From NCBI GenBank assembly GCA_031271295.1, contig JAISVZ010000196.1, forward strand, positions 1-64,000: DNA of 64,000 bases, given 5' to 3'. Under the pieces are notes generated by a model that saw nothing but the letters and a program-made list of their open reading frames with translations, was not told the DNA's origin and made no database searches. The DNA is from Clostridiales bacterium (GTDB lineage Bacteria; Bacillota; Clostridia; Lachnospirales; WQUN01). Shown piece by piece: positions 1 through 64,000 of this stretch. The position numbers were made by a program, and so were the translations under genes. Position 1 is the stretch's first letter. Each line of letters begins with the position of its first letter.

Positions 1-19
1 TCGGGACTTTCGAAAGAAA

Positions 20-43
20 GAAACCTTGAATTTTCAGGGTTTC
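20..43. terminator. Imperfect hairpin, possible terminator
   Basis: An 11-base stem (20-30 with 33-43, one G-U pair) lies in the gene-free first 194 bases. On the minus strand it is followed by a T-rich run, so it could end the transcript of the fusion gene that stops at 195, although it lies about 150 bases further on. The rest of 1-194 shows no convincing gene. Confidence 0.3.
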
Positions 44-194
44 TTGAATTTGAAAAGTGCGCTTTTTTACATTTTTTATGGTTTTTCGGGTGTAGGCGGT
101 CGAAAGTCGGGTTAATAAAATTCGCTGTAAATGCCTCCGCGCGCGTGTATAGCCGCGATTAGCAGTTAATTTATGCTCGTGAGTACGCGAAAAT

Positions 195-1277
195 TTAAGA
201 TAACATAGAAATACGCCTTTTATGCTTTTCCTCGTTCGAAAATTCGGTGTATATAAAAGTATCAGCAATTTCCTTTGCAAGCTCCGCGCCGATAACCCCG
301 CCGCCCATACATAACACGTTGGCGTCGTTATGCAGCCTTGTCATTTTTGCGGTAAAGGTATCCGCGCATAACGCGGCGCGTATCCCTTTATTGCGGTTTG
401 CCATAATGGATACCCCAATTCCGGTAGTGCAAATTAATATGCCTTTGCTGTACTGCCCGGATAAAACAGCTTCGCAAACCTTCTCCGCGAAAACGGGGTA
501 ATCTACAGACTGCATAGAATATGTTCCGAAATCCGAATACGGAATGCCTTTTTCGTCAAAAAAATCTATTATTTTGGTTTTCAGTTCAAACCCGCCATGG
601 TCACACCCTATAGCTATCATATTCATCTCTCCTGTGTTTTTATATTCTGCTTCGGCGGCAGGGCTGCCCTCTGTTTTCGGGTAGATGTCAATTATGACAT
701 TTTGTTCTTGCGCCGCGCTATCCCCGGTTAACGTGCTATGCGCCTGCGCTTCGATAACGCCTGATAACGCCGCCGCGGCAGTTCCGGTTAACGTGTTATG
801 CGCCGTGTCCTCTTCCCGCAACGCGTTGTTTGCTTGCTCCGCGCTTGCGTCTTTTAGCTTTTCGGCTATTTTTTCTATGTAATTTTCCAAACGCGCAAAA
901 CATTCCTCGTAAACTTCCAAGTTTCCGCCGTATGGGTCTGCAATTGCGTAATCCCCGCCGCCTGCGTATTCGCTTATTGTGTAAACATTACTTCGTTCGC
1001 CGAAAAAATTTTTGTGGCTTTTACTCATAGCCAGTACTATATCCGCTTCATTTACCATTTCATCCGTTGCCTGTTTTGATAAATGACCGGATAAATTAAG
1101 CCCGTGCTTTTTTGCGGTAGTTATCGCGTTTTTTTCGGCACGCTGGGCGTAAGGCACGTATGTACCCGCCGAATCCGTTGAAACGTCCAGCTTAATCTTT
1201 CCGAAAATTTTATCCGCAATAACCTTTGCCATTGCGCTTCTGCATGTGTTACCCGTACAAATAAAAAGTATTTTCAT
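195..1277 (-). CDS. rpiB: Fusion of LMW (arginine-)phosphatase YwlE-like and ribose-5-phosphate isomerase B
   Basis: The N-terminal ~150 residues are a low-molecular-weight phosphatase. The P-loop CTGNTCRS carries Thr where classical tyrosine phosphatases have Ile; in YwlE this Thr favours phospho-arginine. The DPYGG motif holds the general acid. A ~70-residue Ala/Thr-rich linker follows, then a complete RpiB domain (IAIGCDHGGFELK, ICTTGIGVSIMANR with the catalytic Cys, HNDANVLCMGG). The usual CGTG and GGR motifs read CTTG and GGG here. The start at 1277 is chosen because GGAGG lies just upstream; the longer frame has no such site. In Bacillus ywlE and ywlF (rpiB) are separate adjacent genes near ywlC (tsaC), so this is a fusion of neighbours. 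An internal ribosome site may also give free RpiB. The product would interconvert ribose- and ribulose-5-phosphate and dephosphorylate proteins. Confidence 0.85.
   Translation of the reverse strand: MKILFICTGNTCRSAMAKVIADKIFGKIKLDVSTDSAGTYVPYAQRAEKNAITTAKKHGLNLSGHLSKQATDEMVNEADIVLAMSKSHKNFFGERSNVYTISEYAGGGDYAIADPYGGNLEVYEECFARLENYIEKIAEKLKDASAEQANNALREEDTAHNTLTGTAAAALSGVIEAQAHSTLTGDSAAQEQNVIIDIYPKTEGSPAAEAEYKNTGEMNMIAIGCDHGGFELKTKIIDFFDEKGIPYSDFGTYSMQSVDYPVFAEKVCEAVLSGQYSKGILICTTGIGVSIMANRNKGIRAALCADTFTAKMTRLHNDANVLCMGGGVIGAELAKEIADTFIYTEFSNEEKHKRRISMLS
618..633 (-). promoter_or_regulatory. Internal ribosome binding site before the RpiB domain
   Basis: On the minus strand AGGAGAG (633-627) is followed by ATG (626), AAT and a second ATG (620) that begins the RpiB motif MIAIGCDHGG. 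The spacing to the second ATG is 8 bases after GGAG. It looks like the original start of a stand-alone rpiB kept inside the fusion frame. Confidence 0.55.
724..804. repeat. Two 21-base repeats in the fusion linker
   Basis: The 21-base segments at 724-744 and 784-804 differ at one position and lie 60 bases apart, in frame. They encode the repeated AH(N/S)TLTG motif of the linker between the phosphatase and RpiB domains. Confidence 0.75.
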
Positions 1278-1313
1278 AATTTTCCTCCAAACAAACCTCA
1301 AAACAGCGCAATA

Positions 1314-1420
1314 ATACTAATTCTGTTTAAAAAGTTTTAAACCGGCGCTTGAAAAACGCGAAAATCACGGCGATTTTGGGAGCTTGGCTTGGCTTCAACC
1401 TTTTAAATTGGAATTAGTAT
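1314..1420. repeat. MITE-like inverted-repeat element
   Basis: ATACTAATTC at 1314-1323 is matched exactly by its reverse complement at 1411-1420, and pairing continues imperfectly for about 20 further bases. An inner hairpin (AAAATC/GATTTT) lies near the centre. The 107-base palindromic unit fills most of the gap between tsaC and the fusion gene. It may be a small non-autonomous mobile element or a large hairpin acting on the transcript. No second copy was noticed in the window. Confidence 0.5.
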
Positions 1421-1444
1421 AAGCTGTGCTGCCGTTAGCAATTT

Positions 1445-2512
1445 CTACACATTTATTATCTCATAACCTGCCGCTTTTTTCAGCCTGTTCATAACAGACG
1501 CGGCAAAATTCTCTTCTTCTAAAAATTCGGAATATATTATTTCAACATCCGTTTTGTCGAACTCACGCAGTATTCTGAAAAGGTTGTAGCCTATTTCTTC
1601 CGGTGTTTCCCGGCTTCCGGCGTTTTTAATAACTGCGGAGGTATCGTACAAATCCTTGGTTTCGGTTGTTGCCAAAACGCCTGTTTTTGTACTTGGGTTG
1701 GCGCGAATAAGCCTGTTTATAGCCGAAGCGGCTTTAATAGCCGTACCCGATACAAGAATAAGCTTTGCCTTTGGCGCATAATGCGTGTACTTCATACCCG
1801 GAGCCTTGGGGGGCGTATTCAATTCGATAGGTTTAACATCGAAATACGCGGATGGGGAGCAGCATTCGCTGATAACCTTTGACATCATTTCGGTGGTTAT
1901 TGAACCAGGACGCAAAATTACCGGTTGGCCGGGCAGCGTTAAATCCACAATCGTGGATTCTATGCCGTGCGCGCATTGCCCGCCGTCAATAATCATGTCG
2001 ATTTTCCCGTATAAATCCTCTATTACATGCTCCGCAAGCGTGGGGCTGGGGCGGCCGGATAGGTTTGCGCTTGGCGCGGCAACAGGCACGCCGGATTTTT
2101 CAATTAAAAGCCGGGCAATTTCGTTTTCCGGAAACCTTACGGCGATTGTAGGTAAATTACAAGATACCTCGTCGGGGACAGTTTCCTTTTTAAAAAATAT
2201 CATTGTAAGAGGGCCCGGCCAAAAAGCTTTAGCTAAATCAATGGCTTTGAAGGTTATGTCTCTTGCTAAATCGTCAAGCATATCTAAAACTGAAATGTGC
2301 GCAATAAGCGGGTTATCCTGCGGGCGGCCTTTTGCCTCGAAAATTTTCTTAACCGCCTGCGGGTTGAAGGCATTCGCGCCCAACCCGTAAACAGTTTCGG
2401 TTGGGAACGCAACAAGCCCGCCGCGTTTTATAATTTCCGCCGCTTCAAGAATAATTTCCATATCCGTAACGGCGTTTCCGGTTATTCTTTTTACTATTGT
2501 TTGTGTAGCCAT
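1445..2512 (-). CDS. tsaC: Threonylcarbamoyl-AMP synthase (TsaC/Sua5 family)
   Basis: Makes threonylcarbamoyl-AMP from Thr, bicarbonate and ATP, the first step of the t6A modification at position 37 of ANN-decoding tRNAs. Residues ~20-205 form the YrdC domain (GGLVAFPTETVYGLGANA, KGRPQDNPLIAHI, VAAPSANLSGRPSPT, the ATP and Thr pocket motifs). The remaining ~110 residues are the Sua5 C-terminal domain, so this is the long Sua5-type form (355 residues). A moderate site, GAAGGG, precedes ATG. It lies between radA and the YwlE-RpiB fusion, matching the ywlC-ywlE-ywlF neighbourhood of Bacillus. Product identity is secure; the operon relation to the fusion gene is broken by the inverted-repeat element. 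Confidence 0.93.
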   Translation of the reverse strand: MATQTIVKRITGNAVTDMEIILEAAEIIKRGGLVAFPTETVYGLGANAFNPQAVKKIFEAKGRPQDNPLIAHISVLDMLDDLARDITFKAIDLAKAFWPGPLTMIFFKKETVPDEVSCNLPTIAVRFPENEIARLLIEKSGVPVAAPSANLSGRPSPTLAEHVIEDLYGKIDMIIDGGQCAHGIESTIVDLTLPGQPVILRPGSITTEMMSKVISECCSPSAYFDVKPIELNTPPKAPGMKYTHYAPKAKLILVSGTAIKAASAINRLIRANPSTKTGVLATTETKDLYDTSAVIKNAGSRETPEEIGYNLFRILREFDKTDVEIIYSEFLEEENFAASVMNRLKKAAGYEIINV

Positions 2513-2572
2513 AAAATTTCCCTTCTGTAAGAAGAAATATAAACCTTAAAATCTTAATTCAATAATTCAGAT

Positions 2573-3943
2573 TTAAAACAATAAACCCATCATTTCCGCG
2601 ATATTTGATATTCCGTACACATGAACGCCTTTATTTTCGGCTATCCGGTTTTCTTTAAGGTTTGCCTGCGGTATGAGGCAATGCGTAAAACCGAACTTTA
2701 CGGCTTCCTGCACGCGCTTTTCCGCCCTTGTAACCGCCCGCACTTCGCCCGTTAAGCCAACCTCGCCGAAAATCATGGTTTTGGTATCCACCGCAATGTT
2801 TTTGTAGGAACCGGATATTGCCGCCGCAAGCGCCAAATCCGCGGCGGGTTCGGTAACCTTAAGCCCGCCCGCTATATTAACATAACTGTCGTAAGTTGAA
2901 AGCTTAAAACCAAGGCGTTTTTCAAGCACCGCCATAAGCATTACCGCGCGGTTATAATCCACACCGTTTGCGCTTCGCCTGGGCGTTGAAAAATTTGTGT
3001 ACGATATAAGCGCCTGCACCTCGGTAAGTATAGGGCGCGAACCTTCCATAGACGCTGTCACAACCGAACCTGCCGCATCCTTCGGGCGGCCGGAGAGCAT
3101 ATATTCCGATGGGTTTAAAATTTCCGCAAGCCCGCTGCCGCGCATTTCAAACACTCCTATTTCGTTAGCGGGGCCGAAACGGTTTTTAACCGTGCGTATA
3201 ATTCTATAACTTGCGTGGCGCTCTCCCTCGAAATATAAAACGGTATCTACCATATGTTCAAGGATTTTAGGCCCCGCAATTGCGCCGTCCTTGGTTACAT
3301 GCCCAACCAAAATTACCGAAACGCCGCGTTTTTTTGCCAAACGGATAAGATATTGAGTGCATTCGCGAACCTGGGTTACACTGCCCGGAGTTGAGGGGAT
3401 ATCTTCATTATATACGGTTTGGATGGAATCTATAAGCACAATATCCGGGGTTACGGAATTTATTGCCGCCTCGATACTTCTAAGGTTCGCTTCCGATGTA
3501 AGGGATATATTTTCAGACGAAACATTAAGCCTGTTGGCACGCATTTTAATTTGCGTAACGGATTCCTCGCCGGACGCGTAAAGAATTTTAACGCCCTGTA
3601 TACCCACGCTTTCGCAAATTTGCAAAAGCAGAGTGGATTTGCCAATACCCGGCTCGCCGCCCAATAAAATAACCGAACCTTCAACTATTCCGCCGTTAAG
3701 CACACGGTCGAGTTCCGAAATATTTGTTGGGGTTCTGCTTTCGTTAGACGTATCGGCGGCTTCCGGAAGCGAAACAACGGACGCGGCGGCGGATGATAGG
3801 GAGGATGCTTTTGCGGATGATATCGGTTGGTTTGTGTATTCTTCAAATGTGTTGTACATTTTGCACTGCGGGCACATTCCCGCCCACTTTGGAGTTTCAT
3901 AACCGCAGCCGCGGCAGATAAATACCGTTTTTAGTTTAGCCAT
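2573..3943 (-). CDS. radA: DNA repair protein RadA
   Basis: RadA is a RecA-like hexameric helicase that extends branches during recombination. The protein starts with a C4 zinc finger (CRGCGY...CPQC, residues 10-32), has Walker A GGEPGIGKST near residue 95, the RadA-specific KNRFG motif near 253, and a C-terminal Lon-protease-like domain to residue 456, the usual full length. The start is preceded by AAGGTGAG and a good promoter at 3964-3992. No key residue appears missing. Confidence 0.95.
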   Translation of the reverse strand: MAKLKTVFICRGCGYETPKWAGMCPQCKMYNTFEEYTNQPISSAKASSLSSAAASVVSLPEAADTSNESRTPTNISELDRVLNGGIVEGSVILLGGEPGIGKSTLLLQICESVGIQGVKILYASGEESVTQIKMRANRLNVSSENISLTSEANLRSIEAAINSVTPDIVLIDSIQTVYNEDIPSTPGSVTQVRECTQYLIRLAKKRGVSVILVGHVTKDGAIAGPKILEHMVDTVLYFEGERHASYRIIRTVKNRFGPANEIGVFEMRGSGLAEILNPSEYMLSGRPKDAAGSVVTASMEGSRPILTEVQALISYTNFSTPRRSANGVDYNRAVMLMAVLEKRLGFKLSTYDSYVNIAGGLKVTEPAADLALAAAISGSYKNIAVDTKTMIFGEVGLTGEVRAVTRAEKRVQEAVKFGFTHCLIPQANLKENRIAENKGVHVYGISNIAEMMGLLF

Positions 3944-3963
3944 ATGCTCACCTTCCGCTGTTA

Positions 3964-3992
3964 AGTATACAGGCAGTAAAAGGGATATGCAA
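3964..3992 (-). promoter_or_regulatory. Sigma-A promoter of radA
   Basis: On the minus strand TTGCAT (3992-3987), 17 bases, then TATACT (3969-3964). It lies 20-50 bases before the radA start. Confidence 0.65.
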
Positions 3993-4039
3993 GAATGAAA
4001 TTGGCAAAGGCTTTACGGTTTTGCAGATCGTTTATTTAC

Positions 4040-4070
4040 GCGTAGTTTACGGTCGGCGTAGTTTACGGTC
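4040..4070. repeat. Perfect 15-base direct repeat upstream of a promoter
   Basis: GCGTAGTTTACGGTC occurs at 4040-4054 and again at 4056-4070, a 16-base period. The second copy ends 11 bases before the -35 box at 4082, a position typical of activator binding. It lies between the divergent radA and M50-like genes. Confidence 0.6.
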
Positions 4071-4081
4071 TTTTATATTTG

Positions 4082-4110
4082 TTGAAAAAAAGTACACAAC
4101 GTGATATTCT
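4082..4110 (+). promoter_or_regulatory. Promoter of the M50-like gene
   Basis: TTGAAA (4082-4087), 17 bases, TATTCT (4105-4110), with an extended TG two positions before the -10. The ten bases GTGATATTCT recur exactly in the promoter at 5344-5372. Confidence 0.65.
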
Positions 4111-4148
4111 CTTATTACATATATGCCTTACAGAAAGGAAATGCGAAT

Positions 4149-5315
4149 ATGGAAGAAGAAACGAAAAAGGAAACGAAAAAAGAAGATATTAAGAAAAAAC
4201 CTCGAAAGGGAAACGAGGATAAAATGGGCGCTATAATACATTCAGCTATAGGCGGCGCTGCGGGAGCTTTTATCGGAGTTTTTGCCGCAAGCTCTTTGCC
4301 GGACGCGGGGCCGGCGCAAACGCTGATTAACCTTTCGGTAATGCTGCTGCTTTATTTCATAGCTATATTTATTCAGGTTATAATACATGAAAGCGGTCAT
4401 TTAGTTTGCGGGCTTCTAAGCGGTTACAGGTTTCTTTCCTTTCGAATATTCAATTTAATGTTTTCAAAGGAAAACGGAAAACTTAAATTAAAAAAATATG
4501 CCCTAAAGGGTACGATGGGGCAATGCCTTTTACTTGCCCCTGAAACGTCGGATAACAATTTCCCCTATGTATTATATAATCTTGGCGGCGCTTTGTTCAA
4601 TTTCATCTCATGTGTTTTATCTGCTTTACTGTTGTTACTTTTACCCGGCTCCCAAATAGCAACATATGTATTTGTTGCCTTTTTGTCCGCGGGGTTAATG
4701 TTTGGGCTTACAAATATTATCCCGCTTCGCGCAGGGGGAATGGCAAACGACGGCTACAACATCAGGTTAATGAACAAAAGTGAAAGCGAAAGAGCGGGGT
4801 TTAAAGTAATGCTCTCAAGCGCGGCTTTTCTTGCCTCCGGCTCTTCGTTTGAAAATATGCCGGAAGAACTGCGCTATGTTCCGGAAAATTTTAACGGCCC
4901 CATTTCTGTGTATCCCGCGCTTTTTTTGCTGGATTATTATATGGCCATGCAGGATTTTAAAAAAGCGGAGGAACTCGCGGAAAAAATATTGGAGGAAGGT
5001 ACAGATATTTTACTGATACATAAAAATGGCATTCGCTGTGAACTGCTGTTTTTAGAAATAATAGGAGAGTGCCGCAAGGAAAAAATAGAACAGTTGTACA
5101 CAAAGGAATTAAAAAAATCTATTTCTGTTAGCTTAGGGCAGCCGTCAATACTGCGGCTGATGTATTTTTACGAAAAAATTGTATCAAAAGATAATAAGAA
5201 AGCTGAAGAAATGCTGAAAATGTTTGAAAAGGTTTGCAAAACATTTCCGTTTCCCGCAAATGCAGAGGCGGAAAAACGGTTAGTGGAAATGGGGTTGGCA
5301 ATTCCAAATAATTAG
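4149..5315 (+). CDS. M50-like membrane metalloprotease
   Basis: A 388-residue membrane protein with a zinc-protease motif HESGH (residues ~80-84) inside the second of about four hydrophobic segments. NIIPLRAGGMANDGYN lies where site-2-protease relatives carry their second metal motif; the Asp of NDG is a candidate third ligand. The first ~30 residues are Lys/Glu rich and cytosolic. The last ~170 residues are soluble, helical and partly TPR-like (FKKAEELAEKILEEG). The start at 4149 follows AGAAAGGA; the longer frame has no site. Such proteins cut membrane-embedded substrates or mature peptides; the substrate is unknown. It has its own promoter. Confidence 0.7.
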   Translation: MEEETKKETKKEDIKKKPRKGNEDKMGAIIHSAIGGAAGAFIGVFAASSLPDAGPAQTLINLSVMLLLYFIAIFIQVIIHESGHLVCGLLSGYRFLSFRIFNLMFSKENGKLKLKKYALKGTMGQCLLLAPETSDNNFPYVLYNLGGALFNFISCVLSALLLLLLPGSQIATYVFVAFLSAGLMFGLTNIIPLRAGGMANDGYNIRLMNKSESERAGFKVMLSSAAFLASGSSFENMPEELRYVPENFNGPISVYPALFLLDYYMAMQDFKKAEELAEKILEEGTDILLIHKNGIRCELLFLEIIGECRKEKIEQLYTKELKKSISVSLGQPSILRLMYFYEKIVSKDNKKAEEMLKMFEKVCKTFPFPANAEAEKRLVEMGLAIPNN

Positions 5316-5343
5316 GAGAATACCGGAAAAACTTTTGTTTTTC

Positions 5344-5372
5344 TTGAAATTATTAATTTCCTGTGATATTCT
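5344..5372 (+). promoter_or_regulatory. Promoter of the repeat-protein and serS operon
   Basis: TTGAAA (5344-5349), 17 bases, TATTCT (5367-5372), with TGA just before the -10. Same boxes, spacing and flank as the promoter at 4082-4110. Confidence 0.65.
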
Positions 5373-5431
5373 GTTTTAGCTGTCCTTACTTTGTGCATTG
5401 TTTCCATAAAAAAAGAACGGGAGAAATAATA

Positions 5432-6763
5432 ATGAAAAACAAATACGGAAAGCGGAAATATTTAAGTGAAAAATTTTCTACCAAGGTGAAACTGTGGCTT
5501 AATAAAATTAACAAGGGTTCCGTAAACAAGCCTTCATTTAACAGGGCTTCAATTAGCAAGGCTTTTTCTAATTTGAAGGATTTGTGGAACTCTTTTCTTA
5601 AAAATATCCGCTTGTTTGAACGAAATCAGATAATCGCATTAGCGGTAGGCGCGGTGCTTCTTATCGCGGCGGTTGTAATACTTGTGTTTGCCATACGCTC
5701 CTGCGGGAAGCCAAATGCCGCCTCCGGCGATACTTCTTCGGAATCCGCGCTTTTACAGCAAACTTCGGATTTGCAGCAAAGCCCGGATACCTCCGCATCT
5801 TCAGGCGGGCAAGAGCCGCTAATTTCCGCAATTCCGGGCAGCGATACGGAAGATACAAGTTCGGATACCGATACCGAAACTGCCGCAGCGAACCCTAACG
5901 CGCGCGGCAACTCAACCGGCAACATATCGAATGTTGGCAACGCCGCAACGGACGGCGAGTGGGTTTTTTACCGCAGTAACAACAACGGCTCGCTATACCG
6001 TATGAGGCAGGACGGCTCCGAATCCGCGCAACTTACTACGGATTCCGTGCGTTATATCAACGTTTTGGACGGCTGGGTATATTACAAAAGCTGGGACGAC
6101 GGCGGTTCGCTTTACAAAATACGTACGGACGGCGCGGATAAAACCAAGCTTAACAGCGAAGAAAGCAATTATATCAACGTTGTTGGCAGTTACATTTATT
6201 ACAGCACAGGCTATAACGCCGAAACGGAAAAGTTTGGCGCACTGTGCAGAATAAATACCGACGGAACCGGGCATACGGTTTTAAATGACGACTGGAGCGA
6301 TTATATCAACGTTATAGACGGCTATATTTATTACTGCAACAGGAGCGATAACGGGTATTTATACAAAATACGCGACGACGGCGCCGAAAAGCAAAAACTC
6401 AACGACGATAAGAGTATTTTCATTAATGTTTCGGGTGGTTGGGTTTATTACGGCGGGTACGACGGAAGCGGAGAAAGCGAAGTTTTTACGCTGTACAAAA
6501 TGCGCACGGACGGAACCGAGCGCACGCAGCTCTCGCCGGAATACTGCATGTATATCAATGTTGACGGGGATTGGATATATTACAGCCGCTCCCTTGGTTC
6601 GATGGGTAAAATACGCACGGACGGAACCGAGCGCACGCAGCTTGACGTTGTAGCCAAGGATATAAGTGTTATAGACGGCTGGATTTACCATTATTTCGAC
6701 GGTAAAGAGCCGGGGCATTTCAAAGTAAAACCGGACGGAACCGAGAGGCAGATACTAAATTAA
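5432..6763 (+). CDS. Membrane-anchored DUF5050-like repeat protein
   Basis: A 443-residue protein: a basic cytosolic segment (~70 residues), one membrane segment (IIALAVGAVLLIAAVVILVF), a Ser/Asp/Thr-rich linker, then about seven repeats of roughly 40 residues. Each repeat contains a YINV..G(W)YYY strand pair and LYK(I/M)RTDG(T/A)E..QL, which is typical of DUF5050 and beta-propeller-like extracellular domains. The start at 5432 follows GGGAGAAA; the longer frame is unsupported. It ends 18 bases before serS and is probably co-transcribed with it. A role in binding outside the membrane is inferred from the architecture only. Confidence 0.75.
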   Translation: MKNKYGKRKYLSEKFSTKVKLWLNKINKGSVNKPSFNRASISKAFSNLKDLWNSFLKNIRLFERNQIIALAVGAVLLIAAVVILVFAIRSCGKPNAASGDTSSESALLQQTSDLQQSPDTSASSGGQEPLISAIPGSDTEDTSSDTDTETAAANPNARGNSTGNISNVGNAATDGEWVFYRSNNNGSLYRMRQDGSESAQLTTDSVRYINVLDGWVYYKSWDDGGSLYKIRTDGADKTKLNSEESNYINVVGSYIYYSTGYNAETEKFGALCRINTDGTGHTVLNDDWSDYINVIDGYIYYCNRSDNGYLYKIRDDGAEKQKLNDDKSIFINVSGGWVYYGGYDGSGESEVFTLYKMRTDGTERTQLSPEYCMYINVDGDWIYYSRSLGSMGKIRTDGTERTQLDVVAKDISVIDGWIYHYFDGKEPGHFKVKPDGTERQILN

Positions 6764-6781
6764 ACTTAAGGAGAGAATATT

Positions 6782-8059
6782 ATGCTGGACATTCGTTTTG
6801 TAAGGCAAAACCCTGAAGCGGTTAAGGAAAATATCAGAAAGAAGTTTCAGTTTGAAAAGGAAAGCCTTGTGGATAAGGCTTTGGATTACGACATTAAAAT
6901 TAGGGAAGCCATAGCGGAAGGGGATAATTTAAGAAGCCAAAGAAATACCTCAAGCAAAAAAATTGGGGCGCTTATTGGGCAAGGGAAAAAGGACGAAGCG
7001 GAAGTTATGAAAGCGGAAGTTGCCGCCATAGGCCCGAAACTTGAGGAACTTGAAGCGGCGCAAAACGAATTGTCTGAAAAATTGCGCGAAATTATGATGG
7101 TACTGCCGAATATTATAGACCCTTCCGTTCCAATAGGGCGCGACGATTCCGAAAACGTGGAGGTTGCCCGTTACGGCGAGGCTGTTGTGCCAAGCTTTGA
7201 AATTCCCTACCATATCGACATTATGGAGAGGTTAAACGGCGTGGATTTGGAAAGCGCGCGCAAAACCAGCGGCAACGGCTTTTATTTCCTGAAGGGCGAT
7301 ATTGCGCGGCTTCATTCCGCAATATTATCCTACGCGCGGGATTTCATGATAGATAAAGGTTTTACTTACTGCATACCGCCGTTTATGATTCGTTCGAATG
7401 TTGTTACCGGCGTTATGAGTTTTGCCGAAATGGATAACATGATGTATAAAATTGAGGGCGAGGATTTATACCTTATCGGCACAAGCGAGCATTCCATGAT
7501 TGGCAAATTTATAGATTCCATAAACGAGCCGGAAACCCTGCCGCAAACCCTTACAAGTTATTCGCCGTGTTTCCGCAAGGAAGTTGGAGCGCACGGAATT
7601 GAGGAACGCGGAGTTTACCGCATCCACCAGTTTGAAAAGCAGGAAATGATTGTGGTTTGCCAGCCGGAAGAAAGCCCTAAGTGGTTTGAAAAGCTTTACG
7701 GCTATACCGTGGAATTTTTCCGTACGCTGGATATCCCCGTGCGGGCGCTTGAATGCTGCTCCGGAGATTTGGCGGATTTAAAGGTTAAAAGTATAGACGT
7801 TGAGGCGTGGTCGCCAAGGCAGCAAAAATACTTCGAGGTTGGAAGCTGTTCCAATTTGGGCGATGCTCAGGCAAGAAGGCTTGCCATACGCATACGCGGC
7901 GAAAAAGGAAATTACTTCGCGCATACGCTGAACAACACCGTTGTTGCGCCTCCGCGTATGCTGATTTGCTTTTTGGAAAACAATTTGCAAGAGGACGGAA
8001 GCGTTAAAATTCCCGAACCGCTAAGAATGTACATGGGCGGAAAGTCTGAAATAAGGTAA
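6782..8059 (+). CDS. serS: Seryl-tRNA synthetase
   Basis: Class II synthetase charging tRNA-Ser. Residues ~27-105 form the long antiparallel coiled coil that contacts the tRNA. The core shows FRKEVGAHGIEERGVYRIHQF-type motif 2 (read in two parts), the Ser/ATP region GTSEHSMIGKF, and the motif 3 region around TLNNTVVAPPRMLICFLEN. Length 425 is standard. AAGGAGAG precedes ATG. No T-box was seen upstream. A strong terminator follows. Confidence 0.97.
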   Translation: MLDIRFVRQNPEAVKENIRKKFQFEKESLVDKALDYDIKIREAIAEGDNLRSQRNTSSKKIGALIGQGKKDEAEVMKAEVAAIGPKLEELEAAQNELSEKLREIMMVLPNIIDPSVPIGRDDSENVEVARYGEAVVPSFEIPYHIDIMERLNGVDLESARKTSGNGFYFLKGDIARLHSAILSYARDFMIDKGFTYCIPPFMIRSNVVTGVMSFAEMDNMMYKIEGEDLYLIGTSEHSMIGKFIDSINEPETLPQTLTSYSPCFRKEVGAHGIEERGVYRIHQFEKQEMIVVCQPEESPKWFEKLYGYTVEFFRTLDIPVRALECCSGDLADLKVKSIDVEAWSPRQQKYFEVGSCSNLGDAQARRLAIRIRGEKGNYFAHTLNNTVVAPPRMLICFLENNLQEDGSVKIPEPLRMYMGGKSEIR

Positions 8060-8061
8060 TT

Positions 8062-8104
8062 AAAAAGGTGTTAAGCTCCGGCATAAGAAGCTTAACACCT
8101 TTTA
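8062..8104 (+). terminator. Rho-independent terminator after serS
   Basis: A 13-base stem, AAAGGTGTTAAGC (8064-8076) with GCTTAACACCTTT (8090-8102), a 13-base loop and a T-rich tail. It begins directly after the serS stop. Confidence 0.85.
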
Positions 8105-8110
8105 TTATTG

Positions 8111-8230
8111 CATCACTCCGGCAACAACTTACCGCATCTCTCCGGCAACAGCTAACCGCGCCGCTTTGGCAACAGCTTACCGCATCGCTTTGGCAACAGC
8201 TTACTCCATCGCTCCGGCAACAGCCGTTCC
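8111..8230. repeat. Five 24-base tandem repeats crossing the hexokinase stop codon
   Basis: Units start at 8111, 8135, 8159, 8183 and 8207. The unit at 8207 encodes the natural C-terminus (GTAVAGAME region), the unit at 8183 holds the stop codon, and three further units lie in the 3' flank. In the gene frame they would read AVAKAMR-stop, AVAKAARL, AVAGEMR-stop, so the end of the gene including its stop has been multiplied. Confidence 0.85.
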
Positions 8231-9499
8231 GATAACGGTTAAATTATCCGCGGTAACGATATCAAGGTACATAAGCATTTCATCATTTATGTATTTTTTT
8301 ATGTAGAAGGAAATTTTATCTTGAATCGCTTTGGAGGCGGAGTACGCTGTGCCGTCCATTGTTACGCAAACCGGCTTCATGGGGTTTAGGCCTATTTGGC
8401 GTTTTTCCATTATCGACGCAAGCGTTATGGCAACTAATTTTGCCGCGCGCTGTATTATTGCCTCTATTAAGTAATACAGCCTTATTCTGTCGGTATCGTC
8501 CGTGAATATTTCGTTTAAAATATTTTGCTCGTTGGGGTTATTTATATATTGGTTAATGTCTTTAGTGGTTAAACTCTCCAAAGCGCCGTGAGCAATTTGC
8601 GCCGTAAATATGCCGTCGTTTGCCGCCTTGTAAATTGCCTCTCGCACTAATTTCCCCTGGTACGCTCCGGAAATCATTTTTTCAAACTGCTGCTTGCCGC
8701 CGTCGGCTGTTACGCTGTCAAGTTCCTTGTCTATAACTCCGCGCAAGTATTTGTCGTACCCGCCAACCTCCAAGTTTATAACCATGTTTTCGTAGTTTAA
8801 TTCAAACCCTGATACTTTTTTGATATTGGCAACGTTTTCGGAATACGCGGCGTTTATGCCCGTTCCTAAAATAAAACCTATGTTCCCGTCGTAGCTTTTG
8901 CCGGGGTTTACCGCCCTGCCCGCCAAAAGCGTAGCTACGGCGTCGTTTAGTAAAATTATATTTGCCGGCGCGGTATATCCTTTTCTTTCTATGGCCTCTT
9001 TTAGGGATTTGCAAATTTTGCGTCCTTGCATCCCGGTTATTTTAACCTCTTTGGTAAAACGGATAAGTTCGCCGTCCTTATCCGGAAACATTTCAGTTGG
9101 GTAGGAGAAGCAAAAACTTATGCTGTTTGAAAGCGAAAGAACCGGGGCAACAAGTTCCGCCAGGGTATCAAAAAAAACCGATTGGTCAACCTCGTGTTTA
9201 ACGCCCGGCATTTCGGTTTTTTTGAAATACTTTATCGTTGCCGCGCCGTTTTTATCGAAGTCAACAACGGAAACACGAAGGTTTGTTCCGCCCGCATCCA
9301 GCGCGATAACGGATTTTTCCCTTATGGGTGCGGTTGTATCCGGAATAAAGGTGGGTATCATGGCTAAAGAGCTCTTTGCGCTAAGCCCGGCTTCCATTTC
9401 GGAAACAAACTTTTGTGTGTTTTGAAAAAAATCCGCCGCGCGGTAATCCATCTCATATTTTGCAAAAAAGTTTTCAATAATTTTTTTGTTGTTTTCCAT
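8201..9499 (-). CDS. Hexokinase of the eukaryotic-type family
   Basis: Phosphorylates glucose or a related hexose with ATP. Motifs: DAGGTNLRV (phosphate 1, residue ~69), FSYPTE (substrate loop), LLNDAVATLLAG (catalytic Asp region), GFILGTGINAAY (phosphate 2) and a late GTA motif. These match the hexokinase_1/hexokinase_2 fold known in eukaryotes and some Clostridia and spirochaetes, not the shorter ROK glucokinases. Length 432 is close to a single eukaryotic half. The start at 9499 has AGGGAAA upstream and a good promoter at 9553-9581. The gene is monocistronic, between two convergent or divergent neighbours. Its 3' end is repeated in tandem. Confidence 0.85.
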   Translation of the reverse strand: MENNKKIIENFFAKYEMDYRAADFFQNTQKFVSEMEAGLSAKSSLAMIPTFIPDTTAPIREKSVIALDAGGTNLRVSVVDFDKNGAATIKYFKKTEMPGVKHEVDQSVFFDTLAELVAPVLSLSNSISFCFSYPTEMFPDKDGELIRFTKEVKITGMQGRKICKSLKEAIERKGYTAPANIILLNDAVATLLAGRAVNPGKSYDGNIGFILGTGINAAYSENVANIKKVSGFELNYENMVINLEVGGYDKYLRGVIDKELDSVTADGGKQQFEKMISGAYQGKLVREAIYKAANDGIFTAQIAHGALESLTTKDINQYINNPNEQNILNEIFTDDTDRIRLYYLIEAIIQRAAKLVAITLASIMEKRQIGLNPMKPVCVTMDGTAYSASKAIQDKISFYIKKYINDEMLMYLDIVTADNLTVIGTAVAGAME

Positions 9500-9552
9500 T
9501 CGTAAATTTCCCTGCTTTCATGTGGTTTATTTTTGGTTAGGTATGCTAAAGT

Positions 9553-9581
9553 ATTATATCGCAGACACTTCATGTATTCAA
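9553..9581 (-). promoter_or_regulatory. Promoter of the hexokinase gene
   Basis: On the minus strand TTGAAT (9581-9576), 17 bases, TATAAT (9558-9553), about 55 bases before the start codon. Confidence 0.75.
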
Positions 9582-9694
9582 GCAATTCGGAATTTTTTGA
9601 AATAGGTTTTACGTGAATAATATTGAAAGCTTGATTTATTGATAAAAAAATCGTAGAATTATTTCATACAATAAAATATTAAAAATAGTTAGTT

Positions 9695-9710
9695 TATTTC
9701 ACATGAAAAA
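9695..9710. promoter_or_regulatory. Degenerate parS-like palindrome
   Basis: TATTTCACATGAAAAA matches the Spo0J/ParB site consensus TGTTTCACGTGAAACA at 13 of 16 positions. It lies in the AT-rich gap before ftsE; a ParA/ParB pair is encoded at 56-58 kb. It could equally be a chance palindrome. Confidence 0.25.
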
Positions 9711-9740
9711 CTTAATCTTAAAATTACGGGACTGATAATA

Positions 9741-10427
9741 TTGATAAGTTTATCCGACGCAACCGTCGTATACGATAACGGCGTTAAGGGAATTAGTTCG
9801 CTCAGCTTGGATATAAACCCCGGTGAGTTCGTATTTATCGTGGGTTCTTCCGGTTCGGGGAAATCAACTTTAATCCGCCTTTTGCTGAAAGAAGTAAAGC
9901 TTACGGGCGGTGAAGTTTTTGTTAACGACATGAACCTTAAAAAAATAAAGCGTTCCAATTTGCCTTATTACCGCAGAAAAATGGGTGTTGTTTTTCAGGA
10001 TTTCCGGCTTTTGCCGAACAAAACCGTTTATGAAAACGTGGCGTTTGCCCTAAGGGTTACGGAGGCAACAACAAGGGAAATTAAACGAAACGTGCCTGTT
10101 GTTTTATCAATGGTGGGGCTTGCGAAAAAGGCAAAGGCATACCCCAACCAGCTATCGGGCGGGGAACAGCAGCGCTGCGCCTTGGCGCGGGCAATTGTCA
10201 ACAAGCCGCCGCTGCTTTTGGCGGACGAGCCTACCGGAAATTTAGACCCTGACACCGCGTGGGAAATTATGGGGCTGCTTGAGGATATTAACCTTCACGG
10301 CACAACCATTGTTGCGGCAACCCACGCCAGAGATATTGTTGACGGTATGCAAAAGCGCGTAGTAACCTTAAAAAAAGGCCGTATAATACGCGATATAGAT
10401 AAAGGCGGTTATTACGATGAAATTTAG
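9741..10427 (+). CDS. ftsE: Cell division ATP-binding protein FtsE
   Basis: ATPase of the FtsEX complex, which sits at the membrane and activates peptidoglycan hydrolases during division or elongation. Walker A GSSGSGKST (residues ~36-44), signature LSGGEQQRCALARA (~138), Walker B LLLADEPTGNLD (~155) and H-loop ATHARD are intact. Length 228 is typical. The start is TTG at 9741 with only a weak upstream site. It overlaps ftsX by 11 bases, indicating coupled translation. Confidence 0.95.
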   Translation: MISLSDATVVYDNGVKGISSLSLDINPGEFVFIVGSSGSGKSTLIRLLLKEVKLTGGEVFVNDMNLKKIKRSNLPYYRRKMGVVFQDFRLLPNKTVYENVAFALRVTEATTREIKRNVPVVLSMVGLAKKAKAYPNQLSGGEQQRCALARAIVNKPPLLLADEPTGNLDPDTAWEIMGLLEDINLHGTTIVAATHARDIVDGMQKRVVTLKKGRIIRDIDKGGYYDEI

Positions 10428-11322
10428 AAGCATAAGGTACTATTTAAAGGAAGCGTTTAAAAGCCTTATCCGAAACCGCTTAATGAGCGTAGCTTCAATA
10501 TTAACCGTAGCATCGTGCACAATGATTTTTATTTTTTCGTATTGTATAGCCGTAAATTTAGACGGTATTTTAGAGCAAATTGAAGGCACGGTAGGGCTTT
10601 CCGCAATTATAGAGGATTCGCTTGATGCGAAAGAGGTTAACGCGCTTTACGAAGAACTTCTTAAAATTGAGCATATAAGCAGTATAGGTTACATTTCAAA
10701 GGATATGGCGCTTGAAAACGCGCACGATATTTTCGGTCAGGAGCATTCAGATTTATTGGACGGGCTTGCGGAGGATAACCCCCTTCCGCGCTCTTTTACC
10801 ATAGCGCTCGATAGCAACATGTATCAGGAGCAGGTTGTTGAAAAGCTTTCAAAATTCGTGGGTTCGGGTTTTGAAAGTATACAGTACGAAAGTGAAATTA
10901 CAAACATTTTGCTTACGGTAAACCGCGGAATAAGGATTATATCCGCAGTAATAATTTTAGCGTTTGTGCTGATTTCCGTGGTTTTAATAATGAACACAAT
11001 AAAGCTTACGGTTAATATGCGAAGCGTTGAAATTGGGATAATGAAGTATGTTGGCGCTACGGATTGGTTTATCCGCTGGCCTTTTATTATAGAAGGAATG
11101 ATAATAGGTGTTTTGGGAGCGGGGCTTCCTTTGGCGGTAGGGTGGCTTAGTTACAATAAAGTTTTGGAAATTATTTCGGGAGTAACGCTGTTGTCGGGTC
11201 TGAACAATTTTAAAACGGTTCAGGAACTGTTTTGGGTTTTAATACCGCTTTCTACGTTTTCGGGAATGCTTATTGGTTCTATTGGCTCTATATTAAGCAT
11301 GAGAAGGTATTTAAAAGTTTAA
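10417..11322 (+). CDS. ftsX: Cell division permease FtsX
   Basis: Membrane partner of FtsE: 301 residues with four membrane segments (about 20-42, 171-195, 222-245, 268-290) and one ~125-residue extracellular loop between the first two, the part that contacts wall hydrolases or their adaptors. The C-terminal MKYVGATDWFIRWPF motif is typical of FtsX. Translation is probably coupled to ftsE. The next two genes on the same strand are a degenerate kinase and an NlpC/P60 hydrolase. Confidence 0.93.
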   Translation: MKFRSIRYYLKEAFKSLIRNRLMSVASILTVASCTMIFIFSYCIAVNLDGILEQIEGTVGLSAIIEDSLDAKEVNALYEELLKIEHISSIGYISKDMALENAHDIFGQEHSDLLDGLAEDNPLPRSFTIALDSNMYQEQVVEKLSKFVGSGFESIQYESEITNILLTVNRGIRIISAVIILAFVLISVVLIMNTIKLTVNMRSVEIGIMKYVGATDWFIRWPFIIEGMIIGVLGAGLPLAVGWLSYNKVLEIISGVTLLSGLNNFKTVQELFWVLIPLSTFSGMLIGSIGSILSMRRYLKV

Positions 11323-11343
11323 TTTTACCGGAGGGATATTTAA

Positions 11344-13110
11344 ATGACGTTTCTTTCATCTAACTTTTCAGCATCTGCCAGCTACGCAATGGGGATTTTT
11401 TCTGTATTGGCGTTAATTGCCGCCATAGTTGTAGTTGTTGTTTTGATGAAAAAATATACTGAGCAAAAGAAAATGCTTAAAGCGGCGGAAACAAGCCTTG
11501 CCACACAGGGTAATCTCCGCACTATGATATTTTCTCTGCCAATACCCATTAAAGTAATTGATATTAAACGTTCGTTAATTCTCTACGTTAACGACGCCTT
11601 CGTCAAGCTCTACGGTTACGGGGATAACATGGAACTGCGCGGCAAATCCATCTACGATATAACGGCGGAAATTCAGACGGACGGTGTAACCGCAACCGAT
11701 AAATATAACGCCATATACGAAGCGGACGGCCCAATTCAAACTGAATTTACCGCGAAAACAAAACAGGGAAAACTGCTTGATATATTGGTGCTTTCATGCT
11801 ACATAGAGTTTGAGGGCGCTCCGTGCACAATAGGCATAATTAAGGACCTTTCGGCGGAGAAAAAGTCCAACGTTATTTTGTTTAACGCCTTTAAAAAGGA
11901 AAAGGAAGAGAATTTGGTAAAAACCAATATACTTGAGGTGTTAAGCGGCGGAATGCGAACCTCGGCAATGGAAATAAACTTAATTGCCGAAAATAATATC
12001 ACCGAAAACACAAGCCCGGAGTTACTTGAGGCGCTAAAAAAAATTCATTCCATTTCATTCTCGCTTATGGAGATAATTGACGACTCCAAGTGTCTTACCG
12101 ATATCGAACTTTCACGGCTAAACCTTGTGCTTGAGGAGTTCGAGTTAGACGACGTTTTAAGCATAGCCCTGAATTTAGCACGGCATTTTGCCGATAAGGG
12201 CGAAAACGACCTGCTTCTTCACGCCGCGCTGGATTTGCCCAAATACGTTTGGGGCGATAAAATGCGCGTTCTGCAAATAATCACCAGTTTTTTGGATAAT
12301 TCCGCGCGGTATACCGAAAGCGGCAAAATAGTATTTTCCGTTTCCATAGACAACGAAAAGTCCGACGAGGCCGACGTTTACATTATATTTATGATAAAGG
12401 ATACCGGAACCGGGGACGACAGGTCCCGCTCGCTTTCTACCGACGGCAGCGATTTTATTAAAAACCACGCTATTCTTGCGGCAAATAAGCTCTGCGCCAA
12501 AATGGGCGGCGAAATTTCTGTGGAGCTAACGCAGCAAGGCGCTCTTATTCGTTTTACAATCCCGTTTAAGCGCTCTAAAAACAAAATTACCACAAAGCAG
12601 TATATAAATACTCCGGAACTTTCCGGCATGAACGTGTTGGTTGCGGACGGTGACGGTTTATCCCTGCGTATAATGGAGCGTTTACTGAAAAGTTCCAACG
12701 TTAACTGCCATTTGGCTAAAAGCTGGGGCGAGGCGGAGAATACCGCGCAAAGGCTTTTTGAAAAGGGCGATTCTTTGGATTTGGTGCTTTTGGATTATGG
12801 GCAGCAGGAAAACGGCGAACATCTGCCAAAAATTGCGGAGGTGCTGAAAAGTTTCCGCAAAGCGCCGAAAATTATTATGCTCATTCCCAACCAAACCAAA
12901 ACGCCCGACGAGCAGTTGTACCTTAAATACGCCGATTCCATTATTAAAAAACCCTTTGTACCATCCAAGTTTATTTCGGTTGTGCGCAGTACGCTAAAGC
13001 AAGAAAACGCCGCAAACGCGCCGTCTGAGGCTGATACGCAAAAAAATAAAACCTCTGCGGGCGCCTCTCCTTCGCAGGAGGTTTTAGCCGATACGCTTAA
13101 CAGAAGATAG
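11344..13110 (+). CDS. Degenerate hybrid histidine kinase (PAS, ATPase-like, REC-like)
   Basis: A 588-residue protein with one N-terminal membrane segment (~15-36), a PAS domain (~58-175, ILYVNDAFVKLYGYG), a helical DHp-like region, a HATPase-like domain and a C-terminal receiver-like domain. The phosphoacceptor His is absent: where kinases have SHEIRTPL this protein has GGMRTSAME. An N-box Asn (FLDNSARYT) and a DTGTG G1-like motif remain, but the GLGL box is missing. In the receiver the acidic pair is altered (VADGDG), while Asp in LVLLDYG and Lys in IKKPF remain. It lies 21 bases after ftsX with GGAGGG before ATG. It is likely a scaffold or ligand sensor, not a working kinase; this is inferred from the missing residues. 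Confidence 0.75.
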   Translation: MTFLSSNFSASASYAMGIFSVLALIAAIVVVVVLMKKYTEQKKMLKAAETSLATQGNLRTMIFSLPIPIKVIDIKRSLILYVNDAFVKLYGYGDNMELRGKSIYDITAEIQTDGVTATDKYNAIYEADGPIQTEFTAKTKQGKLLDILVLSCYIEFEGAPCTIGIIKDLSAEKKSNVILFNAFKKEKEENLVKTNILEVLSGGMRTSAMEINLIAENNITENTSPELLEALKKIHSISFSLMEIIDDSKCLTDIELSRLNLVLEEFELDDVLSIALNLARHFADKGENDLLLHAALDLPKYVWGDKMRVLQIITSFLDNSARYTESGKIVFSVSIDNEKSDEADVYIIFMIKDTGTGDDRSRSLSTDGSDFIKNHAILAANKLCAKMGGEISVELTQQGALIRFTIPFKRSKNKITTKQYINTPELSGMNVLVADGDGLSLRIMERLLKSSNVNCHLAKSWGEAENTAQRLFEKGDSLDLVLLDYGQQENGEHLPKIAEVLKSFRKAPKIIMLIPNQTKTPDEQLYLKYADSIIKKPFVPSKFISVVRSTLKQENAANAPSEADTQKNKTSAGASPSQEVLADTLNRR

Positions 13111-13144
13111 GTACAAGTTTACAAATTTCTTTTTGAATAAGCTA

Positions 13145-13173
13145 TTGACAAAAAAAAATTAATTATATATAAT
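13145..13173 (+). promoter_or_regulatory. Consensus sigma-A promoter
   Basis: TTGACA (13145-13150), 17 bases, TATAAT (13168-13173): a perfect match to consensus boxes and spacing, giving the NlpC/P60 gene strong separate expression with a ~120-base leader. Confidence 0.9.
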
Positions 13174-13294
13174 TCTTTCGTAACAATTGCTTAATAAATT
13201 TTAACATAATTTAAACTTAACGAAAATTTGCGAAAATATAAACAACATATGTTTCGTTAAGCATCCCAATATTTACATAGGAGGTTTCTTGTTT

Positions 13295-14446
13295 ATGTCG
13301 CCTGCGTCAAAATGGGGTTTTATTAAAAAAGGTTTGCTTGTAGGAATTTTTACGGTTTCTATGTACTGTGTACCTGTTTTAGCGGAAACTCAAGGCACCG
13401 TAACCGGTACGAACGTAAATTTAAGAACGTCAAACAGCATCGAGTCAGAGGTTTATTCTCAGCTTAACACCGGGGATTCCGTCAGCATAGTGGAACTTCG
13501 GGGCGATTATTACCTCATTAATCACGATAATAAAGAATTATTTATTTCTAAGGATTTTGTTACGGTTAACGCGTTAAGCGGTAAAATTAACGCTTCCGCC
13601 GTAAATATAAGAAAGTACCCTTCCACAAACCACGAAGTTTTATCACAGGCGGATGCGGGCGAAAGCTTTTCGGTTATCGGCAAATCCGGCGAATGGATAA
13701 ATATAATGTACGGAACGGAAAGCGCGTTTGTACATAGGGATTTTATCAGTATTCCCTCAAGTTTTGAATTAAAAGAAGTTGTAGTTGAAGAACCTGTTAT
13801 CGCGGACGATAACATCGGTATGGTTAACCCTGTTGCGTTATCGGAAGAGTTTTACGCGCAGGTTAATTCATCAGACGGGCTTAAGCTCAGAGAGTTTCCT
13901 TCAATCGAATCTAACATTGTAAATGTTTTCGCCAACGGCACAACGGTAGACATTTTAGCGGATTGCGGGGATTGGATGCACGTTTCGTTAGACGGTCAGG
14001 AAGGTTATATGAGCCGCGAATTTGTTGCCATAAAAGAGGGCAAGCGTCCTGAAAACTTTATTGAATCTCCGGGTAATAAAATTATTAATTATGCGCGTAA
14101 GTTCCTTGGCACGCCTTATGTTTGGGGCGGCACCAACTTAAATAAAGGTGTGGATTGCTCCGGTTTTGTATACTCCGTAATGAAGGATTTTGGCATTACC
14201 TTAAACCGCAGTTCGCGCCAGCAGTACCAAAACGGATACACAGTCAGCAAAGCCAACCTCAACGTTGGGGATCTCGTATTTTTCGATACGGACAGGGGCG
14301 GTTACATCTCGCACGTTGGTATTTACATAGGCGGCGGTCAGTTCATTCACTCGTCCAGTTCAAAACGAACATGGGGCGTAACAATTTCTTCGTTGTCCGA
14401 GGCCTATTACACCAATACATACTACGGTGCGGTTCGTATTTTATAG
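13295..14446 (+). CDS. Secreted NlpC/P60 endopeptidase with three SH3 domains
   Basis: Cell-wall hydrolase expected to cut the gamma-D-Glu to diamino-acid bond of stem peptides. A signal peptide ends at VLA-ETQ (~residue 32). Three bacterial SH3 repeats follow (NLRTSNSIES, NIRKYPSTNH, KLREFPSIES). The C-terminal NlpC/P60 domain has the catalytic Cys in DCSGFVYS, His in SHVGIYIG and a third polar residue (His) in FIHSSSS. AGGAGG at 13279-13284 suits ATG at 13295 (10 bases); a TTG at 13289 is only 4 bases away. The gene follows ftsEX and the degenerate kinase and has its own consensus promoter. In Bacillus FtsEX activates the NlpC/P60 enzyme CwlO, so a functional link is plausible, though this protein lacks the CwlO coiled coil. 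Confidence 0.9.
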   Translation: MSPASKWGFIKKGLLVGIFTVSMYCVPVLAETQGTVTGTNVNLRTSNSIESEVYSQLNTGDSVSIVELRGDYYLINHDNKELFISKDFVTVNALSGKINASAVNIRKYPSTNHEVLSQADAGESFSVIGKSGEWINIMYGTESAFVHRDFISIPSSFELKEVVVEEPVIADDNIGMVNPVALSEEFYAQVNSSDGLKLREFPSIESNIVNVFANGTTVDILADCGDWMHVSLDGQEGYMSREFVAIKEGKRPENFIESPGNKIINYARKFLGTPYVWGGTNLNKGVDCSGFVYSVMKDFGITLNRSSRQQYQNGYTVSKANLNVGDLVFFDTDRGGYISHVGIYIGGGQFIHSSSSKRTWGVTISSLSEAYYTNTYYGAVRIL

Positions 14447-14590
14447 TGAGTTTTTGTTTTCATTTTTACTGTCGCGATTTAAGCTCTTATCCACTTCGGT
14501 AAGAGCTTTTTTAATGGCGTTTGCTATACCGCTTTGTTTTGGTTTGTACATAGCCTGTAAAAGCTTATTTTTCAGCTTCGCATTTTTCAT
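14441..14590 (-). CDS. Possible small basic protein, 49 residues
   Basis: An open frame from ATG at 14590 to TAA at 14441 downstream of trmB encodes a Lys/Asn-rich helical peptide (MKNAKLKNKLLQAMYKPKQS at its start). The ribosome site is weak, and the frame overlaps the last 6 bases of the convergent hydrolase gene and the terminator of that gene. It may be a real short gene at the end of the trmB transcript or a chance frame. Confidence 0.3.
   Translation of the reverse strand: MKNAKLKNKLLQAMYKPKQSGIANAIKKALTEVDKSLNRDSKNENKNSL
14481..14512 (+). terminator. Terminator after the NlpC/P60 gene
   Basis: AAGCTCTTA (14481-14489) pairs with TAAGAGCTT (14500-14508), followed by TTTT. The U-run is present only for plus-strand transcription. 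Confidence 0.85.
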
Positions 14591-14617
14591 AATATCGCCC
14601 GCCGCGCATAATTCACT

Positions 14618-15286
14618 TTATAAAGTATATGCTTCCAAACGGTAAATAGACATACCTTTTGAAGAAAACTTTTCTTCATATTCGGTTTGAATATTTCCTT
14701 CGTACGGGCTTTTCGCCAAATCCAAGCTAATGTTTCTAAGCCGCCAGCCGTTATCCGCAAAACTGTTCAGCGAAAATTCAAAAAGCAGAGTGTTATCGGT
14801 TTTGAAAAATATACCCGCGCCGGGTTTTAACAGCTTTTTATATACGGCAAGAAAATTAGCGTGAGTGAGGCGTCTTTTTGCCCACTTTTTTTTGTTTGGC
14901 CAAGGGTCGCAAAAATTTATGTAGAGCCTGCCAAGCTCCGCTTCCCCGAAATATTCCTGCAGCTGCGAAACATCGCTCAAAATGAAGCCGATGTTTTTTA
15001 GCTCCAACTCTTTGGCTTGCCTCATGCCGGAAACTATAACCTGTTCTTCCCTCTCCAACGCTAAATAGTTGATATCCGGGTTTATCTGCGCGGTTTTGGT
15101 AATAAAACTTCCCTTACCGCACCCAATTTCCAAATGTAATTCTTTGTTGCCGCTATCTTCTAAAATATTAGTATTGTTTGAAATAAAATATTTGCTCCAG
15201 TTGTTTTTATAATCCCGCGGGTTTGGTATCAGGTAGTTGTTTGTTTCAAGCTCCTTTTTAGCCCACGGTTTTTTTCTGGTTCTCAC
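14618..15286 (-). CDS. trmB: tRNA (guanine-N7)-methyltransferase TrmB
   Basis: Methylates G46 of tRNA with SAM. Motifs: HLEIGCGKGSFI (SAM loop, residue ~50), YLALEREEQV, INFCDPWPNKKKWAKRR (TrmB signature) and GIFFKTDN. Length 222 is typical. Translation starts at GTG with AGGAGAG 7 bases upstream. No residue of note is missing. Confidence 0.95.
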   Translation of the reverse strand: MRTRKKPWAKKELETNNYLIPNPRDYKNNWSKYFISNNTNILEDSGNKELHLEIGCGKGSFITKTAQINPDINYLALEREEQVIVSGMRQAKELELKNIGFILSDVSQLQEYFGEAELGRLYINFCDPWPNKKKWAKRRLTHANFLAVYKKLLKPGAGIFFKTDNTLLFEFSLNSFADNGWRLRNISLDLAKSPYEGNIQTEYEEKFSSKGMSIYRLEAYTL

Positions 15287-15313
15287 GGTAAAACTCTCCT
15301 GTCTGTTGTGAAT

Positions 15314-16534
15314 TTAAAATTTCGTCAAATAATAGCCTACAATTTCCTGACGCTGTATATCCTCTTCGCAAAGCTTAAACTGAGTAAACCCAACACGCGC
15401 AAACTCGCTTGTCAGCGCCTTATCGTACTTTACGGGAACTCCAAGGTAATACTCCGGGCCGTTTCGACCGTTGGCACGCCCAAATATAAAATGATTAAAC
15501 ATTTGAAACGTTCGCATTATAACCGGCTCGCTTACAAAATGGCTTAAATCCGCAGGTAAAATGCTAAGTTCGGCGATACCTATTTTAACCCACTCAACCT
15601 TTTTTCTCAACTTAAAATAAGGAAACACCTTCTGGTTGTTTTTGAAAATATCCTCTATTGTTGTTTGAACGGTTTCCTCTGCGGTTGCCGCCGCTTGCGC
15701 GTTTATTTCAGCTTCAAAAGCTGTGTCCGTTTGCCCGCCGTCCTGCGTAAAATTGAGTTTTTCTTTTACAACAGACGCCATTTCCGTCATAGTGTCGTGA
15801 ATTTTTTGCTCTTCCGGGCTGACGTGAATTGCAGGGTTTAGCTTTGGTATTGCGTCCGCTGGTTTTTGCGCAGAGTCAAAATTGAAAATTGGAACAGCCT
15901 TTTCCGGATTATTAGGTTCGGATTTCGCAGGTTCGTATTTTGCGGTTTCGTATTTATTTGTTTCGGTTCTAAAAGGTTCGGGTTTTAAAGCTTCGGGCTT
16001 ATGTATTTCAGATTTGTGTATTTCAGATTTGTATATTTCAGATTTGTATATTTCGGTTTTGTTCATTTCATGGCTATGTACTTCCGGCTTTGGGGCGGGT
16101 TTTATAGTATCCGCCGGGCGGAAATTATTTTTCCACATAAACTCAAAATCCCGGTAGCCGGTTAAAATAGGCGTAAAATCCGTGCCGTCCGGTTTTTTTT
16201 GCACAATAACGCTTACCGCGTCAATTTGCCTTGCCGTTATCGTTTTGTCAAAATCAGAGTCGAGCTCTAATTTTACATCGCCTCGCCCGCCGGTATCCAC
16301 ATTAATGTTTCCGGCACAGTACGAAGCGCCGTCCTTCCCGGATATAAGGTAGAGCTTGTAATGTGTTTTAGGTATTAAATTTGAAACGGAAGCGGTTATT
16401 TTTACCTTTTTATTATTTGTTGTTTCAATTATACATTTTCCTACGAGCGGTTTCCCGTTTATGGAATATCCGCCGTCTGTCCACGCCGCAGAGTCCTGTT
16501 TTAACGGAATATAAACTCTTGAATAACCATTCAT
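15314..16534 (-). CDS. Uncharacterised protein with pentapeptide-repeat linker
   Basis: A 406-residue protein of unrecognised family, with no signal peptide or membrane segment. The N-terminal ~135 residues are beta-rich (SRVYIPLKQDSAAW, HYKLYLISGKDGASYCAGNI). Residues ~150-215 consist of about eleven 5-residue units of the form K-(S/T/P)-E-(I/P/T)-X, read from a 15-base DNA repeat. The C-terminal ~120 residues form a second conserved-looking domain (RTFQMFNHFIFGR, GPEYYLGVPVKYDKA). GGAGG 6 bases upstream decides ATG at 16534. Two folded parts joined by a flexible repeat suggest a scaffold or envelope-associated role, but no function can be assigned. Confidence 0.65.
   Translation of the reverse strand: MNGYSRVYIPLKQDSAAWTDGGYSINGKPLVGKCIIETTNNKKVKITASVSNLIPKTHYKLYLISGKDGASYCAGNINVDTGGRGDVKLELDSDFDKTITARQIDAVSVIVQKKPDGTDFTPILTGYRDFEFMWKNNFRPADTIKPAPKPEVHSHEMNKTEIYKSEIYKSEIHKSEIHKPEALKPEPFRTETNKYETAKYEPAKSEPNNPEKAVPIFNFDSAQKPADAIPKLNPAIHVSPEEQKIHDTMTEMASVVKEKLNFTQDGGQTDTAFEAEINAQAAATAEETVQTTIEDIFKNNQKVFPYFKLRKKVEWVKIGIAELSILPADLSHFVSEPVIMRTFQMFNHFIFGRANGRNGPEYYLGVPVKYDKALTSEFARVGFTQFKLCEEDIQRQEIVGYYLTKF
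15925..16065. repeat. 15-base coding repeat
   Basis: Degenerate 15-base tandem units, most regular at 16005-16065, encode the K-S-E-I-(Y/H) pentapeptides of the neighbouring protein on the minus strand. They decay towards 15925. Confidence 0.75.
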
Positions 16535-16658
16535 ATAAACCTCCAAAAACTATCCTTGTTAAGTTTATTCAGTAAGTGTTAAAATATGCAAGGACAATGT
16601 TTTGTAAAAACTATAAATCATATGAGCGGTATTCAAAATGGCTTGCGAAAAAGTAAAT

Positions 16659-18002
16659 TTATACGCGAAACAGATTGTGAAAAACAATAACATATGTAAA
16701 ATACCCGTCTTTAGTTTCATAATGAGTATCTCCGTTATATTTTTTCACGGTTTTAGAAATTATCTTCATTCCAAGCCCGTGCGCGAACTTGTCGGTTTTT
16801 GTTGTTTTTAAAGTTTTGTCCTTTTCAATTGAAATGTTCCCGGAAAACGTGTTCTCACACTTTATTACAAAACTGTCTTTGTTTCTTGAGGCGGTTATTT
16901 GTACTTTAGGCTTGCCGTCTGTGCTAACACAGTTTTCAATTGCGTTATTAAGCAAATTAGACATTATGCTCATCATATCTACCGGTTTTATTGGGAAATC
17001 TTCGGGTATGTTAACATCCGCTGTAAATTCGATGTTTTTTTCTCGTGCCTGCCGCGATATATCGCTCAAAACAGCCGCCACGATTTTATTTTCGCAAAAT
17101 TCAGTATACTTTATATTGGAAGAATAGGCGGACAAAAACTCCCGCTCATAATTCCTGTATTCTTCGTTATCCCCGTTTTCAAACAAAATTTGCATTGTCC
17201 TTATGTGAGATTCTATATCATGGTGAATTTCCCTTATTTTTTGCCTGTATTCGTTTTGTTCTTCGTAATACTTGTATTGTAATTCGTTGTGCTGGGACAA
17301 AAACAAATTTTCCTGCAAAAGCTGCTTTTTATGGGCATTGTCAAAACTGAGTTTGGTAGCCAATGCAAATGTTAAAAAAAGCAGTAAACCAATAAAAATG
17401 GCAAAATCAGTGCTTATTTCTTTGGAATCTAAATAATAAGACACAAAATAATTATATATCTGAAACACCATGAAAACTAAAGTTAAAGCTATGCCAACAT
17501 TCTTGTTAATACTTACTCTTTTCAAAATTTTTCTGATTAAAAGCGCGGTTAAAGGAAGAAGCAACGCCATGAAAAGCCTGTCAAAAATAAAAATAAAGCT
17601 TTGTGAAACGGAGGTAAAAAACTCAATGGACATAAAGGATAAATAACCTGGGTATTCGGTGAAAAAAAGCGAAAATAACGAAATATATACGGCGATAAAA
17701 ATAGTAAAGGTAAAAGCCAGAATAAAATTAATCGCAATATTTTTAAATATATCCCCTTCAATGAAAATATAAAAATATGCGATTGTACTTACGGTGTTAA
17801 AAACAAACACAAATGTAGGATTTGAGATGAAAAACAAATCCGTAGCCATAAGCGAAAGCGCCCTCCACAGCAAGAAAACAGAATATGCGGCAGCTTTGGA
17901 CATGTCCTGTTTAACTTTCATTACCAAAAACATTGAAAGCCCGCCTAAAACCCACGATGTAACCGAAATAAAATTTCCTACTATAAAAAGTGTATTAGTC
18001 AT
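16659..18002 (-). CDS. AgrC-like membrane histidine kinase
   Basis: A 447-residue sensor kinase. The first ~215 residues contain six or seven hydrophobic segments with little outside the membrane. A coiled coil follows, then the H-box REIHHDIESHIRTMQ (phosphoacceptor His in HHD), the N-box NLLNNAIENCV and a GHKL ATPase end with HGLGMKII. This is the HPK10-type arrangement of AgrC, ComD and related peptide sensors. AAGGAG precedes ATG by 7 bases. It lies 12 bases after the LytTR regulator gene and is presumably its partner. No peptide precursor gene was found next to it. Confidence 0.85.
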   Translation of the reverse strand: MTNTLFIVGNFISVTSWVLGGLSMFLVMKVKQDMSKAAAYSVFLLWRALSLMATDLFFISNPTFVFVFNTVSTIAYFYIFIEGDIFKNIAINFILAFTFTIFIAVYISLFSLFFTEYPGYLSFMSIEFFTSVSQSFIFIFDRLFMALLLPLTALLIRKILKRVSINKNVGIALTLVFMVFQIYNYFVSYYLDSKEISTDFAIFIGLLLFLTFALATKLSFDNAHKKQLLQENLFLSQHNELQYKYYEEQNEYRQKIREIHHDIESHIRTMQILFENGDNEEYRNYEREFLSAYSSNIKYTEFCENKIVAAVLSDISRQAREKNIEFTADVNIPEDFPIKPVDMMSIMSNLLNNAIENCVSTDGKPKVQITASRNKDSFVIKCENTFSGNISIEKDKTLKTTKTDKFAHGLGMKIISKTVKKYNGDTHYETKDGYFTYVIVFHNLFRV

Positions 18003-18014
18003 AGCAATTCTCCT

Positions 18015-18746
18015 TTATATTTCTCCCATAAATTTCATAAAACGTGCGTGTGCTGTTTGGGCAAAACTGCGGCTTATCGGAATAGTTATTTCATCTTGAA
18101 CAGTAAAATGAGTTTTTGTTTTATAATCCAAAACGCTTGATAAATTCACCGCGTAGCTTTTATGGCAATGAACGAATAAATCGGAATTGATTTTTAACAG
18201 CAATTTTTCTATAGATTCGTAAACAGGAATCTTTTTATTTGCCAATACAACAGTGGTAATTCTGTTGGAGTGATCCAAATACAAAATTTCATTTGTGTTT
18301 ACTACATACATTTTTTCCTTAACAGGCAGCAGCAAAGATTTACCGCGATTTTTTTCTATGTTTTTAACCGCTTTATCTATCGCCAAAGGAATTTTTTCGT
18401 TTACCTCACTTTTTAAAACAAAATATGTGTGCTCGGTTTTGTAAATGTCTTTTATTAAATTGATATTGCCGCTTACATAAATTATTTCACACGAGGGACA
18501 GATGAAATTAACGTGTTCAGCAATAGATATGCCGTTATGCTTACTTCCGCTAAAATGGATATCAAGGATTATTATGTCAAAGGCGAAACCGGTATTTTCT
18601 ATGTAGCGCAGTATTTCTTCCGGAGTGTGAAATAGGTACGGGTTAGCGGTATTACCCTCGCTTCCGAGAGATAAGCAGTTTCTCACAACGCTACATAGCT
18701 TAGCCATGTGCAGCTCGTTATCATCAGCAATTGCAATTCTATACAT
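18015..18746 (-). CDS. LytTR response regulator (AgrA-like)
   Basis: A 243-residue regulator: a receiver domain (AIADDNELH acidic pair, phospho-Asp in IIILDIHFSG, Lys in VLKSEVN) and a C-terminal LytTR DNA-binding domain from ~residue 140 (ILYLDHSNRITTVV, FVHCHKSYAVNLSSV, IPISRSF). It is first in the operon with the kinase. The divergent gene group at 18.9-28.2 kb is the likely target because two palindromes lie between the two transcription units. Confidence 0.9.
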   Translation of the reverse strand: MYRIAIADDNELHMAKLCSVVRNCLSLGSEGNTANPYLFHTPEEILRYIENTGFAFDIIILDIHFSGSKHNGISIAEHVNFICPSCEIIYVSGNINLIKDIYKTEHTYFVLKSEVNEKIPLAIDKAVKNIEKNRGKSLLLPVKEKMYVVNTNEILYLDHSNRITTVVLANKKIPVYESIEKLLLKINSDLFVHCHKSYAVNLSSVLDYKTKTHFTVQDEITIPISRSFAQTAHARFMKFMGEI

Positions 18747-18783
18747 TAAACCTTCACCTCATATGATTTGTGGAAATTTAATA

Positions 18784-18799
18784 TAATCATTAATGATTA
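18784..18799. promoter_or_regulatory. Perfect 16-base palindrome in the divergent promoter region
   Basis: TAATCATTAATGATTA equals its own reverse complement. It is centred about 45 bases upstream of the LytTR regulator gene and about 155 bases upstream of the lipoprotein gene. A dimeric regulator site is likely; the protein is unknown. Confidence 0.5.
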
Positions 18800-18833
18800 A
18801 TACGCTAAATATTACATTAGACATGTCAATTTT

Positions 18834-18871
18834 GCAATATGTATTGCGAAATTTTATGTAAATGATATATT
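18834..18871 (+). promoter_or_regulatory. Promoter with overlapping operator-like palindrome
   Basis: GCAATATGTATTGC (18834-18847) is a perfect 14-base palindrome that overlaps a -35 box TTGCGA (18844-18849). After 16 bases follows TATATT (18866-18871). Pairing extends outward imperfectly (AATTT on both sides). The position suits a repressor or regulator of the repeat-protein operon. Confidence 0.5.
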
Positions 18872-18946
18872 TGTAGAGAGTGTGAGCAGTGCAATATGCT
18901 GAATTTTCTATCCGCATTTCAAATTACAACTCATCGGAGGGGTTTT

Positions 18947-20602
18947 ATGAGAAATTTCATTTTTGCTATGGCTGTTGTGTTATCATTTTTTGTATTTTCC
19001 GGTTGCGGGGAAAATGGTGAGGCTTCAAACGACGCCTTTCCCGAAAGGTCTAAAAAATCTACTCAAGATGACAGGCAAGACAATGAAGACGGAGATGCAC
19101 CGTCTGAAATGGAAAATTCAGTAGCGGCACCTGCGCTTCAGGCGTTCGAGATAGACACAGAAACCGAAAAGTACGGGCAGGTAAAGGGAAACATATCCTT
19201 TTTCCCCGGTGGAAGTGCAGTAACGGTATACACAAACGGAAACGGAAAAGAGAGTATTGAAGGACAGATTACGACTGAGCCTAAGTGGAGCCTTGACGGA
19301 ACAAAAGCTGCCTTTATGGTAGTGGATTTAGAAGATTTGTGGTCATTTGGAAAAACATATTCTTTATACACCGTTACAGAAGAGTTGCAATTGATAGATG
19401 AAGGAGTTGTTGATTTTAAGCTTTCGGCTTCCGGAGATGCTATAGTTTATGCAAAAGCGCTTGATTCTGATGAAGAAATTGCAGAATTATGGCTTTATTC
19501 CGATGGCAAAAAAACCATAATAAGTGACGAATACTACACGGGAAGTAGTAATGTCAATTTTGCAGTTTCTCCTAAAGGGGATGCAGTAAGCTATGTTGTT
19601 CGAAATGACGACGGATACGTAGGTTTTATCTGGGACGGAAAAGCGCAGGAGTTTGGAAAGGATGTTGAGCCCTTTGCCATCTCAGACGGTGCGAAATATG
19701 TTTATTATAAAGACAATAGTGGTTACTTCGTTCAAAAAGGGACAAACAAAGATACCATGCAGGAAATTGGTGGTGATTTTTTCGCAAATATTGATTTGTC
19801 TCAGTTAGTATTTAGCTCTGAAGAAGGAACTTTCATAATAAGAGATGGCGACGAAAAAGAATTATTGGCCGGTTCGCGAATCATGACGGGCTTTGTGGTG
19901 CCATATGGAACCGCAATTCGCAGCGAAGAGCGGTTAACGATATATTCAATAGCGAATTTCTCGGACACATTTTATTTATCTAATAGGTCAAGTGGGGATG
20001 GTCTTAATATATATCATATAAATGATGGATACAAAGCAAACATAACGGCATATACAAATGGTCAAGTTTATCTTTCGAATGATGGAAAAACTCTTGTTTA
20101 CGATAGTGCCGGCGGCATTTACAAGGTAAATGGAATGTTGGATAAACCGGAAGAGGATGAAGTAATTGTGGAAGAAAATGTTGAGTATTTTTTTGCGACA
20201 GTTGCCGGAGACTCTTTGTTTTTTGTGAGTGAGGACGGCGAGATTTTTTATCAAAACGGGAAAGCAACCCCCGTATTGGTATCTAATAACGCTACAATGT
20301 ATACTAAGGACTATAACGCTTTTAGAGCATTAAGCTACAATACGTCAATGTGGTATAATAGCGCAGATTTGTCTTCGTTTACAAATGATCATATACTGGA
20401 TTACAGCTTGTTTCAGGGTAATACGCTGTTTTACAGTGTAGACGGAGAACTGTTTTCTTCAAGCGGTAACATGGGAGATGCGGTAGATATTGATGGTACA
20501 GTAGAATCATTAACAGCAGATCCTTTTAATGTTTTTGCTTATACTAATGACAAACGGTACTACCGTTCATCGGACGGAAGAAATTTTGATATTATGATGT
20601 AA
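18947..20602 (+). CDS. Lipoprotein, repeat-protein cluster type A
   Basis: A 551-residue exported lipoprotein: signal peptide with lipobox FSGC at Cys ~22, a short acidic linker, then ~470 residues of repeating beta-strand motifs (YSDGKKTIISDE, ISDGAKYVYYKDN, YHINDGYKANI, YRSSDGRNFDI) suggestive of a beta-propeller. It is closest to the gene at 24031, with which it shares KYGQVKG and VTVYTNGNGKES, but here the zinc ribbon and membrane anchor are replaced by a lipid anchor. The start at 18947 follows CGGAGGGG at 18935-18942. First gene of the cluster. Ligand unknown. Confidence 0.8.
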   Translation: MRNFIFAMAVVLSFFVFSGCGENGEASNDAFPERSKKSTQDDRQDNEDGDAPSEMENSVAAPALQAFEIDTETEKYGQVKGNISFFPGGSAVTVYTNGNGKESIEGQITTEPKWSLDGTKAAFMVVDLEDLWSFGKTYSLYTVTEELQLIDEGVVDFKLSASGDAIVYAKALDSDEEIAELWLYSDGKKTIISDEYYTGSSNVNFAVSPKGDAVSYVVRNDDGYVGFIWDGKAQEFGKDVEPFAISDGAKYVYYKDNSGYFVQKGTNKDTMQEIGGDFFANIDLSQLVFSSEEGTFIIRDGDEKELLAGSRIMTGFVVPYGTAIRSEERLTIYSIANFSDTFYLSNRSSGDGLNIYHINDGYKANITAYTNGQVYLSNDGKTLVYDSAGGIYKVNGMLDKPEEDEVIVEENVEYFFATVAGDSLFFVSEDGEIFYQNGKATPVLVSNNATMYTKDYNAFRALSYNTSMWYNSADLSSFTNDHILDYSLFQGNTLFYSVDGELFSSSGNMGDAVDIDGTVESLTADPFNVFAYTNDKRYYRSSDGRNFDIMM

Positions 20603-20630
20603 TATTTTAGGAAAATGGAGGATATTTAAA

Positions 20631-22310
20631 ATGGCGGAAAATATAAAATGTAAAACTTGCGGCGCGGATGTTCCGGCGGATATGAAATTTTGCGCCTCGT
20701 GCGGGGCAGCGGTTGAGCGTGCTCAAGCTCCTGAGGTTTCCAAAAAAGAGGAAGGATTTGCAGAAAATAAAGGCAGTAAAAATAACAGTTTTAAATTTGT
20801 AAAAGTACTTGTTTCGATTGCTGTTGTAATAGCAGTATTGGGCGTTGCTTTAGTTTCTTACGTGTTCCTCAAATCTGAAAAATATGGTAAAGTTAAAAAT
20901 ATGCTATATATTACCAATAATACAGAAAAAAATGCTGTTGTAATTCATCAAGACGGTAAGAGTAAAAGCAGTGTTGATGGTCGTTATGTAGACCTGCAGT
21001 ACAATTTTGATGAAACTAAAGCCGCTTTTTTGGTTTCAGAAAAGGGGAATTGGTCATTGTATTATGTTACTGATGAAGTGCAACTTATTGATGAAGATGT
21101 TTCTCGCTTTTCATTTTCAGCTTCCGGTAATGCAGTAGCATATGCGAAAAAAAATAATTCTTCCGAAGCAGATTATGAACTATGGTTGTATAGCGATAAT
21201 AAGCATTCTTTAATTAATGAGAAGACAGATGGCAGAATGTTTGTTTCACCAAATGGAAGCGCAATTAGTTATGTTGCTTATGATGGTGATAATAAAATTG
21301 GATGTGTATGGGACGGGAAAGAGCATGAGTTAGGTAAGGATATTATTCCTGTTGCTGTTTCTGACGGAGCAAAATATATATATTACGAGAAAGACGTGGT
21401 TCTGTATGTGCAGAAGGGAATAGAAAGTGATGAAAGGGAAAGGCTGGCACTTTTTATTGGTTCTTTTCACGGATACTTGATAGTGAACAAGGATTTATCT
21501 CAAGCTATTTTCTATGACAGCGATAGATCTAAAAGTTATATAAGCCGGGATGGTGGAAAGAAAGAGTCTCTCTCCGATGAGAGGATAAATAAAGTTATTA
21601 CACCAAATGGAACAAAAAGTTTACATAGGTTTCAAAATGGTATGGTTGATATTTATCCAATTTCAAGTTTTTCAGATACATATTATAAAACTTTAGACTA
21701 CGTCTCCTATTTCGTTAAGATATATCATATAACAAAACAATACAAGGCAATTGATATCGCTGATGATAATGATACCACTTCCGAAGTTTTTCTTGCTAAC
21801 GATGGTAAGACTTTGATTTATTTGCAAAGCGGTCGCATTTATAAGGTTAACGGCATGGAGGAAAACCCGAATACAGAAGTACTTGTTTCTGAAGATGCAA
21901 ATCAGCTTTTTGCAGTTTCTGATGGTAGTGCTGTTTTTTTTACCAATGAGGATAACGAATTATATTATCAAAAAGGGAAAAGTAAGCCAAAACTCGTTTC
22001 ATCAGACGAACCAATTGATGAGTACGACCCAAGGTCGATACGCTTCGCCGTGTTTAAGGGAGATTCTCTTTATTATGCAGTTGATAATGAGTTGTATTTT
22101 TCATCCGGAGCAAAGGGAAAGCTTGTAAATGAATTTGATTATAATATTTATAGTATAAACGTAGAAGGCGGTGCTGTAATTGTTTCTACTTACACGGTTG
22201 ATAACGGATACAATTCTAACAGTAATATTATATATAGCGCGGAGAGTTTAAGCCTATACAAATACCGTTCCATAGACGGTAGAAATTTTGAGTTGATAGA
22301 AGAAGATTAG
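20631..22310 (+). CDS. Zinc-ribbon membrane repeat protein, type B, copy 1
   Basis: A 559-residue protein: N-terminal zinc ribbon (CKTCGADVPADMKFCASCG, two CxxC pairs), ~30 polar residues, one membrane segment (VLVSIAVVIAVLGVALVSYVF), then ~470 extracellular residues of beta-rich repeats ending in YRSIDGRNFELIEED. It is closest to the next gene. The DNA is visibly more AT-rich than the flanking housekeeping genes. The site upstream is GGAGG-like and the gap to the previous gene is 28 bases. The ribbon may bind metal or partner proteins in the cytosol; the outer repeats may bind a surface ligand. Function unknown. Confidence 0.8.
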   Translation: MAENIKCKTCGADVPADMKFCASCGAAVERAQAPEVSKKEEGFAENKGSKNNSFKFVKVLVSIAVVIAVLGVALVSYVFLKSEKYGKVKNMLYITNNTEKNAVVIHQDGKSKSSVDGRYVDLQYNFDETKAAFLVSEKGNWSLYYVTDEVQLIDEDVSRFSFSASGNAVAYAKKNNSSEADYELWLYSDNKHSLINEKTDGRMFVSPNGSAISYVAYDGDNKIGCVWDGKEHELGKDIIPVAVSDGAKYIYYEKDVVLYVQKGIESDERERLALFIGSFHGYLIVNKDLSQAIFYDSDRSKSYISRDGGKKESLSDERINKVITPNGTKSLHRFQNGMVDIYPISSFSDTYYKTLDYVSYFVKIYHITKQYKAIDIADDNDTTSEVFLANDGKTLIYLQSGRIYKVNGMEENPNTEVLVSEDANQLFAVSDGSAVFFTNEDNELYYQKGKSKPKLVSSDEPIDEYDPRSIRFAVFKGDSLYYAVDNELYFSSGAKGKLVNEFDYNIYSINVEGGAVIVSTYTVDNGYNSNSNIIYSAESLSLYKYRSIDGRNFELIEED

Positions 22311-22331
22311 CTAAAAAATGGAGGTAAGAAA

Positions 22332-24008
22332 ATGGCCGAAAATGTAAAATGTAAAACTTGCGGTGCTAATGTTCCTGCGGGAATGAAGTTTTGCGCCTCG
22401 TGCGGGGCAGCGGTTGAACGTACCGAAGTGTCTGCGGCTACTTCGAAGGAAAGTAATTCAGATAATAATGAGGGCGGCAAAAGGCGAGGTTTAAATTTAA
22501 ACAAATTAATTATTCCGGCGGTTATTATAATTGCGGTGTTAGGTATTGCTTTCGTTTCTTTAAGCCTTCTTAAACCTGATAAATATGGAAAAATTGTGGG
22601 GAAAATATCTATTACAAACGACAGGGAGAACAATGTTGTTATTATTTATCCAAATGGCAAGGGTAAAAGCAACATTGATGGTGAATGTGAATTGGGGCAG
22701 TATAATTTTGAAGAAACAAAAGCGGCTTTTTTAATTAGAGAAGAGGAAGGCGATGAAGGTTCGTCACTTTATCTTGTAACCGACGAAGTGAAGCTTATTG
22801 ATGATAATGTTCATAGGTTTTCTTTTTCTGCTTCCGGTAATGCAATAGCATATGTAAAAAATTTTGATTCTGCTGAAAAAACTGGAGAACTATGGCTGTA
22901 TTATAACAATAAGAAAGACTTAATTAACGAAAAAGCAGAAGGAAAACCATTCATTTCTCCAAAAGGAAGCGCAATTGGTTATGTTGCCTATGATGGGGGC
23001 GATAAAGTTGGCTATGTATGGGACGGGAAAGAACACGAGATTGGCGAAGATACTATTCCTATCGCCGTTTCAGACGGAGCGAAATACATATATTATAAAA
23101 AAACCGATACTCTTTACGTACAAAAAGGAACAAAAGGTGATGAAAGAGAAAAACTCAGCGAAATTCCTCTTGCTATATCATTGATGCTAAATAAGGATTT
23201 ATCGCAAGTAATCTATAGTAAATTCGACGAAAATGAAGGTACTAAAAGCTATATAAGCCGGAGTGGGGGAGAAGGGGAGTTTTTGTCTGACCAAATGATA
23301 GGTAGATTAATTATTCCCAGCGGTACAAAAAGGCTAAGTTGCGATTATGATTTATTTACATTCATTGATCTGTATCCTGTTTCAGATTTTTCGGATACGT
23401 TTGGCAGAACCACCGGAACTTCCTGTGAACTTTACCGCATAACACAAAAGTACGATGCAATAAATATTGGTATGGATATTGATACCGTTTATTCCGGAGT
23501 TTTCCTTGCCGATGACGGAAAAACGATGATTTATTCTCGTGATGGTAGTGTTTACAAGATTAATGGCATGGAGGAAAACCCTAATCCTGAGAGGATATTT
23601 ACCGGTGATGTGTTAAGATTTCTTGCTGTTTCTGACGGCAGTGCAGTATTTTATGTAAAAAATAATAACGAGATTTATTATAAAAAAGGAAAAGATGAAC
23701 CGACTCTTGTCTCAGATGACCAAATCGATGAAAACAGCCCAAAGGTGGCGCAGTCAGTTTTACTTAATGGAAAAACACTTTATTATGCAATTGGTAATGA
23801 GTTGTATTTTTCAGAAGGCGCAAAGGGAAAGCTTGTAAACGAATTTGAATTTGATATTTATGGTGTATCAATTGAAGGTGGTGCGGTAATTGTGTCTACA
23901 TACATAGATGAGCGTGGTTATGATCCTAATATTAGGAGTTATGAACAAATTCTGCACCACTACCGCTCTACAGACGGAAAAAATTTCGAGTTAGTGGAAG
24001 CTGATTAA
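22332..24008 (+). CDS. Zinc-ribbon membrane repeat protein, type B, copy 2
   Basis: A 558-residue tandem paralogue of the preceding gene, with the same order of parts: zinc ribbon (CKTCGANVPAGMKFCASCG), membrane segment (IPAVIIIAVLGIAFVSLSL), and beta-rich repeats ending in YRSTDGKNFELVEAD. The two ribbons differ at very few positions, while the outer domains have diverged much more, so the ribbon is under stronger constraint or was exchanged recently. GGAGG precedes ATG. Gap to copy 1 is 21 bases. Confidence 0.8.
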   Translation: MAENVKCKTCGANVPAGMKFCASCGAAVERTEVSAATSKESNSDNNEGGKRRGLNLNKLIIPAVIIIAVLGIAFVSLSLLKPDKYGKIVGKISITNDRENNVVIIYPNGKGKSNIDGECELGQYNFEETKAAFLIREEEGDEGSSLYLVTDEVKLIDDNVHRFSFSASGNAIAYVKNFDSAEKTGELWLYYNNKKDLINEKAEGKPFISPKGSAIGYVAYDGGDKVGYVWDGKEHEIGEDTIPIAVSDGAKYIYYKKTDTLYVQKGTKGDEREKLSEIPLAISLMLNKDLSQVIYSKFDENEGTKSYISRSGGEGEFLSDQMIGRLIIPSGTKRLSCDYDLFTFIDLYPVSDFSDTFGRTTGTSCELYRITQKYDAINIGMDIDTVYSGVFLADDGKTMIYSRDGSVYKINGMEENPNPERIFTGDVLRFLAVSDGSAVFYVKNNNEIYYKKGKDEPTLVSDDQIDENSPKVAQSVLLNGKTLYYAIGNELYFSEGAKGKLVNEFEFDIYGVSIEGGAVIVSTYIDERGYDPNIRSYEQILHHYRSTDGKNFELVEAD

Positions 24009-24030
24009 TAAAAAGCGGAGGATATTTATA

Positions 24031-25803
24031 ATGGCGGAAATTAGAAAATGCAAAACGTGCGGCGCTACAGTTCCGGCGGGTATGAAGTTTTGCGCAACAT
24101 GCGGTACGAAGGTTGAATTTACCGCAAATGAAAATACGGGTGATATACCCGGAAAAAAGACGAATCTCAACTTAAGAAATTTTAATTTAAAAAAATTTGC
24201 AATGCTCGTGGTTATAATTATTGTTGCTTTTACCGCAATAAATTTTGTGTACGCGCAATTAAAACCCAGCAAGTACGGGCAGGTTAAGGGGAGCATATCC
24301 TTTGTACCCGGTGAGGGAGAGGTTACAGTATACACAAACGGAAACGGAAAAGAGAGTATGGAAGGACAGCTTGCAATTGGCAGTACAACGGAACCGCAGT
24401 GGAATCTTGACGGAACAACGGCTGCATTTATGGTAGGAGATGCAGAAGGTAACTGGTCAAGTGAACATGAAACATATACTTTGTACACCGTTACAGATGA
24501 GTTGCAAATGATTGATGAAGAAGTTTTAAATTTTATGCTCTCGGCTACCGGTGATGCTGTAGTTTATGTAAAGGAATTTGATTCGGGTGAAAAAACAGCG
24601 GAATTATGGCTGTATTCGGGCGGCAAAAAAACCATGATAAGCGATGAGTATTACGCGTTATTTGAAGGAATCTTTCAAGGAGTTTATCTCGAATATGTTG
24701 ATACTAACTATGTTGTGTCGCCTAAAGGGGATGCGGTAAGCTATTTGGCTTATAACGATGGCGGCAGTCACACTAATTTTATTTGGGACGGAAAAGCGCA
24801 GGAGCTTGGAGAGGATATTAAACCCTTTGCAATCTCGGACGGTGCGAAATATGTTTACTACAGAAAATGGGATGGTTTTTATGCTCAAAAAGGAACTAAT
24901 AAAGAAACCGCGCAAGAAATTGGAGTGAATGGTGACCATTACCACGCAAACGCTGATTTGTCCCAGATGGTATTTAGTTGCGAAGACGGAACTTATATTG
25001 TGCGAAATGGCGGCGAAAAGGAGTTGTTGTCCAATTCGCGAACGGAGGCGGGTTTTGTAGTGCCGTATGGAACGGCATTGCGAAACGAAGGGCAATTAAC
25101 TATGTATTCAATTTCGAATTTTGAGGATACATTCTATATTTCTACTACATGGTACGGTGGCGCTGATGGTTTTGATGTGTACCATATAAATGGCAAATAC
25201 AAAGCGGATGTAGCGGCGCGTGCTAACGGTCAGATTTACCTTGCAGACGATGAAAAAACTCTGATTTTTGATAATAAAAAGGGTATTTATAAGGTAAACG
25301 GCATGTTAAACAATCCGGAAAAGGAAGAATGTCTTGTTGAAGACGATGTTGCGTATTTTTTTCCAACAGTAAATGGGGAATCCTTTTTTTACGAAAGTGA
25401 TGACGACGAGATTTTATATCAAAAAGGGAAAGGCAAATCTGTATTAGTATCCGACGAAATAGAATCGTACTCCGGTAATTCCAGCCAATTTGACGGATTA
25501 AGCTACAACACTTCGCAGTGGTACAATAGTGCGTACATATCGTCGCGTGGAGATGTAATGAAGAATTATAGGATGTTTCAAGGGGATACGCTGTTTTACA
25601 GTATAGACGAGAAATTGTTTTCTTCAAGCGGGAAGGAAGGAGAGCCGGTAGATATTGACGGTATTGTTGATTCATTTACCGCAGATCCTTTTAATGTCTT
25701 TGTTTATTCCGAATATGATAGGTACGATGAAAGATACTACCATTCGTCAGACGGAAAGGATTTTGATATTGTTGATGTAATATTTAAGGGAGTACAATTT
25801 TAA
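24031..25803 (+). CDS. Zinc-ribbon membrane repeat protein, type A
   Basis: A 590-residue protein: zinc ribbon (CKTCGATVPAGMKFCATCG), membrane segment (FAMLVVIIIVAFTAINFVYA), then type A repeats like those of the lipoprotein at 18947 (KYGQVKGSISFVPGE, YSGGKKTMISDEYY, FHSSDGKDFDI-like end). A 42-base stretch here (from 24328) matches the lipoprotein gene at 41 positions. The four genes therefore stand in A-B-B-A order. GGAGG precedes ATG. Confidence 0.8.
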   Translation: MAEIRKCKTCGATVPAGMKFCATCGTKVEFTANENTGDIPGKKTNLNLRNFNLKKFAMLVVIIIVAFTAINFVYAQLKPSKYGQVKGSISFVPGEGEVTVYTNGNGKESMEGQLAIGSTTEPQWNLDGTTAAFMVGDAEGNWSSEHETYTLYTVTDELQMIDEEVLNFMLSATGDAVVYVKEFDSGEKTAELWLYSGGKKTMISDEYYALFEGIFQGVYLEYVDTNYVVSPKGDAVSYLAYNDGGSHTNFIWDGKAQELGEDIKPFAISDGAKYVYYRKWDGFYAQKGTNKETAQEIGVNGDHYHANADLSQMVFSCEDGTYIVRNGGEKELLSNSRTEAGFVVPYGTALRNEGQLTMYSISNFEDTFYISTTWYGGADGFDVYHINGKYKADVAARANGQIYLADDEKTLIFDNKKGIYKVNGMLNNPEKEECLVEDDVAYFFPTVNGESFFYESDDDEILYQKGKGKSVLVSDEIESYSGNSSQFDGLSYNTSQWYNSAYISSRGDVMKNYRMFQGDTLFYSIDEKLFSSSGKEGEPVDIDGIVDSFTADPFNVFVYSEYDRYDERYYHSSDGKDFDIVDVIFKGVQF

Positions 25804-25820
25804 ATGGGAGGAACCAGAAT

Positions 25821-27797
25821 ATGATTTGCAGTAATTGCGGGGAATACATACAAGATGACTATGCTTTTTGCGGCAACTGCGGGTATAAAGCGGAAATAAA
25901 GCCTGCGCCCGAACCGGTTCCGGCGGTTATTCCTGTACCTGAACCTATACCTGAACCGGAAGTTGTGCCAATAAAGGAGCCGGAGCCGAAATTAAAGCCC
26001 ATAAAGGAGCCGGAGCCGGAATTAAAGCCTATAGAAGAACCTGCGCCGGAAGTTATGCCTGCAAAGGAGACAGTGCGGGAGGTAGCGCCCAAACCTGAAC
26101 CTACGCCGGAAGTTATGCCCGCAAAAGAACCTGTGTGGGAGGAAGCAAAGCCGATTCATCCGAGCTTTACCGAAAAAAAAGAAACTAAGCGCGAAACAAA
26201 GCCGGAATCTGCTTCCGCAGGTTCTGCTGTTGGTTCATTTTTTAAAGCCGTTTTTTCAGTGGTTTTAGGCTTGCTATTATTTGCCGTTACAGCCGCAGTT
26301 ATTGTTATTTCGGCACTTCGTCCCGGAAATATTCCCGGAATTATCGCAAAATCAGATATTGCGGGAATAATTGAATTCGCCGAATTAAGCGAAGAAATTG
26401 TGGAAAGCGCAAATACCTCTTTAATATTAAGCAGAGAAATTGAAGAGGAAGATGTTTACGCGTTTTTCAGCCGTGAAACTGTTGCGGAGGAAATAGGCTT
26501 TGCGGTAGGTTTATATGCCGAGGAGGCCGCCGCCGGTAACTATAGTTATTATCCGGAGCGAAGGGATGTTATCAGCTTTATGAAATCTATTTCTTCCGAT
26601 ATCCGCCGTGAAATAGACTATGAATTATCGGATTATGATTATGAAATGGTAACGAAATTATTGAATGAAACCGACCCTATGCTGGAGTTTAGCATAGAAA
26701 ACATCCTGACCAATAATAATATTGATTATGCTATTCCTTACTTTGTGTTTTCCGGATATTCGTTGATGGTAATTTCTGTTTTGTGTTTTTTGGTAGCGGT
26801 TAATATATTTTTACTGCACAAAAACAAAATCAGGTTGGCTTTTCTGAACATATGTATTCCGCTCGTGATAATCGGAGTAATATTAGTCATTTTTTCTTTG
26901 TTGACCGGATTATTTTCTGATATCGTAAATAACGGCGATCTTGCTGTTATTACATATTTTTTTGACGGCTTGGCTTCTGTTTTGCTTTTACCCGGGTTAA
27001 TATGCGCTATTGTTGGCGTTTTAGCGTTTATAGTATTTTTAATAATTAGCGTTGTACGCAAATCCCGTCCGTTACACAGCGCGAAAAAAAGAACCGCTTT
27101 AAACATAGCGGGTTTAGGCATTAACATAGCGTGCATTATAACGTGCGTAGTTTTAAGCTTTTTGTGTTTGCAAAACGTGCCCGAAGCCTATGCTTCCGAG
27201 CAAAGCGAAACCGAAGACGCAGCACCATTTGACAGCGAAGAGCAGGGAAATACAGAAGGAATAATTGAAGATGAAATTCAAGAACCTGTTGATTCTTTGG
27301 AAAATGCCGAACTGCGAGAACCTGCTGAAAGTCAAGAGGCAGCAGAACGCCCGGAACCTGCTGAGGTTCAAGAACAAGCTGAAGGTCCGGAGCCTGCTGA
27401 AACCCAAGAACAAGCTGAAGTTCAGGAGCCTGTTGAAACCTCAAATGAGGCGTTGCCGCTGGGCTTTAACGGACAAAACGGAGCGGATCCGACAACCGAA
27501 TATTATCTTGACAACCCGCTTAAGTTTAGAGTGGGTGATGTACTGCGAATTGATTTTAGTTTTATAGACATACAAGGTTATGATTATGGGGAAGAGTTCA
27601 CTTTTTTAGATGAAAACGATAACATAATACAATCATTCGTCTCAGTAGATTCACACGGGCCGTATGTGGTGAACACAGCAGGACCTTTTGGGATTTCATC
27701 TTCCGGTGTGGCAGTTAAAGTTCGCATGAATTTTGAATCTTCGCAGGGAGAGGACGTTGTTTACAATGACATTAAGTTTGTTATTTCCACACAATAA
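25821..27797 (+). CDS. Zinc-ribbon multi-pass membrane protein with two repeat linkers
   Basis: A 658-residue protein. It starts with a zinc ribbon (CSNCGEYIQDDYAFCGNCG), then ~95 residues of Pro/Glu/Lys-rich repeats (KEPEPELKPIEEPAPE-like), one membrane segment, a helical extracellular region (~170-290), about four more membrane segments, a second low-complexity linker built of (E/V)-(P/Q)-AE units, and a ~120-residue beta-rich C-terminal domain (PLKFRVGDVLRIDFSF). The last domain is outside if the topology is as read. It follows the A-B-B-A cluster by 18 bases and likely belongs to the same operon. No function can be assigned. Confidence 0.75.
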   Translation: MICSNCGEYIQDDYAFCGNCGYKAEIKPAPEPVPAVIPVPEPIPEPEVVPIKEPEPKLKPIKEPEPELKPIEEPAPEVMPAKETVREVAPKPEPTPEVMPAKEPVWEEAKPIHPSFTEKKETKRETKPESASAGSAVGSFFKAVFSVVLGLLLFAVTAAVIVISALRPGNIPGIIAKSDIAGIIEFAELSEEIVESANTSLILSREIEEEDVYAFFSRETVAEEIGFAVGLYAEEAAAGNYSYYPERRDVISFMKSISSDIRREIDYELSDYDYEMVTKLLNETDPMLEFSIENILTNNNIDYAIPYFVFSGYSLMVISVLCFLVAVNIFLLHKNKIRLAFLNICIPLVIIGVILVIFSLLTGLFSDIVNNGDLAVITYFFDGLASVLLLPGLICAIVGVLAFIVFLIISVVRKSRPLHSAKKRTALNIAGLGINIACIITCVVLSFLCLQNVPEAYASEQSETEDAAPFDSEEQGNTEGIIEDEIQEPVDSLENAELREPAESQEAAERPEPAEVQEQAEGPEPAETQEQAEVQEPVETSNEALPLGFNGQNGADPTTEYYLDNPLKFRVGDVLRIDFSFIDIQGYDYGEEFTFLDENDNIIQSFVSVDSHGPYVVNTAGPFGISSSGVAVKVRMNFESSQGEDVVYNDIKFVISTQ

Positions 27798-27842
27798 TTA
27801 TTGCAGTTCAGTAATTATAAAAAAATTTTTTAGGAGGATTTT

Positions 27843-28172
27843 ATGAAAAAATCTAAACGTTTTATCTCTTTATTTCTTGCTGCAGTAGCGGTAACCCTTT
27901 TACTTGCGGCATGTGGCGGCGGCGGTTTGCCCAATGGGCGTTATGAACCCACGGATTCCGCGCAAACTGCTTTTATTCCCGCTATAGTTGTTGACGGGAA
28001 TAAATTCAGCGTACTTATGCCAATGGAAATGGGCGCAAATGATTTTACGTATGAGTTTAGCGACGGTACATTTACGCTTACGGACGCAAACGGTATGTCC
28101 GCAAGTATACCCTGCACCTACAAAGACGGCATACTTTCATATGGCGGCGTAGAATTTAAAAAGGTTAGCTGA
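27843..28172 (+). CDS. Small lipoprotein, 109 residues
   Basis: A signal peptide with lipobox LLAAC (Cys ~23) and a Gly-rich start is followed by an ~80-residue beta-rich domain (FSVLMPMEMGANDFTYEF, DGILSYGGVEFKKVS). The family resembles small lipoproteins of Clostridia that test substrate or ligand strands, but no function is known. AGGAGG precedes ATG. Last gene before a terminator at 28203-28243. Confidence 0.75.
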   Translation: MKKSKRFISLFLAAVAVTLLLAACGGGGLPNGRYEPTDSAQTAFIPAIVVDGNKFSVLMPMEMGANDFTYEFSDGTFTLTDANGMSASIPCTYKDGILSYGGVEFKKVS

Positions 28173-28202
28173 GTTAGGCGATGAGAAGAAAATAAAAACA
28201 TC

Positions 28203-28243
28203 AAAAAAGGCGTGAACCCAATTTCCAAGGTTCGCGCCTTTTG
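28203..28243 (+). terminator. Terminator of the repeat-protein operon
   Basis: AAAAGGCGTGAACC (28205-28218) pairs with GGTTCGCGCCTTTT (28229-28242), one G-U pair. As both arms end in A/T runs it may also act on the convergent fic transcript. Confidence 0.85.
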
Positions 28244-28270
28244 CAGCATAATTTTCCCTGTATTTTCATC

Positions 28271-28327
28271 TACATATCTGCATACATACCTGCATATCCG
28301 CATACCTACACACCAACATACATCTCC
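28271..28327. repeat. Degenerate 12-base repeats crossing the fic stop codon
   Basis: TACATATCTGCA (28271-28282) and TACATACCTGCA (28283-28294) are followed by shorter related units up to the C-terminal codons of fic. The stop lies at 28306-28308 inside the array. Confidence 0.6.
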
Positions 28328-29118
28328 CGGCTTTTCAGCTCATTATCCTCGCCCAGCAGTAAATTCCCGAAAAAACGGTTTAAATAAACCATTGTGGCCG
28401 TAACGCCGTTTTTTCTGTTATTGTAATTTGCCCGTACAAGCGCGTTTCGAAAGTAATACGCGTTTTTCTCAAACGTATCATTTGTTATATCGTAGCCGAA
28501 CGAGCGCAGATACTGAATTGCAAAAACCGCTATCGTGCGGGTATTACCCTCCGCGAATGCGTGAATTTGCCACAGACCGGAAATGAATTTGGCAATATGC
28601 TCGACCGCCTTGCGTTCGTTAAGCGGTGCGTAATCGAAGCTCTTTTCTTTTTCAATATCGTACTCTATGGATTGGGTTAGCGTTCGAAAGTCGTCGTAGG
28701 TAACCGAATTGCCGCCAAGAACCCATTCGGCTTTTGATATGTTGTAAGTGCGAACCGTGCCCGCGAATTCGTAAATTCCGTCAAACAAACGCTTGTGTAT
28801 TATCATCAGCGCGGCGGGAGATAGTTTGAACGCCTTGCTTGATAGTATGCCGGCAATTCGAAGCGAAACCTTATCCGCTTCCTCGGTACGGCTATTTTCT
28901 GCGTTTTCGGGCGGTTTACGCTTGTAGTATTCAGTTATCAGCCGCTCCGCTTCGTAAAGTGAAATTTTGCCCTCGATGTTGGCGTTCGCAGTTTCAACTA
29001 AGTATTTGGAAGGGGTAAGGCCGTCAACGTCTTGAAGCCCTATCGCGGTTTTCCAGTTGTAACTGCGTTCCCGCCTGTTTGGTTCGTTTTCCGGCGTGTA
29101 GTTTAAATAATCTTCCAC
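28306..29118 (-). CDS. fic: Fic family AMP-transferase
   Basis: Fic enzymes usually transfer AMP from ATP to a target protein. The active-site loop reads HAFAEGNTR, keeping the catalytic His, the Phe, the acidic residue and the Arg. NIEG near residue 50 resembles the inhibitory-helix motif of self-restrained Fic proteins, with the usual SS replaced; this is tentative. GGGAGG abuts an ATG at 29127, so the GTG at 29118, 9 bases after the site, is the more likely start (270 residues). No antitoxin-like gene is adjacent. It could be a toxin or a regulatory enzyme. Confidence 0.85.
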   Translation of the reverse strand: MEDYLNYTPENEPNRRERSYNWKTAIGLQDVDGLTPSKYLVETANANIEGKISLYEAERLITEYYKRKPPENAENSRTEEADKVSLRIAGILSSKAFKLSPAALMIIHKRLFDGIYEFAGTVRTYNISKAEWVLGGNSVTYDDFRTLTQSIEYDIEKEKSFDYAPLNERKAVEHIAKFISGLWQIHAFAEGNTRTIAVFAIQYLRSFGYDITNDTFEKNAYYFRNALVRANYNNRKNGVTATMVYLNRFFGNLLLGEDNELKSREMYVGV

Positions 29119-29171
29119 GTTTACCATCCTCCCTTTCGTAATAAACGCACGCGGTAAATAGTCTCAATGCC

Positions 29172-29233
29172 TTATGCGCACGTGCGCAAAGTTTCACCAA
29201 GAAAACCGCTTGGTAAATCCTAACGCACCTTAG
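29172..29233. repeat. Dispersed 62-base structured element, copy 1
   Basis: Matches 56897-56958 without gaps at about 51 of 62 positions. It contains a perfect 14-base palindrome TGCGCACGTGCGCA (29175-29188), a hairpin ACCAAG/CTTGGT, and a conserved end CGCACCTTAG. It lies in the 297-base gap between fic and the hybrid kinase, both read away from it. Confidence 0.65.
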
Positions 29234-29424
29234 GTTAATATATTCTGCGAACGCCTCAAAGTCAAGGTAAATATCAAAAATTGCGTTTTCAAAATAGCAA
29301 TGCTATAATTAACCGTATAATTATACCTTTAACAAAAGACAACTTTTGGCGGCGCTTAAACTAACTTTTGGGAGCCGGTTTAACTAAACAAAAGCGGGCA
29401 TTTCCTTAAATAAGGAGGGGTTAT

Positions 29425-32016
29425 ATGGGCGCGTTTACGGGCGGTAAACTCAATCTTCTTTTAATCATTATATTATTTGCCATACTTTTGGCGGCGCAAA
29501 ATTTTCTTATTTTGCATCAGGTACGGGGCATGTCGGGGGATGCGCATGTTGTTAATTATTCCGGTTTGGTGCGCGGCGCAACGCAGCGTTTAGTTAAGCT
29601 TGAGCTTTCACGACAGCCTAACGACGAGTTAATGGCGCTGCTTGAGGAATACATATACGGCCTTGCGGGGTACCAAAACAACTATAAAATTGTGTATATG
29701 GAATACGAGCCGTTTCAAACTTCCATTAATGAACTGATTGTTATTTGGAAGGAGCTTAAAACCGCAATTTACAATTACCGCGCGGGTAAAATGCCGGCCG
29801 AGGTTCTTCTTGAAGTAAGCGAGCGGCATTTTCAAAAAGCGGACGAGGCAACGCATAACGCCGAATACGGTTCGGAAGGTAAGGTGCGTTACACGGATAT
29901 GCTTATTAAGGCCGGTATGGTCGCTACCGCGGTTATTGTTATAATCGTCGCCTTTTTGGCTGTGGCGCTGAGGCGTTCTCAGCGTCGTCAAATGCAGGTT
30001 TTGCGGGAGAAAAACCGGGAGCTTGAGGCGGCGGTTTTAGAGGCAAACGAAGCCAACCGCGCAAAAAGTACCTTTCTTTCAAACATGTCGCACGATATCC
30101 GCACGCCTTTAAACGGCGTAATAGGTATGACGAATATTGCGTTTAAAAACTTAAGAAATCCCGAAAAAATGAGGGATTGCCTTCGAAAAATCGAGAATTC
30201 GTCCAAGCATTTGCAGAGCCTTATAAACGATGTTTTGGATATGTCAAAAATAGAAAGCGGTAAGTTCTTTTTAAACAACGGCGAAATTTATTTGCCGGAG
30301 TTTATGAGGGATTTAATAAATATCACCGGGCAGCAGATAAGGTCTAAAAAGCACGAGTTTAATGTTTCGGTTTTTTCCGTCACGAATGAAAATATTATTG
30401 CGGATAGGCTTAGGCTTAACCAACTGTTTGTAAATTTAGTATCGAACGCGGTTAAGTTTACGCCTTACGGCGGGAAAATTTCGTTTATAATCAGGCAGCT
30501 TAGTTCATCCAAAGAGGGCTGTGCCCGTTTCGAATTTATCTGCAGGGATTCCGGAATAGGTATGAGCGAAGAATTTATGCAGCATCTTTTCGATTCCTTT
30601 TCGCGCGAGAGGGATTCAAGAATAGATAAAATAGAAGGTTCCGGCCTTGGGCTTACAATAACCAAGCGGATTGTTGATTTAATGGGCGGGGAAATACGGG
30701 TTAAAAGCGAAAAAAACAAGGGTACTGAGTTTACCGTTACGCTTGAATTTGCCGCCGGAGGCGATATTCCCATACCCGAAACCCTTAACGGTGTTCGAGT
30801 ACTGCTGGCGGATACGGATACGGACGTATGCGCCGATTCCGCAAGCGTTCTTGAAAAAATGGGCGTTTACGTTTCGGCAAAAAGTGATTTGCGCGAAATA
30901 GCTTCTCTTTTAAAAAGCGGGGAAAAGTATGATATATTTATTGTAAACCGAATGCACATAAAGGAAGGTTATGATGTTTGCGAACTGTTTAAGGAAAAAA
31001 TGGGGGAAAACGCGCCGGTTATTTTAAGCTCCGTTTGGGACCGTTCCGATATGGAGCATGATATGTCTTTGGCAAAAGCTACGGGGTTTATTCAAAAGCC
31101 GTTTTTCCGGTCAGTCTTATTTTCTAAAATCAGCGAAGTTTTATTTGGAAAGAGGGACAAAACAAATTTTTCGCCGAACGGCGGCGGTATGAGGTTAGAC
31201 GGTATACGCATCCTAATGGCGGAGGATAACGAGCTTAACACCGAAATTGCCGTTGAAATGCTAACGTCATCCGGAATACTGCTTGATTGCGCCGTTAACG
31301 GAAAGGAAGCTTTGGAAATTTTCGAAGCGTCCGAACCTTCCGCATACGCCGTTATTCTGATGGATATGCAAATGCCGGTTATGTCCGGCTGCGAAGCCGC
31401 TTCTGCTATTCGCAAATCGCCGCATCCCGACGCGTTAACCATACCTATTATCGCAATGACGGCAAACGCGTTCGAGGAAGATGTTCGCGAGGCTTTTAAC
31501 GCCGGAATGAACGCGCATGTTGCCAAACCGGTGAATTTTGAAAACCTGAAAACGGTTGTAAGCTCCTTTTTACCGGATAGGGAAGAGGAACACCGGCAAA
31601 CGGACATGCCGCCGCAACAGGCGCGCAGTACCTTAGAGCCAAACCCCCTTGAGGATTCGTTAAATCCATACGGAATAAATGTGCCCGCGGGGGTTAAGCG
31701 TTTCGGCGGGAATAAAAACACTTATGAGAGAATTCTTTTTAAATTTCCTATGGATAATAATTTTGATCAGCTCTTGGAGGCGATGCGCCTTGAAAAGTTT
31801 GAGGTTGCGGCAAAAGCCGCGCACGCGCTAAAGGGAGTATCCGCAAATTTAAGCATAGAGAGTTTGGCGCAGGAGGTTTCAAAGTTAGAGCAAGCTTTAA
31901 AACAGGGGAATAACGAGCTTGCGGCTGAAATTCTTGAAAAGCAGGTTAGGGGATTGTATGAAAACGTTTCTCGCGCAATAGCCGATTACTCAAGCAAACA
32001 AAAAAGGAGCGAATAA
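29425..32016 (+). CDS. Hybrid histidine kinase with two receivers and HPt
   Basis: An 863-residue membrane phosphorelay protein: membrane segment ~9-30, PilJ-like helical sensor (~35-160, YSGLVRGATQRLVKLEL), second membrane segment ~163-183, HisKA with SNMSHDIRTPLNG (His 223), complete HATPase (NLVSNAVKFT, DSGIGM, GSGLGL), receiver 1, receiver 2 and a C-terminal HPt domain with AHALKGVSANL. Receiver 1 is degenerate: the phospho-Asp position reads IFIVNRMH with Asn. Receiver 2 is intact (MAEDNE, ILMDMQMP, AKPVN). AAGGAGGGG precedes ATG. It converges on a FIST-domain gene. Phosphate would flow His 223, receiver 2, HPt, then an unlinked regulator. Confidence 0.92.
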   Translation: MGAFTGGKLNLLLIIILFAILLAAQNFLILHQVRGMSGDAHVVNYSGLVRGATQRLVKLELSRQPNDELMALLEEYIYGLAGYQNNYKIVYMEYEPFQTSINELIVIWKELKTAIYNYRAGKMPAEVLLEVSERHFQKADEATHNAEYGSEGKVRYTDMLIKAGMVATAVIVIIVAFLAVALRRSQRRQMQVLREKNRELEAAVLEANEANRAKSTFLSNMSHDIRTPLNGVIGMTNIAFKNLRNPEKMRDCLRKIENSSKHLQSLINDVLDMSKIESGKFFLNNGEIYLPEFMRDLINITGQQIRSKKHEFNVSVFSVTNENIIADRLRLNQLFVNLVSNAVKFTPYGGKISFIIRQLSSSKEGCARFEFICRDSGIGMSEEFMQHLFDSFSRERDSRIDKIEGSGLGLTITKRIVDLMGGEIRVKSEKNKGTEFTVTLEFAAGGDIPIPETLNGVRVLLADTDTDVCADSASVLEKMGVYVSAKSDLREIASLLKSGEKYDIFIVNRMHIKEGYDVCELFKEKMGENAPVILSSVWDRSDMEHDMSLAKATGFIQKPFFRSVLFSKISEVLFGKRDKTNFSPNGGGMRLDGIRILMAEDNELNTEIAVEMLTSSGILLDCAVNGKEALEIFEASEPSAYAVILMDMQMPVMSGCEAASAIRKSPHPDALTIPIIAMTANAFEEDVREAFNAGMNAHVAKPVNFENLKTVVSSFLPDREEEHRQTDMPPQQARSTLEPNPLEDSLNPYGINVPAGVKRFGGNKNTYERILFKFPMDNNFDQLLEAMRLEKFEVAAKAAHALKGVSANLSIESLAQEVSKLEQALKQGNNELAAEILEKQVRGLYENVSRAIADYSSKQKRSE

Positions 32017-32029
32017 TTTCGCTCCTTTT
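32002..32029. terminator. Bidirectional terminator
   Basis: AAAAGGAGCGAA (32002-32013) pairs with TTCGCTCCTTTT (32018-32029), a 4-base loop. The first arm includes the last codons of the kinase. It serves both convergent genes. Confidence 0.85.
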
Positions 32030-32042
32030 ATTTGCGGATATT

Positions 32043-33173
32043 TTATTTAAACACTATCATAGCCGAAGTATAATTCATAAACCCGTAAAACGCTTCGCCG
32101 TATGTAGAAAACCCGATTGTCGGTATGCCCTCAAAAATTTTGCCGTATTCATCGGTTTTACCCTCGCCCTCTAATTGGAGCGAACGCAGGTTGCAGCGAA
32201 AATCAATTATACCGGAAATACTGCCAAGTTCCTTCCTTTTTTCCTCTACTGCGGCTTTTGTGTCCGGAATCATATCCCTTACTTGGAGCACGCTTAGGCG
32301 CTGGCCTTCAAAAATCCTGTTGGCAAAACGGACGCAGGTTTCGTCGGTATGCTGGAAAACCCTGATGTAAATGTCGGAATTAATAACAATACCTATGGGG
32401 TTTGTTCTGAGGTATTTGCGGAATCTATCTTGATCGCCCAAAAAATCCTCAAGTTTTACGCCCAAAGCGCCCGCCAAAAGCTCTGACGCCGGTTTGCCGT
32501 CGAATTCGTATACTCTTCTTTTAACAATGTCGGATTTTGTAACTTTAAATTCCGGGCCGATAACATCCGCGCTTTGAGTTTTTATAAAGCTAAACCCGCT
32601 TTCGCACTTAAATACCGCCAAAAGCGCCGCGTTATCGTAAGCTTTGCCGTTAGCGAAAACAAACGACGGTTCCAAGCGCTGTACGGAGCTTGCGGTTCCG
32701 CCCACAAACATTATGTTTGTACGGTCGCCGATAGCCTCTAAAAGCTCCTCCTCTTTTAACGCCAAAGTATCCACCATTATGATGCCGCCGTATTTGTTAT
32801 AATCCGCATGATTAATTGAAAAGTTAAAATAAGAATTAAATTTGCTGAATGTAGTGTCTAAATCGAAGCCGTCGCGCAGATTTTCAACAACTTCAACGTG
32901 AACATCGTCTATAACGGCTGAATTAAACGCCATTGCAGTTATGGAATTGAAGTAAGAGTGGGTATCGTTTATTTCAGATATTGAGCAACAGCCGAAAACA
33001 ACCGTATCCGGAAAGGCTTCCTGCATTTTTTGCGCGATATCTTCGCATACATATGTATTTTCTGAGGCAAAAAAGATGATCATTTTTGCGTTGAAACCGT
33101 TAAGCTTGTCTTTAAGCTCGGCAACGGCTTCGGATGAGTTTGGGTTTGTTGAACAGAAAGATTTAATATTCAT
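32043..33173 (-). CDS. FIST-domain sensory protein
   Basis: A 376-residue soluble protein with FIST_N (VFGCCSISEIND, MFVGGTASS) and FIST_C (PIGIVIN, RFANRIFEGQRLSVLQ, GFSTYGEAFYGFMNYTSAMIVF) domains. FIST proteins sense small ligands; the subgroup called NosP binds haem and nitric oxide and regulates neighbouring hybrid kinases. AGGAGGG precedes ATG at 33173; the longer frame upstream has no support. It is last in the uxuA-uxuB-rhaD-rhaB gene string and faces a hybrid kinase end to end. Haem binding cannot be judged from this sequence. Confidence 0.85.
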   Translation of the reverse strand: MNIKSFCSTNPNSSEAVAELKDKLNGFNAKMIIFFASENTYVCEDIAQKMQEAFPDTVVFGCCSISEINDTHSYFNSITAMAFNSAVIDDVHVEVVENLRDGFDLDTTFSKFNSYFNFSINHADYNKYGGIIMVDTLALKEEELLEAIGDRTNIMFVGGTASSVQRLEPSFVFANGKAYDNAALLAVFKCESGFSFIKTQSADVIGPEFKVTKSDIVKRRVYEFDGKPASELLAGALGVKLEDFLGDQDRFRKYLRTNPIGIVINSDIYIRVFQHTDETCVRFANRIFEGQRLSVLQVRDMIPDTKAAVEEKRKELGSISGIIDFRCNLRSLQLEGEGKTDEYGKIFEGIPTIGFSTYGEAFYGFMNYTSAMIVFK

Positions 33174-33204
33174 TTTCAGCCCTCCTAATTGATATGATAA
33201 TAGA

Positions 33205-33405
33205 TTACAAAATAATACCAAAATCCCGCGCAACATCTCGGATTTGCTGAACGGCGGCAGGGTCGTCCGGCGAATTATCGGTATAAGAATCCACATCAAT
33301 GCCTTTTAAAATTAATTTTACGCGAAGGCTGTTTTCAATGAATTTGTCACCCTTGGATTTTTCTAAAATGAATTTTTCAATCATACTTTTTACCTGACCA
33401 ATCAT
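33205..33405 (-). CDS. Small conserved-looking protein, 66 residues
   Basis: The start overlaps the rhaB stop as ATGA, so translation is coupled. The FIST gene starts 31 bases after its end. Predicted helical, no membrane segment: IEKFILEKSKGDKFIENSLR and KLILKGID, ending in SPDDPAAVQQIRDVARDFGI. Family not recognised. The coupling suggests a real gene working with FIST rather than with sugar breakdown. Confidence 0.65.
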   Translation of the reverse strand: MIGQVKSMIEKFILEKSKGDKFIENSLRVKLILKGIDVDSYTDNSPDDPAAVQQIRDVARDFGIIL

Positions 33406-34730
33406 TTTTCCACGCCCTTTTTAATTTTTTTTACTTTAAAACTCTCCGCGATTATACTTCGCCCTTCATTGATGTTTTTAATTTCTCCGAGAGATATCAT
33501 TTGTATAACAAGGTTTCCCGCAGCAGTTGCTTCAACCGGACCGGCAAAGATGTCCGTTTTACATTTTTCGGCTGTTAGGCGGTTTAGCAGCATGTTTTGG
33601 CTGCCGCCTCCTACTATGTAAAGCCCTTTTACATCCGCGAAACTTAAAATTTCACCGTAAGTTTTCTGATAACTTAGGGCTAAACTGTCGAAAATGCAAC
33701 GCGCGATTTCGGCTGTTGTTTCGGGCGGTTTTTGAAAACTTTCCCTGCACGCAAGCCTAATTTCTCCTATCATATCAGAAGGATTCAGAAAACGCAAGTT
33801 ATTAACGTCAACTGTCGAACCGAAGGGGGCCTCCGCCATAGCGGCAAGCTCTTCAAAACTTGGCTTTCCGCCCAAAAGCCTTCTAACCTCCTGCAAAACC
33901 CAAAGCCCCATAATATTTTTAAGCACGCGGTATGTGCCAAACACGCCGCCTTCGTTTGTAAAGCTTGGGTTTTGCATATACGGAGCGTTCATTTGCGCAC
34001 CCATGAGAGACCACGTTCCGGAAGATATGTAGGCAAAATCGCCGGTTGCGGCGGGCACGGAAGCCACGGCGGACGCGGTATCATGCGAGGCGGGCAAAAT
34101 TACCGCCGCTTCGGGGTATTCCTTCATATAACCGATTTTTGTACCAGCCTGAACTATTTCGGGAAAAATACCGCGCTTAAAACCTGTCATTTCAATAAGT
34201 TCGTCGTCCCAATTGCCCGTTGATATGTTTATTAGCTGCGTTGTTGTGGCTATTGTGTATTCGCACGCCATTTTCCCCGAAAGCTTGTAATGCAAATAAT
34301 CCGGTATGGTTAAAAAACGCGCGGCATTTTTGTTCTTGTGCGCTATAAGCTGATAAATGGTGTTGTACTGCGCGGTTTGAATTCCGGTTTTTTTGTACAA
34401 AAAGCTTTGGTCTATTGTTTCCGGCAAGCCGTCCGTCCGATGATCTCTGTAGGAAAAAACATCGGATACAAGCTCGCCTTTTTCGTTTAGCAAGGCGTAG
34501 TCCACGCCCCATGTATCAACTCCGACGGATTTAAACGGAAAATCAGCCTTGGATAAGCCAATCATAATTTCGTTATATATGCGGTTAATATCCCAGTAAA
34601 AATGCCCGTTTTTATATTCCGCGCCGTTAGGGAAACGGTGAATTTCCTTTGTGCGCAAAATATTCCCCTCAAGCCAGCCCGCAATAAGCCGCCCGCTCGA
34701 AGCTCCTATATCTACCGCTATCGACGCCAT
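33402..34730 (-). CDS. rhaB: Rhamnulokinase
   Basis: Phosphorylates L-rhamnulose to rhamnulose-1-phosphate. FGGY-family motifs: VDIGASSGRLIAG at the start, GVDTWGVDYALL, LPASHDTASAVASVPA, YISSGTWSLMG, LYIVGGGSQNMLLN. Length 442 is typical. It is 12 bases downstream of the aldolase gene. No rhamnose isomerase gene occurs in the window, so that step must be encoded elsewhere. Confidence 0.93.
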   Translation of the reverse strand: MASIAVDIGASSGRLIAGWLEGNILRTKEIHRFPNGAEYKNGHFYWDINRIYNEIMIGLSKADFPFKSVGVDTWGVDYALLNEKGELVSDVFSYRDHRTDGLPETIDQSFLYKKTGIQTAQYNTIYQLIAHKNKNAARFLTIPDYLHYKLSGKMACEYTIATTTQLINISTGNWDDELIEMTGFKRGIFPEIVQAGTKIGYMKEYPEAAVILPASHDTASAVASVPAATGDFAYISSGTWSLMGAQMNAPYMQNPSFTNEGGVFGTYRVLKNIMGLWVLQEVRRLLGGKPSFEELAAMAEAPFGSTVDVNNLRFLNPSDMIGEIRLACRESFQKPPETTAEIARCIFDSLALSYQKTYGEILSFADVKGLYIVGGGSQNMLLNRLTAEKCKTDIFAGPVEATAAGNLVIQMISLGEIKNINEGRSIIAESFKVKKIKKGVEK

Positions 34731-34742
34731 TTTATCACCGCC

Positions 34743-35549
34743 TTACAGTTGTAAATTCAAGTTAAACGCATCGGACAAATCTTTTAGGTTTTCCTCCGTA
34801 ATTGTTTGTTTTTTGCCGCCCATCGAAATAACTTTTACCGCTATGGCGGACGCTTTTTCTATTGTATGGGCAATACCGAACGCGCCGCTGAAACTTTCCG
34901 CGCCGGTAACCAGGCCATGATGCGCCCATATGGCGGCGTCGCGCAGGCGAAGTACGCTTGCGGTTTCCTTGGCAAGTTCCGTACTGCCCGGCAAAAGCCA
35001 GTTAATAAAGCCCAAACCCTTTGGAAAAACAACGGCGCATTCCGTAAGGGACTGCCACAACTGTTTGGTAAATGTTTTGCCATCCGGCGGTAAAACATAG
35101 GTAAGCGCCATTAAATTAGGTGTGTGGCAGTGATAAATAACGCGGTTTTTTCCGTCCGTGCTTTGCTTTTTTGCTTCGTGGCTAAGTAAATGAGCGGGCA
35201 GTTCGCTTGTGGGCGCACCGCTTTTTTTTAGCCCCCAACACACGCGGTAGTGTTCGCCGTCCTCGTCAATTTCAATAATTCCGATATTATCTTCGGGGTT
35301 TAGCTCTATATTTCTGAAATGGCTGCCCGTTCCGGTTATCAGAAAATATTCGTCCGCAAGGCTTGGAACGTCCGCGCCAATATCGAACCATTCCCCGTAG
35401 GATAGCAACGTATCCTTTAGCGCTCTTGCCTCCTCGGGTTTTATGCGGTATGAAAGGTTACCTCCGTTGTATTCGTGCCAGCCCATCCTGAACCCGTCGC
35501 CGCACAAACGCAAAAATTCCGCGACAAATTCCGCTTTTAAAATCTCCAT
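34743..35549 (-). CDS. rhaD: Rhamnulose-1-phosphate aldolase
   Basis: Class II zinc aldolase that splits rhamnulose-1-phosphate to dihydroxyacetone phosphate and lactaldehyde. Motifs: EYNGGNLSYRI, FLITGTGSHFRN, YHCHTPNLMALTYV (zinc His pair) and IWAHHGLVTGA (third His). GGAGGAG upstream decides ATG at 35549 (MEILKAEF; 268 residues). It lies between the uronate genes and rhaB. Confidence 0.93.
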   Translation of the reverse strand: MEILKAEFVAEFLRLCGDGFRMGWHEYNGGNLSYRIKPEEARALKDTLLSYGEWFDIGADVPSLADEYFLITGTGSHFRNIELNPEDNIGIIEIDEDGEHYRVCWGLKKSGAPTSELPAHLLSHEAKKQSTDGKNRVIYHCHTPNLMALTYVLPPDGKTFTKQLWQSLTECAVVFPKGLGFINWLLPGSTELAKETASVLRLRDAAIWAHHGLVTGAESFSGAFGIAHTIEKASAIAVKVISMGGKKQTITEENLKDLSDAFNLNLQL

Positions 35550-35576
35550 TTTTAACTCCTCCAAATTTTATAAGTT

Positions 35577-37187
35577 TCACTTCAGATATTTTCTTAGCGT
35601 ATTTCTAACCGCGCCTTCGCCCGATAGCATTTCCGTAAACATTTTTTCAATTGTATCTCCTAAACTCGTTTGCGTAATATCAAGCCCGAAAATTACGCTG
35701 TTACTTAAAATCTCACTTAGCTGACCGGATACGCTCTGCGGGTTATTCCAAACAATATCTTTAAGCTTTGCTTGCAATTCGTCCTTTAAAGGGTCGGTGG
35801 ATACGGCTATTGGTTTTCCGCGGTCGTCCGCTGCCAAAAGGTACCTCAGCCAGCCGGCGACAGAAAGCGGAATTGCAATAAGCTGCGCAAGGTTTTTTCC
35901 TTCTTTTATGTAGCTTTTTATTGTTTCGCCAAACCTTACGGAAACTTTTTGCGAAGTATCCGTTGTTATACGCAGAAGTTCGTCCGGCATAAACGGGTTT
36001 GGCAGGCGTTCGTTAACAACCTCGTCTATGAATGCCTTTGGCGATAAAATTACAGGGTCGGTAACAACACTAAGCCCCTCCGTGTAGCCGAGGCGTTTTA
36101 TTAGTTTTTCTATATCATCGTCCTTCATAACCTCGTGTACATGCTTATACCCGAGCAGACAGCCGAAAACGCTTAACGCGGTATGCAGCGGGTTAAGGCA
36201 TGTTGTTACCTTCATACGCTCAACCTTGTTTACGGTTTCCCTATCGGTAAAATAAACTCCGGCGTTTTCAAGAGGCGGCCTGGAGTTGGGGAAATTGTCC
36301 TCAATAACTAAATACTGCGGTTTTTCGGCGTTGGCGTATAGGGCAATGTGGGTATCTTTTTCGGTAATAAGGGTTTCCATTCCCTCAATTCCGTACTCTT
36401 TAAGTTTATCCGCCACAATTTTCGCCGGGCGCGGAGTTATTTTATCTATCATACTCCAGGGAAAACTAACGCATTTTTCATCCGTAAGCCAGTTAATAAA
36501 ACCGGTATCCGCAAAACCGTTTTCAAGCCATCCGCGGGCAATTTGAACCACGGCATCCGATAATTTCTCTCCGTTATGCGAGCAGTTATCAAGCGATACC
36601 ACGGAAATTGGAAACATACCCGCTTTGTATCTTTTATATAGCAACGCGGCGGTAATACTCATAACATGGCGGGCTTTTTCCGGGCCGTTTTTAATATCAA
36701 GCGAAACTGCCGGCAAAGGTTCACCGGTTGAATTTATTATTGCGTAACCCTTTTCGGTTACGGTGAAAGACATAATTTGAAGCGACGGTGAACACGCAAT
36801 TTCCGTAAGGCGCTTTAGTGAATCCGGAATTGAAAAATCGGCTTTAACAGCTTCGGCTACAGACGCTACGATTTCGCGGCTCATTGTGGAATCGGAATTT
36901 AAAATTACATTTAAAATAAGGTTATCCGAAGGAGCGTAAATTTTATCGATAATTTCGTAGTCGAAAGTTTCCGCCGCTATAATTCCGCGGTCGGTTTCGT
37001 TTCGGTTAAGCAAATTCTGCTGCAAAACCGCCAAAAAAGCGCGGAATATATTACCCGCCCCAAAGTGCAGCCACACCGGGTTTTGCTTCGTTTTTTCAAC
37101 TGTTTCGCGGATGTTGTACCGCGGCAGTAAAACTCCGGCGTTTTCCCAAAAATTTTTGTTTTTAATACCTTCATTATTTAGTTTCAT
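35577..37187 (-). CDS. uxuB: Fructuronate (mannonate) reductase, mannitol dehydrogenase family
   Basis: NAD-dependent long-chain polyol dehydrogenase. Next to uxuA the expected reaction is D-fructuronate to D-mannonate. Motifs: WLHFGAGNIFRAF (NAD loop), VVSLDNCSHNGEKL, the catalytic Lys region MKVTTCLNPLHTALSVFG. Length 536 matches the family. The start at 37187 (MKLNNEG) follows GGGAGG and overlaps the uxuA end by 14 bases. Tagaturonate reductase (UxaB) is the alternative reading, less likely in this setting. Confidence 0.85.
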   Translation of the reverse strand: MKLNNEGIKNKNFWENAGVLLPRYNIRETVEKTKQNPVWLHFGAGNIFRAFLAVLQQNLLNRNETDRGIIAAETFDYEIIDKIYAPSDNLILNVILNSDSTMSREIVASVAEAVKADFSIPDSLKRLTEIACSPSLQIMSFTVTEKGYAIINSTGEPLPAVSLDIKNGPEKARHVMSITAALLYKRYKAGMFPISVVSLDNCSHNGEKLSDAVVQIARGWLENGFADTGFINWLTDEKCVSFPWSMIDKITPRPAKIVADKLKEYGIEGMETLITEKDTHIALYANAEKPQYLVIEDNFPNSRPPLENAGVYFTDRETVNKVERMKVTTCLNPLHTALSVFGCLLGYKHVHEVMKDDDIEKLIKRLGYTEGLSVVTDPVILSPKAFIDEVVNERLPNPFMPDELLRITTDTSQKVSVRFGETIKSYIKEGKNLAQLIAIPLSVAGWLRYLLAADDRGKPIAVSTDPLKDELQAKLKDIVWNNPQSVSGQLSEILSNSVIFGLDITQTSLGDTIEKMFTEMLSGEGAVRNTLRKYLK

Positions 37188-38253
37188 TTTTAACAACAGC
37201 CTCCCATAATCCATTTAAATAAGCTGCGCCAAGCGCCCTGTCGTAAAGCCCGTAACCCGGACGAGCCGCTTCGTTCCAAATCATTCTGCCATGGTCCGGC
37301 CTTACGTAAACGTTTGGGCAAAAGCGAAACATTGCCTTAACAATTTCGTACATGTCCAAATCCCCCTCGGATGAGAGGTGCGCGGATTCCCTAAAGTGCC
37401 TGTAGCCCAAAGTTTTAATATTGCGGATATGCAAACACGCTACGCGATTTAATTCGCCAAACTTGCTGATAATGGACGGAATATCGTTTTCCGGGTTTGA
37501 AGCCAAAGAACCCGTGCACAGGCACAGCGAATGATACGGCGAATTATTTAAGCTGAGTATTTTTTCAAAGCCTTGCTGCGTGTGGGCAACGCGCGGCAAG
37601 TTGAATATTGGCCAAGCCGGGTCGTCCGGGTGGCACGCCATGGTAATGCCAACTTCCTCGCATACGGGAATTATTTTGTTAAGAAAATATTTATAATTCT
37701 CCAAAAGTTTGCTTTCGGAAATATTTTCATATTGCTTCAAAGTTTTTTCAAGTTCCGCCAAACGTTCCGGCTCCCAACCGGGAAGCGAAAAACCTTGAGA
37801 TTTTTCCGCGGTTCTTTTAACAATATCCAAAGGCCCCATTTCGCCAAGGTCCTTTTCGTTAAAATAAAGCGAACTGGAACCATCCTGCGGTATAAGGCGC
37901 GCCAAATCCGTCCGAAGCCAGTCAAAGACGGGCATAAAATTGTAAACTATAACCTTAACGCCGTATTTCGCTAAATTCCGGATTGTTATTTTGTAGTTTT
38001 CTATGTACTTATCGCGGTTGCCCGTTCCGGTTTTTATATCCTCGTGAACGTTAACGCTTTCTATTACCTCGCACTCAAGACCGGCCGAGTTTACCTCACT
38101 TACATACTTTTCAATTTCATCCGTAAGCCAAACTTCCCCTGCCGCCTTATAGTCCAAAAAACCCATAACACCTGTCATACCGGGTATTTGCTTTATGTTT
38201 TCAAGGGTAACGGTATCGCTGTTTGCGCCAAACCAACGAAATGTCATTTTCAT
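37174..38253 (-). CDS. uxuA: Mannonate dehydratase
   Basis: Dehydrates D-mannonate to 2-keto-3-deoxygluconate in glucuronate breakdown. Motifs: FRWFGANSDTV at the start, VYNFMPVFDWLRTD, MACHPDDPAWP, HIRNIK, RPDHGR, GYGLYDRALG. Length 359 is standard. AAGGAGAG precedes ATG. First gene of the minus-strand string. No uronate isomerase or KDG kinase/aldolase is nearby. Confidence 0.95.
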   Translation of the reverse strand: MKMTFRWFGANSDTVTLENIKQIPGMTGVMGFLDYKAAGEVWLTDEIEKYVSEVNSAGLECEVIESVNVHEDIKTGTGNRDKYIENYKITIRNLAKYGVKVIVYNFMPVFDWLRTDLARLIPQDGSSSLYFNEKDLGEMGPLDIVKRTAEKSQGFSLPGWEPERLAELEKTLKQYENISESKLLENYKYFLNKIIPVCEEVGITMACHPDDPAWPIFNLPRVAHTQQGFEKILSLNNSPYHSLCLCTGSLASNPENDIPSIISKFGELNRVACLHIRNIKTLGYRHFRESAHLSSEGDLDMYEIVKAMFRFCPNVYVRPDHGRMIWNEAARPGYGLYDRALGAAYLNGLWEAVVKNETK

Positions 38254-38315
38254 ACTTGCGTTTCTCTCCTTTTTGTATTATATTTATAGCGTCCTGTGTT
38301 GAAAAAATAAAAAAT

Positions 38316-38344
38316 TTGCGGTACTTACATGTATATTATATAAT
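38316..38344 (+). promoter_or_regulatory. Promoter of purE
   Basis: TTGCGG (38316-38321), 17 bases, TATAAT (38339-38344), about 45 bases before the start. Confidence 0.7.
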
Positions 38345-38388
38345 ATCCTGGATAAATGTTAAATGTTTATTTAGGAGATGATATATTT

Positions 38389-38904
38389 ATGAAAAAGATA
38401 GACGTCGCAATTGTTATGGGAAGTGACTCTGACTTAAACATTATGTCCGCAGCGGCAAATTTTTTTGAGAAACTTGGTATCGCTTATGAAATTACAATAG
38501 CTTCCGCGCACCGCACACCTGAACTTTTGCGGGAGTTTATAAAAACTGCAATAGCTTGCGAAGTTAAAGTTATTATTGCGGGAGCGGGCGGGGCGGCTCA
38601 TTTACCCGGTGTTATAGCATCTATGGTTGATGTTCCGGTTATAGGCGTACCCATAAAAACCTCAGCATTATCAGGGCTTGACTCGTTGTATTCAATAGTT
38701 CAAATGCCTTCGGGCGTTCCAGTTGCAACCGTTTCCATTAACGGCGCGTTAAACGCGGGAATTTTAGCGGCTCAAATTTTGTCATTGTCAAACAGCGAGT
38801 TTTCTGTTAAGCTTAAACTGTACAAGGACAATATGAAAAATGAAGTTATTCAAAAAGCGGACAAGCTTAGAGAAACCGGCTTCGCAAATTACATTTTTTC
38901 TTAA
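38389..38904 (+). CDS. purE: N5-CAIR mutase PurE
   Basis: Purine biosynthesis: converts N5-carboxyaminoimidazole ribonucleotide to 4-carboxy-AIR. Motifs: VMGSDSDLN, SAHRTPELL, AGAGGAAHLPG and VPIKTSALSGLDSL, all in family order. 171 residues from ATG at 38389, which follows AGGAG. No other purine gene is adjacent; an XRE regulator follows after 36 bases. Confidence 0.93.
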   Translation: MKKIDVAIVMGSDSDLNIMSAAANFFEKLGIAYEITIASAHRTPELLREFIKTAIACEVKVIIAGAGGAAHLPGVIASMVDVPVIGVPIKTSALSGLDSLYSIVQMPSGVPVATVSINGALNAGILAAQILSLSNSEFSVKLKLYKDNMKNEVIQKADKLRETGFANYIFS

Positions 38905-38940
38905 GTGCTTTACAAAATTTTTATATGAGGGTGAGAACTT

Positions 38941-39297
38941 ATGTCAGAAATCAAGAAAACAATCGGCGAGAACATCAGGTTCGAAAGGCAGCAAAGAAAC
39001 ATGTCTTTAGAGGACTTGGCCGAAATCCTGGGAATTACCCCGGGCTTTTTAGGGTTGGTTGAAAGAGGGCACCGCGGAACGGATATTTCCAAACTTGCGC
39101 AAATTGCGAAAGTTTTCGGTGTAACTATCGATCACTTAACTCTTGTACGGAAAAAGAACGAAGCTAAAAAAGTTAAGGAAGCTAACGACCCGGTTGAGAA
39201 CAAAAAATCCACCGTTTATTCGATGGTTTTCGACCTCGACATCAAAGAGCTTGAATTCATTATTCAAGTTGTTCGTTCGTTGAAGCAGCTCAGGTAA
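38941..39297 (+). CDS. XRE-family transcriptional regulator
   Basis: A 118-residue protein with an N-terminal helix-turn-helix (residues ~10-65: MSLEDLAEILGITPGFLGLV, then SKLAQIAKVFGVTIDHL), a Lys-rich linker and a C-terminal helix (KELEFIIQVVRSLKQL) that may dimerise. GAGGGTGAG lies before ATG. Targets unknown; it may share a transcript with purE. Confidence 0.85.
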   Translation: MSEIKKTIGENIRFERQQRNMSLEDLAEILGITPGFLGLVERGHRGTDISKLAQIAKVFGVTIDHLTLVRKKNEAKKVKEANDPVENKKSTVYSMVFDLDIKELEFIIQVVRSLKQLR

Positions 39298-39321
39298 TTT
39301 CTGCTGAATTTACCAAACCCA

Positions 39322-39386
39322 AAAATAATAGGAGGGCTTGTTTGCGCATATACTAATTGCGTACGCATAGCTCTCTTATTTTTTTG
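39322..39386 (+). terminator. Terminator after the XRE gene
   Basis: AATAGGAGGGCT pairs, with G-U pairs, with AGCTCTCTTATT near 39369-39380, followed by a long T-run. Inner TGCGCA/TACGCA bases may extend the stem. Confidence 0.65.
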
Positions 39387-39619
39387 CGAAAAATGATTTT
39401 TCAAACATTAAGCCGCGCCGAAATCCTTGTAAACCCTGCCGATATCAAGAAAAAACGCGAGTTAAGTATGACATAATAGTATTAATCGATGACACTCCAA
39501 TGTCATCAATTCAAAAAAAATCGTCACCTTATTTTCAAAGCTGTAGAAATTTTTGAAGCAGCTTCTTCGGCGAAGTGTGAACAGTACCAATATTTAGCTG
39601 TGTTGAGAAAAGTACAAAT
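39387..39619. other. Gene-free stretch with an inverted repeat
   Basis: No gene is seen here. GATGACA and TGTCATC (39488-39507, 6-base loop) form a perfect 7-base inverted repeat that could be an operator about 115 bases upstream of the promoter at 39620. The rest is unremarkable. Confidence 0.4.
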
Positions 39620-39649
39620 TTGCTTTTTTGAAACAATTTGTTATATAAT
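39620..39649 (+). promoter_or_regulatory. Promoter of the MacB-like ABC operon
   Basis: TTGCTT (39620-39625), 18 bases, TATAAT (39644-39649). Confidence 0.6.
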
Positions 39650-39741
39650 GCGTCTTGTATACTGCTAAGGCAAACAAAATGCTAACCGCGCGGGAAAGTT
39701 GCCGCGCCGGGAGGGCTTTAATCCAAGGAGGTGACGAATTA

Positions 39742-40617
39742 GTGGAGCCTGTTATACAACTGAAGGACGTGCGTAAGGTGTACGTTATGGGGCATGAAAA
39801 AATTATAGCTTTAAACAATATAACGCTTACGTTTGAAAGGGAAAAAATATACTGCCTTTTAGGTACATCCGGTTCCGGCAAATCCACACTTTTAAACCTT
39901 ATCGCCGGTTTGGAGAAACCCACGAAAGGCTCCATAACTATCGCAAATAGGCACATTGAAAAAATGAGCGAAAATCAGCTTGCAAAATTCAGGCAGGCAA
40001 ATATAGGGTTTGTATTTCAATCCTACAACCTGCTTCCAACGTTAACGGCGCTGGAAAATGTTACTCTTCCGCTTATATTCAAAAAAATACCCAAACGGGT
40101 AAGAATAAAAAGAGCGAAGGAAATGCTAAAAGCCGTGGGGCTTGCCAACAGAGCTAAACATAAGCCTTCGGAAATGAGCGGCGGTCAGCAGCAAAGGGTT
40201 AGTATCGCCAGAGCATTTATAAACGACCCTTCCATTGTTTTCGCGGACGAACCAACCGGAAACCTGGATACAAAAACCACCGCCGAAATGATGGAATTAA
40301 TTACATCAATAGCAAGAAACAACAAGCAAACTCTGATAATAGTTACTCACGACCTTGAAATTTCCAAATACGCCGATACCATTATTCATATACAAGACGG
40401 TATGGTGGATAAAATTTACGATGTGCAAAAGAATGATGAAGTTTTGCAAACAAAAGAAAATGAACAAGCAGGGCAAGTTCTGCAAACGCAAGATAGCGAA
40501 CAAACCGGGGAAGTTTTGCAAGCGCAGGATAATGAACAAACCGGGGAAGTTTTGCAAGCGCAGGATAATGAACTAATCGGGGAAGTTTTGCGAACGCAGG
40601 AAAGCGAACCAAAATAA
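39742..40617 (+). CDS. MacB/LolD-type ABC ATPase with repeat tail
   Basis: ATPase of a MacB-like exporter or mechanotransmission complex. Walker A GTSGSGKST, Q-loop FVFQSYNLLPTLTA, signature MSGGQQQRVSIARA, Walker B IVFADEPTGNLD and H-loop VTHD are intact. The start is GTG at 39742, 7 bases after a perfect AAGGAGGTGA; the longer frame has no site. After the normal domain the last ~58 residues are 12-residue repeats (EQTGEVLQAQDN), unusual for this family. Next come an exported partner and the permease. Confidence 0.9.
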   Translation: MEPVIQLKDVRKVYVMGHEKIIALNNITLTFEREKIYCLLGTSGSGKSTLLNLIAGLEKPTKGSITIANRHIEKMSENQLAKFRQANIGFVFQSYNLLPTLTALENVTLPLIFKKIPKRVRIKRAKEMLKAVGLANRAKHKPSEMSGGQQQRVSIARAFINDPSIVFADEPTGNLDTKTTAEMMELITSIARNNKQTLIIVTHDLEISKYADTIIHIQDGMVDKIYDVQKNDEVLQTKENEQAGQVLQTQDSEQTGEVLQAQDNEQTGEVLQAQDNELIGEVLRTQESEPK

Positions 40618-40641
40618 CATGTTTTACAAACGCAAGAAGGA
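40435..40641. repeat. 36-base tandem repeats crossing the ABC ATPase stop codon
   Basis: After a partial 27-base unit at 40435, full 36-base units begin at 40462, 40498, 40534, 40570 and 40606. The units at 40498 and 40534 are identical. The last unit contains the stop (EPK-stop) and continues in the same frame as HVLQTQEG. The ribosome site of the next gene starts inside this last unit. Confidence 0.9.
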
Positions 40642-40651
40642 GGATATTAAA

Positions 40652-42943
40652 TTGCGAAAAAATCTTTTTGGAATAATTATAACGGCAATAATTTGCTTAA
40701 CTAATGTGTTTTCGGTTTACGCAACCGAAACGGGAACAGGCAACGGAACAACCACCGGGCCTTCTTATGAGGAGCAGCTTGATAGCATAAATAAAAAGGT
40801 TGACCAAAGCCTCAGCGAATATAACGAGTTGTATATCAGCGTTTTAGAGAGGTTAAACGCTTTGCAAAACGGCGGGGGCGGCGCGGATGTGGATACTTCC
40901 GTTAAAATTGAAACTCCGAAAATTAAGGTTACGGCGCCGGCGGTAATAAATTTGAGCGGTACAACATCGCGCACAAACGAAATAACCGTTAAAAATATCG
41001 GTTCGGGGGATGCGTTTAACCTTCTTGTGCAGGTTCAAATTCCGGAAACGTCGCAGATTGTAGCCTATTTTCCGGATAACACAAACTTTACCGATTCCCT
41101 GCGCGAAGGCGGTACAAAAAAGGTTAACATCCGTTTGGAGCCGAACAAAAACGCTGCTACCGGTATTTACCCCATAACGTTAAAATACACCTATATAGAT
41201 GAAGATAACAAAGAAATTTCCGATACGGATACTGTTTACGTTAAGCTTGATAACCCGGATGCGGAGCAGCTTTTCGCAAATGTTTCGCTTTATCAGTTTA
41301 ATAACACCAAAACGGAAATAGCCGCGGGCGATACATTTTCCGTGGAGGCTCTTTTGGAAAACACCGGCAGCGAAAAAGCTTCCGATATTCAGGTTTTAAT
41401 AGAAGGGTTAACCGCCGAGGGCGTTTACTTGGAAGGCTCCACCGGTAGCCATTTCTTCCGCGAAATGACGGCGGGCGCGAAAAACAGCGCCGGCTTTAAT
41501 TTAAAAACCGCAGATAAAGCAAAAAGCGGCACATATCCGCTGACATTTAAGGTGAGCTTTAAAAACGAAAAGGGCGAAGCCAAGGAAAATACGTACACGT
41601 ATTACGCGTTTGTTTCCGGGAAGGATACCTCCGCCGATAACGTTGCTGTAACTTCCGGGCAAATATCATCGCCCGGCGGCGAAATAGAAGTAGGGGAGGA
41701 TTTTACCGTTACAATTCCCATAGTAAACACGGGTACAGAAGCCTCGCCAAGCGTTAAAATTACCGCAAACGCCGGAGCGGACGGGTTTGTTGTACCGAAA
41801 TCGTCGGATACCGTTGTTATAAATAATTTGGCGGCGGGCGAAACGCAAAACGTATCTTTCTCATTTGCCGGAACAAGCAAAGCCGAAACGCGCAACTACG
41901 CCATAGGTTTTACCGTGGAATACGAAACGGGCGAAGCGGGCGCGGACGGAGCTAATATTACCAAACGTTTTTCGCAGTACGCGGGCGTAAACATTAACAA
42001 TCCCGACGCGAAAGATGAAGACGAAAAGAAAAGCGTACCCAAAATTATTATAAGCCGCTACTCCGCGGACCCTATCGTGGTTGGCGCGGGGCAAAATTTC
42101 GACCTTTCAATTACGTTTTTAAACACTCACGCCGAGCGCACAATTAAAAACGTAAAGGCGTACTTTACTTCTCAGGATGAAACCGAAAAAAAGGGAACTG
42201 TTTTTACGCCGGTAGACGCAAGCAATACGTTTTATATTGATGAAATTGCGCCCAAGGCGGAGGTAGACAAAAACATTACATTCTACACCGTGCCGGATGC
42301 CGCGCCCAGGAATTACAACGTTTCGGTAAACTTCGAATACGAGGACGAGGACGGCACGGAGTATAAAACCGTGGAACAGTTCGGCGTTAACGTAAAGCAA
42401 ATTACCAAGCTTGATACCGGGGATATTAACATTCCGGAGGAAGGTTTTGTTGGGCAGCCTATAAGCGTTTATTTCGATTTTTTCAACACCGGAAAGGTTA
42501 CGCTTTCAAACCTTCTTATAAAAATGGAAGGCGAATTTGATATGAGCACAACTTCCAGTTATTACAGTAACCTTGCTCCCGGAGCTTCGGATATGTATGA
42601 TATGTCGTTTACGCCAATAGAGGCGGGAACAAAAACCGGAAGTATAGTTATAACTTATGAGGACGACGCGGGCGAACAGATAGAGGTGCGCCGCGATTTT
42701 ACCGTAAACGTTATGGATACCGGCGGGTTTGGAGCGATGGATCCCGGTATGGGTATGGGAATGCCCGGCGAAATGGAAATGCTCCCCGAGGAAAAGGGCA
42801 TATTCGGCAAAATACTGGATTTTATTAAAAACCCGATTTTTATTGTTTCGGCCAGCGTTGCGGTTGTTGTAATTGTGCTGATAATTGTATTTTCGGTAAG
42901 GAGGGCACGAAGAAAAAGGAGGGAACTTGAATTAGATGAGTAG
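40652..42943 (+). CDS. Exported NEW3/CARDB-type repeat protein with C-terminal anchor
   Basis: A 763-residue surface protein: signal peptide (FGIIITAIICLTNVFSVYA), short coiled region, then about five Ig-like domains of ~110-130 residues (ITVKNIGSGDAFNLLVQVQI, IPIVNTGTEASPSVKI, FDFFNTGKVTLSNLLI) of the COG1361 type, a Gly/Met-rich stretch and one C-terminal membrane segment with a basic tail. AAGAAGGAGG at 40634-40643 points to TTG at 40652. It overlaps the permease by 8 bases. In similar operons it is the extracellular part of a MacB-like system. Confidence 0.85.
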   Translation: MRKNLFGIIITAIICLTNVFSVYATETGTGNGTTTGPSYEEQLDSINKKVDQSLSEYNELYISVLERLNALQNGGGGADVDTSVKIETPKIKVTAPAVINLSGTTSRTNEITVKNIGSGDAFNLLVQVQIPETSQIVAYFPDNTNFTDSLREGGTKKVNIRLEPNKNAATGIYPITLKYTYIDEDNKEISDTDTVYVKLDNPDAEQLFANVSLYQFNNTKTEIAAGDTFSVEALLENTGSEKASDIQVLIEGLTAEGVYLEGSTGSHFFREMTAGAKNSAGFNLKTADKAKSGTYPLTFKVSFKNEKGEAKENTYTYYAFVSGKDTSADNVAVTSGQISSPGGEIEVGEDFTVTIPIVNTGTEASPSVKITANAGADGFVVPKSSDTVVINNLAAGETQNVSFSFAGTSKAETRNYAIGFTVEYETGEAGADGANITKRFSQYAGVNINNPDAKDEDEKKSVPKIIISRYSADPIVVGAGQNFDLSITFLNTHAERTIKNVKAYFTSQDETEKKGTVFTPVDASNTFYIDEIAPKAEVDKNITFYTVPDAAPRNYNVSVNFEYEDEDGTEYKTVEQFGVNVKQITKLDTGDINIPEEGFVGQPISVYFDFFNTGKVTLSNLLIKMEGEFDMSTTSSYYSNLAPGASDMYDMSFTPIEAGTKTGSIVITYEDDAGEQIEVRRDFTVNVMDTGGFGAMDPGMGMGMPGEMEMLPEEKGIFGKILDFIKNPIFIVSASVAVVVIVLIIVFSVRRARRKRRELELDE

Positions 42944-44360
42944 TATAGACACAATTTCGATGTGTTTCCGAAACCTTTTTAAGCGCAAGCTGCGTACCTT
43001 TCTTACGGTGCTTAGCGTAATTGTAGGCACATGTGCCATAACTATAATGATTTCACTAACAATCGGGATGAACAAAAATATGGAGGAATCCCTCAGCCAA
43101 ATGGGCGACCTTTTAACCGTAAATGTGCAAAGGCCGTACAATTATTACGGCGCAGGCGGCGGAATGGTTATGATTTCCGGCTCATCATCCGGCGGAACAG
43201 GCGCGAGTTCGAACGAGCTTTTGCTTAACGACGACGCTGTAGAAGGTTTTCGCCAAATAGACGGCGTTTTGGTTGCAACCGCGTTTGTGGATTTAAGCCT
43301 AAAGGCGGTGAGCGGCAAAATGCAGACGTGGTTGCAGATACGCGGAATAGAAACGGAAGCGATGCAGCTTTTAGGCCTTGTGCCGGATAGGGGAACGTCA
43401 TTTACCGGCGCTGATAAATACGAAGCGGTATTCGGCTACAATGTGCCGTTCGATTTTTACAACCCCAGGGACAGATTTCAGGAATGGTCGTACTGGTCCC
43501 CGTTTGAAGGCACGGAGGATACCCGCGTTCCTTCAGTTGATATTTTCGAGGATAAAATACAGTTCTCCTACGATTATAACCTTGGTGAAAAAAACGTTTC
43601 CTATCAGGAAGGAACAAAACCCGTTAAGCCGTACACGCTAAAACCAGTGGGTTGGCTTCCCTACAAATCTGATTCGAGCTATTACGTGTATATGCCGCTC
43701 GACGACGTTCTTGAAATACAAGAAGAGCAGCAAAAATGGGAAAGCAACCAGCAGTGGAACCAAATGGGCGGCACGGGAAGAAAAAACAACCGCCGCGACG
43801 AAGGTTATAACAACGTTATTGTTAAATTTACGGATATAAAATATGTAACGGACGGGCTGAAACAAATAAGAGATCAAGGCTTCGAAGCCTACGGCATGAT
43901 AGAATCCTTAAACGAGATGCGCAAAATGACGGATTCCATGCAGCTTCTCTTCGGCGCAATCGGCGGCGTTTCGCTTTTTATCGCGGCTATAGGCATTGCC
44001 AACACAATGTTTATGTCCATTTACGAACGCACAAAGGAAATTGGCGTAATGAAGGTTATTGGCGCAACGCTTCGCGATATTCGAAGCCTGTTTTTGCTTG
44101 AAGCGGCGATAATTGGTTTTATGGGCGGCGTGTTGGGTATTGGGATAAGTTTTTTGGTTTCAATGCTGATAAATTCGAACGGCATTTCGTTTTTAAACCA
44201 AATGAGCTACGGTATGAACACCGGCGGCATATCGTCCATTCCGCTGTGGCTGTGCTTGGCGGCGCTTGGCGGCGCGGTGGTTATTGGTACAATTTCCGGT
44301 TTTTTCCCCGCAAGACGGGCAATGAAGCTCTCTGCGCTGTCGGCTATTCGGACGGAGTAG
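42936..44360 (+). CDS. MacB-like ABC permease
   Basis: A 474-residue permease of the MacB/FtsX type. Membrane segment 1 lies at ~20-42 (TFLTVLSVIVGTCAITIMIS), followed by a ~300-residue extracellular domain with a Gly/Ser-rich part and aromatic patches, and three C-terminal membrane segments (from IGGVSLFIAAIGIANTMFMS). YERTKEIGVMKVIGAT is the cytosolic coupling motif. The start overlaps the previous gene. With the ATPase and the NEW3-type protein it forms a three-gene complex; substrate unknown. Confidence 0.9.
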   Translation: MSSIDTISMCFRNLFKRKLRTFLTVLSVIVGTCAITIMISLTIGMNKNMEESLSQMGDLLTVNVQRPYNYYGAGGGMVMISGSSSGGTGASSNELLLNDDAVEGFRQIDGVLVATAFVDLSLKAVSGKMQTWLQIRGIETEAMQLLGLVPDRGTSFTGADKYEAVFGYNVPFDFYNPRDRFQEWSYWSPFEGTEDTRVPSVDIFEDKIQFSYDYNLGEKNVSYQEGTKPVKPYTLKPVGWLPYKSDSSYYVYMPLDDVLEIQEEQQKWESNQQWNQMGGTGRKNNRRDEGYNNVIVKFTDIKYVTDGLKQIRDQGFEAYGMIESLNEMRKMTDSMQLLFGAIGGVSLFIAAIGIANTMFMSIYERTKEIGVMKVIGATLRDIRSLFLLEAAIIGFMGGVLGIGISFLVSMLINSNGISFLNQMSYGMNTGGISSIPLWLCLAALGGAVVIGTISGFFPARRAMKLSALSAIRTE

Positions 44361-44448
44361 ATTGTTAATCATATTGGCTTGCTCCGATGAATAAAATTGT
44401 AACAAAAGATTGCCGCCGTTAAAGGAGGCAAAATAGGAGCTAAAAAAT

Positions 44449-45222
44449 ATGATAAACTTAAAAAAGGCGCAAATAAATATTATTTTTGCCGTATTGCTTG
44501 TTTTTGTGTGCGCCGCCGCATCACGCCCGGCGGTTGTAACGGTGTTTAAATCGTACGCAAAAAATGCCGAATCGCAAAAAAAACTGCCCATTTACAGTGT
44601 GGATGTTCCGGAGAAAAAAATTGCCATAACATTCGATGCCGCCTGGGGCGCGGCTGATACTGAGGAATTGATTTCAATTTTAAAAGATTTTGACGCAAAG
44701 GCGACTTTTTTTGTTTGCGGCTACTGGGTTGACAAATACCCGAACGAAGTAAAGCGGCTGTACGAAGAGGGGCATTTGATAGGTAACCACGGGGATAGCC
44801 ACGCCCATGTCGCAAAGCTTTCTTTGGAGCAAAACCGGCAGGAAATATTAAAGTGCCATGAAAAGGTTAAAAATTTGCTCGGAATAGAAATGAATTTTTT
44901 CAGGCCGCCGTTTGGCGAGTATAACAATACTGTGCTTGACGCCGCAGAAACCGCGAACTATTTTACAGTTCAGTGGGATGTTGACAGCCACGATTGGTTT
45001 ATTAAAAGCGCGAAAGCCGAAATAGACCAAGTGCTGAAGCATAAACATTTGGGCGGCGGATCTATTCTTCTTTTCCATAACGACGCAAAATTTACGCCCG
45101 AAGCGCTGCCTGCAATTTTAAAAGGATTAAAAGATTCCGGTTACGAAATTGTTCCGTTAACGGAACTTATTCACAAGGAGAATTACCGTATCAACCACGA
45201 AGGGCGGCAGATTCTAAATTAG
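44449..45222 (+). CDS. Polysaccharide deacetylase (PdaB/NodB family)
   Basis: A 257-residue enzyme expected to remove N-acetyl groups from peptidoglycan or similar glycans outside the membrane. An N-terminal hydrophobic segment (IIFAVLLVFVCAAA) anchors or exports it. The NodB core has ITFDAAWGAADT (catalytic Asp), GNHGDSHAH (metal His pair), RPPFGEYN and the late SILLFHND. Length and order resemble PdaB of spore formers, although GNHTYSHP is usual there. Its 3' end is tandemly repeated. Confidence 0.88.
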   Translation: MINLKKAQINIIFAVLLVFVCAAASRPAVVTVFKSYAKNAESQKKLPIYSVDVPEKKIAITFDAAWGAADTEELISILKDFDAKATFFVCGYWVDKYPNEVKRLYEEGHLIGNHGDSHAHVAKLSLEQNRQEILKCHEKVKNLLGIEMNFFRPPFGEYNNTVLDAAETANYFTVQWDVDSHDWFIKSAKAEIDQVLKHKHLGGGSILLFHNDAKFTPEALPAILKGLKDSGYEIVPLTELIHKENYRINHEGRQILN

Positions 45223-45263
45223 TGCGGCAGATTCGTAATTAGCGCGGCAAATTCGTAGGCATT
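45204..45263. repeat. 20-base tandem repeats crossing the deacetylase stop codon
   Basis: Units start at 45204, 45224 and 45244 with GCGGCAGATT or GCGGCAAATT. The stop codon TAG (45220-45222) lies in the first unit. The 20-base period is not a multiple of three, so extension would change frame. Confidence 0.8.
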
Positions 45264-45290
45264 GAATATGTGAATATTATGCGGTATAAT
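45262..45290 (+). promoter_or_regulatory. Promoter of the small membrane protein/BrnT operon
   Basis: TTGAAT (45262-45267), 17 bases, TATAAT (45285-45290). Confidence 0.75.
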
Positions 45291-45394
45291 TAGGCATACT
45301 TGAAACAAAGCGGCTTTTGCGCTTCAGCAGCGGCGCTTCGCTTATGTTAGTTACAATCAGGGTATGTCCCTGCCCAAAATCAGGAGGTTGCCGG

Positions 45395-45595
45395 ATGATA
45401 TTTATTGCGGTTTGGGTTCTTGCTTTCGTAGCAAGTTTATCTTTTCTTTTTGTTAGCATTATTGATTACAGAAAAACTAAAAAAACAAAAATCCCCATTA
45501 TTATTACCGGGATAACCACCTTTGTTTTACTTCTGCCTATTATCATTTGGCTGATATTGTTAATTGGGTTTTCAACAGGGCTTGTCAGGATGTAA
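45395..45595 (+). CDS. Small two-pass membrane protein, 66 residues
   Basis: AGGAGG (45382-45387) stands 7 bases before ATG at 45395. The protein is almost only two membrane segments (FIAVWVLAFVASLSFLFVS and the Leu/Ile-rich C-terminal half) with a basic turn (DYRKTKKTK) between. Family not recognised. It precedes the BrnT gene by 42 bases on one likely transcript and could be a membrane partner or an unrelated small protein. Confidence 0.65.
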   Translation: MIFIAVWVLAFVASLSFLFVSIIDYRKTKKTKIPIIITGITTFVLLLPIIIWLILLIGFSTGLVRM

Positions 45596-45637
45596 ATAAC
45601 AATGCTCCTAAGCAACAATATAGAGGGGAACTTGTAC

Positions 45638-45919
45638 ATGATTTTTGAATGGGATGAAAACAAAAACGAAGCGAATAAAATAAAACACGGTGTTTCATTT
45701 GAAGAAGCAGAAACAGTTTTTGATGATAAAAAGGCTAAGTTCATTTTCGATGTTTTACATTCGGTTGATGAAGAACGTTTTATAATTATTGGATTGGATT
45801 CGATTTTTCGGGAGCTTACCGTATGTCATTGTTATCTCGGAGAAAACGATGAGATAGTAAGAATTATTTCTGCAAGAAAGGCAACAAAAAACGAAAAAAG
45901 TATATATTATGGAAGGTGA
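45638..45919 (+). CDS. brnT: BrnT-family (DUF497) toxin
   Basis: A 93-residue RelE-fold ribonuclease toxin of a type II pair. It shows the family marks FEWDENKNEANKIKHGVSFE, ETVFDD, RFIIIG, and RIISARKATKNEKSIYYG (conserved C-terminal RxxSAR-x-A). The start at 45638 follows GAGGGG; the longer frame is unsupported. Antitoxin gene follows after 5 bases. Confidence 0.9.
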   Translation: MIFEWDENKNEANKIKHGVSFEEAETVFDDKKAKFIFDVLHSVDEERFIIIGLDSIFRELTVCHCYLGENDEIVRIISARKATKNEKSIYYGR

Positions 45920-45924
45920 TATAA

Positions 45925-46134
45925 ATGAAAGCAGAGTATACAGCCGAAGATTTTAAAGATGCAATTGATAATCCGTATTATTTCAAGTTGAACAGGGAAG
46001 TATTAATACCGATAAGGCATGAAATTTATAATGTTTTTTGTGATATCGGGAAACAAAATGGCGTGGAGCCTGAAATAATTATGAATCGTTGTTTAACCAG
46101 TTACGCAAAAAAGTTAATTGAACATGACGACTAA
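45925..46134 (+). CDS. Putative antitoxin partner of BrnT
   Basis: A 69-residue acidic protein with GGAAGGTGAT upstream. It sits in the BrnA position right after BrnT, but the sequence (IDNPYYFKLNREVLIPIRHE, IIMNRCLTSYAKKLIEHDD) is not a textbook BrnA; a helical C-terminus may be the toxin-binding or dimer part. Assignment rests mainly on position. Confidence 0.65.
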   Translation: MKAEYTAEDFKDAIDNPYYFKLNREVLIPIRHEIYNVFCDIGKQNGVEPEIIMNRCLTSYAKKLIEHDD

Positions 46135-46161
46135 AAATGAATAATAAAAAGCTAAAACGGT

Positions 46162-46197
46162 AAAAAGCGTACACCCGGTGCAAAGTGTACGCTTTTT
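46162..46197. terminator. Bidirectional terminator
   Basis: AAAAAGCGTACAC (46162-46174) and GTGTACGCTTTTT (46185-46197) form a perfect 13-base stem with A and T flanks. It separates the toxin operon from the convergent permease gene. Confidence 0.9.
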
Positions 46198-46245
46198 ATA
46201 TATAAAACAATGGAGAAGTAATAAAGCAAATTTATGTTTTTCAGT

Positions 46246-47391
46246 TTATCTATTTTGCGCGGAGCGCATTCTTATGTCGAACCAAACGGCCAAAATAAGA
46301 ATTAAACCCTTTATTATAAACTGGAAGTTATCGTCAATATTCAGTATGCTCATTCCGTTTGTGAAGCTTACCAACACGAAAGCGCCAATCATAGCGTTGG
46401 CAACGTTTCCGCGCCCTCCGGCCAAACTTACTCCGCCTACAATACTTGAAGCAAGCGCGTCAAGTTCTCTGCTGATAGTTAAACGGGGAGTTGCCTGCGC
46501 AAACTGGGCTGTTGATAAAATTCCCGCCGCTCCAGCAAGTAAACCCATTATGGCAAAAGCAACAAGCGTAACGCTTGCGTTATTTATGCCGGATAGTTCC
46601 GCCGCGTAAGGGTTACCGCCAACCGCGTACAGTTTCCGGGCAAACCTTGTTTTTAACAGTACAAAGGAAGATATCGCCGCAAGGCTTAGCAGTAAAAAAA
46701 CCGGCGTTGGAATTCCCTTGTATAGATTCATAATAAAACAGAATAACCCAAGCGAAAAGGCAATTACCGCGTAACGTACAAGTTGCTTAAAAAACGGAAT
46801 TGTGCGTTCGGGAAATATTTTGCGGTATGCCGCCTTACTTTTTGCGTCCAAAATAATATATAACCCAAGCAGAGCCGCGCAGAACATAACACCCGCGTAA
46901 GAAGGCAGGTAAGACTGCCCAAGCATTGTAAAAAACGAATCGTTAACCGGGATTGCAACGCCCTGCGTTACAATGGCAAGCGCGCTCATAAATATTAAAC
47001 CGCTTCCCAGAGAAACAATAAACGCGGGAACCTTTGCGTACGCTATAAGCAACCCGTTCCAGGTACCTATAAGCGCTCCTGCAAGCAGTGTAATTCCAAT
47101 TGCGGCAACGCTGTTTAAACCGGTATTTGTAACCAAATACGCCGCAAGCGCTCCCAAGAAGGCTGTTACCGCTCCAACAGATAAATCAAACTTTTTGGCA
47201 ATAAGGCAAAATGTCATTCCAATTGATAATATGCCCACAACGGAGGCTTGCCTAAACAGATTGGACAAACCGCTTACACTCATTAGCCTGCCTTCGGAGG
47301 CAAATTGAAACACTAAACTTATAATTATAAGCGAAGCAATCATAGCATAACTTTTAAAATACTTAATTGCATTTCGCTTAAATGAACTCAA
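46246..47391 (-). CDS. Orphan sugar-type ABC permease (RbsC-like)
   Basis: A 381-residue BPD_transp_2 permease with eight to ten membrane segments. Family marks: VGILSIGMTFCLIAKKFDLSVGA (in two parts), GTWNGLLIAYAKVPAFIVSLG, YAVGGNPYAAELSGIN, ALASSIVGGVSLAGGRGNV. AAAGGAG stands 9 bases before TTG at 47391, which is preferred over the longer frame. Unlike most RbsC genes it has no ATPase or binding-protein gene in its own transcript. The divergent operon encodes a two-component system and an ATPase-like protein without ATPase motifs, which may be its partner. Confidence 0.88.
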   Translation of the reverse strand: MSSFKRNAIKYFKSYAMIASLIIISLVFQFASEGRLMSVSGLSNLFRQASVVGILSIGMTFCLIAKKFDLSVGAVTAFLGALAAYLVTNTGLNSVAAIGITLLAGALIGTWNGLLIAYAKVPAFIVSLGSGLIFMSALAIVTQGVAIPVNDSFFTMLGQSYLPSYAGVMFCAALLGLYIILDAKSKAAYRKIFPERTIPFFKQLVRYAVIAFSLGLFCFIMNLYKGIPTPVFLLLSLAAISSFVLLKTRFARKLYAVGGNPYAAELSGINNASVTLVAFAIMGLLAGAAGILSTAQFAQATPRLTISRELDALASSIVGGVSLAGGRGNVANAMIGAFVLVSFTNGMSILNIDDNFQFIIKGLILILAVWFDIRMRSAQNR

Positions 47392-47464
47392 TTTTGTTAA
47401 CTCCTTTAAGGTACCTTGGCTTATCATTATATAGCGCGCATACACAGAAGAATTTATTAAAATT

Positions 47465-47724
47465 GGGCTGCCGCAAAAAAGGGGGAGGCAAATTACGACA
47501 GCCCGTATAAGGGGGTAAGCTAATTAAGTTGTTCTTTATACGAGAAGCCTGACTTAGCGCTTTGCCTCGCTTCGCCAGGCACTCTTCTCATACATGAAGT
47601 TGCATTGCTTTGCTTTTAATTAATAGCAACAGTGCCGCCTTCGAAAGGGGATGTTCCTTACCCTCACCGGAACCTTCCGCTTCGAACGCGCCGTAGGCTG
47701 CCCGGGCGGCACCATTGCTATTAA
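47465..47724. ncRNA. Highly structured non-coding region, possible RNA or leader
   Basis: Four successive stems: 47465-47473 with 47496-47504; CGTATAAGG 47504-47512 with 47534-47542; GAGAAG/CTTCTC (47542-47547, 47584-47589) with inner CCTG/CAGG and AGCG/CGCT; and a 20-base inverted repeat 47620-47639 with 47705-47724 (18 matches) enclosing about 65 bases. No known RNA family was recognised. On the minus strand it would be the permease leader, the last stem lying about 75 bases before the TTG start. A mobile-element remnant is the alternative. Confidence 0.45.
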
Positions 47725-47730
47725 CCGGCT

Positions 47731-47906
47731 TTAGTTTTGGCCACTCTTTTGTTGTTCAAATTTCGCTTTAGTTGTTTTTTGTTTCGCTTTTGTAGTTTTT
47801 AATTTCGCTTTTGTTGTTTTTAATTTCACTTTAGTAATTTTTAATTTCGCTTTTGTGTTTTTAGGTTCTCTTTTGCTTGGTGTATGTCTTTCGTGTGTCT
47901 TGCAAA
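47731..47906 (-). pseudogene. Gene fragment with 7-residue Lys-rich repeats
   Basis: An open minus-strand frame of ~58 codons without a usual start codon ends at TAA (47731-47733). It encodes units like KLKTTKA five times. The DNA repeat is exactly 21 bases with units at 47759, 47780, 47801, 47822 and 47843. In-frame spacing suggests a former coding region, perhaps the tail of a lost gene. The remaining gap 47907-48014 shows nothing else. Confidence 0.4.
47759..47863. repeat. Five 21-base tandem repeats
   Basis: Five contiguous 21-base units of the form AATTTCGCTTTTGT(T/A)GTTTTT with few substitutions and no indels. Confidence 0.85.
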
Positions 47907-48014
47907 CTCATAATAGCGGTAAAAAAAAACGAGTGCAATACCTTGGCTTAAATGTCATAGAATTCCCACCTTAAAAAATAGAATTTCCCTCCTTTTACCT
48001 TTCAACACATAGCT

Positions 48015-48042
48015 TGATAATGTTTTTAAAAATGATAAAATA
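48015..48042 (+). promoter_or_regulatory. Promoter of the YesN/YesM/pseudo-ABC operon
   Basis: TTGATA (48015-48020), 16 bases, TAAAAT (48037-48042), 64 bases before the start. Confidence 0.5.
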
Positions 48043-48106
48043 GTATCAGGCAAAACATAAATGCAATTGTTTTGTAAAGGGGATAACAGCAAAAGGGGTT
48101 GTTTTG

Positions 48107-49699
48107 ATGAAGGTTTTAATAGCGGACGATGAAATAAATATCTGTAAACTTATCAAAAACAGTTTGGATTGGGAAGGTTTAGGGTTAGAGCTTTGCGCAA
48201 TGGAAACAAACGGGCCGGCGGTTTTGGAAAGCATTAAAAAGTATTCGCCTGAAATTGTTATTACCGATATTCAAATGCCGGGTATGAGCGGAATTGATAT
48301 AATTGCCGAGGTTTCAAGCTGGAATACCGTTACGCGCTTTATTATAATAAGCGGCTATTCTTATTTCGAGTACGCGCAAAAAGCTGTGCAGTACGGTGTG
48401 GAAAATTTTCTGTTAAAGCCGATTCGCAAATGCGAACTTAACGATACCGTTGCCCGCTTGGCGGAAAAAATTGAAAAGGGCAGGCAGCTTCGCACTAAAA
48501 TAAGTAAGCAAACAAGCGAACTTAAGCAAAGCAAAAGCAAGGTTCGCCGTTCGTTTCTTTTAAGCAACTTAGACGCGGAGCGTGTATTTAAAAACGCGCA
48601 AGAGCTGAATAATGAGTTTTATTTTAATTTCAGCTACGAATATTTTACGGTTGGCATTGTACATATAGCTCACACGGCGGACGATGCCAATACGGATATT
48701 GTGCTTAACAATTTTCGTTCATCGCTGAAAAACAATCTGTCGCAGATAGGCGCGGAATGCGAAATAGAAGCCGAAACCGCCGGAAAATTATGTTTTATTT
48801 TAAATCATGATTCAACGGACGCGGTTGTGGAACGCACACTTTCCTATTGCGTAGACGATTTGCTGGCAAGCAGGTCCCTAATTAAGCCTAACTTTATAAC
48901 CGTAGGTATAAGCGACGCGTTCACCTTGCCCTCGAGCTTTAAGCAGGCGTACCAAAACGCGAATAACGCTGTTGCGTGCCGTTTTTTCCCCGGTAAAAGC
49001 CGCGTTTTGCGCTATGCTCCAAAGGAAAGCGCGCCTTCGGAAAAAACATGGCAGTTTTATTTGGACGAACTTCAGGAAAAGCTTACCGCCGTTACGGACA
49101 AAATGCAGTTTGACGCAATTCCGCAGCTTGTGGCGCAGGCGATGGGAAAAATGTGTCCCGCGCTTTCGCGCACGCCGGTTGATACATTGCGTGCTTTTGA
49201 AAGCCTTACCGCAATTTTAACGCGTTTTTCGGATAACCATGAGGATGAGGAAAAATACAACCTGCTTGCCTCGCGGGCGAACAATTACGCGGAACTTACC
49301 GCCATAGCGGAGGTTTTGGCGTCTTCCGCGCAGTCAAAATTAAACAGCCGCGTTTTAGGCAGAAACGCCGCAATTGTTGAAAAGGTGAAAAAATATTTAA
49401 AGGAAAACTTATGTAACGCGGTGGATTTATCAAGCGCGGCAAGAGAGGTTAACTTTGCTCCGTCGTATTTGGGCGTTATTTTTAAAGCCGAAACGGGAAT
49501 AGGTTTTTCCGATTACCTTATGAGGCTTCGCATGGATACCGCCAAGGAACTGCTTTCCGGGCTTAGGGACAACGTTTCGCAAGTGGCTAATAAAGTGGGT
49601 TACCGCGACGTTAAGCATTTCAGCGGTATGTTTCGCAGAATTGTGGGCATTACGCCGGCCGAATACAGAAAAATACACCATCTCAAGGAGGCGGATTGA
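48107..49699 (+). CDS. YesN-type response regulator with AraC domain
   Basis: A 530-residue regulator: receiver domain (LIADDE, phospho-Asp in IVITDIQMPGMSG, Lys in LLKPIRK), a ~270-residue middle part, and a C-terminal AraC DNA-binding domain with two helix-turn-helix motifs (VDLSSAAREVNFAPSYLGVI, VSQVANKVGYRDVKHFSGMF). ATG at 48107 follows AAGGGG. It overlaps the kinase gene by one base. In this family the regulator usually controls carbohydrate uptake genes; the divergent permease is an obvious target. Confidence 0.92.
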   Translation: MKVLIADDEINICKLIKNSLDWEGLGLELCAMETNGPAVLESIKKYSPEIVITDIQMPGMSGIDIIAEVSSWNTVTRFIIISGYSYFEYAQKAVQYGVENFLLKPIRKCELNDTVARLAEKIEKGRQLRTKISKQTSELKQSKSKVRRSFLLSNLDAERVFKNAQELNNEFYFNFSYEYFTVGIVHIAHTADDANTDIVLNNFRSSLKNNLSQIGAECEIEAETAGKLCFILNHDSTDAVVERTLSYCVDDLLASRSLIKPNFITVGISDAFTLPSSFKQAYQNANNAVACRFFPGKSRVLRYAPKESAPSEKTWQFYLDELQEKLTAVTDKMQFDAIPQLVAQAMGKMCPALSRTPVDTLRAFESLTAILTRFSDNHEDEEKYNLLASRANNYAELTAIAEVLASSAQSKLNSRVLGRNAAIVEKVKKYLKENLCNAVDLSSAAREVNFAPSYLGVIFKAETGIGFSDYLMRLRMDTAKELLSGLRDNVSQVANKVGYRDVKHFSGMFRRIVGITPAEYRKIHHLKEAD

Positions 49700-50730
49700 T
49701 GAGCGGATTTAAATCGTTTTTAGATGATGTTTTTACTTTTGCGTTTAAGCGCCGTTATTACCCTGTTATAGCATTGCGGCTTGTTGTGCTTGCGGGGTTT
49801 ATATTTATGGCGGTTTACGCGGCGTATTCCTACCGGCCTTTTATTGTTTTTGCAATAATTTTGAGTGTTGGCGGGCTTTACGGCCTGTTTGAAACCCTTC
49901 ACATCTTTTACGACGATTTGCAAAACCCGATAAATTACATAAAGCAAATGAACATACCCATGCCGGAAGCAAGCAATTATTCTTCCTACAGCGAATATTT
50001 GCTCGCCTGTTTGGCGCACGCGGAAGAGGTTGCGGCAAGGGAGTACAATTTGGAGCTTATGCAGAGGCAGGCTGTTTTAACCGCTATGCAAAACCAAATT
50101 AATCCTCATTTTTTGTATAATACCTTGGATTCTATCCGGGGGCAGCTTTTAGAGGAGGGAAGTATTGAAAGCGCGGAAATGCTGGAAACACTTTCTTCCT
50201 TTTTTCGTTACACAATTACGCAAAAAAGCTCTGTAGTGCCGTTTGAGCGGGAACTGTTTCATGTGCTTAACTATATAAAAATACAAAAGTACCGCTTTAA
50301 GGACAGGTTTGAAATAATAACCGAGGGCAAATGTGAGGATACGCAAATAGTTACATACCCAATACCTAAGCTTACGCTCCAGCCGCTTGTTGAAAACGCG
50401 ATTGCGCACGGGCTTAAAGATACCATAACGGGCGGAGTAATAAAAATTACCGTTGAAAAAGCCGAAGGATATTTTATTATTTCGGTTTCGGATAACGGCT
50501 GCGGGATAGACGAGGAAAAGCTTCTTAAAATTAAAGCGGAACTTGCCGGCGATTTTTTCGCGGAAGGGCGCGATATTTCGAACAAAGGCATTGCGCTGAG
50601 CAATGTAAACATACGTATACAAAATATGTACGGCAACGAATACGGGCTTGATATAACAAGTACGCGCGGTATAGGAACCACGGTATCTATCAGGCTTCCG
50701 CTAAACAGAGAGGAAGAATCACATGAGTGA
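49699..50730 (+). CDS. YesM-type histidine kinase without extracellular sensor domain
   Basis: A 343-residue kinase with His_kinase motif QINPHFLYNTLDSIRG (phospho-His), N-box LVENAIAHG, DNGCGI and a late GIALSNVNIR. Only two adjacent membrane segments (~23-65) with a very short outside turn precede a ~60-residue linker. Common YesM kinases carry a large extracellular Cache domain, which is missing. It must therefore receive its signal through the membrane or from partners. It lies between the regulator and the pseudo-ABC gene, overlapping both. Confidence 0.9.
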   Translation: MSGFKSFLDDVFTFAFKRRYYPVIALRLVVLAGFIFMAVYAAYSYRPFIVFAIILSVGGLYGLFETLHIFYDDLQNPINYIKQMNIPMPEASNYSSYSEYLLACLAHAEEVAAREYNLELMQRQAVLTAMQNQINPHFLYNTLDSIRGQLLEEGSIESAEMLETLSSFFRYTITQKSSVVPFERELFHVLNYIKIQKYRFKDRFEIITEGKCEDTQIVTYPIPKLTLQPLVENAIAHGLKDTITGGVIKITVEKAEGYFIISVSDNGCGIDEEKLLKIKAELAGDFFAEGRDISNKGIALSNVNIRIQNMYGNEYGLDITSTRGIGTTVSIRLPLNREEESHE

Positions 50731-52105
50731 TTTGATACGTTTTAACAATATAGCGGCATCGCAAGAGGGTCGCTCGGTTTTAAATTACCTGAGTTTCGAC
50801 ATTAAAAAGAACCTTGTAAGCGTTTTGTTTTCGAAGGATTACCGCGAACGCAAATTAATTGCCGACATTTTGTGCGGCTTTGGCGAGCCGGATTTTGGCA
50901 GGGTTTCTTTATTCGGCAGCGGCGCAAAAAAGGGAAATACGGCTGAAAGGTTAAAACGCGCGGTTCATTATGTTAGAGCGCACAGCACTATGGTGGAGAG
51001 TTTAACCGTAATGGAAAATATTTTGCTTGCGGATAAAAGCATATACAAATACGGAATACTCCGGGAAAAAATTTTGTTTGAAAAAATGAAATATTTGCTG
51101 GACAAAACAGGGCTTGACGAAGAATTGTTTTTTAAAATGGGCAAAGACGCAACCAGGGTTGAAACGCACATTGCGCTTGCCTGCATAGCTTTGGTGCGAA
51201 AAAGTGAACTTATAGTATTTGAAAACGGTATGGATTCCTACAGCGAGCAGGATTGGCAATTGTTCGAAGGTTTTGTAAAAAAACTTACGGATTTAGGGTT
51301 TTCAATGCTTTTTATTACCCATAAGTACAGCCGACTGTTCGAATTATCGCAGAAAATAATTTTAGTGCGCGGGGGAATTAACGTTACCGCGTGCGGAACC
51401 GCGCCTCTTTCGAAGGATAATGTTTTAAAAATTATGACGGGAGCGGACTGCGGAATTTCGCAGCCAAACGAAACTCAGCCAAACGAGAGCAACTCTCCGC
51501 ACTTTCGCGGCAATTCCGGCGGGTATGATTTTAGCTTGAAAAAAGGTTCGGCACTGGGAATTTTAGACCGAAACTGGGACGCCGCGCCGAATTTGCTTTT
51601 AAGCCTGAAAGGAAGCGGGCGCAATAAAACAAACGTAACCGTGGACGGCAAGCAAATTAAAGTAAATGAAAAAGGCATAAACACAGATGTGGCGGTAATA
51701 GACGCGCAAAATATTACGCAGCGCGTTTTCCCAAACATGAACCTGTACGAAAATATAACCTGTATTGTTAACGCGGATATGGATTATCCGCTGGGCATAC
51801 TTAACGAGCGCAGCCGCTTTTATCTTTTCAGGCATATCCTTACGGTTTTGCGCATGGATGCCCACGCGGATTTAAATAAATTTTGCTTTAAGGAGAGCTT
51901 CAGTGTGCAAACCGCAAAATGGGCTTGCACATTGCCAAAATGCATGTTTTTCTTTAATCCCCAGCAGTATTACGACGATTTTACAATTAAGGAGTTTTAT
52001 TCTTTGGCAAATTGCCTTTTAAACGAAGGAATAGCTGTGGTTGTTGTTTCGCAAAGCAGCCAGGTTTTGGGGGAGATATGCAAAACTGTTTGCGTTTTTG
52101 AGTGA
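50723..52105 (+). CDS. RbsA-like double ABC protein without ATPase motifs
   Basis: A 460-residue protein aligned end to end with the two-domain sugar ATPases RbsA/MglA/XylG. In half 1 the Walker A position reads FSKDYRERK instead of G-GxGKST, the Q-loop Gln is lost (YVRAHSTMVESLTVMENI), the signature is missing (KDATRVETHIALA), and Walker B ends LIVFENGMDS instead of MDEPT; only the H-loop His (FITHK) remains. Half 2 also lacks Walker A (GILDRNWDAAP) and Walker B (MFFFNPQQYYDD). The reading frame is intact with normal codon use, so it is a maintained non-catalytic protein, not decay. It overlaps the kinase gene by 8 bases. A signalling link between permease and kinase is inferred. Confidence 0.82.
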   Translation: MSDLIRFNNIAASQEGRSVLNYLSFDIKKNLVSVLFSKDYRERKLIADILCGFGEPDFGRVSLFGSGAKKGNTAERLKRAVHYVRAHSTMVESLTVMENILLADKSIYKYGILREKILFEKMKYLLDKTGLDEELFFKMGKDATRVETHIALACIALVRKSELIVFENGMDSYSEQDWQLFEGFVKKLTDLGFSMLFITHKYSRLFELSQKIILVRGGINVTACGTAPLSKDNVLKIMTGADCGISQPNETQPNESNSPHFRGNSGGYDFSLKKGSALGILDRNWDAAPNLLLSLKGSGRNKTNVTVDGKQIKVNEKGINTDVAVIDAQNITQRVFPNMNLYENITCIVNADMDYPLGILNERSRFYLFRHILTVLRMDAHADLNKFCFKESFSVQTAKWACTLPKCMFFFNPQQYYDDFTIKEFYSLANCLLNEGIAVVVVSQSSQVLGEICKTVCVFE

Positions 52106-52112
52106 ATGGCGC

Positions 52113-52150
52113 AAAAGGGGGGAACCGGTAAAAACCGGTTCCCCCCTTTT
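52113..52150. terminator. Strong bidirectional terminator
   Basis: AAAAGGGGGGAACCGG (52113-52128) and its exact complement (52135-52150) form a perfect 16-base stem with a 6-base loop between convergent genes. Confidence 0.95.
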
Positions 52151-52196
52151 GGAAAGTGGAGCTATAAAAGGGAAGAAAAATCTTTATGAGCTTTGC

Positions 52197-52763
52197 TTAT
52201 TTAACCGAAACAGTTCCGGTAACAGTTCCCTCCGAAAGCTTAGCCGAATCCATTTGGCCTTGCGTGGCAAATGTTAAATTGCCGTCAAGCGTGCATCTTA
52301 ACAGCTCGAACCCTTCGGCGTTTACATAAATATCGCCCTTAACGGTTCCTTCCTGAATGCGGAAGTTCGGCGAGGTAACGTTAATTTGAGGTACTGTTAA
52401 AGTGTGACTTGCCGTTACCGTATAATTTTCATCCTGCGCGTAGAGCGAAAGCTTCCGGTAAAGAGCCGCGGAAGGGTCTGCCTTGTCGTGGAATTCGCCG
52501 TCCACATTAATTGCTTCGTTAACAGTAACGTCGCTCAAAACTGAAAATATCCAGTAGCCGTTGGCGGAAAGCCCTTGAATTAAAGCTGCGGGGTCGCTGG
52601 ATTCCTTCGGGGAAGCGGATGTAACCGCATCCGCCGCAGGAGCCGAAGCTTCAGCCTGAGCGGGGGGCGCAGCTTGGGGCGCGTTTTGCGAGGAGTTTAT
52701 ACAGCCGGTGAACAGCCCGGCCGTAAGCGCAACAAACAGAAACATAATTACTGCTTTTTTCAT
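52197..52763 (-). CDS. Lipoprotein with beta-repeat domain, 188 residues
   Basis: Signal peptide with lipobox FTGC (Cys ~21), ~35 residues of Ala/Pro/Ser linker, a short globular part (LSANGYWIFSVLSDVTVNE), and a C-terminal region of short beta units (NFRIQEGTVKGDIYVNAEGF, LDGNLTFATQG, KLSEGTVTGTVSV) like a small beta-helix. Such a shape resembles bactofilin-type or adhesive surface layers, but no family was recognised. It has its own transcript upstream of the redox operon. Confidence 0.7.
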   Translation of the reverse strand: MKKAVIMFLFVALTAGLFTGCINSSQNAPQAAPPAQAEASAPAADAVTSASPKESSDPAALIQGLSANGYWIFSVLSDVTVNEAINVDGEFHDKADPSAALYRKLSLYAQDENYTVTASHTLTVPQINVTSPNFRIQEGTVKGDIYVNAEGFELLRCTLDGNLTFATQGQMDSAKLSEGTVTGTVSVK

Positions 52764-52810
52764 AACTTAAACAACCTTTCTAAAATGATTTTATAGAGTT
52801 CACTCCGCGT

Positions 52811-53815
52811 TTAAAATGCGCCGGCGGAGTTTAAACTTTTATTTAACAGCATACTTAGCGGGCGGGTTTTACTTTCGGGAAAACCTGTTAGCTGGCGTTC
52901 GGCTTTTTCGGCGTAACGGCGGGCTAAAACGTGAGCTTTTTCCGTACCCCCGGCGAAAACTACCGCTTTTGTTAGTTTTTCGGCGTAGGAAGTGTCTAAA
53001 AACGCTTGCTTTGCCAAATCCGCAAGTTCCGGGGAGGATTTTATCGCGTATATAAGAGGCAGTGTTACCACGCCTTCCGCTATATCCTTACCCACCGTTT
53101 TTTGCGCTTCGTTTTCGCGCATCTCAAAATCCTTGCAATCGTCTACAATTTGAAAAACCATTCCCAAATAACGCCCAAAACGCGCTAAACGTTTTGCTTC
53201 CTTCAGGCTTAAACGGCAGCAAAGAGCGCCGGAAAGCGCGGATACGTAAAACAGCGCGGCGGTTTTGCCGGAAACTATGCGCAGATATTCAAAAACATCA
53301 AGTACGGTATTACGGTTGTTTTTTAGCTGACGCAGTTCGCCCAAGCAAGTTCGGCCTATAGACGAAACAAAAACCGGAAAAAGGCTTTTATATTCTTCAT
53401 AATCTTCCTGTTTGCCGTAACTTGCCTGCAGCGGCGCAATAAGAGACGCGGCAAGGCACAGCAAATAATCTCCGCATATAACGGCGTGTTTTTTTCCAAA
53501 ACGGTTTTGCACGGTTGCCATTCCCCGCCTTACCGAAGCGTCGTCTATAACGTCGTCGTGTACAAGCGTAGCCATATGGAAAAGTTCTATCGCGGCGGCT
53601 AAAGGCACGGCATCTTTTGGAACAAGGTTATCCTCGCCCGCTGCGGCGTACAAAAGCAGAAGCGAGCGTACTCCCTTGCCAAGCGTCCCGGCAAGGTGGT
53701 TTGTCATTTCGTTTACCGGTTTCGGAGCGCCAATAAGAGCCTTAGTAACCGCCAAGTTTATTTCCCGCCTTGCTTCTTGTATTTCAAGGCGCACCTCATC
53801 TTCCGTGTCAGTCAT
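52811..53815 (-). CDS. Polyprenyl diphosphate synthase
   Basis: Trans-isoprenyl synthase of the HepT/IspB group (334 residues), making a long prenyl chain for a quinone or for the wall carrier. First Asp motif LVHDDVIDDASVRRG, second motif IVDDCKDFEM, with GKGVRSLLLLYAA at the start. The second motif reads DDCKD where DDxxD with aliphatic residues is usual. It overlaps the end of the NDH-2/DoxX gene by 8 bases, pointing to a role in making the quinone that enzyme reduces. Confidence 0.88.
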   Translation of the reverse strand: MTDTEDEVRLEIQEARREINLAVTKALIGAPKPVNEMTNHLAGTLGKGVRSLLLLYAAAGEDNLVPKDAVPLAAAIELFHMATLVHDDVIDDASVRRGMATVQNRFGKKHAVICGDYLLCLAASLIAPLQASYGKQEDYEEYKSLFPVFVSSIGRTCLGELRQLKNNRNTVLDVFEYLRIVSGKTAALFYVSALSGALCCRLSLKEAKRLARFGRYLGMVFQIVDDCKDFEMRENEAQKTVGKDIAEGVVTLPLIYAIKSSPELADLAKQAFLDTSYAEKLTKAVVFAGGTEKAHVLARRYAEKAERQLTGFPESKTRPLSMLLNKSLNSAGAF

Positions 53816-55772
53816 TATACAAATACACCTTCCTTACAAAACGTAAGCTCCTCCACTTTTTCTTAAGATACGGCATAACATAATAATCCAAGGCAAGAGC
53901 ACGCCCGCCGCCGAAGAGCATGGCAATGCCCGCAAACATCATCCACCAGGTAGACATGTACAAGCCGGTGCTTGTTAGGAACATCCCTTGCAGCAACAAA
54001 GACACGGCGGCGGCGGGTGTTGTGAACAGGCCGCCGATTAACGCGAGACCGATAAGAACCTCGGCAAGAACTATCGTTATTTGAAAGAACATCTGTATTT
54101 CGTTGGATGGCAGTACAACATTGTTCATAAAAATATCAACAAGGCCAACTTGCATTTTAAAAGCGTATTCGCCCGATTCCACAAAAATAAAGCGGATTAA
54201 ATTAAAAATATTAATGTCAAATATAAGGTTCCCCGCGCTAACGGCGGCTTCGCCCGTGGCGGAGGCTACCGCTTCGGTTGTTGCGGACGCCGCCGCGTCA
54301 ACAGCGGCGGAGGCGCCGGAATTTATAATATTTTCGTAAAACTGATTCGCTCCGTTAAAAAAACCGGTTAAGCTTGGCGTTTTAAACCAGCCCTCAAGAA
54401 TTTTCATAATTCCCTCGTATAACCAGTAGCAACCCAAATAAATACGCAAAGGCACAAGCATAAAGCTTGGCGAACGGTTGGAAAAATGCCCGCCCAAAAA
54501 ACTCCGGTTGTTGCGTATAGTGAAAAATTCGTGCCGCAGGTATGAGAAAACCTTGTTCCAGCCAAGAACCTGTATAAAATAAATTACATTTATAAAATGC
54601 TTCGCGAACATTGCCAAAAACGAGGGCAGGCCGAAAAATTTCCCCGGAAGCCCAACGTGCGCAACGCCGTAACGCCCGCCCACACATACCATTGTTCCGT
54701 GGAATTTGGGCGCGTATTTTTCCGTCTCGCCCGCGCCTTTTATATCGCACAAAAGGTTATGCGCAATGGTATCGGCGCTGTTTTCCGCGTTTTCCACCAT
54801 TTGCGGAACGGCGGTTTCTTCGCCTTCCGGCTTAAAGAAAATGTTGTCGCCGCCAACGTAAACATTTTTATAATTTTTCGATCGTAAAAATTCGTCGGTT
54901 TGTATTCTGCCGCGCGGCGCTTCGCCAATTTTCGGGGAAGCTTCCTTAGTAATTTCCGCGCTTTCAACGCCCGCCGTCCAAATTACCGTATGAGTTGGTA
55001 TTTTGCTTACCTTGCCGTCCTTTTTATATTCCATAAAATCTTTGCCTATTGATGTTGTTCCCGCGCCGAGCATAACCTCTACGCCCATTTTTTCAAGACG
55101 CCGCCGTACCTTTTCGGAAAGCTTATCCGGCAGAGCAGCGCAAACTTTTTCAAGCATGTCCGTGTTTATAACCTTTACATATTCCGGCGCAATTTCAAAC
55201 CTTTCGCACAAAAACGGCACAAGTTCCGCAAGTTCGCCCGCCATTTCAACGCCGGTAAACCCGCTTCCAACCACCGCAAAGGTAAGCAGAGCGCGTTTTT
55301 TAGCGGTATCGGTTTCTGCGCAAGCCTTACGGAACATGTTTGTAATATGGTCGCGCAAAATTACCGCGTCGTCGTAAGACCATAACGTGAATGAATTCTC
55401 CCTCGCGCCGGTAGTTCCGAAGTAAATAGGCTGACAGCCGGCTGCAAGCACCAAATAGTCGTAATCAAAAACGGAGTTTTCGCATACAATACGCCTTTTG
55501 TCGTAATCCGCGGATTTTATTGTATCGGTAACCACGTTAACATCGCGCCCGGCAAATACCTTGGCGAGGGAGATTTTTATGCTATCCTCTTCAACGCGCT
55601 GAGCCGCAACCTCGTGCAGTTCGGTTAGCATTGTGTGGAAAGGATTTTTATCTATTATTGTTATTTCAACCTGCGCTGAAAGCTTTTGCTTTTTTACGCG
55701 TTTTGCAAGTTTTTTTGCGGTAAGAACGCCGGCATACCCCGCTCCGGCAATAACAATTCTCTTTTTTTCCAT
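53808..55772 (-). CDS. ndh: NDH-2 NADH dehydrogenase fused to a DoxX-like membrane domain
   Basis: A 654-residue protein. The first ~415 residues are a type II NADH:quinone reductase with FAD motif IVIAGAGYAGVLTAKKLAK, NAD motif VVGSGFTGVEMAGEL and late FAD motif VYVGGDN. The last ~220 residues form a DoxX-like domain of four membrane segments (MQMFFQITIVLAEVLIGLAL, SLLLQGMFL, MMFAGIAMLFGGGRALALDY) interrupted by an Ala-rich insert (ASAAVDAAASATTEAVASAT). GGAGGAG stands before ATG. Coupled with a polyprenyl synthase, this suggests membrane quinone reduction, for NADH recycling or oxygen defence, in an organism that otherwise looks anaerobic. Confidence 0.88.
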   Translation of the reverse strand: MEKKRIVIAGAGYAGVLTAKKLAKRVKKQKLSAQVEITIIDKNPFHTMLTELHEVAAQRVEEDSIKISLAKVFAGRDVNVVTDTIKSADYDKRRIVCENSVFDYDYLVLAAGCQPIYFGTTGARENSFTLWSYDDAVILRDHITNMFRKACAETDTAKKRALLTFAVVGSGFTGVEMAGELAELVPFLCERFEIAPEYVKVINTDMLEKVCAALPDKLSEKVRRRLEKMGVEVMLGAGTTSIGKDFMEYKKDGKVSKIPTHTVIWTAGVESAEITKEASPKIGEAPRGRIQTDEFLRSKNYKNVYVGGDNIFFKPEGEETAVPQMVENAENSADTIAHNLLCDIKGAGETEKYAPKFHGTMVCVGGRYGVAHVGLPGKFFGLPSFLAMFAKHFINVIYFIQVLGWNKVFSYLRHEFFTIRNNRSFLGGHFSNRSPSFMLVPLRIYLGCYWLYEGIMKILEGWFKTPSLTGFFNGANQFYENIINSGASAAVDAAASATTEAVASATGEAAVSAGNLIFDINIFNLIRFIFVESGEYAFKMQVGLVDIFMNNVVLPSNEIQMFFQITIVLAEVLIGLALIGGLFTTPAAAVSLLLQGMFLTSTGLYMSTWWMMFAGIAMLFGGGRALALDYYVMPYLKKKWRSLRFVRKVYLYND

Positions 55773-56025
55773 TTTTAAGGCTCCTCCGTTTATGATGACA
55801 TTTCAAGGCGGCAATGGTATTATTATTTCCACAAACATAGTAAAATTGTATAAATTTTAAAAATATTATTTTGCCAGTTATGCCCAGACGAAAAAGCCTT
55901 TTTATTGGTTTTTTCGAAATCTTTAACGGTGTTAAAACGTTTAATATAGTTAAATTATAGTTAATTGTTTTTACTTGTCAATAGTTGTTTATTATTTTTT
56001 TTAACAGTAGCAAAAACCGAAAAAT
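55773..56025. other. AT-rich intergenic region before parA
   Basis: No gene is seen. TATAGTTAA occurs at 55945-55953 and 55956-55964, an 11-base period close to one helical turn. T-rich hairpin-like bases lie near 55890-55915. No clear promoter was found for the divergent ndh gene. Confidence 0.4.
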
Positions 56026-56054
56026 TTGCGCGTCAATTCCCGCCATGCTATAAT
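56026..56054 (+). promoter_or_regulatory. Extended -10 promoter of parA
   Basis: TTGCGC (56026-56031), 17 bases, TATAAT (56049-56054) preceded by TGC, the extended -10 form. Confidence 0.75.
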
Positions 56055-56099
56055 GTGAAACTGATTCGTAGTTTATTTTCGCAAACCGGAGGAAATTAT

Positions 56100-56876
56100 A
56101 TGGGCAGAATAATAGCTATTGCCAACCAAAAAGGCGGCGTTGGCAAAACCACCACCAATATTAATTTAGCCGCGTGCCTTGCCGAGCAGGGCAAAAAAGT
56201 TTTAACCATAGACGCAGACCCTCAGGGCAACACAACAAGCGGCCTTGGTATAGACAAAAACAGCTTGGAAAAAACCATATACAACGTAATTTTGGGCGAG
56301 TGCCAAATTGAGGAGGTTATCTACGATACTCCGGTAAAAGGGCTTTCGCTTGTTCCGGCAAATATTAACCTTGCGGGCGCGGAAATTGAAATTATATCGC
56401 AGAACAACAGGGAGTATATTCTTAAAAAAATTCTGGATAACCGCAAAAACCTTTTCGATTTTATTCTTATAGATTGCCCGCCTTCGCTTAACATTTTAAC
56501 GGTTAACGCGCTTACCGCCGCAAATTCCATATTAGTTCCCATTCAGTGCGAATATTTTGCGCTGGAAGGGTTAAGCCAGCTTATGCATACCGTAAAGTTA
56601 GTGCAAAACAGGTTAAACCCGCAGCTTAAAATAGAAGGAATAGTTTTCACTATGTACGATGCGCGTACAAACCTTTCAATGCAGGTGGTGGACGAGGTTA
56701 AAAACAATGTGGATAAAAAGGTTTACCGCTGTATTATTCCGCGCAACGTCAGGCTTTCGGAAGCGCCGAGCCACGGCTTGCCGATTACCATGTACGATGA
56801 AAAATCCAAGGGCGCGGAAGGGTACATAAACCTTGCGGAAGCGGTTATAGAAAATTATTCGTCGGAAATTTTTTAA
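56100..56876 (+). CDS. soj: Chromosome partition ATPase ParA/Soj
   Basis: 258 residues from ATG at 56100, preceded by CGGAGG. Deviant Walker A KGGVGKTT (residues ~11-18), TIDADPQGNTTSGLG, DFILIDCPPSLNILTVNAL and IVFTMYDARTNLS place it with chromosomal Soj. It works with ParB to separate replication origins and tune DnaA. The gene pair is usually close to oriC, but no DnaA-box cluster was recognised in this window. Confidence 0.95.
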   Translation: MGRIIAIANQKGGVGKTTTNINLAACLAEQGKKVLTIDADPQGNTTSGLGIDKNSLEKTIYNVILGECQIEEVIYDTPVKGLSLVPANINLAGAEIEIISQNNREYILKKILDNRKNLFDFILIDCPPSLNILTVNALTAANSILVPIQCEYFALEGLSQLMHTVKLVQNRLNPQLKIEGIVFTMYDARTNLSMQVVDEVKNNVDKKVYRCIIPRNVRLSEAPSHGLPITMYDEKSKGAEGYINLAEAVIENYSSEIF

Positions 56877-56896
56877 TTGCCGCGGTTTGCGCGCAA

Positions 56897-56958
56897 TTAT
56901 ACGCACGCGCATAAAGATTCACCAAGAAAACTACTTGGTTAATCTTCGCGCACCTTAG
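56897..56958. repeat. Dispersed 62-base structured element, copy 2
   Basis: Gapless match (about 51 of 62) to 29172-29233. It folds as ACCAAG/CTTGGT inside a GCGC/GCGC outer stem and ends in CGCACCTTAG. It lies between soj and spo0J, 8 bases before the Shine-Dalgarno site of spo0J. Confidence 0.65.
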
Positions 56959-56979
56959 CATAAACAGGAGGGATAGCGA

Positions 56980-57864
56980 ATGACACCGAAAAAAGGTTTG
57001 GGGAAAGGTTTAAGCGCACTTATTTCGGAAACAAACGTTGCAAAAATAGAATCGGACGCCAAAGCCGGCGTTATGGAGATAGATATAAACAAGGTGGAAC
57101 CTAACCGAAGCCAGCCGCGCAAGCACTTCGACGATGAATCCCTGCGCGAACTTGCGGATTCCATTGCCGAGTACGGAATTTTGCAGCCGCTTTTGGTTAA
57201 TAAAGAAAACGAAGGTTATTATTCAATTGTTGCCGGTGAACGGCGCTGGAGGGCGGCGCGTATTGCCAAGCTTACGGCGGTTCCGGTTATTATTAAGGAT
57301 TATTCGCAGTCCGAAACGCTTCAGGTTGCGCTAATTGAAAACCTTCAAAGGGAGGATATTAACCCAATTGAAGAGGCGCTTAGCTACAAAAGGCTTATTG
57401 ATGAATTTTTCTTTACTCAGGAAATTATCGCGGCGAAAATTGGAAAGAGCAGAAGTTCCGTTTCGCAGTGTCTAAGCCTGCTGCAATTGGATGAGCGCGT
57501 GCAGGGAATGATAGCGGACGATATGTTAAATATTTCGGCGGCAAAAACCTTGCTTAAACTTGAGGACGGCGACGCTCAAATTAAGGCGGCTATGTTTATA
57601 TCTCAGGAAAACCTTCCGGCGGCAAAGGCGGAGAAGTATATAAACGCTCTTTTAAAAGAAGGCGAGGATGAAGACGGTGCGCAAAAGGAAATTAAAAAAC
57701 CGGCTTCAAACTACCCTCATTTAGAGCGGGATTTAAACCGGATTTTCGGAACAAAGGTAAAAATTAAGGACGGCAAAAATAGAGGCAAAATTGAAATTGA
57801 ATACTATTCGCCGGATGATTTGGATAGGCTAATGGGTATAATAAAAGGGCAAAGCTCATTATAG
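56980..57864 (+). CDS. spo0J: Chromosome partition protein ParB/Spo0J
   Basis: A 294-residue CTP-dependent DNA clamp that loads at parS. N-terminal GLGKGLSALI (ParA-contact peptide), CTP motifs QPRKHFD, LQPLLV and GERRWRAARIA, helix-turn-helix TQEIIAAKIGKSRSSVSQCL, and a C-terminal dimer domain. AGGAGGG lies before ATG. The 104-base gap to soj holds the dispersed element. Confidence 0.95.
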   Translation: MTPKKGLGKGLSALISETNVAKIESDAKAGVMEIDINKVEPNRSQPRKHFDDESLRELADSIAEYGILQPLLVNKENEGYYSIVAGERRWRAARIAKLTAVPVIIKDYSQSETLQVALIENLQREDINPIEEALSYKRLIDEFFFTQEIIAAKIGKSRSSVSQCLSLLQLDERVQGMIADDMLNISAAKTLLKLEDGDAQIKAAMFISQENLPAAKAEKYINALLKEGEDEDGAQKEIKKPASNYPHLERDLNRIFGTKVKIKDGKNRGKIEIEYYSPDDLDRLMGIIKGQSSL

Positions 57865-57933
57865 GGCGTTAAAGGTAAACAGTTAGTCAAGTTATTATTT
57901 AGCAATTGCTAAAAGTTTGGAAACGGAGAATTG

Positions 57934-58794
57934 ATGGAAATAATTAAATTTGAAAACGTAAGCTACGAATATATACGCACCGACGAACAGCAAAGAATAA
58001 CCCAGCGTTTTGAGGCTATAAAACAGCTTAACCTTTCAATAGAAAAGGGGGAGTTTGTGGCGGTTTTGGGGCATAACGGCTCCGGAAAATCCACTCTCGC
58101 AAAGCTTATTAACGCGCTTATTCAGCCTAAAAGCGGCACTGTTACGGTTAACGGGTTCGATACTTCCGTTGAGGAAAACATATACAAGGTGCGAAAATCC
58201 GCGGGCATGGTTTTTCAAAACCCCGACAACCAGATAATTGCATCGGTAGTGGGAGAGGATGTAGCCTTTGGGCCGGAAAACTTGGGCATTAAATCCGCCG
58301 AAATTTTGCGGCGCGTTAGGGAAGCGCTGGAAAGCGTGGGAATGCTAAAGTATTTTGATTATTCGCCGCACAACCTTTCGGGCGGGCAAAAGCAGAGAAT
58401 AGCAATAGCCGGAGTTTTGGCTATGGAGCCGGATATTATTGTGCTGGACGAACCAACCGCAATGCTCGACCCGTTAGGGCGCAGGGACGTTTTAAAAACG
58501 GTAATGAAGCTTAACGCCGAAAAAAATATTACTTCCGTATTAATAACGCATTTTATGGATGAAGCCGCCTTGGCGCAGCGCATAATTGTTATGGAAGGCG
58601 GCAAAATCGCGATGGACGGCAAACCTGCGGAGGTTTTTTCGCAAGTGGAAAAAATGAGGGAGCTTCGCCTTGACGTTCCGCAAATAACGGAGTTAAACTA
58701 CATGCTAAAAAAATCGGGGGTTAACATGCCGCTTGGCATTTTAACCGTGAAGGAAATGACGGATGAATTATGTCGATTGAAGTTAAGGGCTTAA
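57934..58794 (+). CDS. ecfA1: ECF transporter ATPase EcfA1
   Basis: One of two ATPases of the group II energy-coupling-factor vitamin transporter. Walker A GHNGSGKST, Q-loop GMVFQNPDNQI, signature LSGGQKQRIAIAG, Walker B IIVLDEPTAMLD, H-loop LITHFM. ATG at 57934 is chosen over an adjoining TTG. It overlaps ecfA2 by 25 bases. Confidence 0.94.
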   Translation: MEIIKFENVSYEYIRTDEQQRITQRFEAIKQLNLSIEKGEFVAVLGHNGSGKSTLAKLINALIQPKSGTVTVNGFDTSVEENIYKVRKSAGMVFQNPDNQIIASVVGEDVAFGPENLGIKSAEILRRVREALESVGMLKYFDYSPHNLSGGQKQRIAIAGVLAMEPDIIVLDEPTAMLDPLGRRDVLKTVMKLNAEKNITSVLITHFMDEAALAQRIIVMEGGKIAMDGKPAEVFSQVEKMRELRLDVPQITELNYMLKKSGVNMPLGILTVKEMTDELCRLKLRA

Positions 58795-59618
58795 ATTTTT
58801 TTTACAACAAAGGGCAGGTATTTGAAAAAAAAGCCTTGGACGATATAAATATGTTTATCGCGGACGGCGAGTTTGTGGGGATAATAGGGCATACGGGTTC
58901 CGGAAAATCCACGCTGATACAGCATTTTAACGCTCTTTTAACACCGGATTCGGGCGCGGTTTATTTAAACGGAAACGATATTAACGCGGATAAAACCAAG
59001 CACGCGGAAATTAGGCGAAAAATAGGTTTGGTGTTCCAGTACCCGGAGCATCAGCTTTTTGAAATAAGCGTTTATAAGGATGTTGCGTTTGGTTTACAAT
59101 TTTTAAACCTGCCGCCGCAGGATGTGGACAGGCGTGTGCGCGGAGCGCTCAAAGTTGTTGGCCTTTCGGAGGATTATTTCGAAAAATCCCCGTTCGAATT
59201 ATCCGGCGGCGAAAAAAGGCGTGCGGCTATAGCCGGAGTTTTGGCAATGGAGCCGGAAATATTAATTTTAGACGAACCAACCGCAGGGCTCGACCCAAAA
59301 GGCAGAGACGAAATATTAGAACAGATTAAAATTTTGGGCGAAGAGCTTAAAATAACGGTAGTTTTAGTATCGCACAGTATGGAAGATGTTGCGCGGCTTG
59401 TGGATAAGGTATTTGTTATGGCGGATTCCAAAATTGTTTTGCACGGGAGCGTTGGGGAAGTGTTCGCCAATTCCGAGCTTTTGGAAAGCATAGGGCTTGC
59501 CGCGCCGCAGATAACATATTTAATGAAGGAACTGAGCCAAAGGGGATTTTCGGCCAAGGGCGGCGTTTATACGGTAAACGACGCGTTTCGCGCCATTAAG
59601 GACGTGCTTGATGAATGA
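58770..59618 (+). CDS. ecfA2: ECF transporter ATPase EcfA2
   Basis: Second ATPase of the ECF module (282 residues). Walker A GHTGSGKST, Q-loop GLVFQYPEHQLFE, signature LSGGEKRRAAIAG, Walker B ILILDEPTAGLDPKG, H-loop LVSHSMED. It overlaps both neighbours, a typical ecfA1-ecfA2-ecfT arrangement. Confidence 0.94.
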   Translation: MSIEVKGLNFFYNKGQVFEKKALDDINMFIADGEFVGIIGHTGSGKSTLIQHFNALLTPDSGAVYLNGNDINADKTKHAEIRRKIGLVFQYPEHQLFEISVYKDVAFGLQFLNLPPQDVDRRVRGALKVVGLSEDYFEKSPFELSGGEKRRAAIAGVLAMEPEILILDEPTAGLDPKGRDEILEQIKILGEELKITVVLVSHSMEDVARLVDKVFVMADSKIVLHGSVGEVFANSELLESIGLAAPQITYLMKELSQRGFSAKGGVYTVNDAFRAIKDVLDE

Positions 59619-60411
59619 ACGTTTAATAATAGGCCAGTATTACCCGGCAAACTCGGTTTTGCACAGGTTAGACCCTCGTGTTAAATTTATTGGCTCTTTT
59701 GCGTATATCACGATGATTTTTTTTGCCGAGTCGCTGCTTTCGTGGTTTTTTGCGGCGGTTTATCTTTTTGCGATGGTTATTATTTCAAAAGTGCCCGTGC
59801 GTTTAATGCTTAAAGGGCTTAAAAGTATTTTGTTTATTTTAATATTTACATGTATCTTGAATATTTTTTTCGCGCCCGGAGAAACGGTGGTTTTTGAGTT
59901 TTACTTTATAAAAATTACGCTTGAGGGGCTTTTGTTATTTGCCAAAATGGCGGCGCGGCTTGTGCTTTTAATAATTTCGTCGTCCATACTAACCTTAACC
60001 ACAACGCCGCTTGCGCTAACCGACGCTTTAGAGTTTTTTTTGCGTCCGTTCGCGAAAATAGGGCTTCCCGCGCAGGAAATTGCCATGATGATGACAATTG
60101 CGCTCAGGTTTATCCCAACGTTAATGGAAGAGACGGAAAAAATAATGAAAGCGCAGAAAGCGCGCGGCGCGGATTTTGAAACGGGCGGGCTTGTGAGGCG
60201 TGCGAAAGCGCTGGTTCCTATCTTAGTTCCGCTTTTTATATCATCGTTTAAACGCGCCGAGGATTTGGCTATGGCAATGGAGGCGCGTTGTTACCGCACC
60301 GATATTAAGCGCTCCAAAATGAAGGAGCTTAAATTTCAAAGGGCGGATTATTCCGCACTGGTTTGCGTAACGGGTTTTATCGCCGGGCTTATTATTTTCA
60401 GGTATTTTTAA
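59611..60411 (+). CDS. ecfT: ECF transporter transmembrane protein EcfT
   Basis: Couples the ATPases to interchangeable S-components that bind vitamins. Four to six membrane segments, start motif GQYYPANSVLHRLDPRVKFI, and the coupling helices with KAQKARGADFETGG and AMEARCYRT. Starts at ATG 59611 inside the end of ecfA2. No S-component gene is adjacent. Its 3' end lies in a tandem repeat. Confidence 0.93.
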   Translation: MNERLIIGQYYPANSVLHRLDPRVKFIGSFAYITMIFFAESLLSWFFAAVYLFAMVIISKVPVRLMLKGLKSILFILIFTCILNIFFAPGETVVFEFYFIKITLEGLLLFAKMAARLVLLIISSSILTLTTTPLALTDALEFFLRPFAKIGLPAQEIAMMMTIALRFIPTLMEETEKIMKAQKARGADFETGGLVRRAKALVPILVPLFISSFKRAEDLAMAMEARCYRTDIKRSKMKELKFQRADYSALVCVTGFIAGLIIFRYF

Positions 60412-60470
60412 CTGGTCGGATGTTTTCAGGTATTTTTAACGAGGCTGGTTGTTTTCAGGCGCTTTAAAAC
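60395..60470. repeat. 28/29-base tandem repeats crossing the ecfT stop codon
   Basis: Units start at 60395, 60423 and 60452 with TTTTCAGG; the first two share TTTTCAGGTATTTTTAAC. The first includes the stop TAA (60409-60411). The array ends shortly before the truA ribosome site. Confidence 0.8.
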
Positions 60471-60484
60471 GGGGGATTTCAAAA

Positions 60485-61276
60485 GTGAGCGGTTTATGCA
60501 AAATATTATTAACCATTAGTTATGACGGAACGGCGTATCACGGTTGGCAAAACCAAAATAACGCCGTTTCGGTGCAAGAAAAGGTGGAAGAAGCGCTTAG
60601 CGGCGTGTTTGCCGTAAAAAGCTTAGTAAAAATTACCGGAGCCTCAAGGACGGATACAGGCGTGCACGCTCTGGACCAAAAGGCGTCCTTTTTTATTGAA
60701 AAAAACTTGGTAAAAATACCGCTTATAAATTTGCCGCTTGTATTAAACTCGAAACTGCCGCCGGATATAAAGGTTACAGACGCACGCTTTGTGGGGGAAT
60801 CCTTTCACCCGCGCTATAACGCCAAGGAAAAAACCTACCGCTACCAAATATTAAACAGCAAATATCCAAACCCCATGCTCAACAATTACGCGTGGCATGT
60901 GCATTACAAGCTTAACATGAGCGAAATGAAAAAAGCCGCGCGGCTGATGGTTGGCACTTTTAATTTCAGCGCGTTTTGCGCGTCCGGTTCATCTGCGAAA
61001 ACTTTTGTGCGAAGCGTTTATGAAGTGAAAATAAATGAGGAGCCGGAAAGCTCTCTTTTAACGGTTTTTGTGCGCGGAAACGGGTTTTTGTACAATATGG
61101 TGCGCATTATGGCCGGAACTTTGATGTATACGGGCTGCGGTAAAATTGACGCGGAAAAAATTCCGGAAATAATAAAATCCGGCGACAGAACACTGGCGGG
61201 CATTACAGCGCCGCCGCAGGGGCTTACGCTTTATAAGGTTTCGTATACGGCGCCGAATCAATCTGTTATTTACTGA
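60485..61276 (+). CDS. truA: tRNA pseudouridine synthase TruA
   Basis: Makes pseudouridine at positions 38-40 of tRNA. ISYDGTAYHGWQNQ at the start, catalytic Asp in GASRTDTGVHAL, YNAKEKTYRYQI, FVRGNGFLYNMVRIMAGTL. GGGGGA points to GTG at 60485 as start (264 residues). It follows ecfT, a common arrangement in Bacillota. Confidence 0.94.
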   Translation: MSGLCKILLTISYDGTAYHGWQNQNNAVSVQEKVEEALSGVFAVKSLVKITGASRTDTGVHALDQKASFFIEKNLVKIPLINLPLVLNSKLPPDIKVTDARFVGESFHPRYNAKEKTYRYQILNSKYPNPMLNNYAWHVHYKLNMSEMKKAARLMVGTFNFSAFCASGSSAKTFVRSVYEVKINEEPESSLLTVFVRGNGFLYNMVRIMAGTLMYTGCGKIDAEKIPEIIKSGDRTLAGITAPPQGLTLYKVSYTAPNQSVIY

Positions 61277-61329
61277 ACGCGCATAACGCAAATATTAGTT
61301 TCTTGCGTAAATATCAAAGCGCGGTTTAC

Positions 61330-62271
61330 TTACTTTGTTATTCTACAAATTTCCCCAAAAAGGCGCATAAAATTTTCATGAAGTATTTTCCGCGCGGCTT
61401 CCTTGCCGAATAAAGATTCAAAAACGGGAATAACCTTTAATAAATCATCCGCTCCTTTTACCCCTTCGGGGGTTTTTTCTATTCCGTCAAAATCGCACCC
61501 AAAACCGAGGCAATCCGTGCCCGCAAGTTTTACTATATGCCGCGCGTGGTTTGCAATGTCTGAAACAGCGGCTTTTGCTTTTTCGGTAAGAAACGGCGGG
61601 TACAGGTTTAATCCAATAACGCCGCCAAGTTCCGCAATTTTTAATATTTGGCTGTTTGTTAAATTTCTTTTGTTGGGGCAAATTGAAAAGGCGTTGGAAT
61701 GGCTTGCAATAACGGCGCATTTTGTTATTTGCGTAACGTCTTTAAAGCTTTGGGGGGATAAATGCGAAACGTCTATTATTATACCCAATTTGTTTGCAAG
61801 CGCCGTTACCTGTGCGCCGAAATCCGAAAGCCCGCCGTCCTTTTCGTCGTTTATCCCGCTGGCGAGTTCATTTTTGTTGTTCCATGTAAAGGTTAAAATT
61901 CTAACGCCAAGGTTGTAAAATTCGCGCAGTTTTTCCAAACTGCCCTCTAACGGTTCGCCGCCTTCAAGCGCGAGAATGCCCGATATTTTGTTTTCATTTT
62001 TGTTTTTAATAATATCCGCCGCGCTGTTTGCGTGTGAAATGTACAAGCGGTACTTTTCAAGCTGATTGTAGTAAAAGTTAATAACGTTTTTTGCGGCGCA
62101 GCAGTAGTTTCCCGCGTTGGATTTATCTAACCAAACCGCGAAAACCTGTACAGGGGCTTTGAAAACCGAAAGCTTTTTTATGCTTATATGGCAATTGTTT
62201 TCAAACAAATTGCCGCCGTTTTTGAAAAGAGCAGAAATTGTGTCGCAGTGGGTGTCGAATAGGGTGTACAT
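61330..62271 (-). CDS. Renal-type dipeptidase (peptidase M19)
   Basis: A 313-residue zinc dipeptidase: DTHCDTI (first metal pair), LALEGGEPLEG (bridging Glu), IIDVSHLSPQSF and IASHSNAFSICPNKRN (metal His residues), GFGCDFDGIE. No signal peptide, so it is cytosolic and likely recycles dipeptides. AAAGGAAG precedes ATG. Convergent with truA. Confidence 0.9.
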   Translation of the reverse strand: MYTLFDTHCDTISALFKNGGNLFENNCHISIKKLSVFKAPVQVFAVWLDKSNAGNYCCAAKNVINFYYNQLEKYRLYISHANSAADIIKNKNENKISGILALEGGEPLEGSLEKLREFYNLGVRILTFTWNNKNELASGINDEKDGGLSDFGAQVTALANKLGIIIDVSHLSPQSFKDVTQITKCAVIASHSNAFSICPNKRNLTNSQILKIAELGGVIGLNLYPPFLTEKAKAAVSDIANHARHIVKLAGTDCLGFGCDFDGIEKTPEGVKGADDLLKVIPVFESLFGKEAARKILHENFMRLFGEICRITK

Positions 62272-62399
62272 GGGCTAACTTCCTTTCGGGTTTATAAATA
62301 ATAAATTGCGCAGTTTATTTATTGATATGCATAGACCATCGTTTTTTTTACGAAATTCGTGGAAAATAAAAAAATAATTAAAAAATTATTAAAAAGCTA

Positions 62400-62428
62400 T
62401 TGATTTTTTGTTCAATGTGCTGTAGTAT
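62400..62428 (+). promoter_or_regulatory. Promoter of the sugar-binding lipoprotein gene
   Basis: TTGATT (62400-62405), 17 bases, TAGTAT (62423-62428). In the ~130-base leader TGGTA (62471-62475) and TACCA (62480-62484) form a small inverted repeat. No riboswitch was recognised. Confidence 0.5.
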
Positions 62429-62556
62429 TATCTAAATCCGTGGTTTATCTTGGTTAATAGGTGCTTCGGGTGGTAAAAATACCAACAGCTTTAGGCTTAT
62501 TTTTTGTTATATTTGTCTAAAGCAAAATTAAAACAAAGAAAGGTAGATGTGAAGAA

Positions 62557-63951
62557 ATGAAGAAATTTTTAGCAACAAGTTTAGCGGTTTTAATGTTAGT
62601 AGGCATGTTGGCAGCCTGCGGCGGGCCGCAACCGGCGCAACCGGATGCTACCGGCACAACGGCAGAAGCAGACGCTGGCGCCGCAACACCGGATCCAGCT
62701 GCGGCGGCTCCCGCGGGCGGCGGTTCGGGAACACTCTACATTATGAGCTTTACTACCGAAATTGGCGACATGTTCAAAGGTTTTAAAGATGCTCATCCGG
62801 AGTTTCCTTACGAGGTAAACGCGGATAACGTAGTTGCACAAACCGACGGCGCGTATCAAACGGCTCTCGACGCCGCTTTAGTTGCCGGAGGCAATTTAGT
62901 TCCGGACATTTACGGTGCGGAATCCGCCGAAGTGTTAAGATACACTCAAGGCACAATGTCACAATACGCTGCTACATACAAAGCTCTTGGCATTGATGTT
63001 GACGCGAAAATCGCGGCGGCTGAAATAGCCAAGTACGCGGTGGATATCGGCACGAGAGACGGCGAGGTTGTAGCCCTTCCTTACCAGGCAACTGGCGGAG
63101 CGTTTATTTACCGCCGTTCAATTGCAAAAGACGTATGGGGAACAGACGACCCTGCGGTTATCAAAACTAAAATAGGTCCTGATTGGGAAACATTCTTTGC
63201 TTCCGCTGAAGAACTTAAGGCAAAAGGTTACGCTATAGTATCCGGCGACGGAGACCTTTGGCATCCGGTTGAAAACAGTTCCGATCAAGGCTGGATTGTT
63301 GACGGCAAACTGTATCTTGATCCAAAACGTGAAGCGTTCCTTGATTTATCAAAGAGGCTTATGGATAACGGTTACCATAACGATACCCGCGACTGGGATG
63401 AGCCGTGGTATGCCGATATGCGCGGCGAAGGTCCGAAACCGACATTCGGTTTCTACGGTCCGGCTTGGCTTATTAACTACACTATAGGCGCTCAGGCTCC
63501 CGATACCACGGGCGATTGGGCAATTTGCGAACCTACCATCGGTTTCTCATGGGGCGGCACGTGGGTTGTTGCGCATAAAGATACCGACATGGCGGATGCT
63601 GCAAAACAGTACATCGAATGGATTACACTTGATACGTCAGATACCGGCCTTCAGTACCAATGGGCTAACGGAATGCTTAACGAAGCGGGAACAAAAGATA
63701 CCGTAGCTTCCGCCGTTGTTATGGCAAAGTCCAATGGGGAATCCGCGTTCCTTGGCGGTCAGAATATGTTTGACATATTTATTCCTGCCGGCGCTAACGC
63801 AACAGGTCACCTCAAAACTCAGTACGACCAAAATATTAACGACATATGGCGCGATCAAGTGCGCGCTTACACGGCAGGCAATAAGGACCGTGATACCGCT
63901 ATAGCAGATTTCAAGCAAAACGTGCTTGATCAACTTGGCTTGGAATCGTAA
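62557..63951 (+). CDS. Extracellular sugar-binding lipoprotein of an ABC importer
   Basis: A 464-residue family 1 solute-binding protein: signal peptide with lipobox LAAC (Cys ~21), Ala/Pro/Thr-rich linker to ~55, then a two-lobe binding domain (TLYIMSFTTEIGDMFKGF, VVALPYQATGGAFIYRRS, GFYGPAWLINYTIG, GFSWGGTWVVAHKD). Such proteins usually deliver oligosaccharides to permeases encoded just after; the window ends 49 bases further, so they may lie outside. A 12-base palindrome AAAACATGTTTT (63951-63962) follows the stop. Confidence 0.9.
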   Translation: MKKFLATSLAVLMLVGMLAACGGPQPAQPDATGTTAEADAGAATPDPAAAAPAGGGSGTLYIMSFTTEIGDMFKGFKDAHPEFPYEVNADNVVAQTDGAYQTALDAALVAGGNLVPDIYGAESAEVLRYTQGTMSQYAATYKALGIDVDAKIAAAEIAKYAVDIGTRDGEVVALPYQATGGAFIYRRSIAKDVWGTDDPAVIKTKIGPDWETFFASAEELKAKGYAIVSGDGDLWHPVENSSDQGWIVDGKLYLDPKREAFLDLSKRLMDNGYHNDTRDWDEPWYADMRGEGPKPTFGFYGPAWLINYTIGAQAPDTTGDWAICEPTIGFSWGGTWVVAHKDTDMADAAKQYIEWITLDTSDTGLQYQWANGMLNEAGTKDTVASAVVMAKSNGESAFLGGQNMFDIFIPAGANATGHLKTQYDQNINDIWRDQVRAYTAGNKDRDTAIADFKQNVLDQLGLES

Positions 63952-64000
63952 AAACATGTTTTAAGTAAGTTATTTATAATTTGAGGCAGCATCTACTCTG

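Follow-up and report, generated by a model that had tools for sequence, protein, structure and literature searches.

A conserved, degenerate RbsA-like ABC protein beside short YesM kinases in clostridia: a candidate subunit for sensing through sugar importers

The locus described here lies in a 64,000-nucleotide stretch of DNA (the window) from a Clostridiales bacterium (assembly GCA_031271295.1, contig JAISVZ010000196.1). A permease gene on the reverse strand diverges from an operon of three genes on the forward strand. The features are as follows.

46246..47445, reverse strand: orphan CUT2 permease of the GguB/XylH type, 399 aa from a GTG start or 393 aa from the ATG at 47427
47446..48103, no strand: non-coding stretch separating the divergent genes
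47620-47639/47705-47724, within 47446..48103: 20-nt inverted repeat
47759-47884, within 47446..48103: 21-nt tandem repeat
48014-48041, forward strand: promoter-like site, from a consensus scan with no clear excess over shuffles
48104..49699, forward strand: YesN-type response regulator, with receiver and AraC-type HTH domains (Pfam/NCBIfam)
49696..50730, forward strand: short YesM-type histidine kinase (His_kinase and HATPase_c), H-box and ATPase domain intact
50723..52105, forward strand: pseudo-RbsA, an RbsA-like tandem ABC protein of 460 aa, predicted to be catalytically dead

Each of the four genes is an intact open frame, and those on the forward strand overlap tightly. From the coordinates, the ATG of YesM (49699) overlaps the YesN stop by 1 base and the ATG of pseudo-RbsA lies 8 nt inside the YesM gene. 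An earlier note on this DNA, made from the letters alone, had described this four-gene layout, and both the layout and its coordinates agree with the gene coordinates and domain matches. It had also pointed to a permease without an ATPase or binding protein, divergent from the operon. This too holds at the locus, where the permease gene has neither an ATPase gene nor one for a binding protein as its neighbour. No Rfam match was found in the window, and no second copy of the intergenic 21-nt repeat array was found in the genome.

The window pseudo-RbsA matches RbsA/XylG/AraG-type models weakly and from end to end (best 90.5 bits, cut-off 699). It falls below the ABC_tran cut-off (16.0 vs 25). 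Scores with the curated RbsA-type families reach at most 132 bits, short of cut-offs of 586-850. Alignment with intact RbsAs shows what has changed. Walker A1 reads SKDYRERKL in place of GENGAGKST, Walker B1 VFENGMD in place of IMDEPTS, signature 2 FCFKE in place of LSGGN, Walker A2 DRNWDAAPN in place of GLMGAGRTE and Walker B2 FFNPQ in place of MFDEP. The first signature is altered further from the version found in intact RbsAs. However, that version is already non-consensus and the second Walker A of intact RbsAs is of the Arg type, so two of the six motif "losses" begin from a degenerate state. With this adjustment, the claim that Walker A, Walker B and signature motifs have been lost in both halves stands. 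The ATPase motifs are likewise gone in every aligned member of the family described below, and neither those proteins nor the window protein has a complete ATP site (the half-1 Walker A and B together with the half-2 signature). Motif loss on this scale predicts that pseudo-RbsA cannot hydrolyse ATP.

The structure model of the window protein is of middling quality (pLDDT 74, pTM 0.52) and its tandem arrangement is uncertain. Its fold matches are still tandem ABC ATPases. The model of a family member (pLDDT 88) can be superimposed along its length on the tandem ATPase subunits of the peptide importers OppABCD and DppABCD (TM 0.72-0.76), and this full-length resemblance indicates that pseudo-RbsA has retained the two-domain build of the ATPase found beneath an importer.

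The window YesM has both the His_kinase (PF06580) and HATPase_c domains and keeps its catalytic boxes. By hydropathy only, it has two membrane segments (residues ~20-44 and ~45-67) with almost no outside loop and no extracellular domain. YesM-type kinases typically, although not universally, have a large extracellular sensing domain, whereas this one does not. Accordingly short, it has 344 aa, compared with open frames of about 490-640 aa for most other YesM-type kinases, and its best matches (43-46% identical) are themselves short open frames of about 350 aa. Judged again by hydropathy only, two helices, a very short loop and the lack of a sensing domain make it a candidate intramembrane-sensing histidine kinase.

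Is this arrangement peculiar to one genome? A direct search with the window pseudo-RbsA alone gave only intact RbsAs as its best matches. The wider family was reached with the window kinase as the query: in the loci examined from the kinase matches, the kinase gene is followed by an RbsA-like protein of the locus' own that has neither Walker A nor LSGG. In all, 37 related loci with the order YesN - short YesM - dead RbsA were found in Clostridia and one Paenibacillus. This count excludes the window and combines 34 loci from a scan of named bacterial genomes, run with 4 sequences, and 3 from genome searches. The hosts in the scan are Tepidanaerobacter, Caloramator, Anaerocolumna, Caproiciproducens, Caproicibacter, Geosporobacter, Blautia, Paenibacillus dakarensis and many uncultured Clostridia. 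YesM and YesN adjoin the dead RbsA in 37/37 loci, with contig ends or frameshifts in a few of the assemblies. A profile search across the order gave clear members in 7/295 genomes (at least 363 bits), the runners-up scoring no more than 197 bits and being as long as intact RbsAs. The neighbourhood is conserved and no close homologue with intact motifs was found; the earlier note had named the opposite of either as grounds for dropping its idea. A sequencing error or pseudogene is ruled out by the 37 loci, which include cultured isolates, and by dN/dS values well below 1. Two oddities turned out to be spurious. The 922-923 aa frames of L130 and L135 looked like YesM-pseudo-RbsA fusions, but their extra 420 aa come from a different frame that overlies a separately encoded YesM. 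The Walker A pattern match in L107 (GEEVFGKS) is at residue 384, which is not a Walker position.

What accompanies the three genes elsewhere is a working transporter. An intact RbsA (70-82% identical to the reference copy) directly adjoins in 31/37 loci, in nearly all of them with a permease and a binding protein, so the conserved partner of the module is the working transporter and not an orphan permease, which the earlier note had expected to be the conserved neighbour. In most loci the pseudo-RbsA gene lies between the regulator genes and the genes for the intact RbsA, permease and binding protein, and a further divergent member (L228, in genome G400) has the same six-gene order. Of the six loci that lack an adjoining intact RbsA, three end at a contig edge. 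In the available DNA of L075/L127, L130 and L135 the module is present and neither a transporter nor an orphan permease was found.

The gene content around the family also offers a hint of substrate. Four loci (L119, L122, L128 and L228) have D-lyxose isomerase genes (PF07385) nearby, genes for ROK kinases and SIS isomerases are found repeatedly around others, and the binding protein of the family is RbsB-like. The hint is not directly applicable to the window.

The position of the gene between regulator and transporter raises the possibility that pseudo-RbsA is a brake, occupying the permease instead of RbsA and damping transport, with YesM/YesN being a separate and ordinary regulator of the operon. 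In most loci the gene order would suit such a role. However, pseudo-RbsA is associated with a single kinase clade and persists where no transporter adjoins, and a kinase without a sensing domain needs an input from somewhere. We regard the brake as distinctly improbable.

The association with the kinase clade can be followed across the class. Pseudo-RbsA is present in 13/391 genomes (at least 389 bits, the next match being 273) and the kinase clade in 14/391 of the same set (at least 395 bits, next 309). They occur together in 13 genomes, and in the fourteenth the kinase is on a contig of 3.2 kb whose end truncates the pseudo-RbsA gene. One genome, G619, has the operon without pseudo-RbsA and carries a copy, 55% identical to the reference, on another contig. 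This suggests that pseudo-RbsA is needed even when unlinked.

Pseudo-RbsA is under purifying selection and evolves faster than intact RbsA. Its dN/dS is about 0.06-0.15 (pairs with measurable dS), compared with about 0.015-0.06 for intact RbsA. The distribution of conservation has shifted as well. The most conserved blocks of intact RbsA are the ATP motifs, whereas Walker A1 and A2 of pseudo-RbsA are conserved at or below the average of the protein. In place of the lost motifs there are family-specific conserved residues (e.g., SLYNLVYYR), and new residues (VFCxQPFxxAD, NHHEE) are strongly conserved where Walker B2 and the H-loop used to be. Importer permeases dock at the Q-loop regions of ABC ATPases. 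The Q-loop blocks of pseudo-RbsA are modestly above average in conservation, but not significantly so.

Alternatively, pseudo-RbsA might be a cytoplasmic sensor or adaptor on YesM that reads a metabolite or nucleotide and never contacts a permease, the adjoining transporter being only a member of the regulon. The three loci that keep the module without an adjoining transporter would fit this, and so would the unlinked copy in G619. So would L250/L269, a locus with a different dead RbsA whose Walker A1 (GLNGSGKS) is apparently usable, making ligand binding without hydrolysis conceivable. Yet the full tandem length of an RbsA has been kept where a single ABC domain would do, and in several very distant lineages of the module a CUT2 system, or part of one, is invariably adjacent. 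This account is unlikely in our estimation.

Those distant lineages were reached through three weaker kinase matches. These belong to other YesN - short YesM modules (L246, L247 and L248) whose dead RbsAs are different, about 14-25% identical to everything else. Each is near an intact CUT2 transporter or parts of one. The counterpart of L248 in a second genome is L250/L269 (38% identical), which also has the kinase and adjoins a divergent binding protein-RbsA-permease operon. Its dead RbsA combines the good Walker A1 with the loss of most other motifs. Given this intact motif and the separate dead-RbsA lineages, motif loss seems to have been graded and to have happened more than once. L268, in which a second, near-intact RbsA accompanies YesN and a longer protein, was set aside as a different kind of locus.

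Where does the window fit in? Its kinase is sister to all other family kinases (tree support 1.0). Its pseudo-RbsA scores 99 bits with a family profile built without it, compared with 64 with an intact-RbsA profile, whereas the two true RbsAs of the same genome score 174/153 and 484/479 bits, respectively. Together, the sister position and the profile preference point to a deep, fast-evolving side branch of the pseudo-RbsA/short-YesM family. This lineage appears to have lost the adjoining intact transporter. In place of an RbsA-permease-binding-protein operon there is just one permease, which belongs to another subfamily and shares 24-32% identity with the permeases of the family. It is a clear PF02653 (BPD_transp_2) protein (103.8 bits, cut-off 26.8), and its best NCBIfam match, GguB, is under the cut-off (292 bits vs 450).

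Perhaps, then, the window holds a relic, in which the transporter has been lost, pseudo-RbsA is drifting and the permease, unrelated to the module, is a leftover of a GguB/XylH-type operon. Its pseudo-RbsA is the most diverged member of all (14-20% identical to the rest), and the partner transporter of the family was not found in the 94%-complete assembly. The 19 closest relatives of the permease each lie directly behind an intact RbsA. The assembly has only two RbsA-type ATPases, both on contig C47, and apart from the orphan, CUT2 permeases were found only in the two C47 transporters. One intact RbsA on C47 goes with a permease 32% identical to that of the window, and an ATPase elsewhere in the genome, perhaps this one, may use the orphan, a case that the earlier note had listed as counting against its reading. 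However, decay is hard to reconcile with four intact open frames and the tight overlap of the three operon genes. The catalytic boxes of the kinase are kept, and the permease keeps the loop GGNPYAAELSGIN, which we take to be its ATPase-contact loop and where the family permeases have GSNxxAxxLSGVN. For the window, a relic is improbable.

The best explanation of the three forward-strand genes is that YesN, YesM and pseudo-RbsA form a three-component sensing module, in which pseudo-RbsA is best read as a signalling subunit without catalysis that connects an intramembrane kinase with a CUT2 permease. YesM, with two helices and no sensing domain of its own, would receive its input from pseudo-RbsA, which would dock on the inner face of the CUT2 permease dimer as RbsA would. 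From there it might report the state of the permease (binding protein docked, sugar passing) to YesM, which would phosphorylate YesN and turn sugar genes on. In most relatives the permease would be that of the adjoining complete transporter, and pseudo-RbsA would therefore share it or compete for it with the working RbsA. In the window the likeliest partner would be the adjoining orphan GguB/XylH-type permease. This is the weakest step, the link resting on adjacency in one assembly. Conserved order, motif loss, selection, co-occurrence, the grouping of the window kinase and pseudo-RbsA with the family, the kinase without a sensing domain, the kept fold and the other dead-RbsA/short-YesM modules count for the proposal. 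The non-significant conservation of the Q-loop blocks, the three transporter-less loci, the unlinked copy in G619 and a window permease outside the permease subfamily of the family count against it. Weighing these, we give the route from CUT2 transporter through pseudo-RbsA and sensor-less YesM to YesN about an even chance of being right.

The sensing module that the earlier note proposed thus survives in part. Pseudo-RbsA is conserved and selected within a YesM/YesN module, is tied to CUT2 transporters and is paired with a kinase that has no external domain. A transport-incompetent complex is not a trait of the family, most of whose loci adjoin an intact transporter, but the term may apply to the window variant. 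A bolder version is that dead RbsA paralogues evolved repeatedly into signalling subunits, which take the place of the working ATPase on a CUT2 permease or share the permease with it, making importers receptors for intramembrane YesM kinases, with the window as a dedicated non-transporting ABC receptor. This is possible but rather doubtful.

Short YesM kinases have no visible sensor. A conserved dead ATPase between kinase and importer offers a concrete answer to how sugar importers may act on gene regulation in clostridia, namely that the transporter, read by the pseudo-ATPase, is the receptor. This would extend pseudoenzyme signalling to ABC importers and would assign a role to genes that otherwise pass for ordinary sugar ABC transporter ATPases. 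With the tandem ATPases of CUT2 importers (RbsA, XylG, AraG and MglA) pseudo-RbsA shares full-length homology and a tandem ABC fold. It differs in having no Walker A, Walker B or signature in either half and in being encoded in an operon with YesM/YesN.

The nearest precedents are the Bce modules and the three-component sugar sensors of clostridia. In the former (BceAB with BceRS), a sensor-less kinase reads an ABC transporter and its membrane helices contact the permease (PMC10314905). The Bce transporter is active and counters peptide antibiotics, and its conformational cycling is the proposed signal for the kinase. Here, in contrast, a YesM-type kinase goes with a sugar importer of the CUT2 type, and a dead paralogue of the ATPase is an extra subunit; the operon has no BceAB-like transporter and its neighbours are CUT2 importers. 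In the latter (XylFII-LytS and CuaD-CuaS-CuaR), a transporter-derived accessory protein is encoded in the operon of a sugar-responsive kinase and its regulator (PMC10384115). There, a binding protein outside the cell serves as accessory and acts on the extracellular domain of the kinase. The operon here has neither: its accessory is an ATPase relic in the cytoplasm, and its kinase lacks an extracellular domain. To our knowledge, neither kind of system uses a dead ATPase. No description of YesM/YesN with a degenerate or inactive ABC ATPase was found in the open-licence literature, and the pseudo-RbsA/short-YesM sensing module is apparently undescribed in bacteria.

In the window, the gap between the orphan permease gene and the divergently transcribed YesN gene contains repeated sequence in the following places.

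47620-47724, a 20-nt inverted repeat with arms 65 nt apart, between the divergent genes
47759-47884, a tandem array of 21-nt repeats with AATTTCGCTTTTGTTGTTTTT-like units, upstream of YesN

A motif similar to the 21-nt repeat is apparently read through within an ORF at L040:2569-2904. On the other side of the permease gene, and elsewhere in the window, lie these features.

45602-45919, a small BrnT-like toxin gene (sequence judged by eye), adjoining the 3' end of the permease gene
33402-38253, a cluster that, judged by eye, resembles rhamnulokinase, rhamnulose-phosphate aldolase, fructuronate reductase and mannonate dehydratase
20631-27797, four related-looking proteins in tandem, whose N-termini carry a zinc-ribbon-like motif (CxxCGA...CxxCG)

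The partner transporter is the intact operon that adjoins most of the related modules, and at loci L073, L107, L131, L132, L134, L136 and L137 its binding protein is tandemly duplicated within one chain of about 610-650 aa. Each half is ~55-68% identical to the single-copy version.

L073:10959-12857, tandem-duplicate binding protein
L107:13643-15502, tandem-duplicate binding protein
L131:4300-6150, tandem-duplicate binding protein

In one genome (G619; L243:8115-9566 and L244:6334-12806) the pseudo-RbsA, the RbsA-like protein lacking usable ATPase motifs, has been relocated away from its operon, the remaining genes of which are intact. It is now flanked by ileS-like and peptidase-like genes. 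A distant dead-RbsA relative (L269:7709-9181) retains the first Walker A (GLNGSGKS) as its sole motif. Perhaps this protein is an intermediate or a nucleotide-binding variant.
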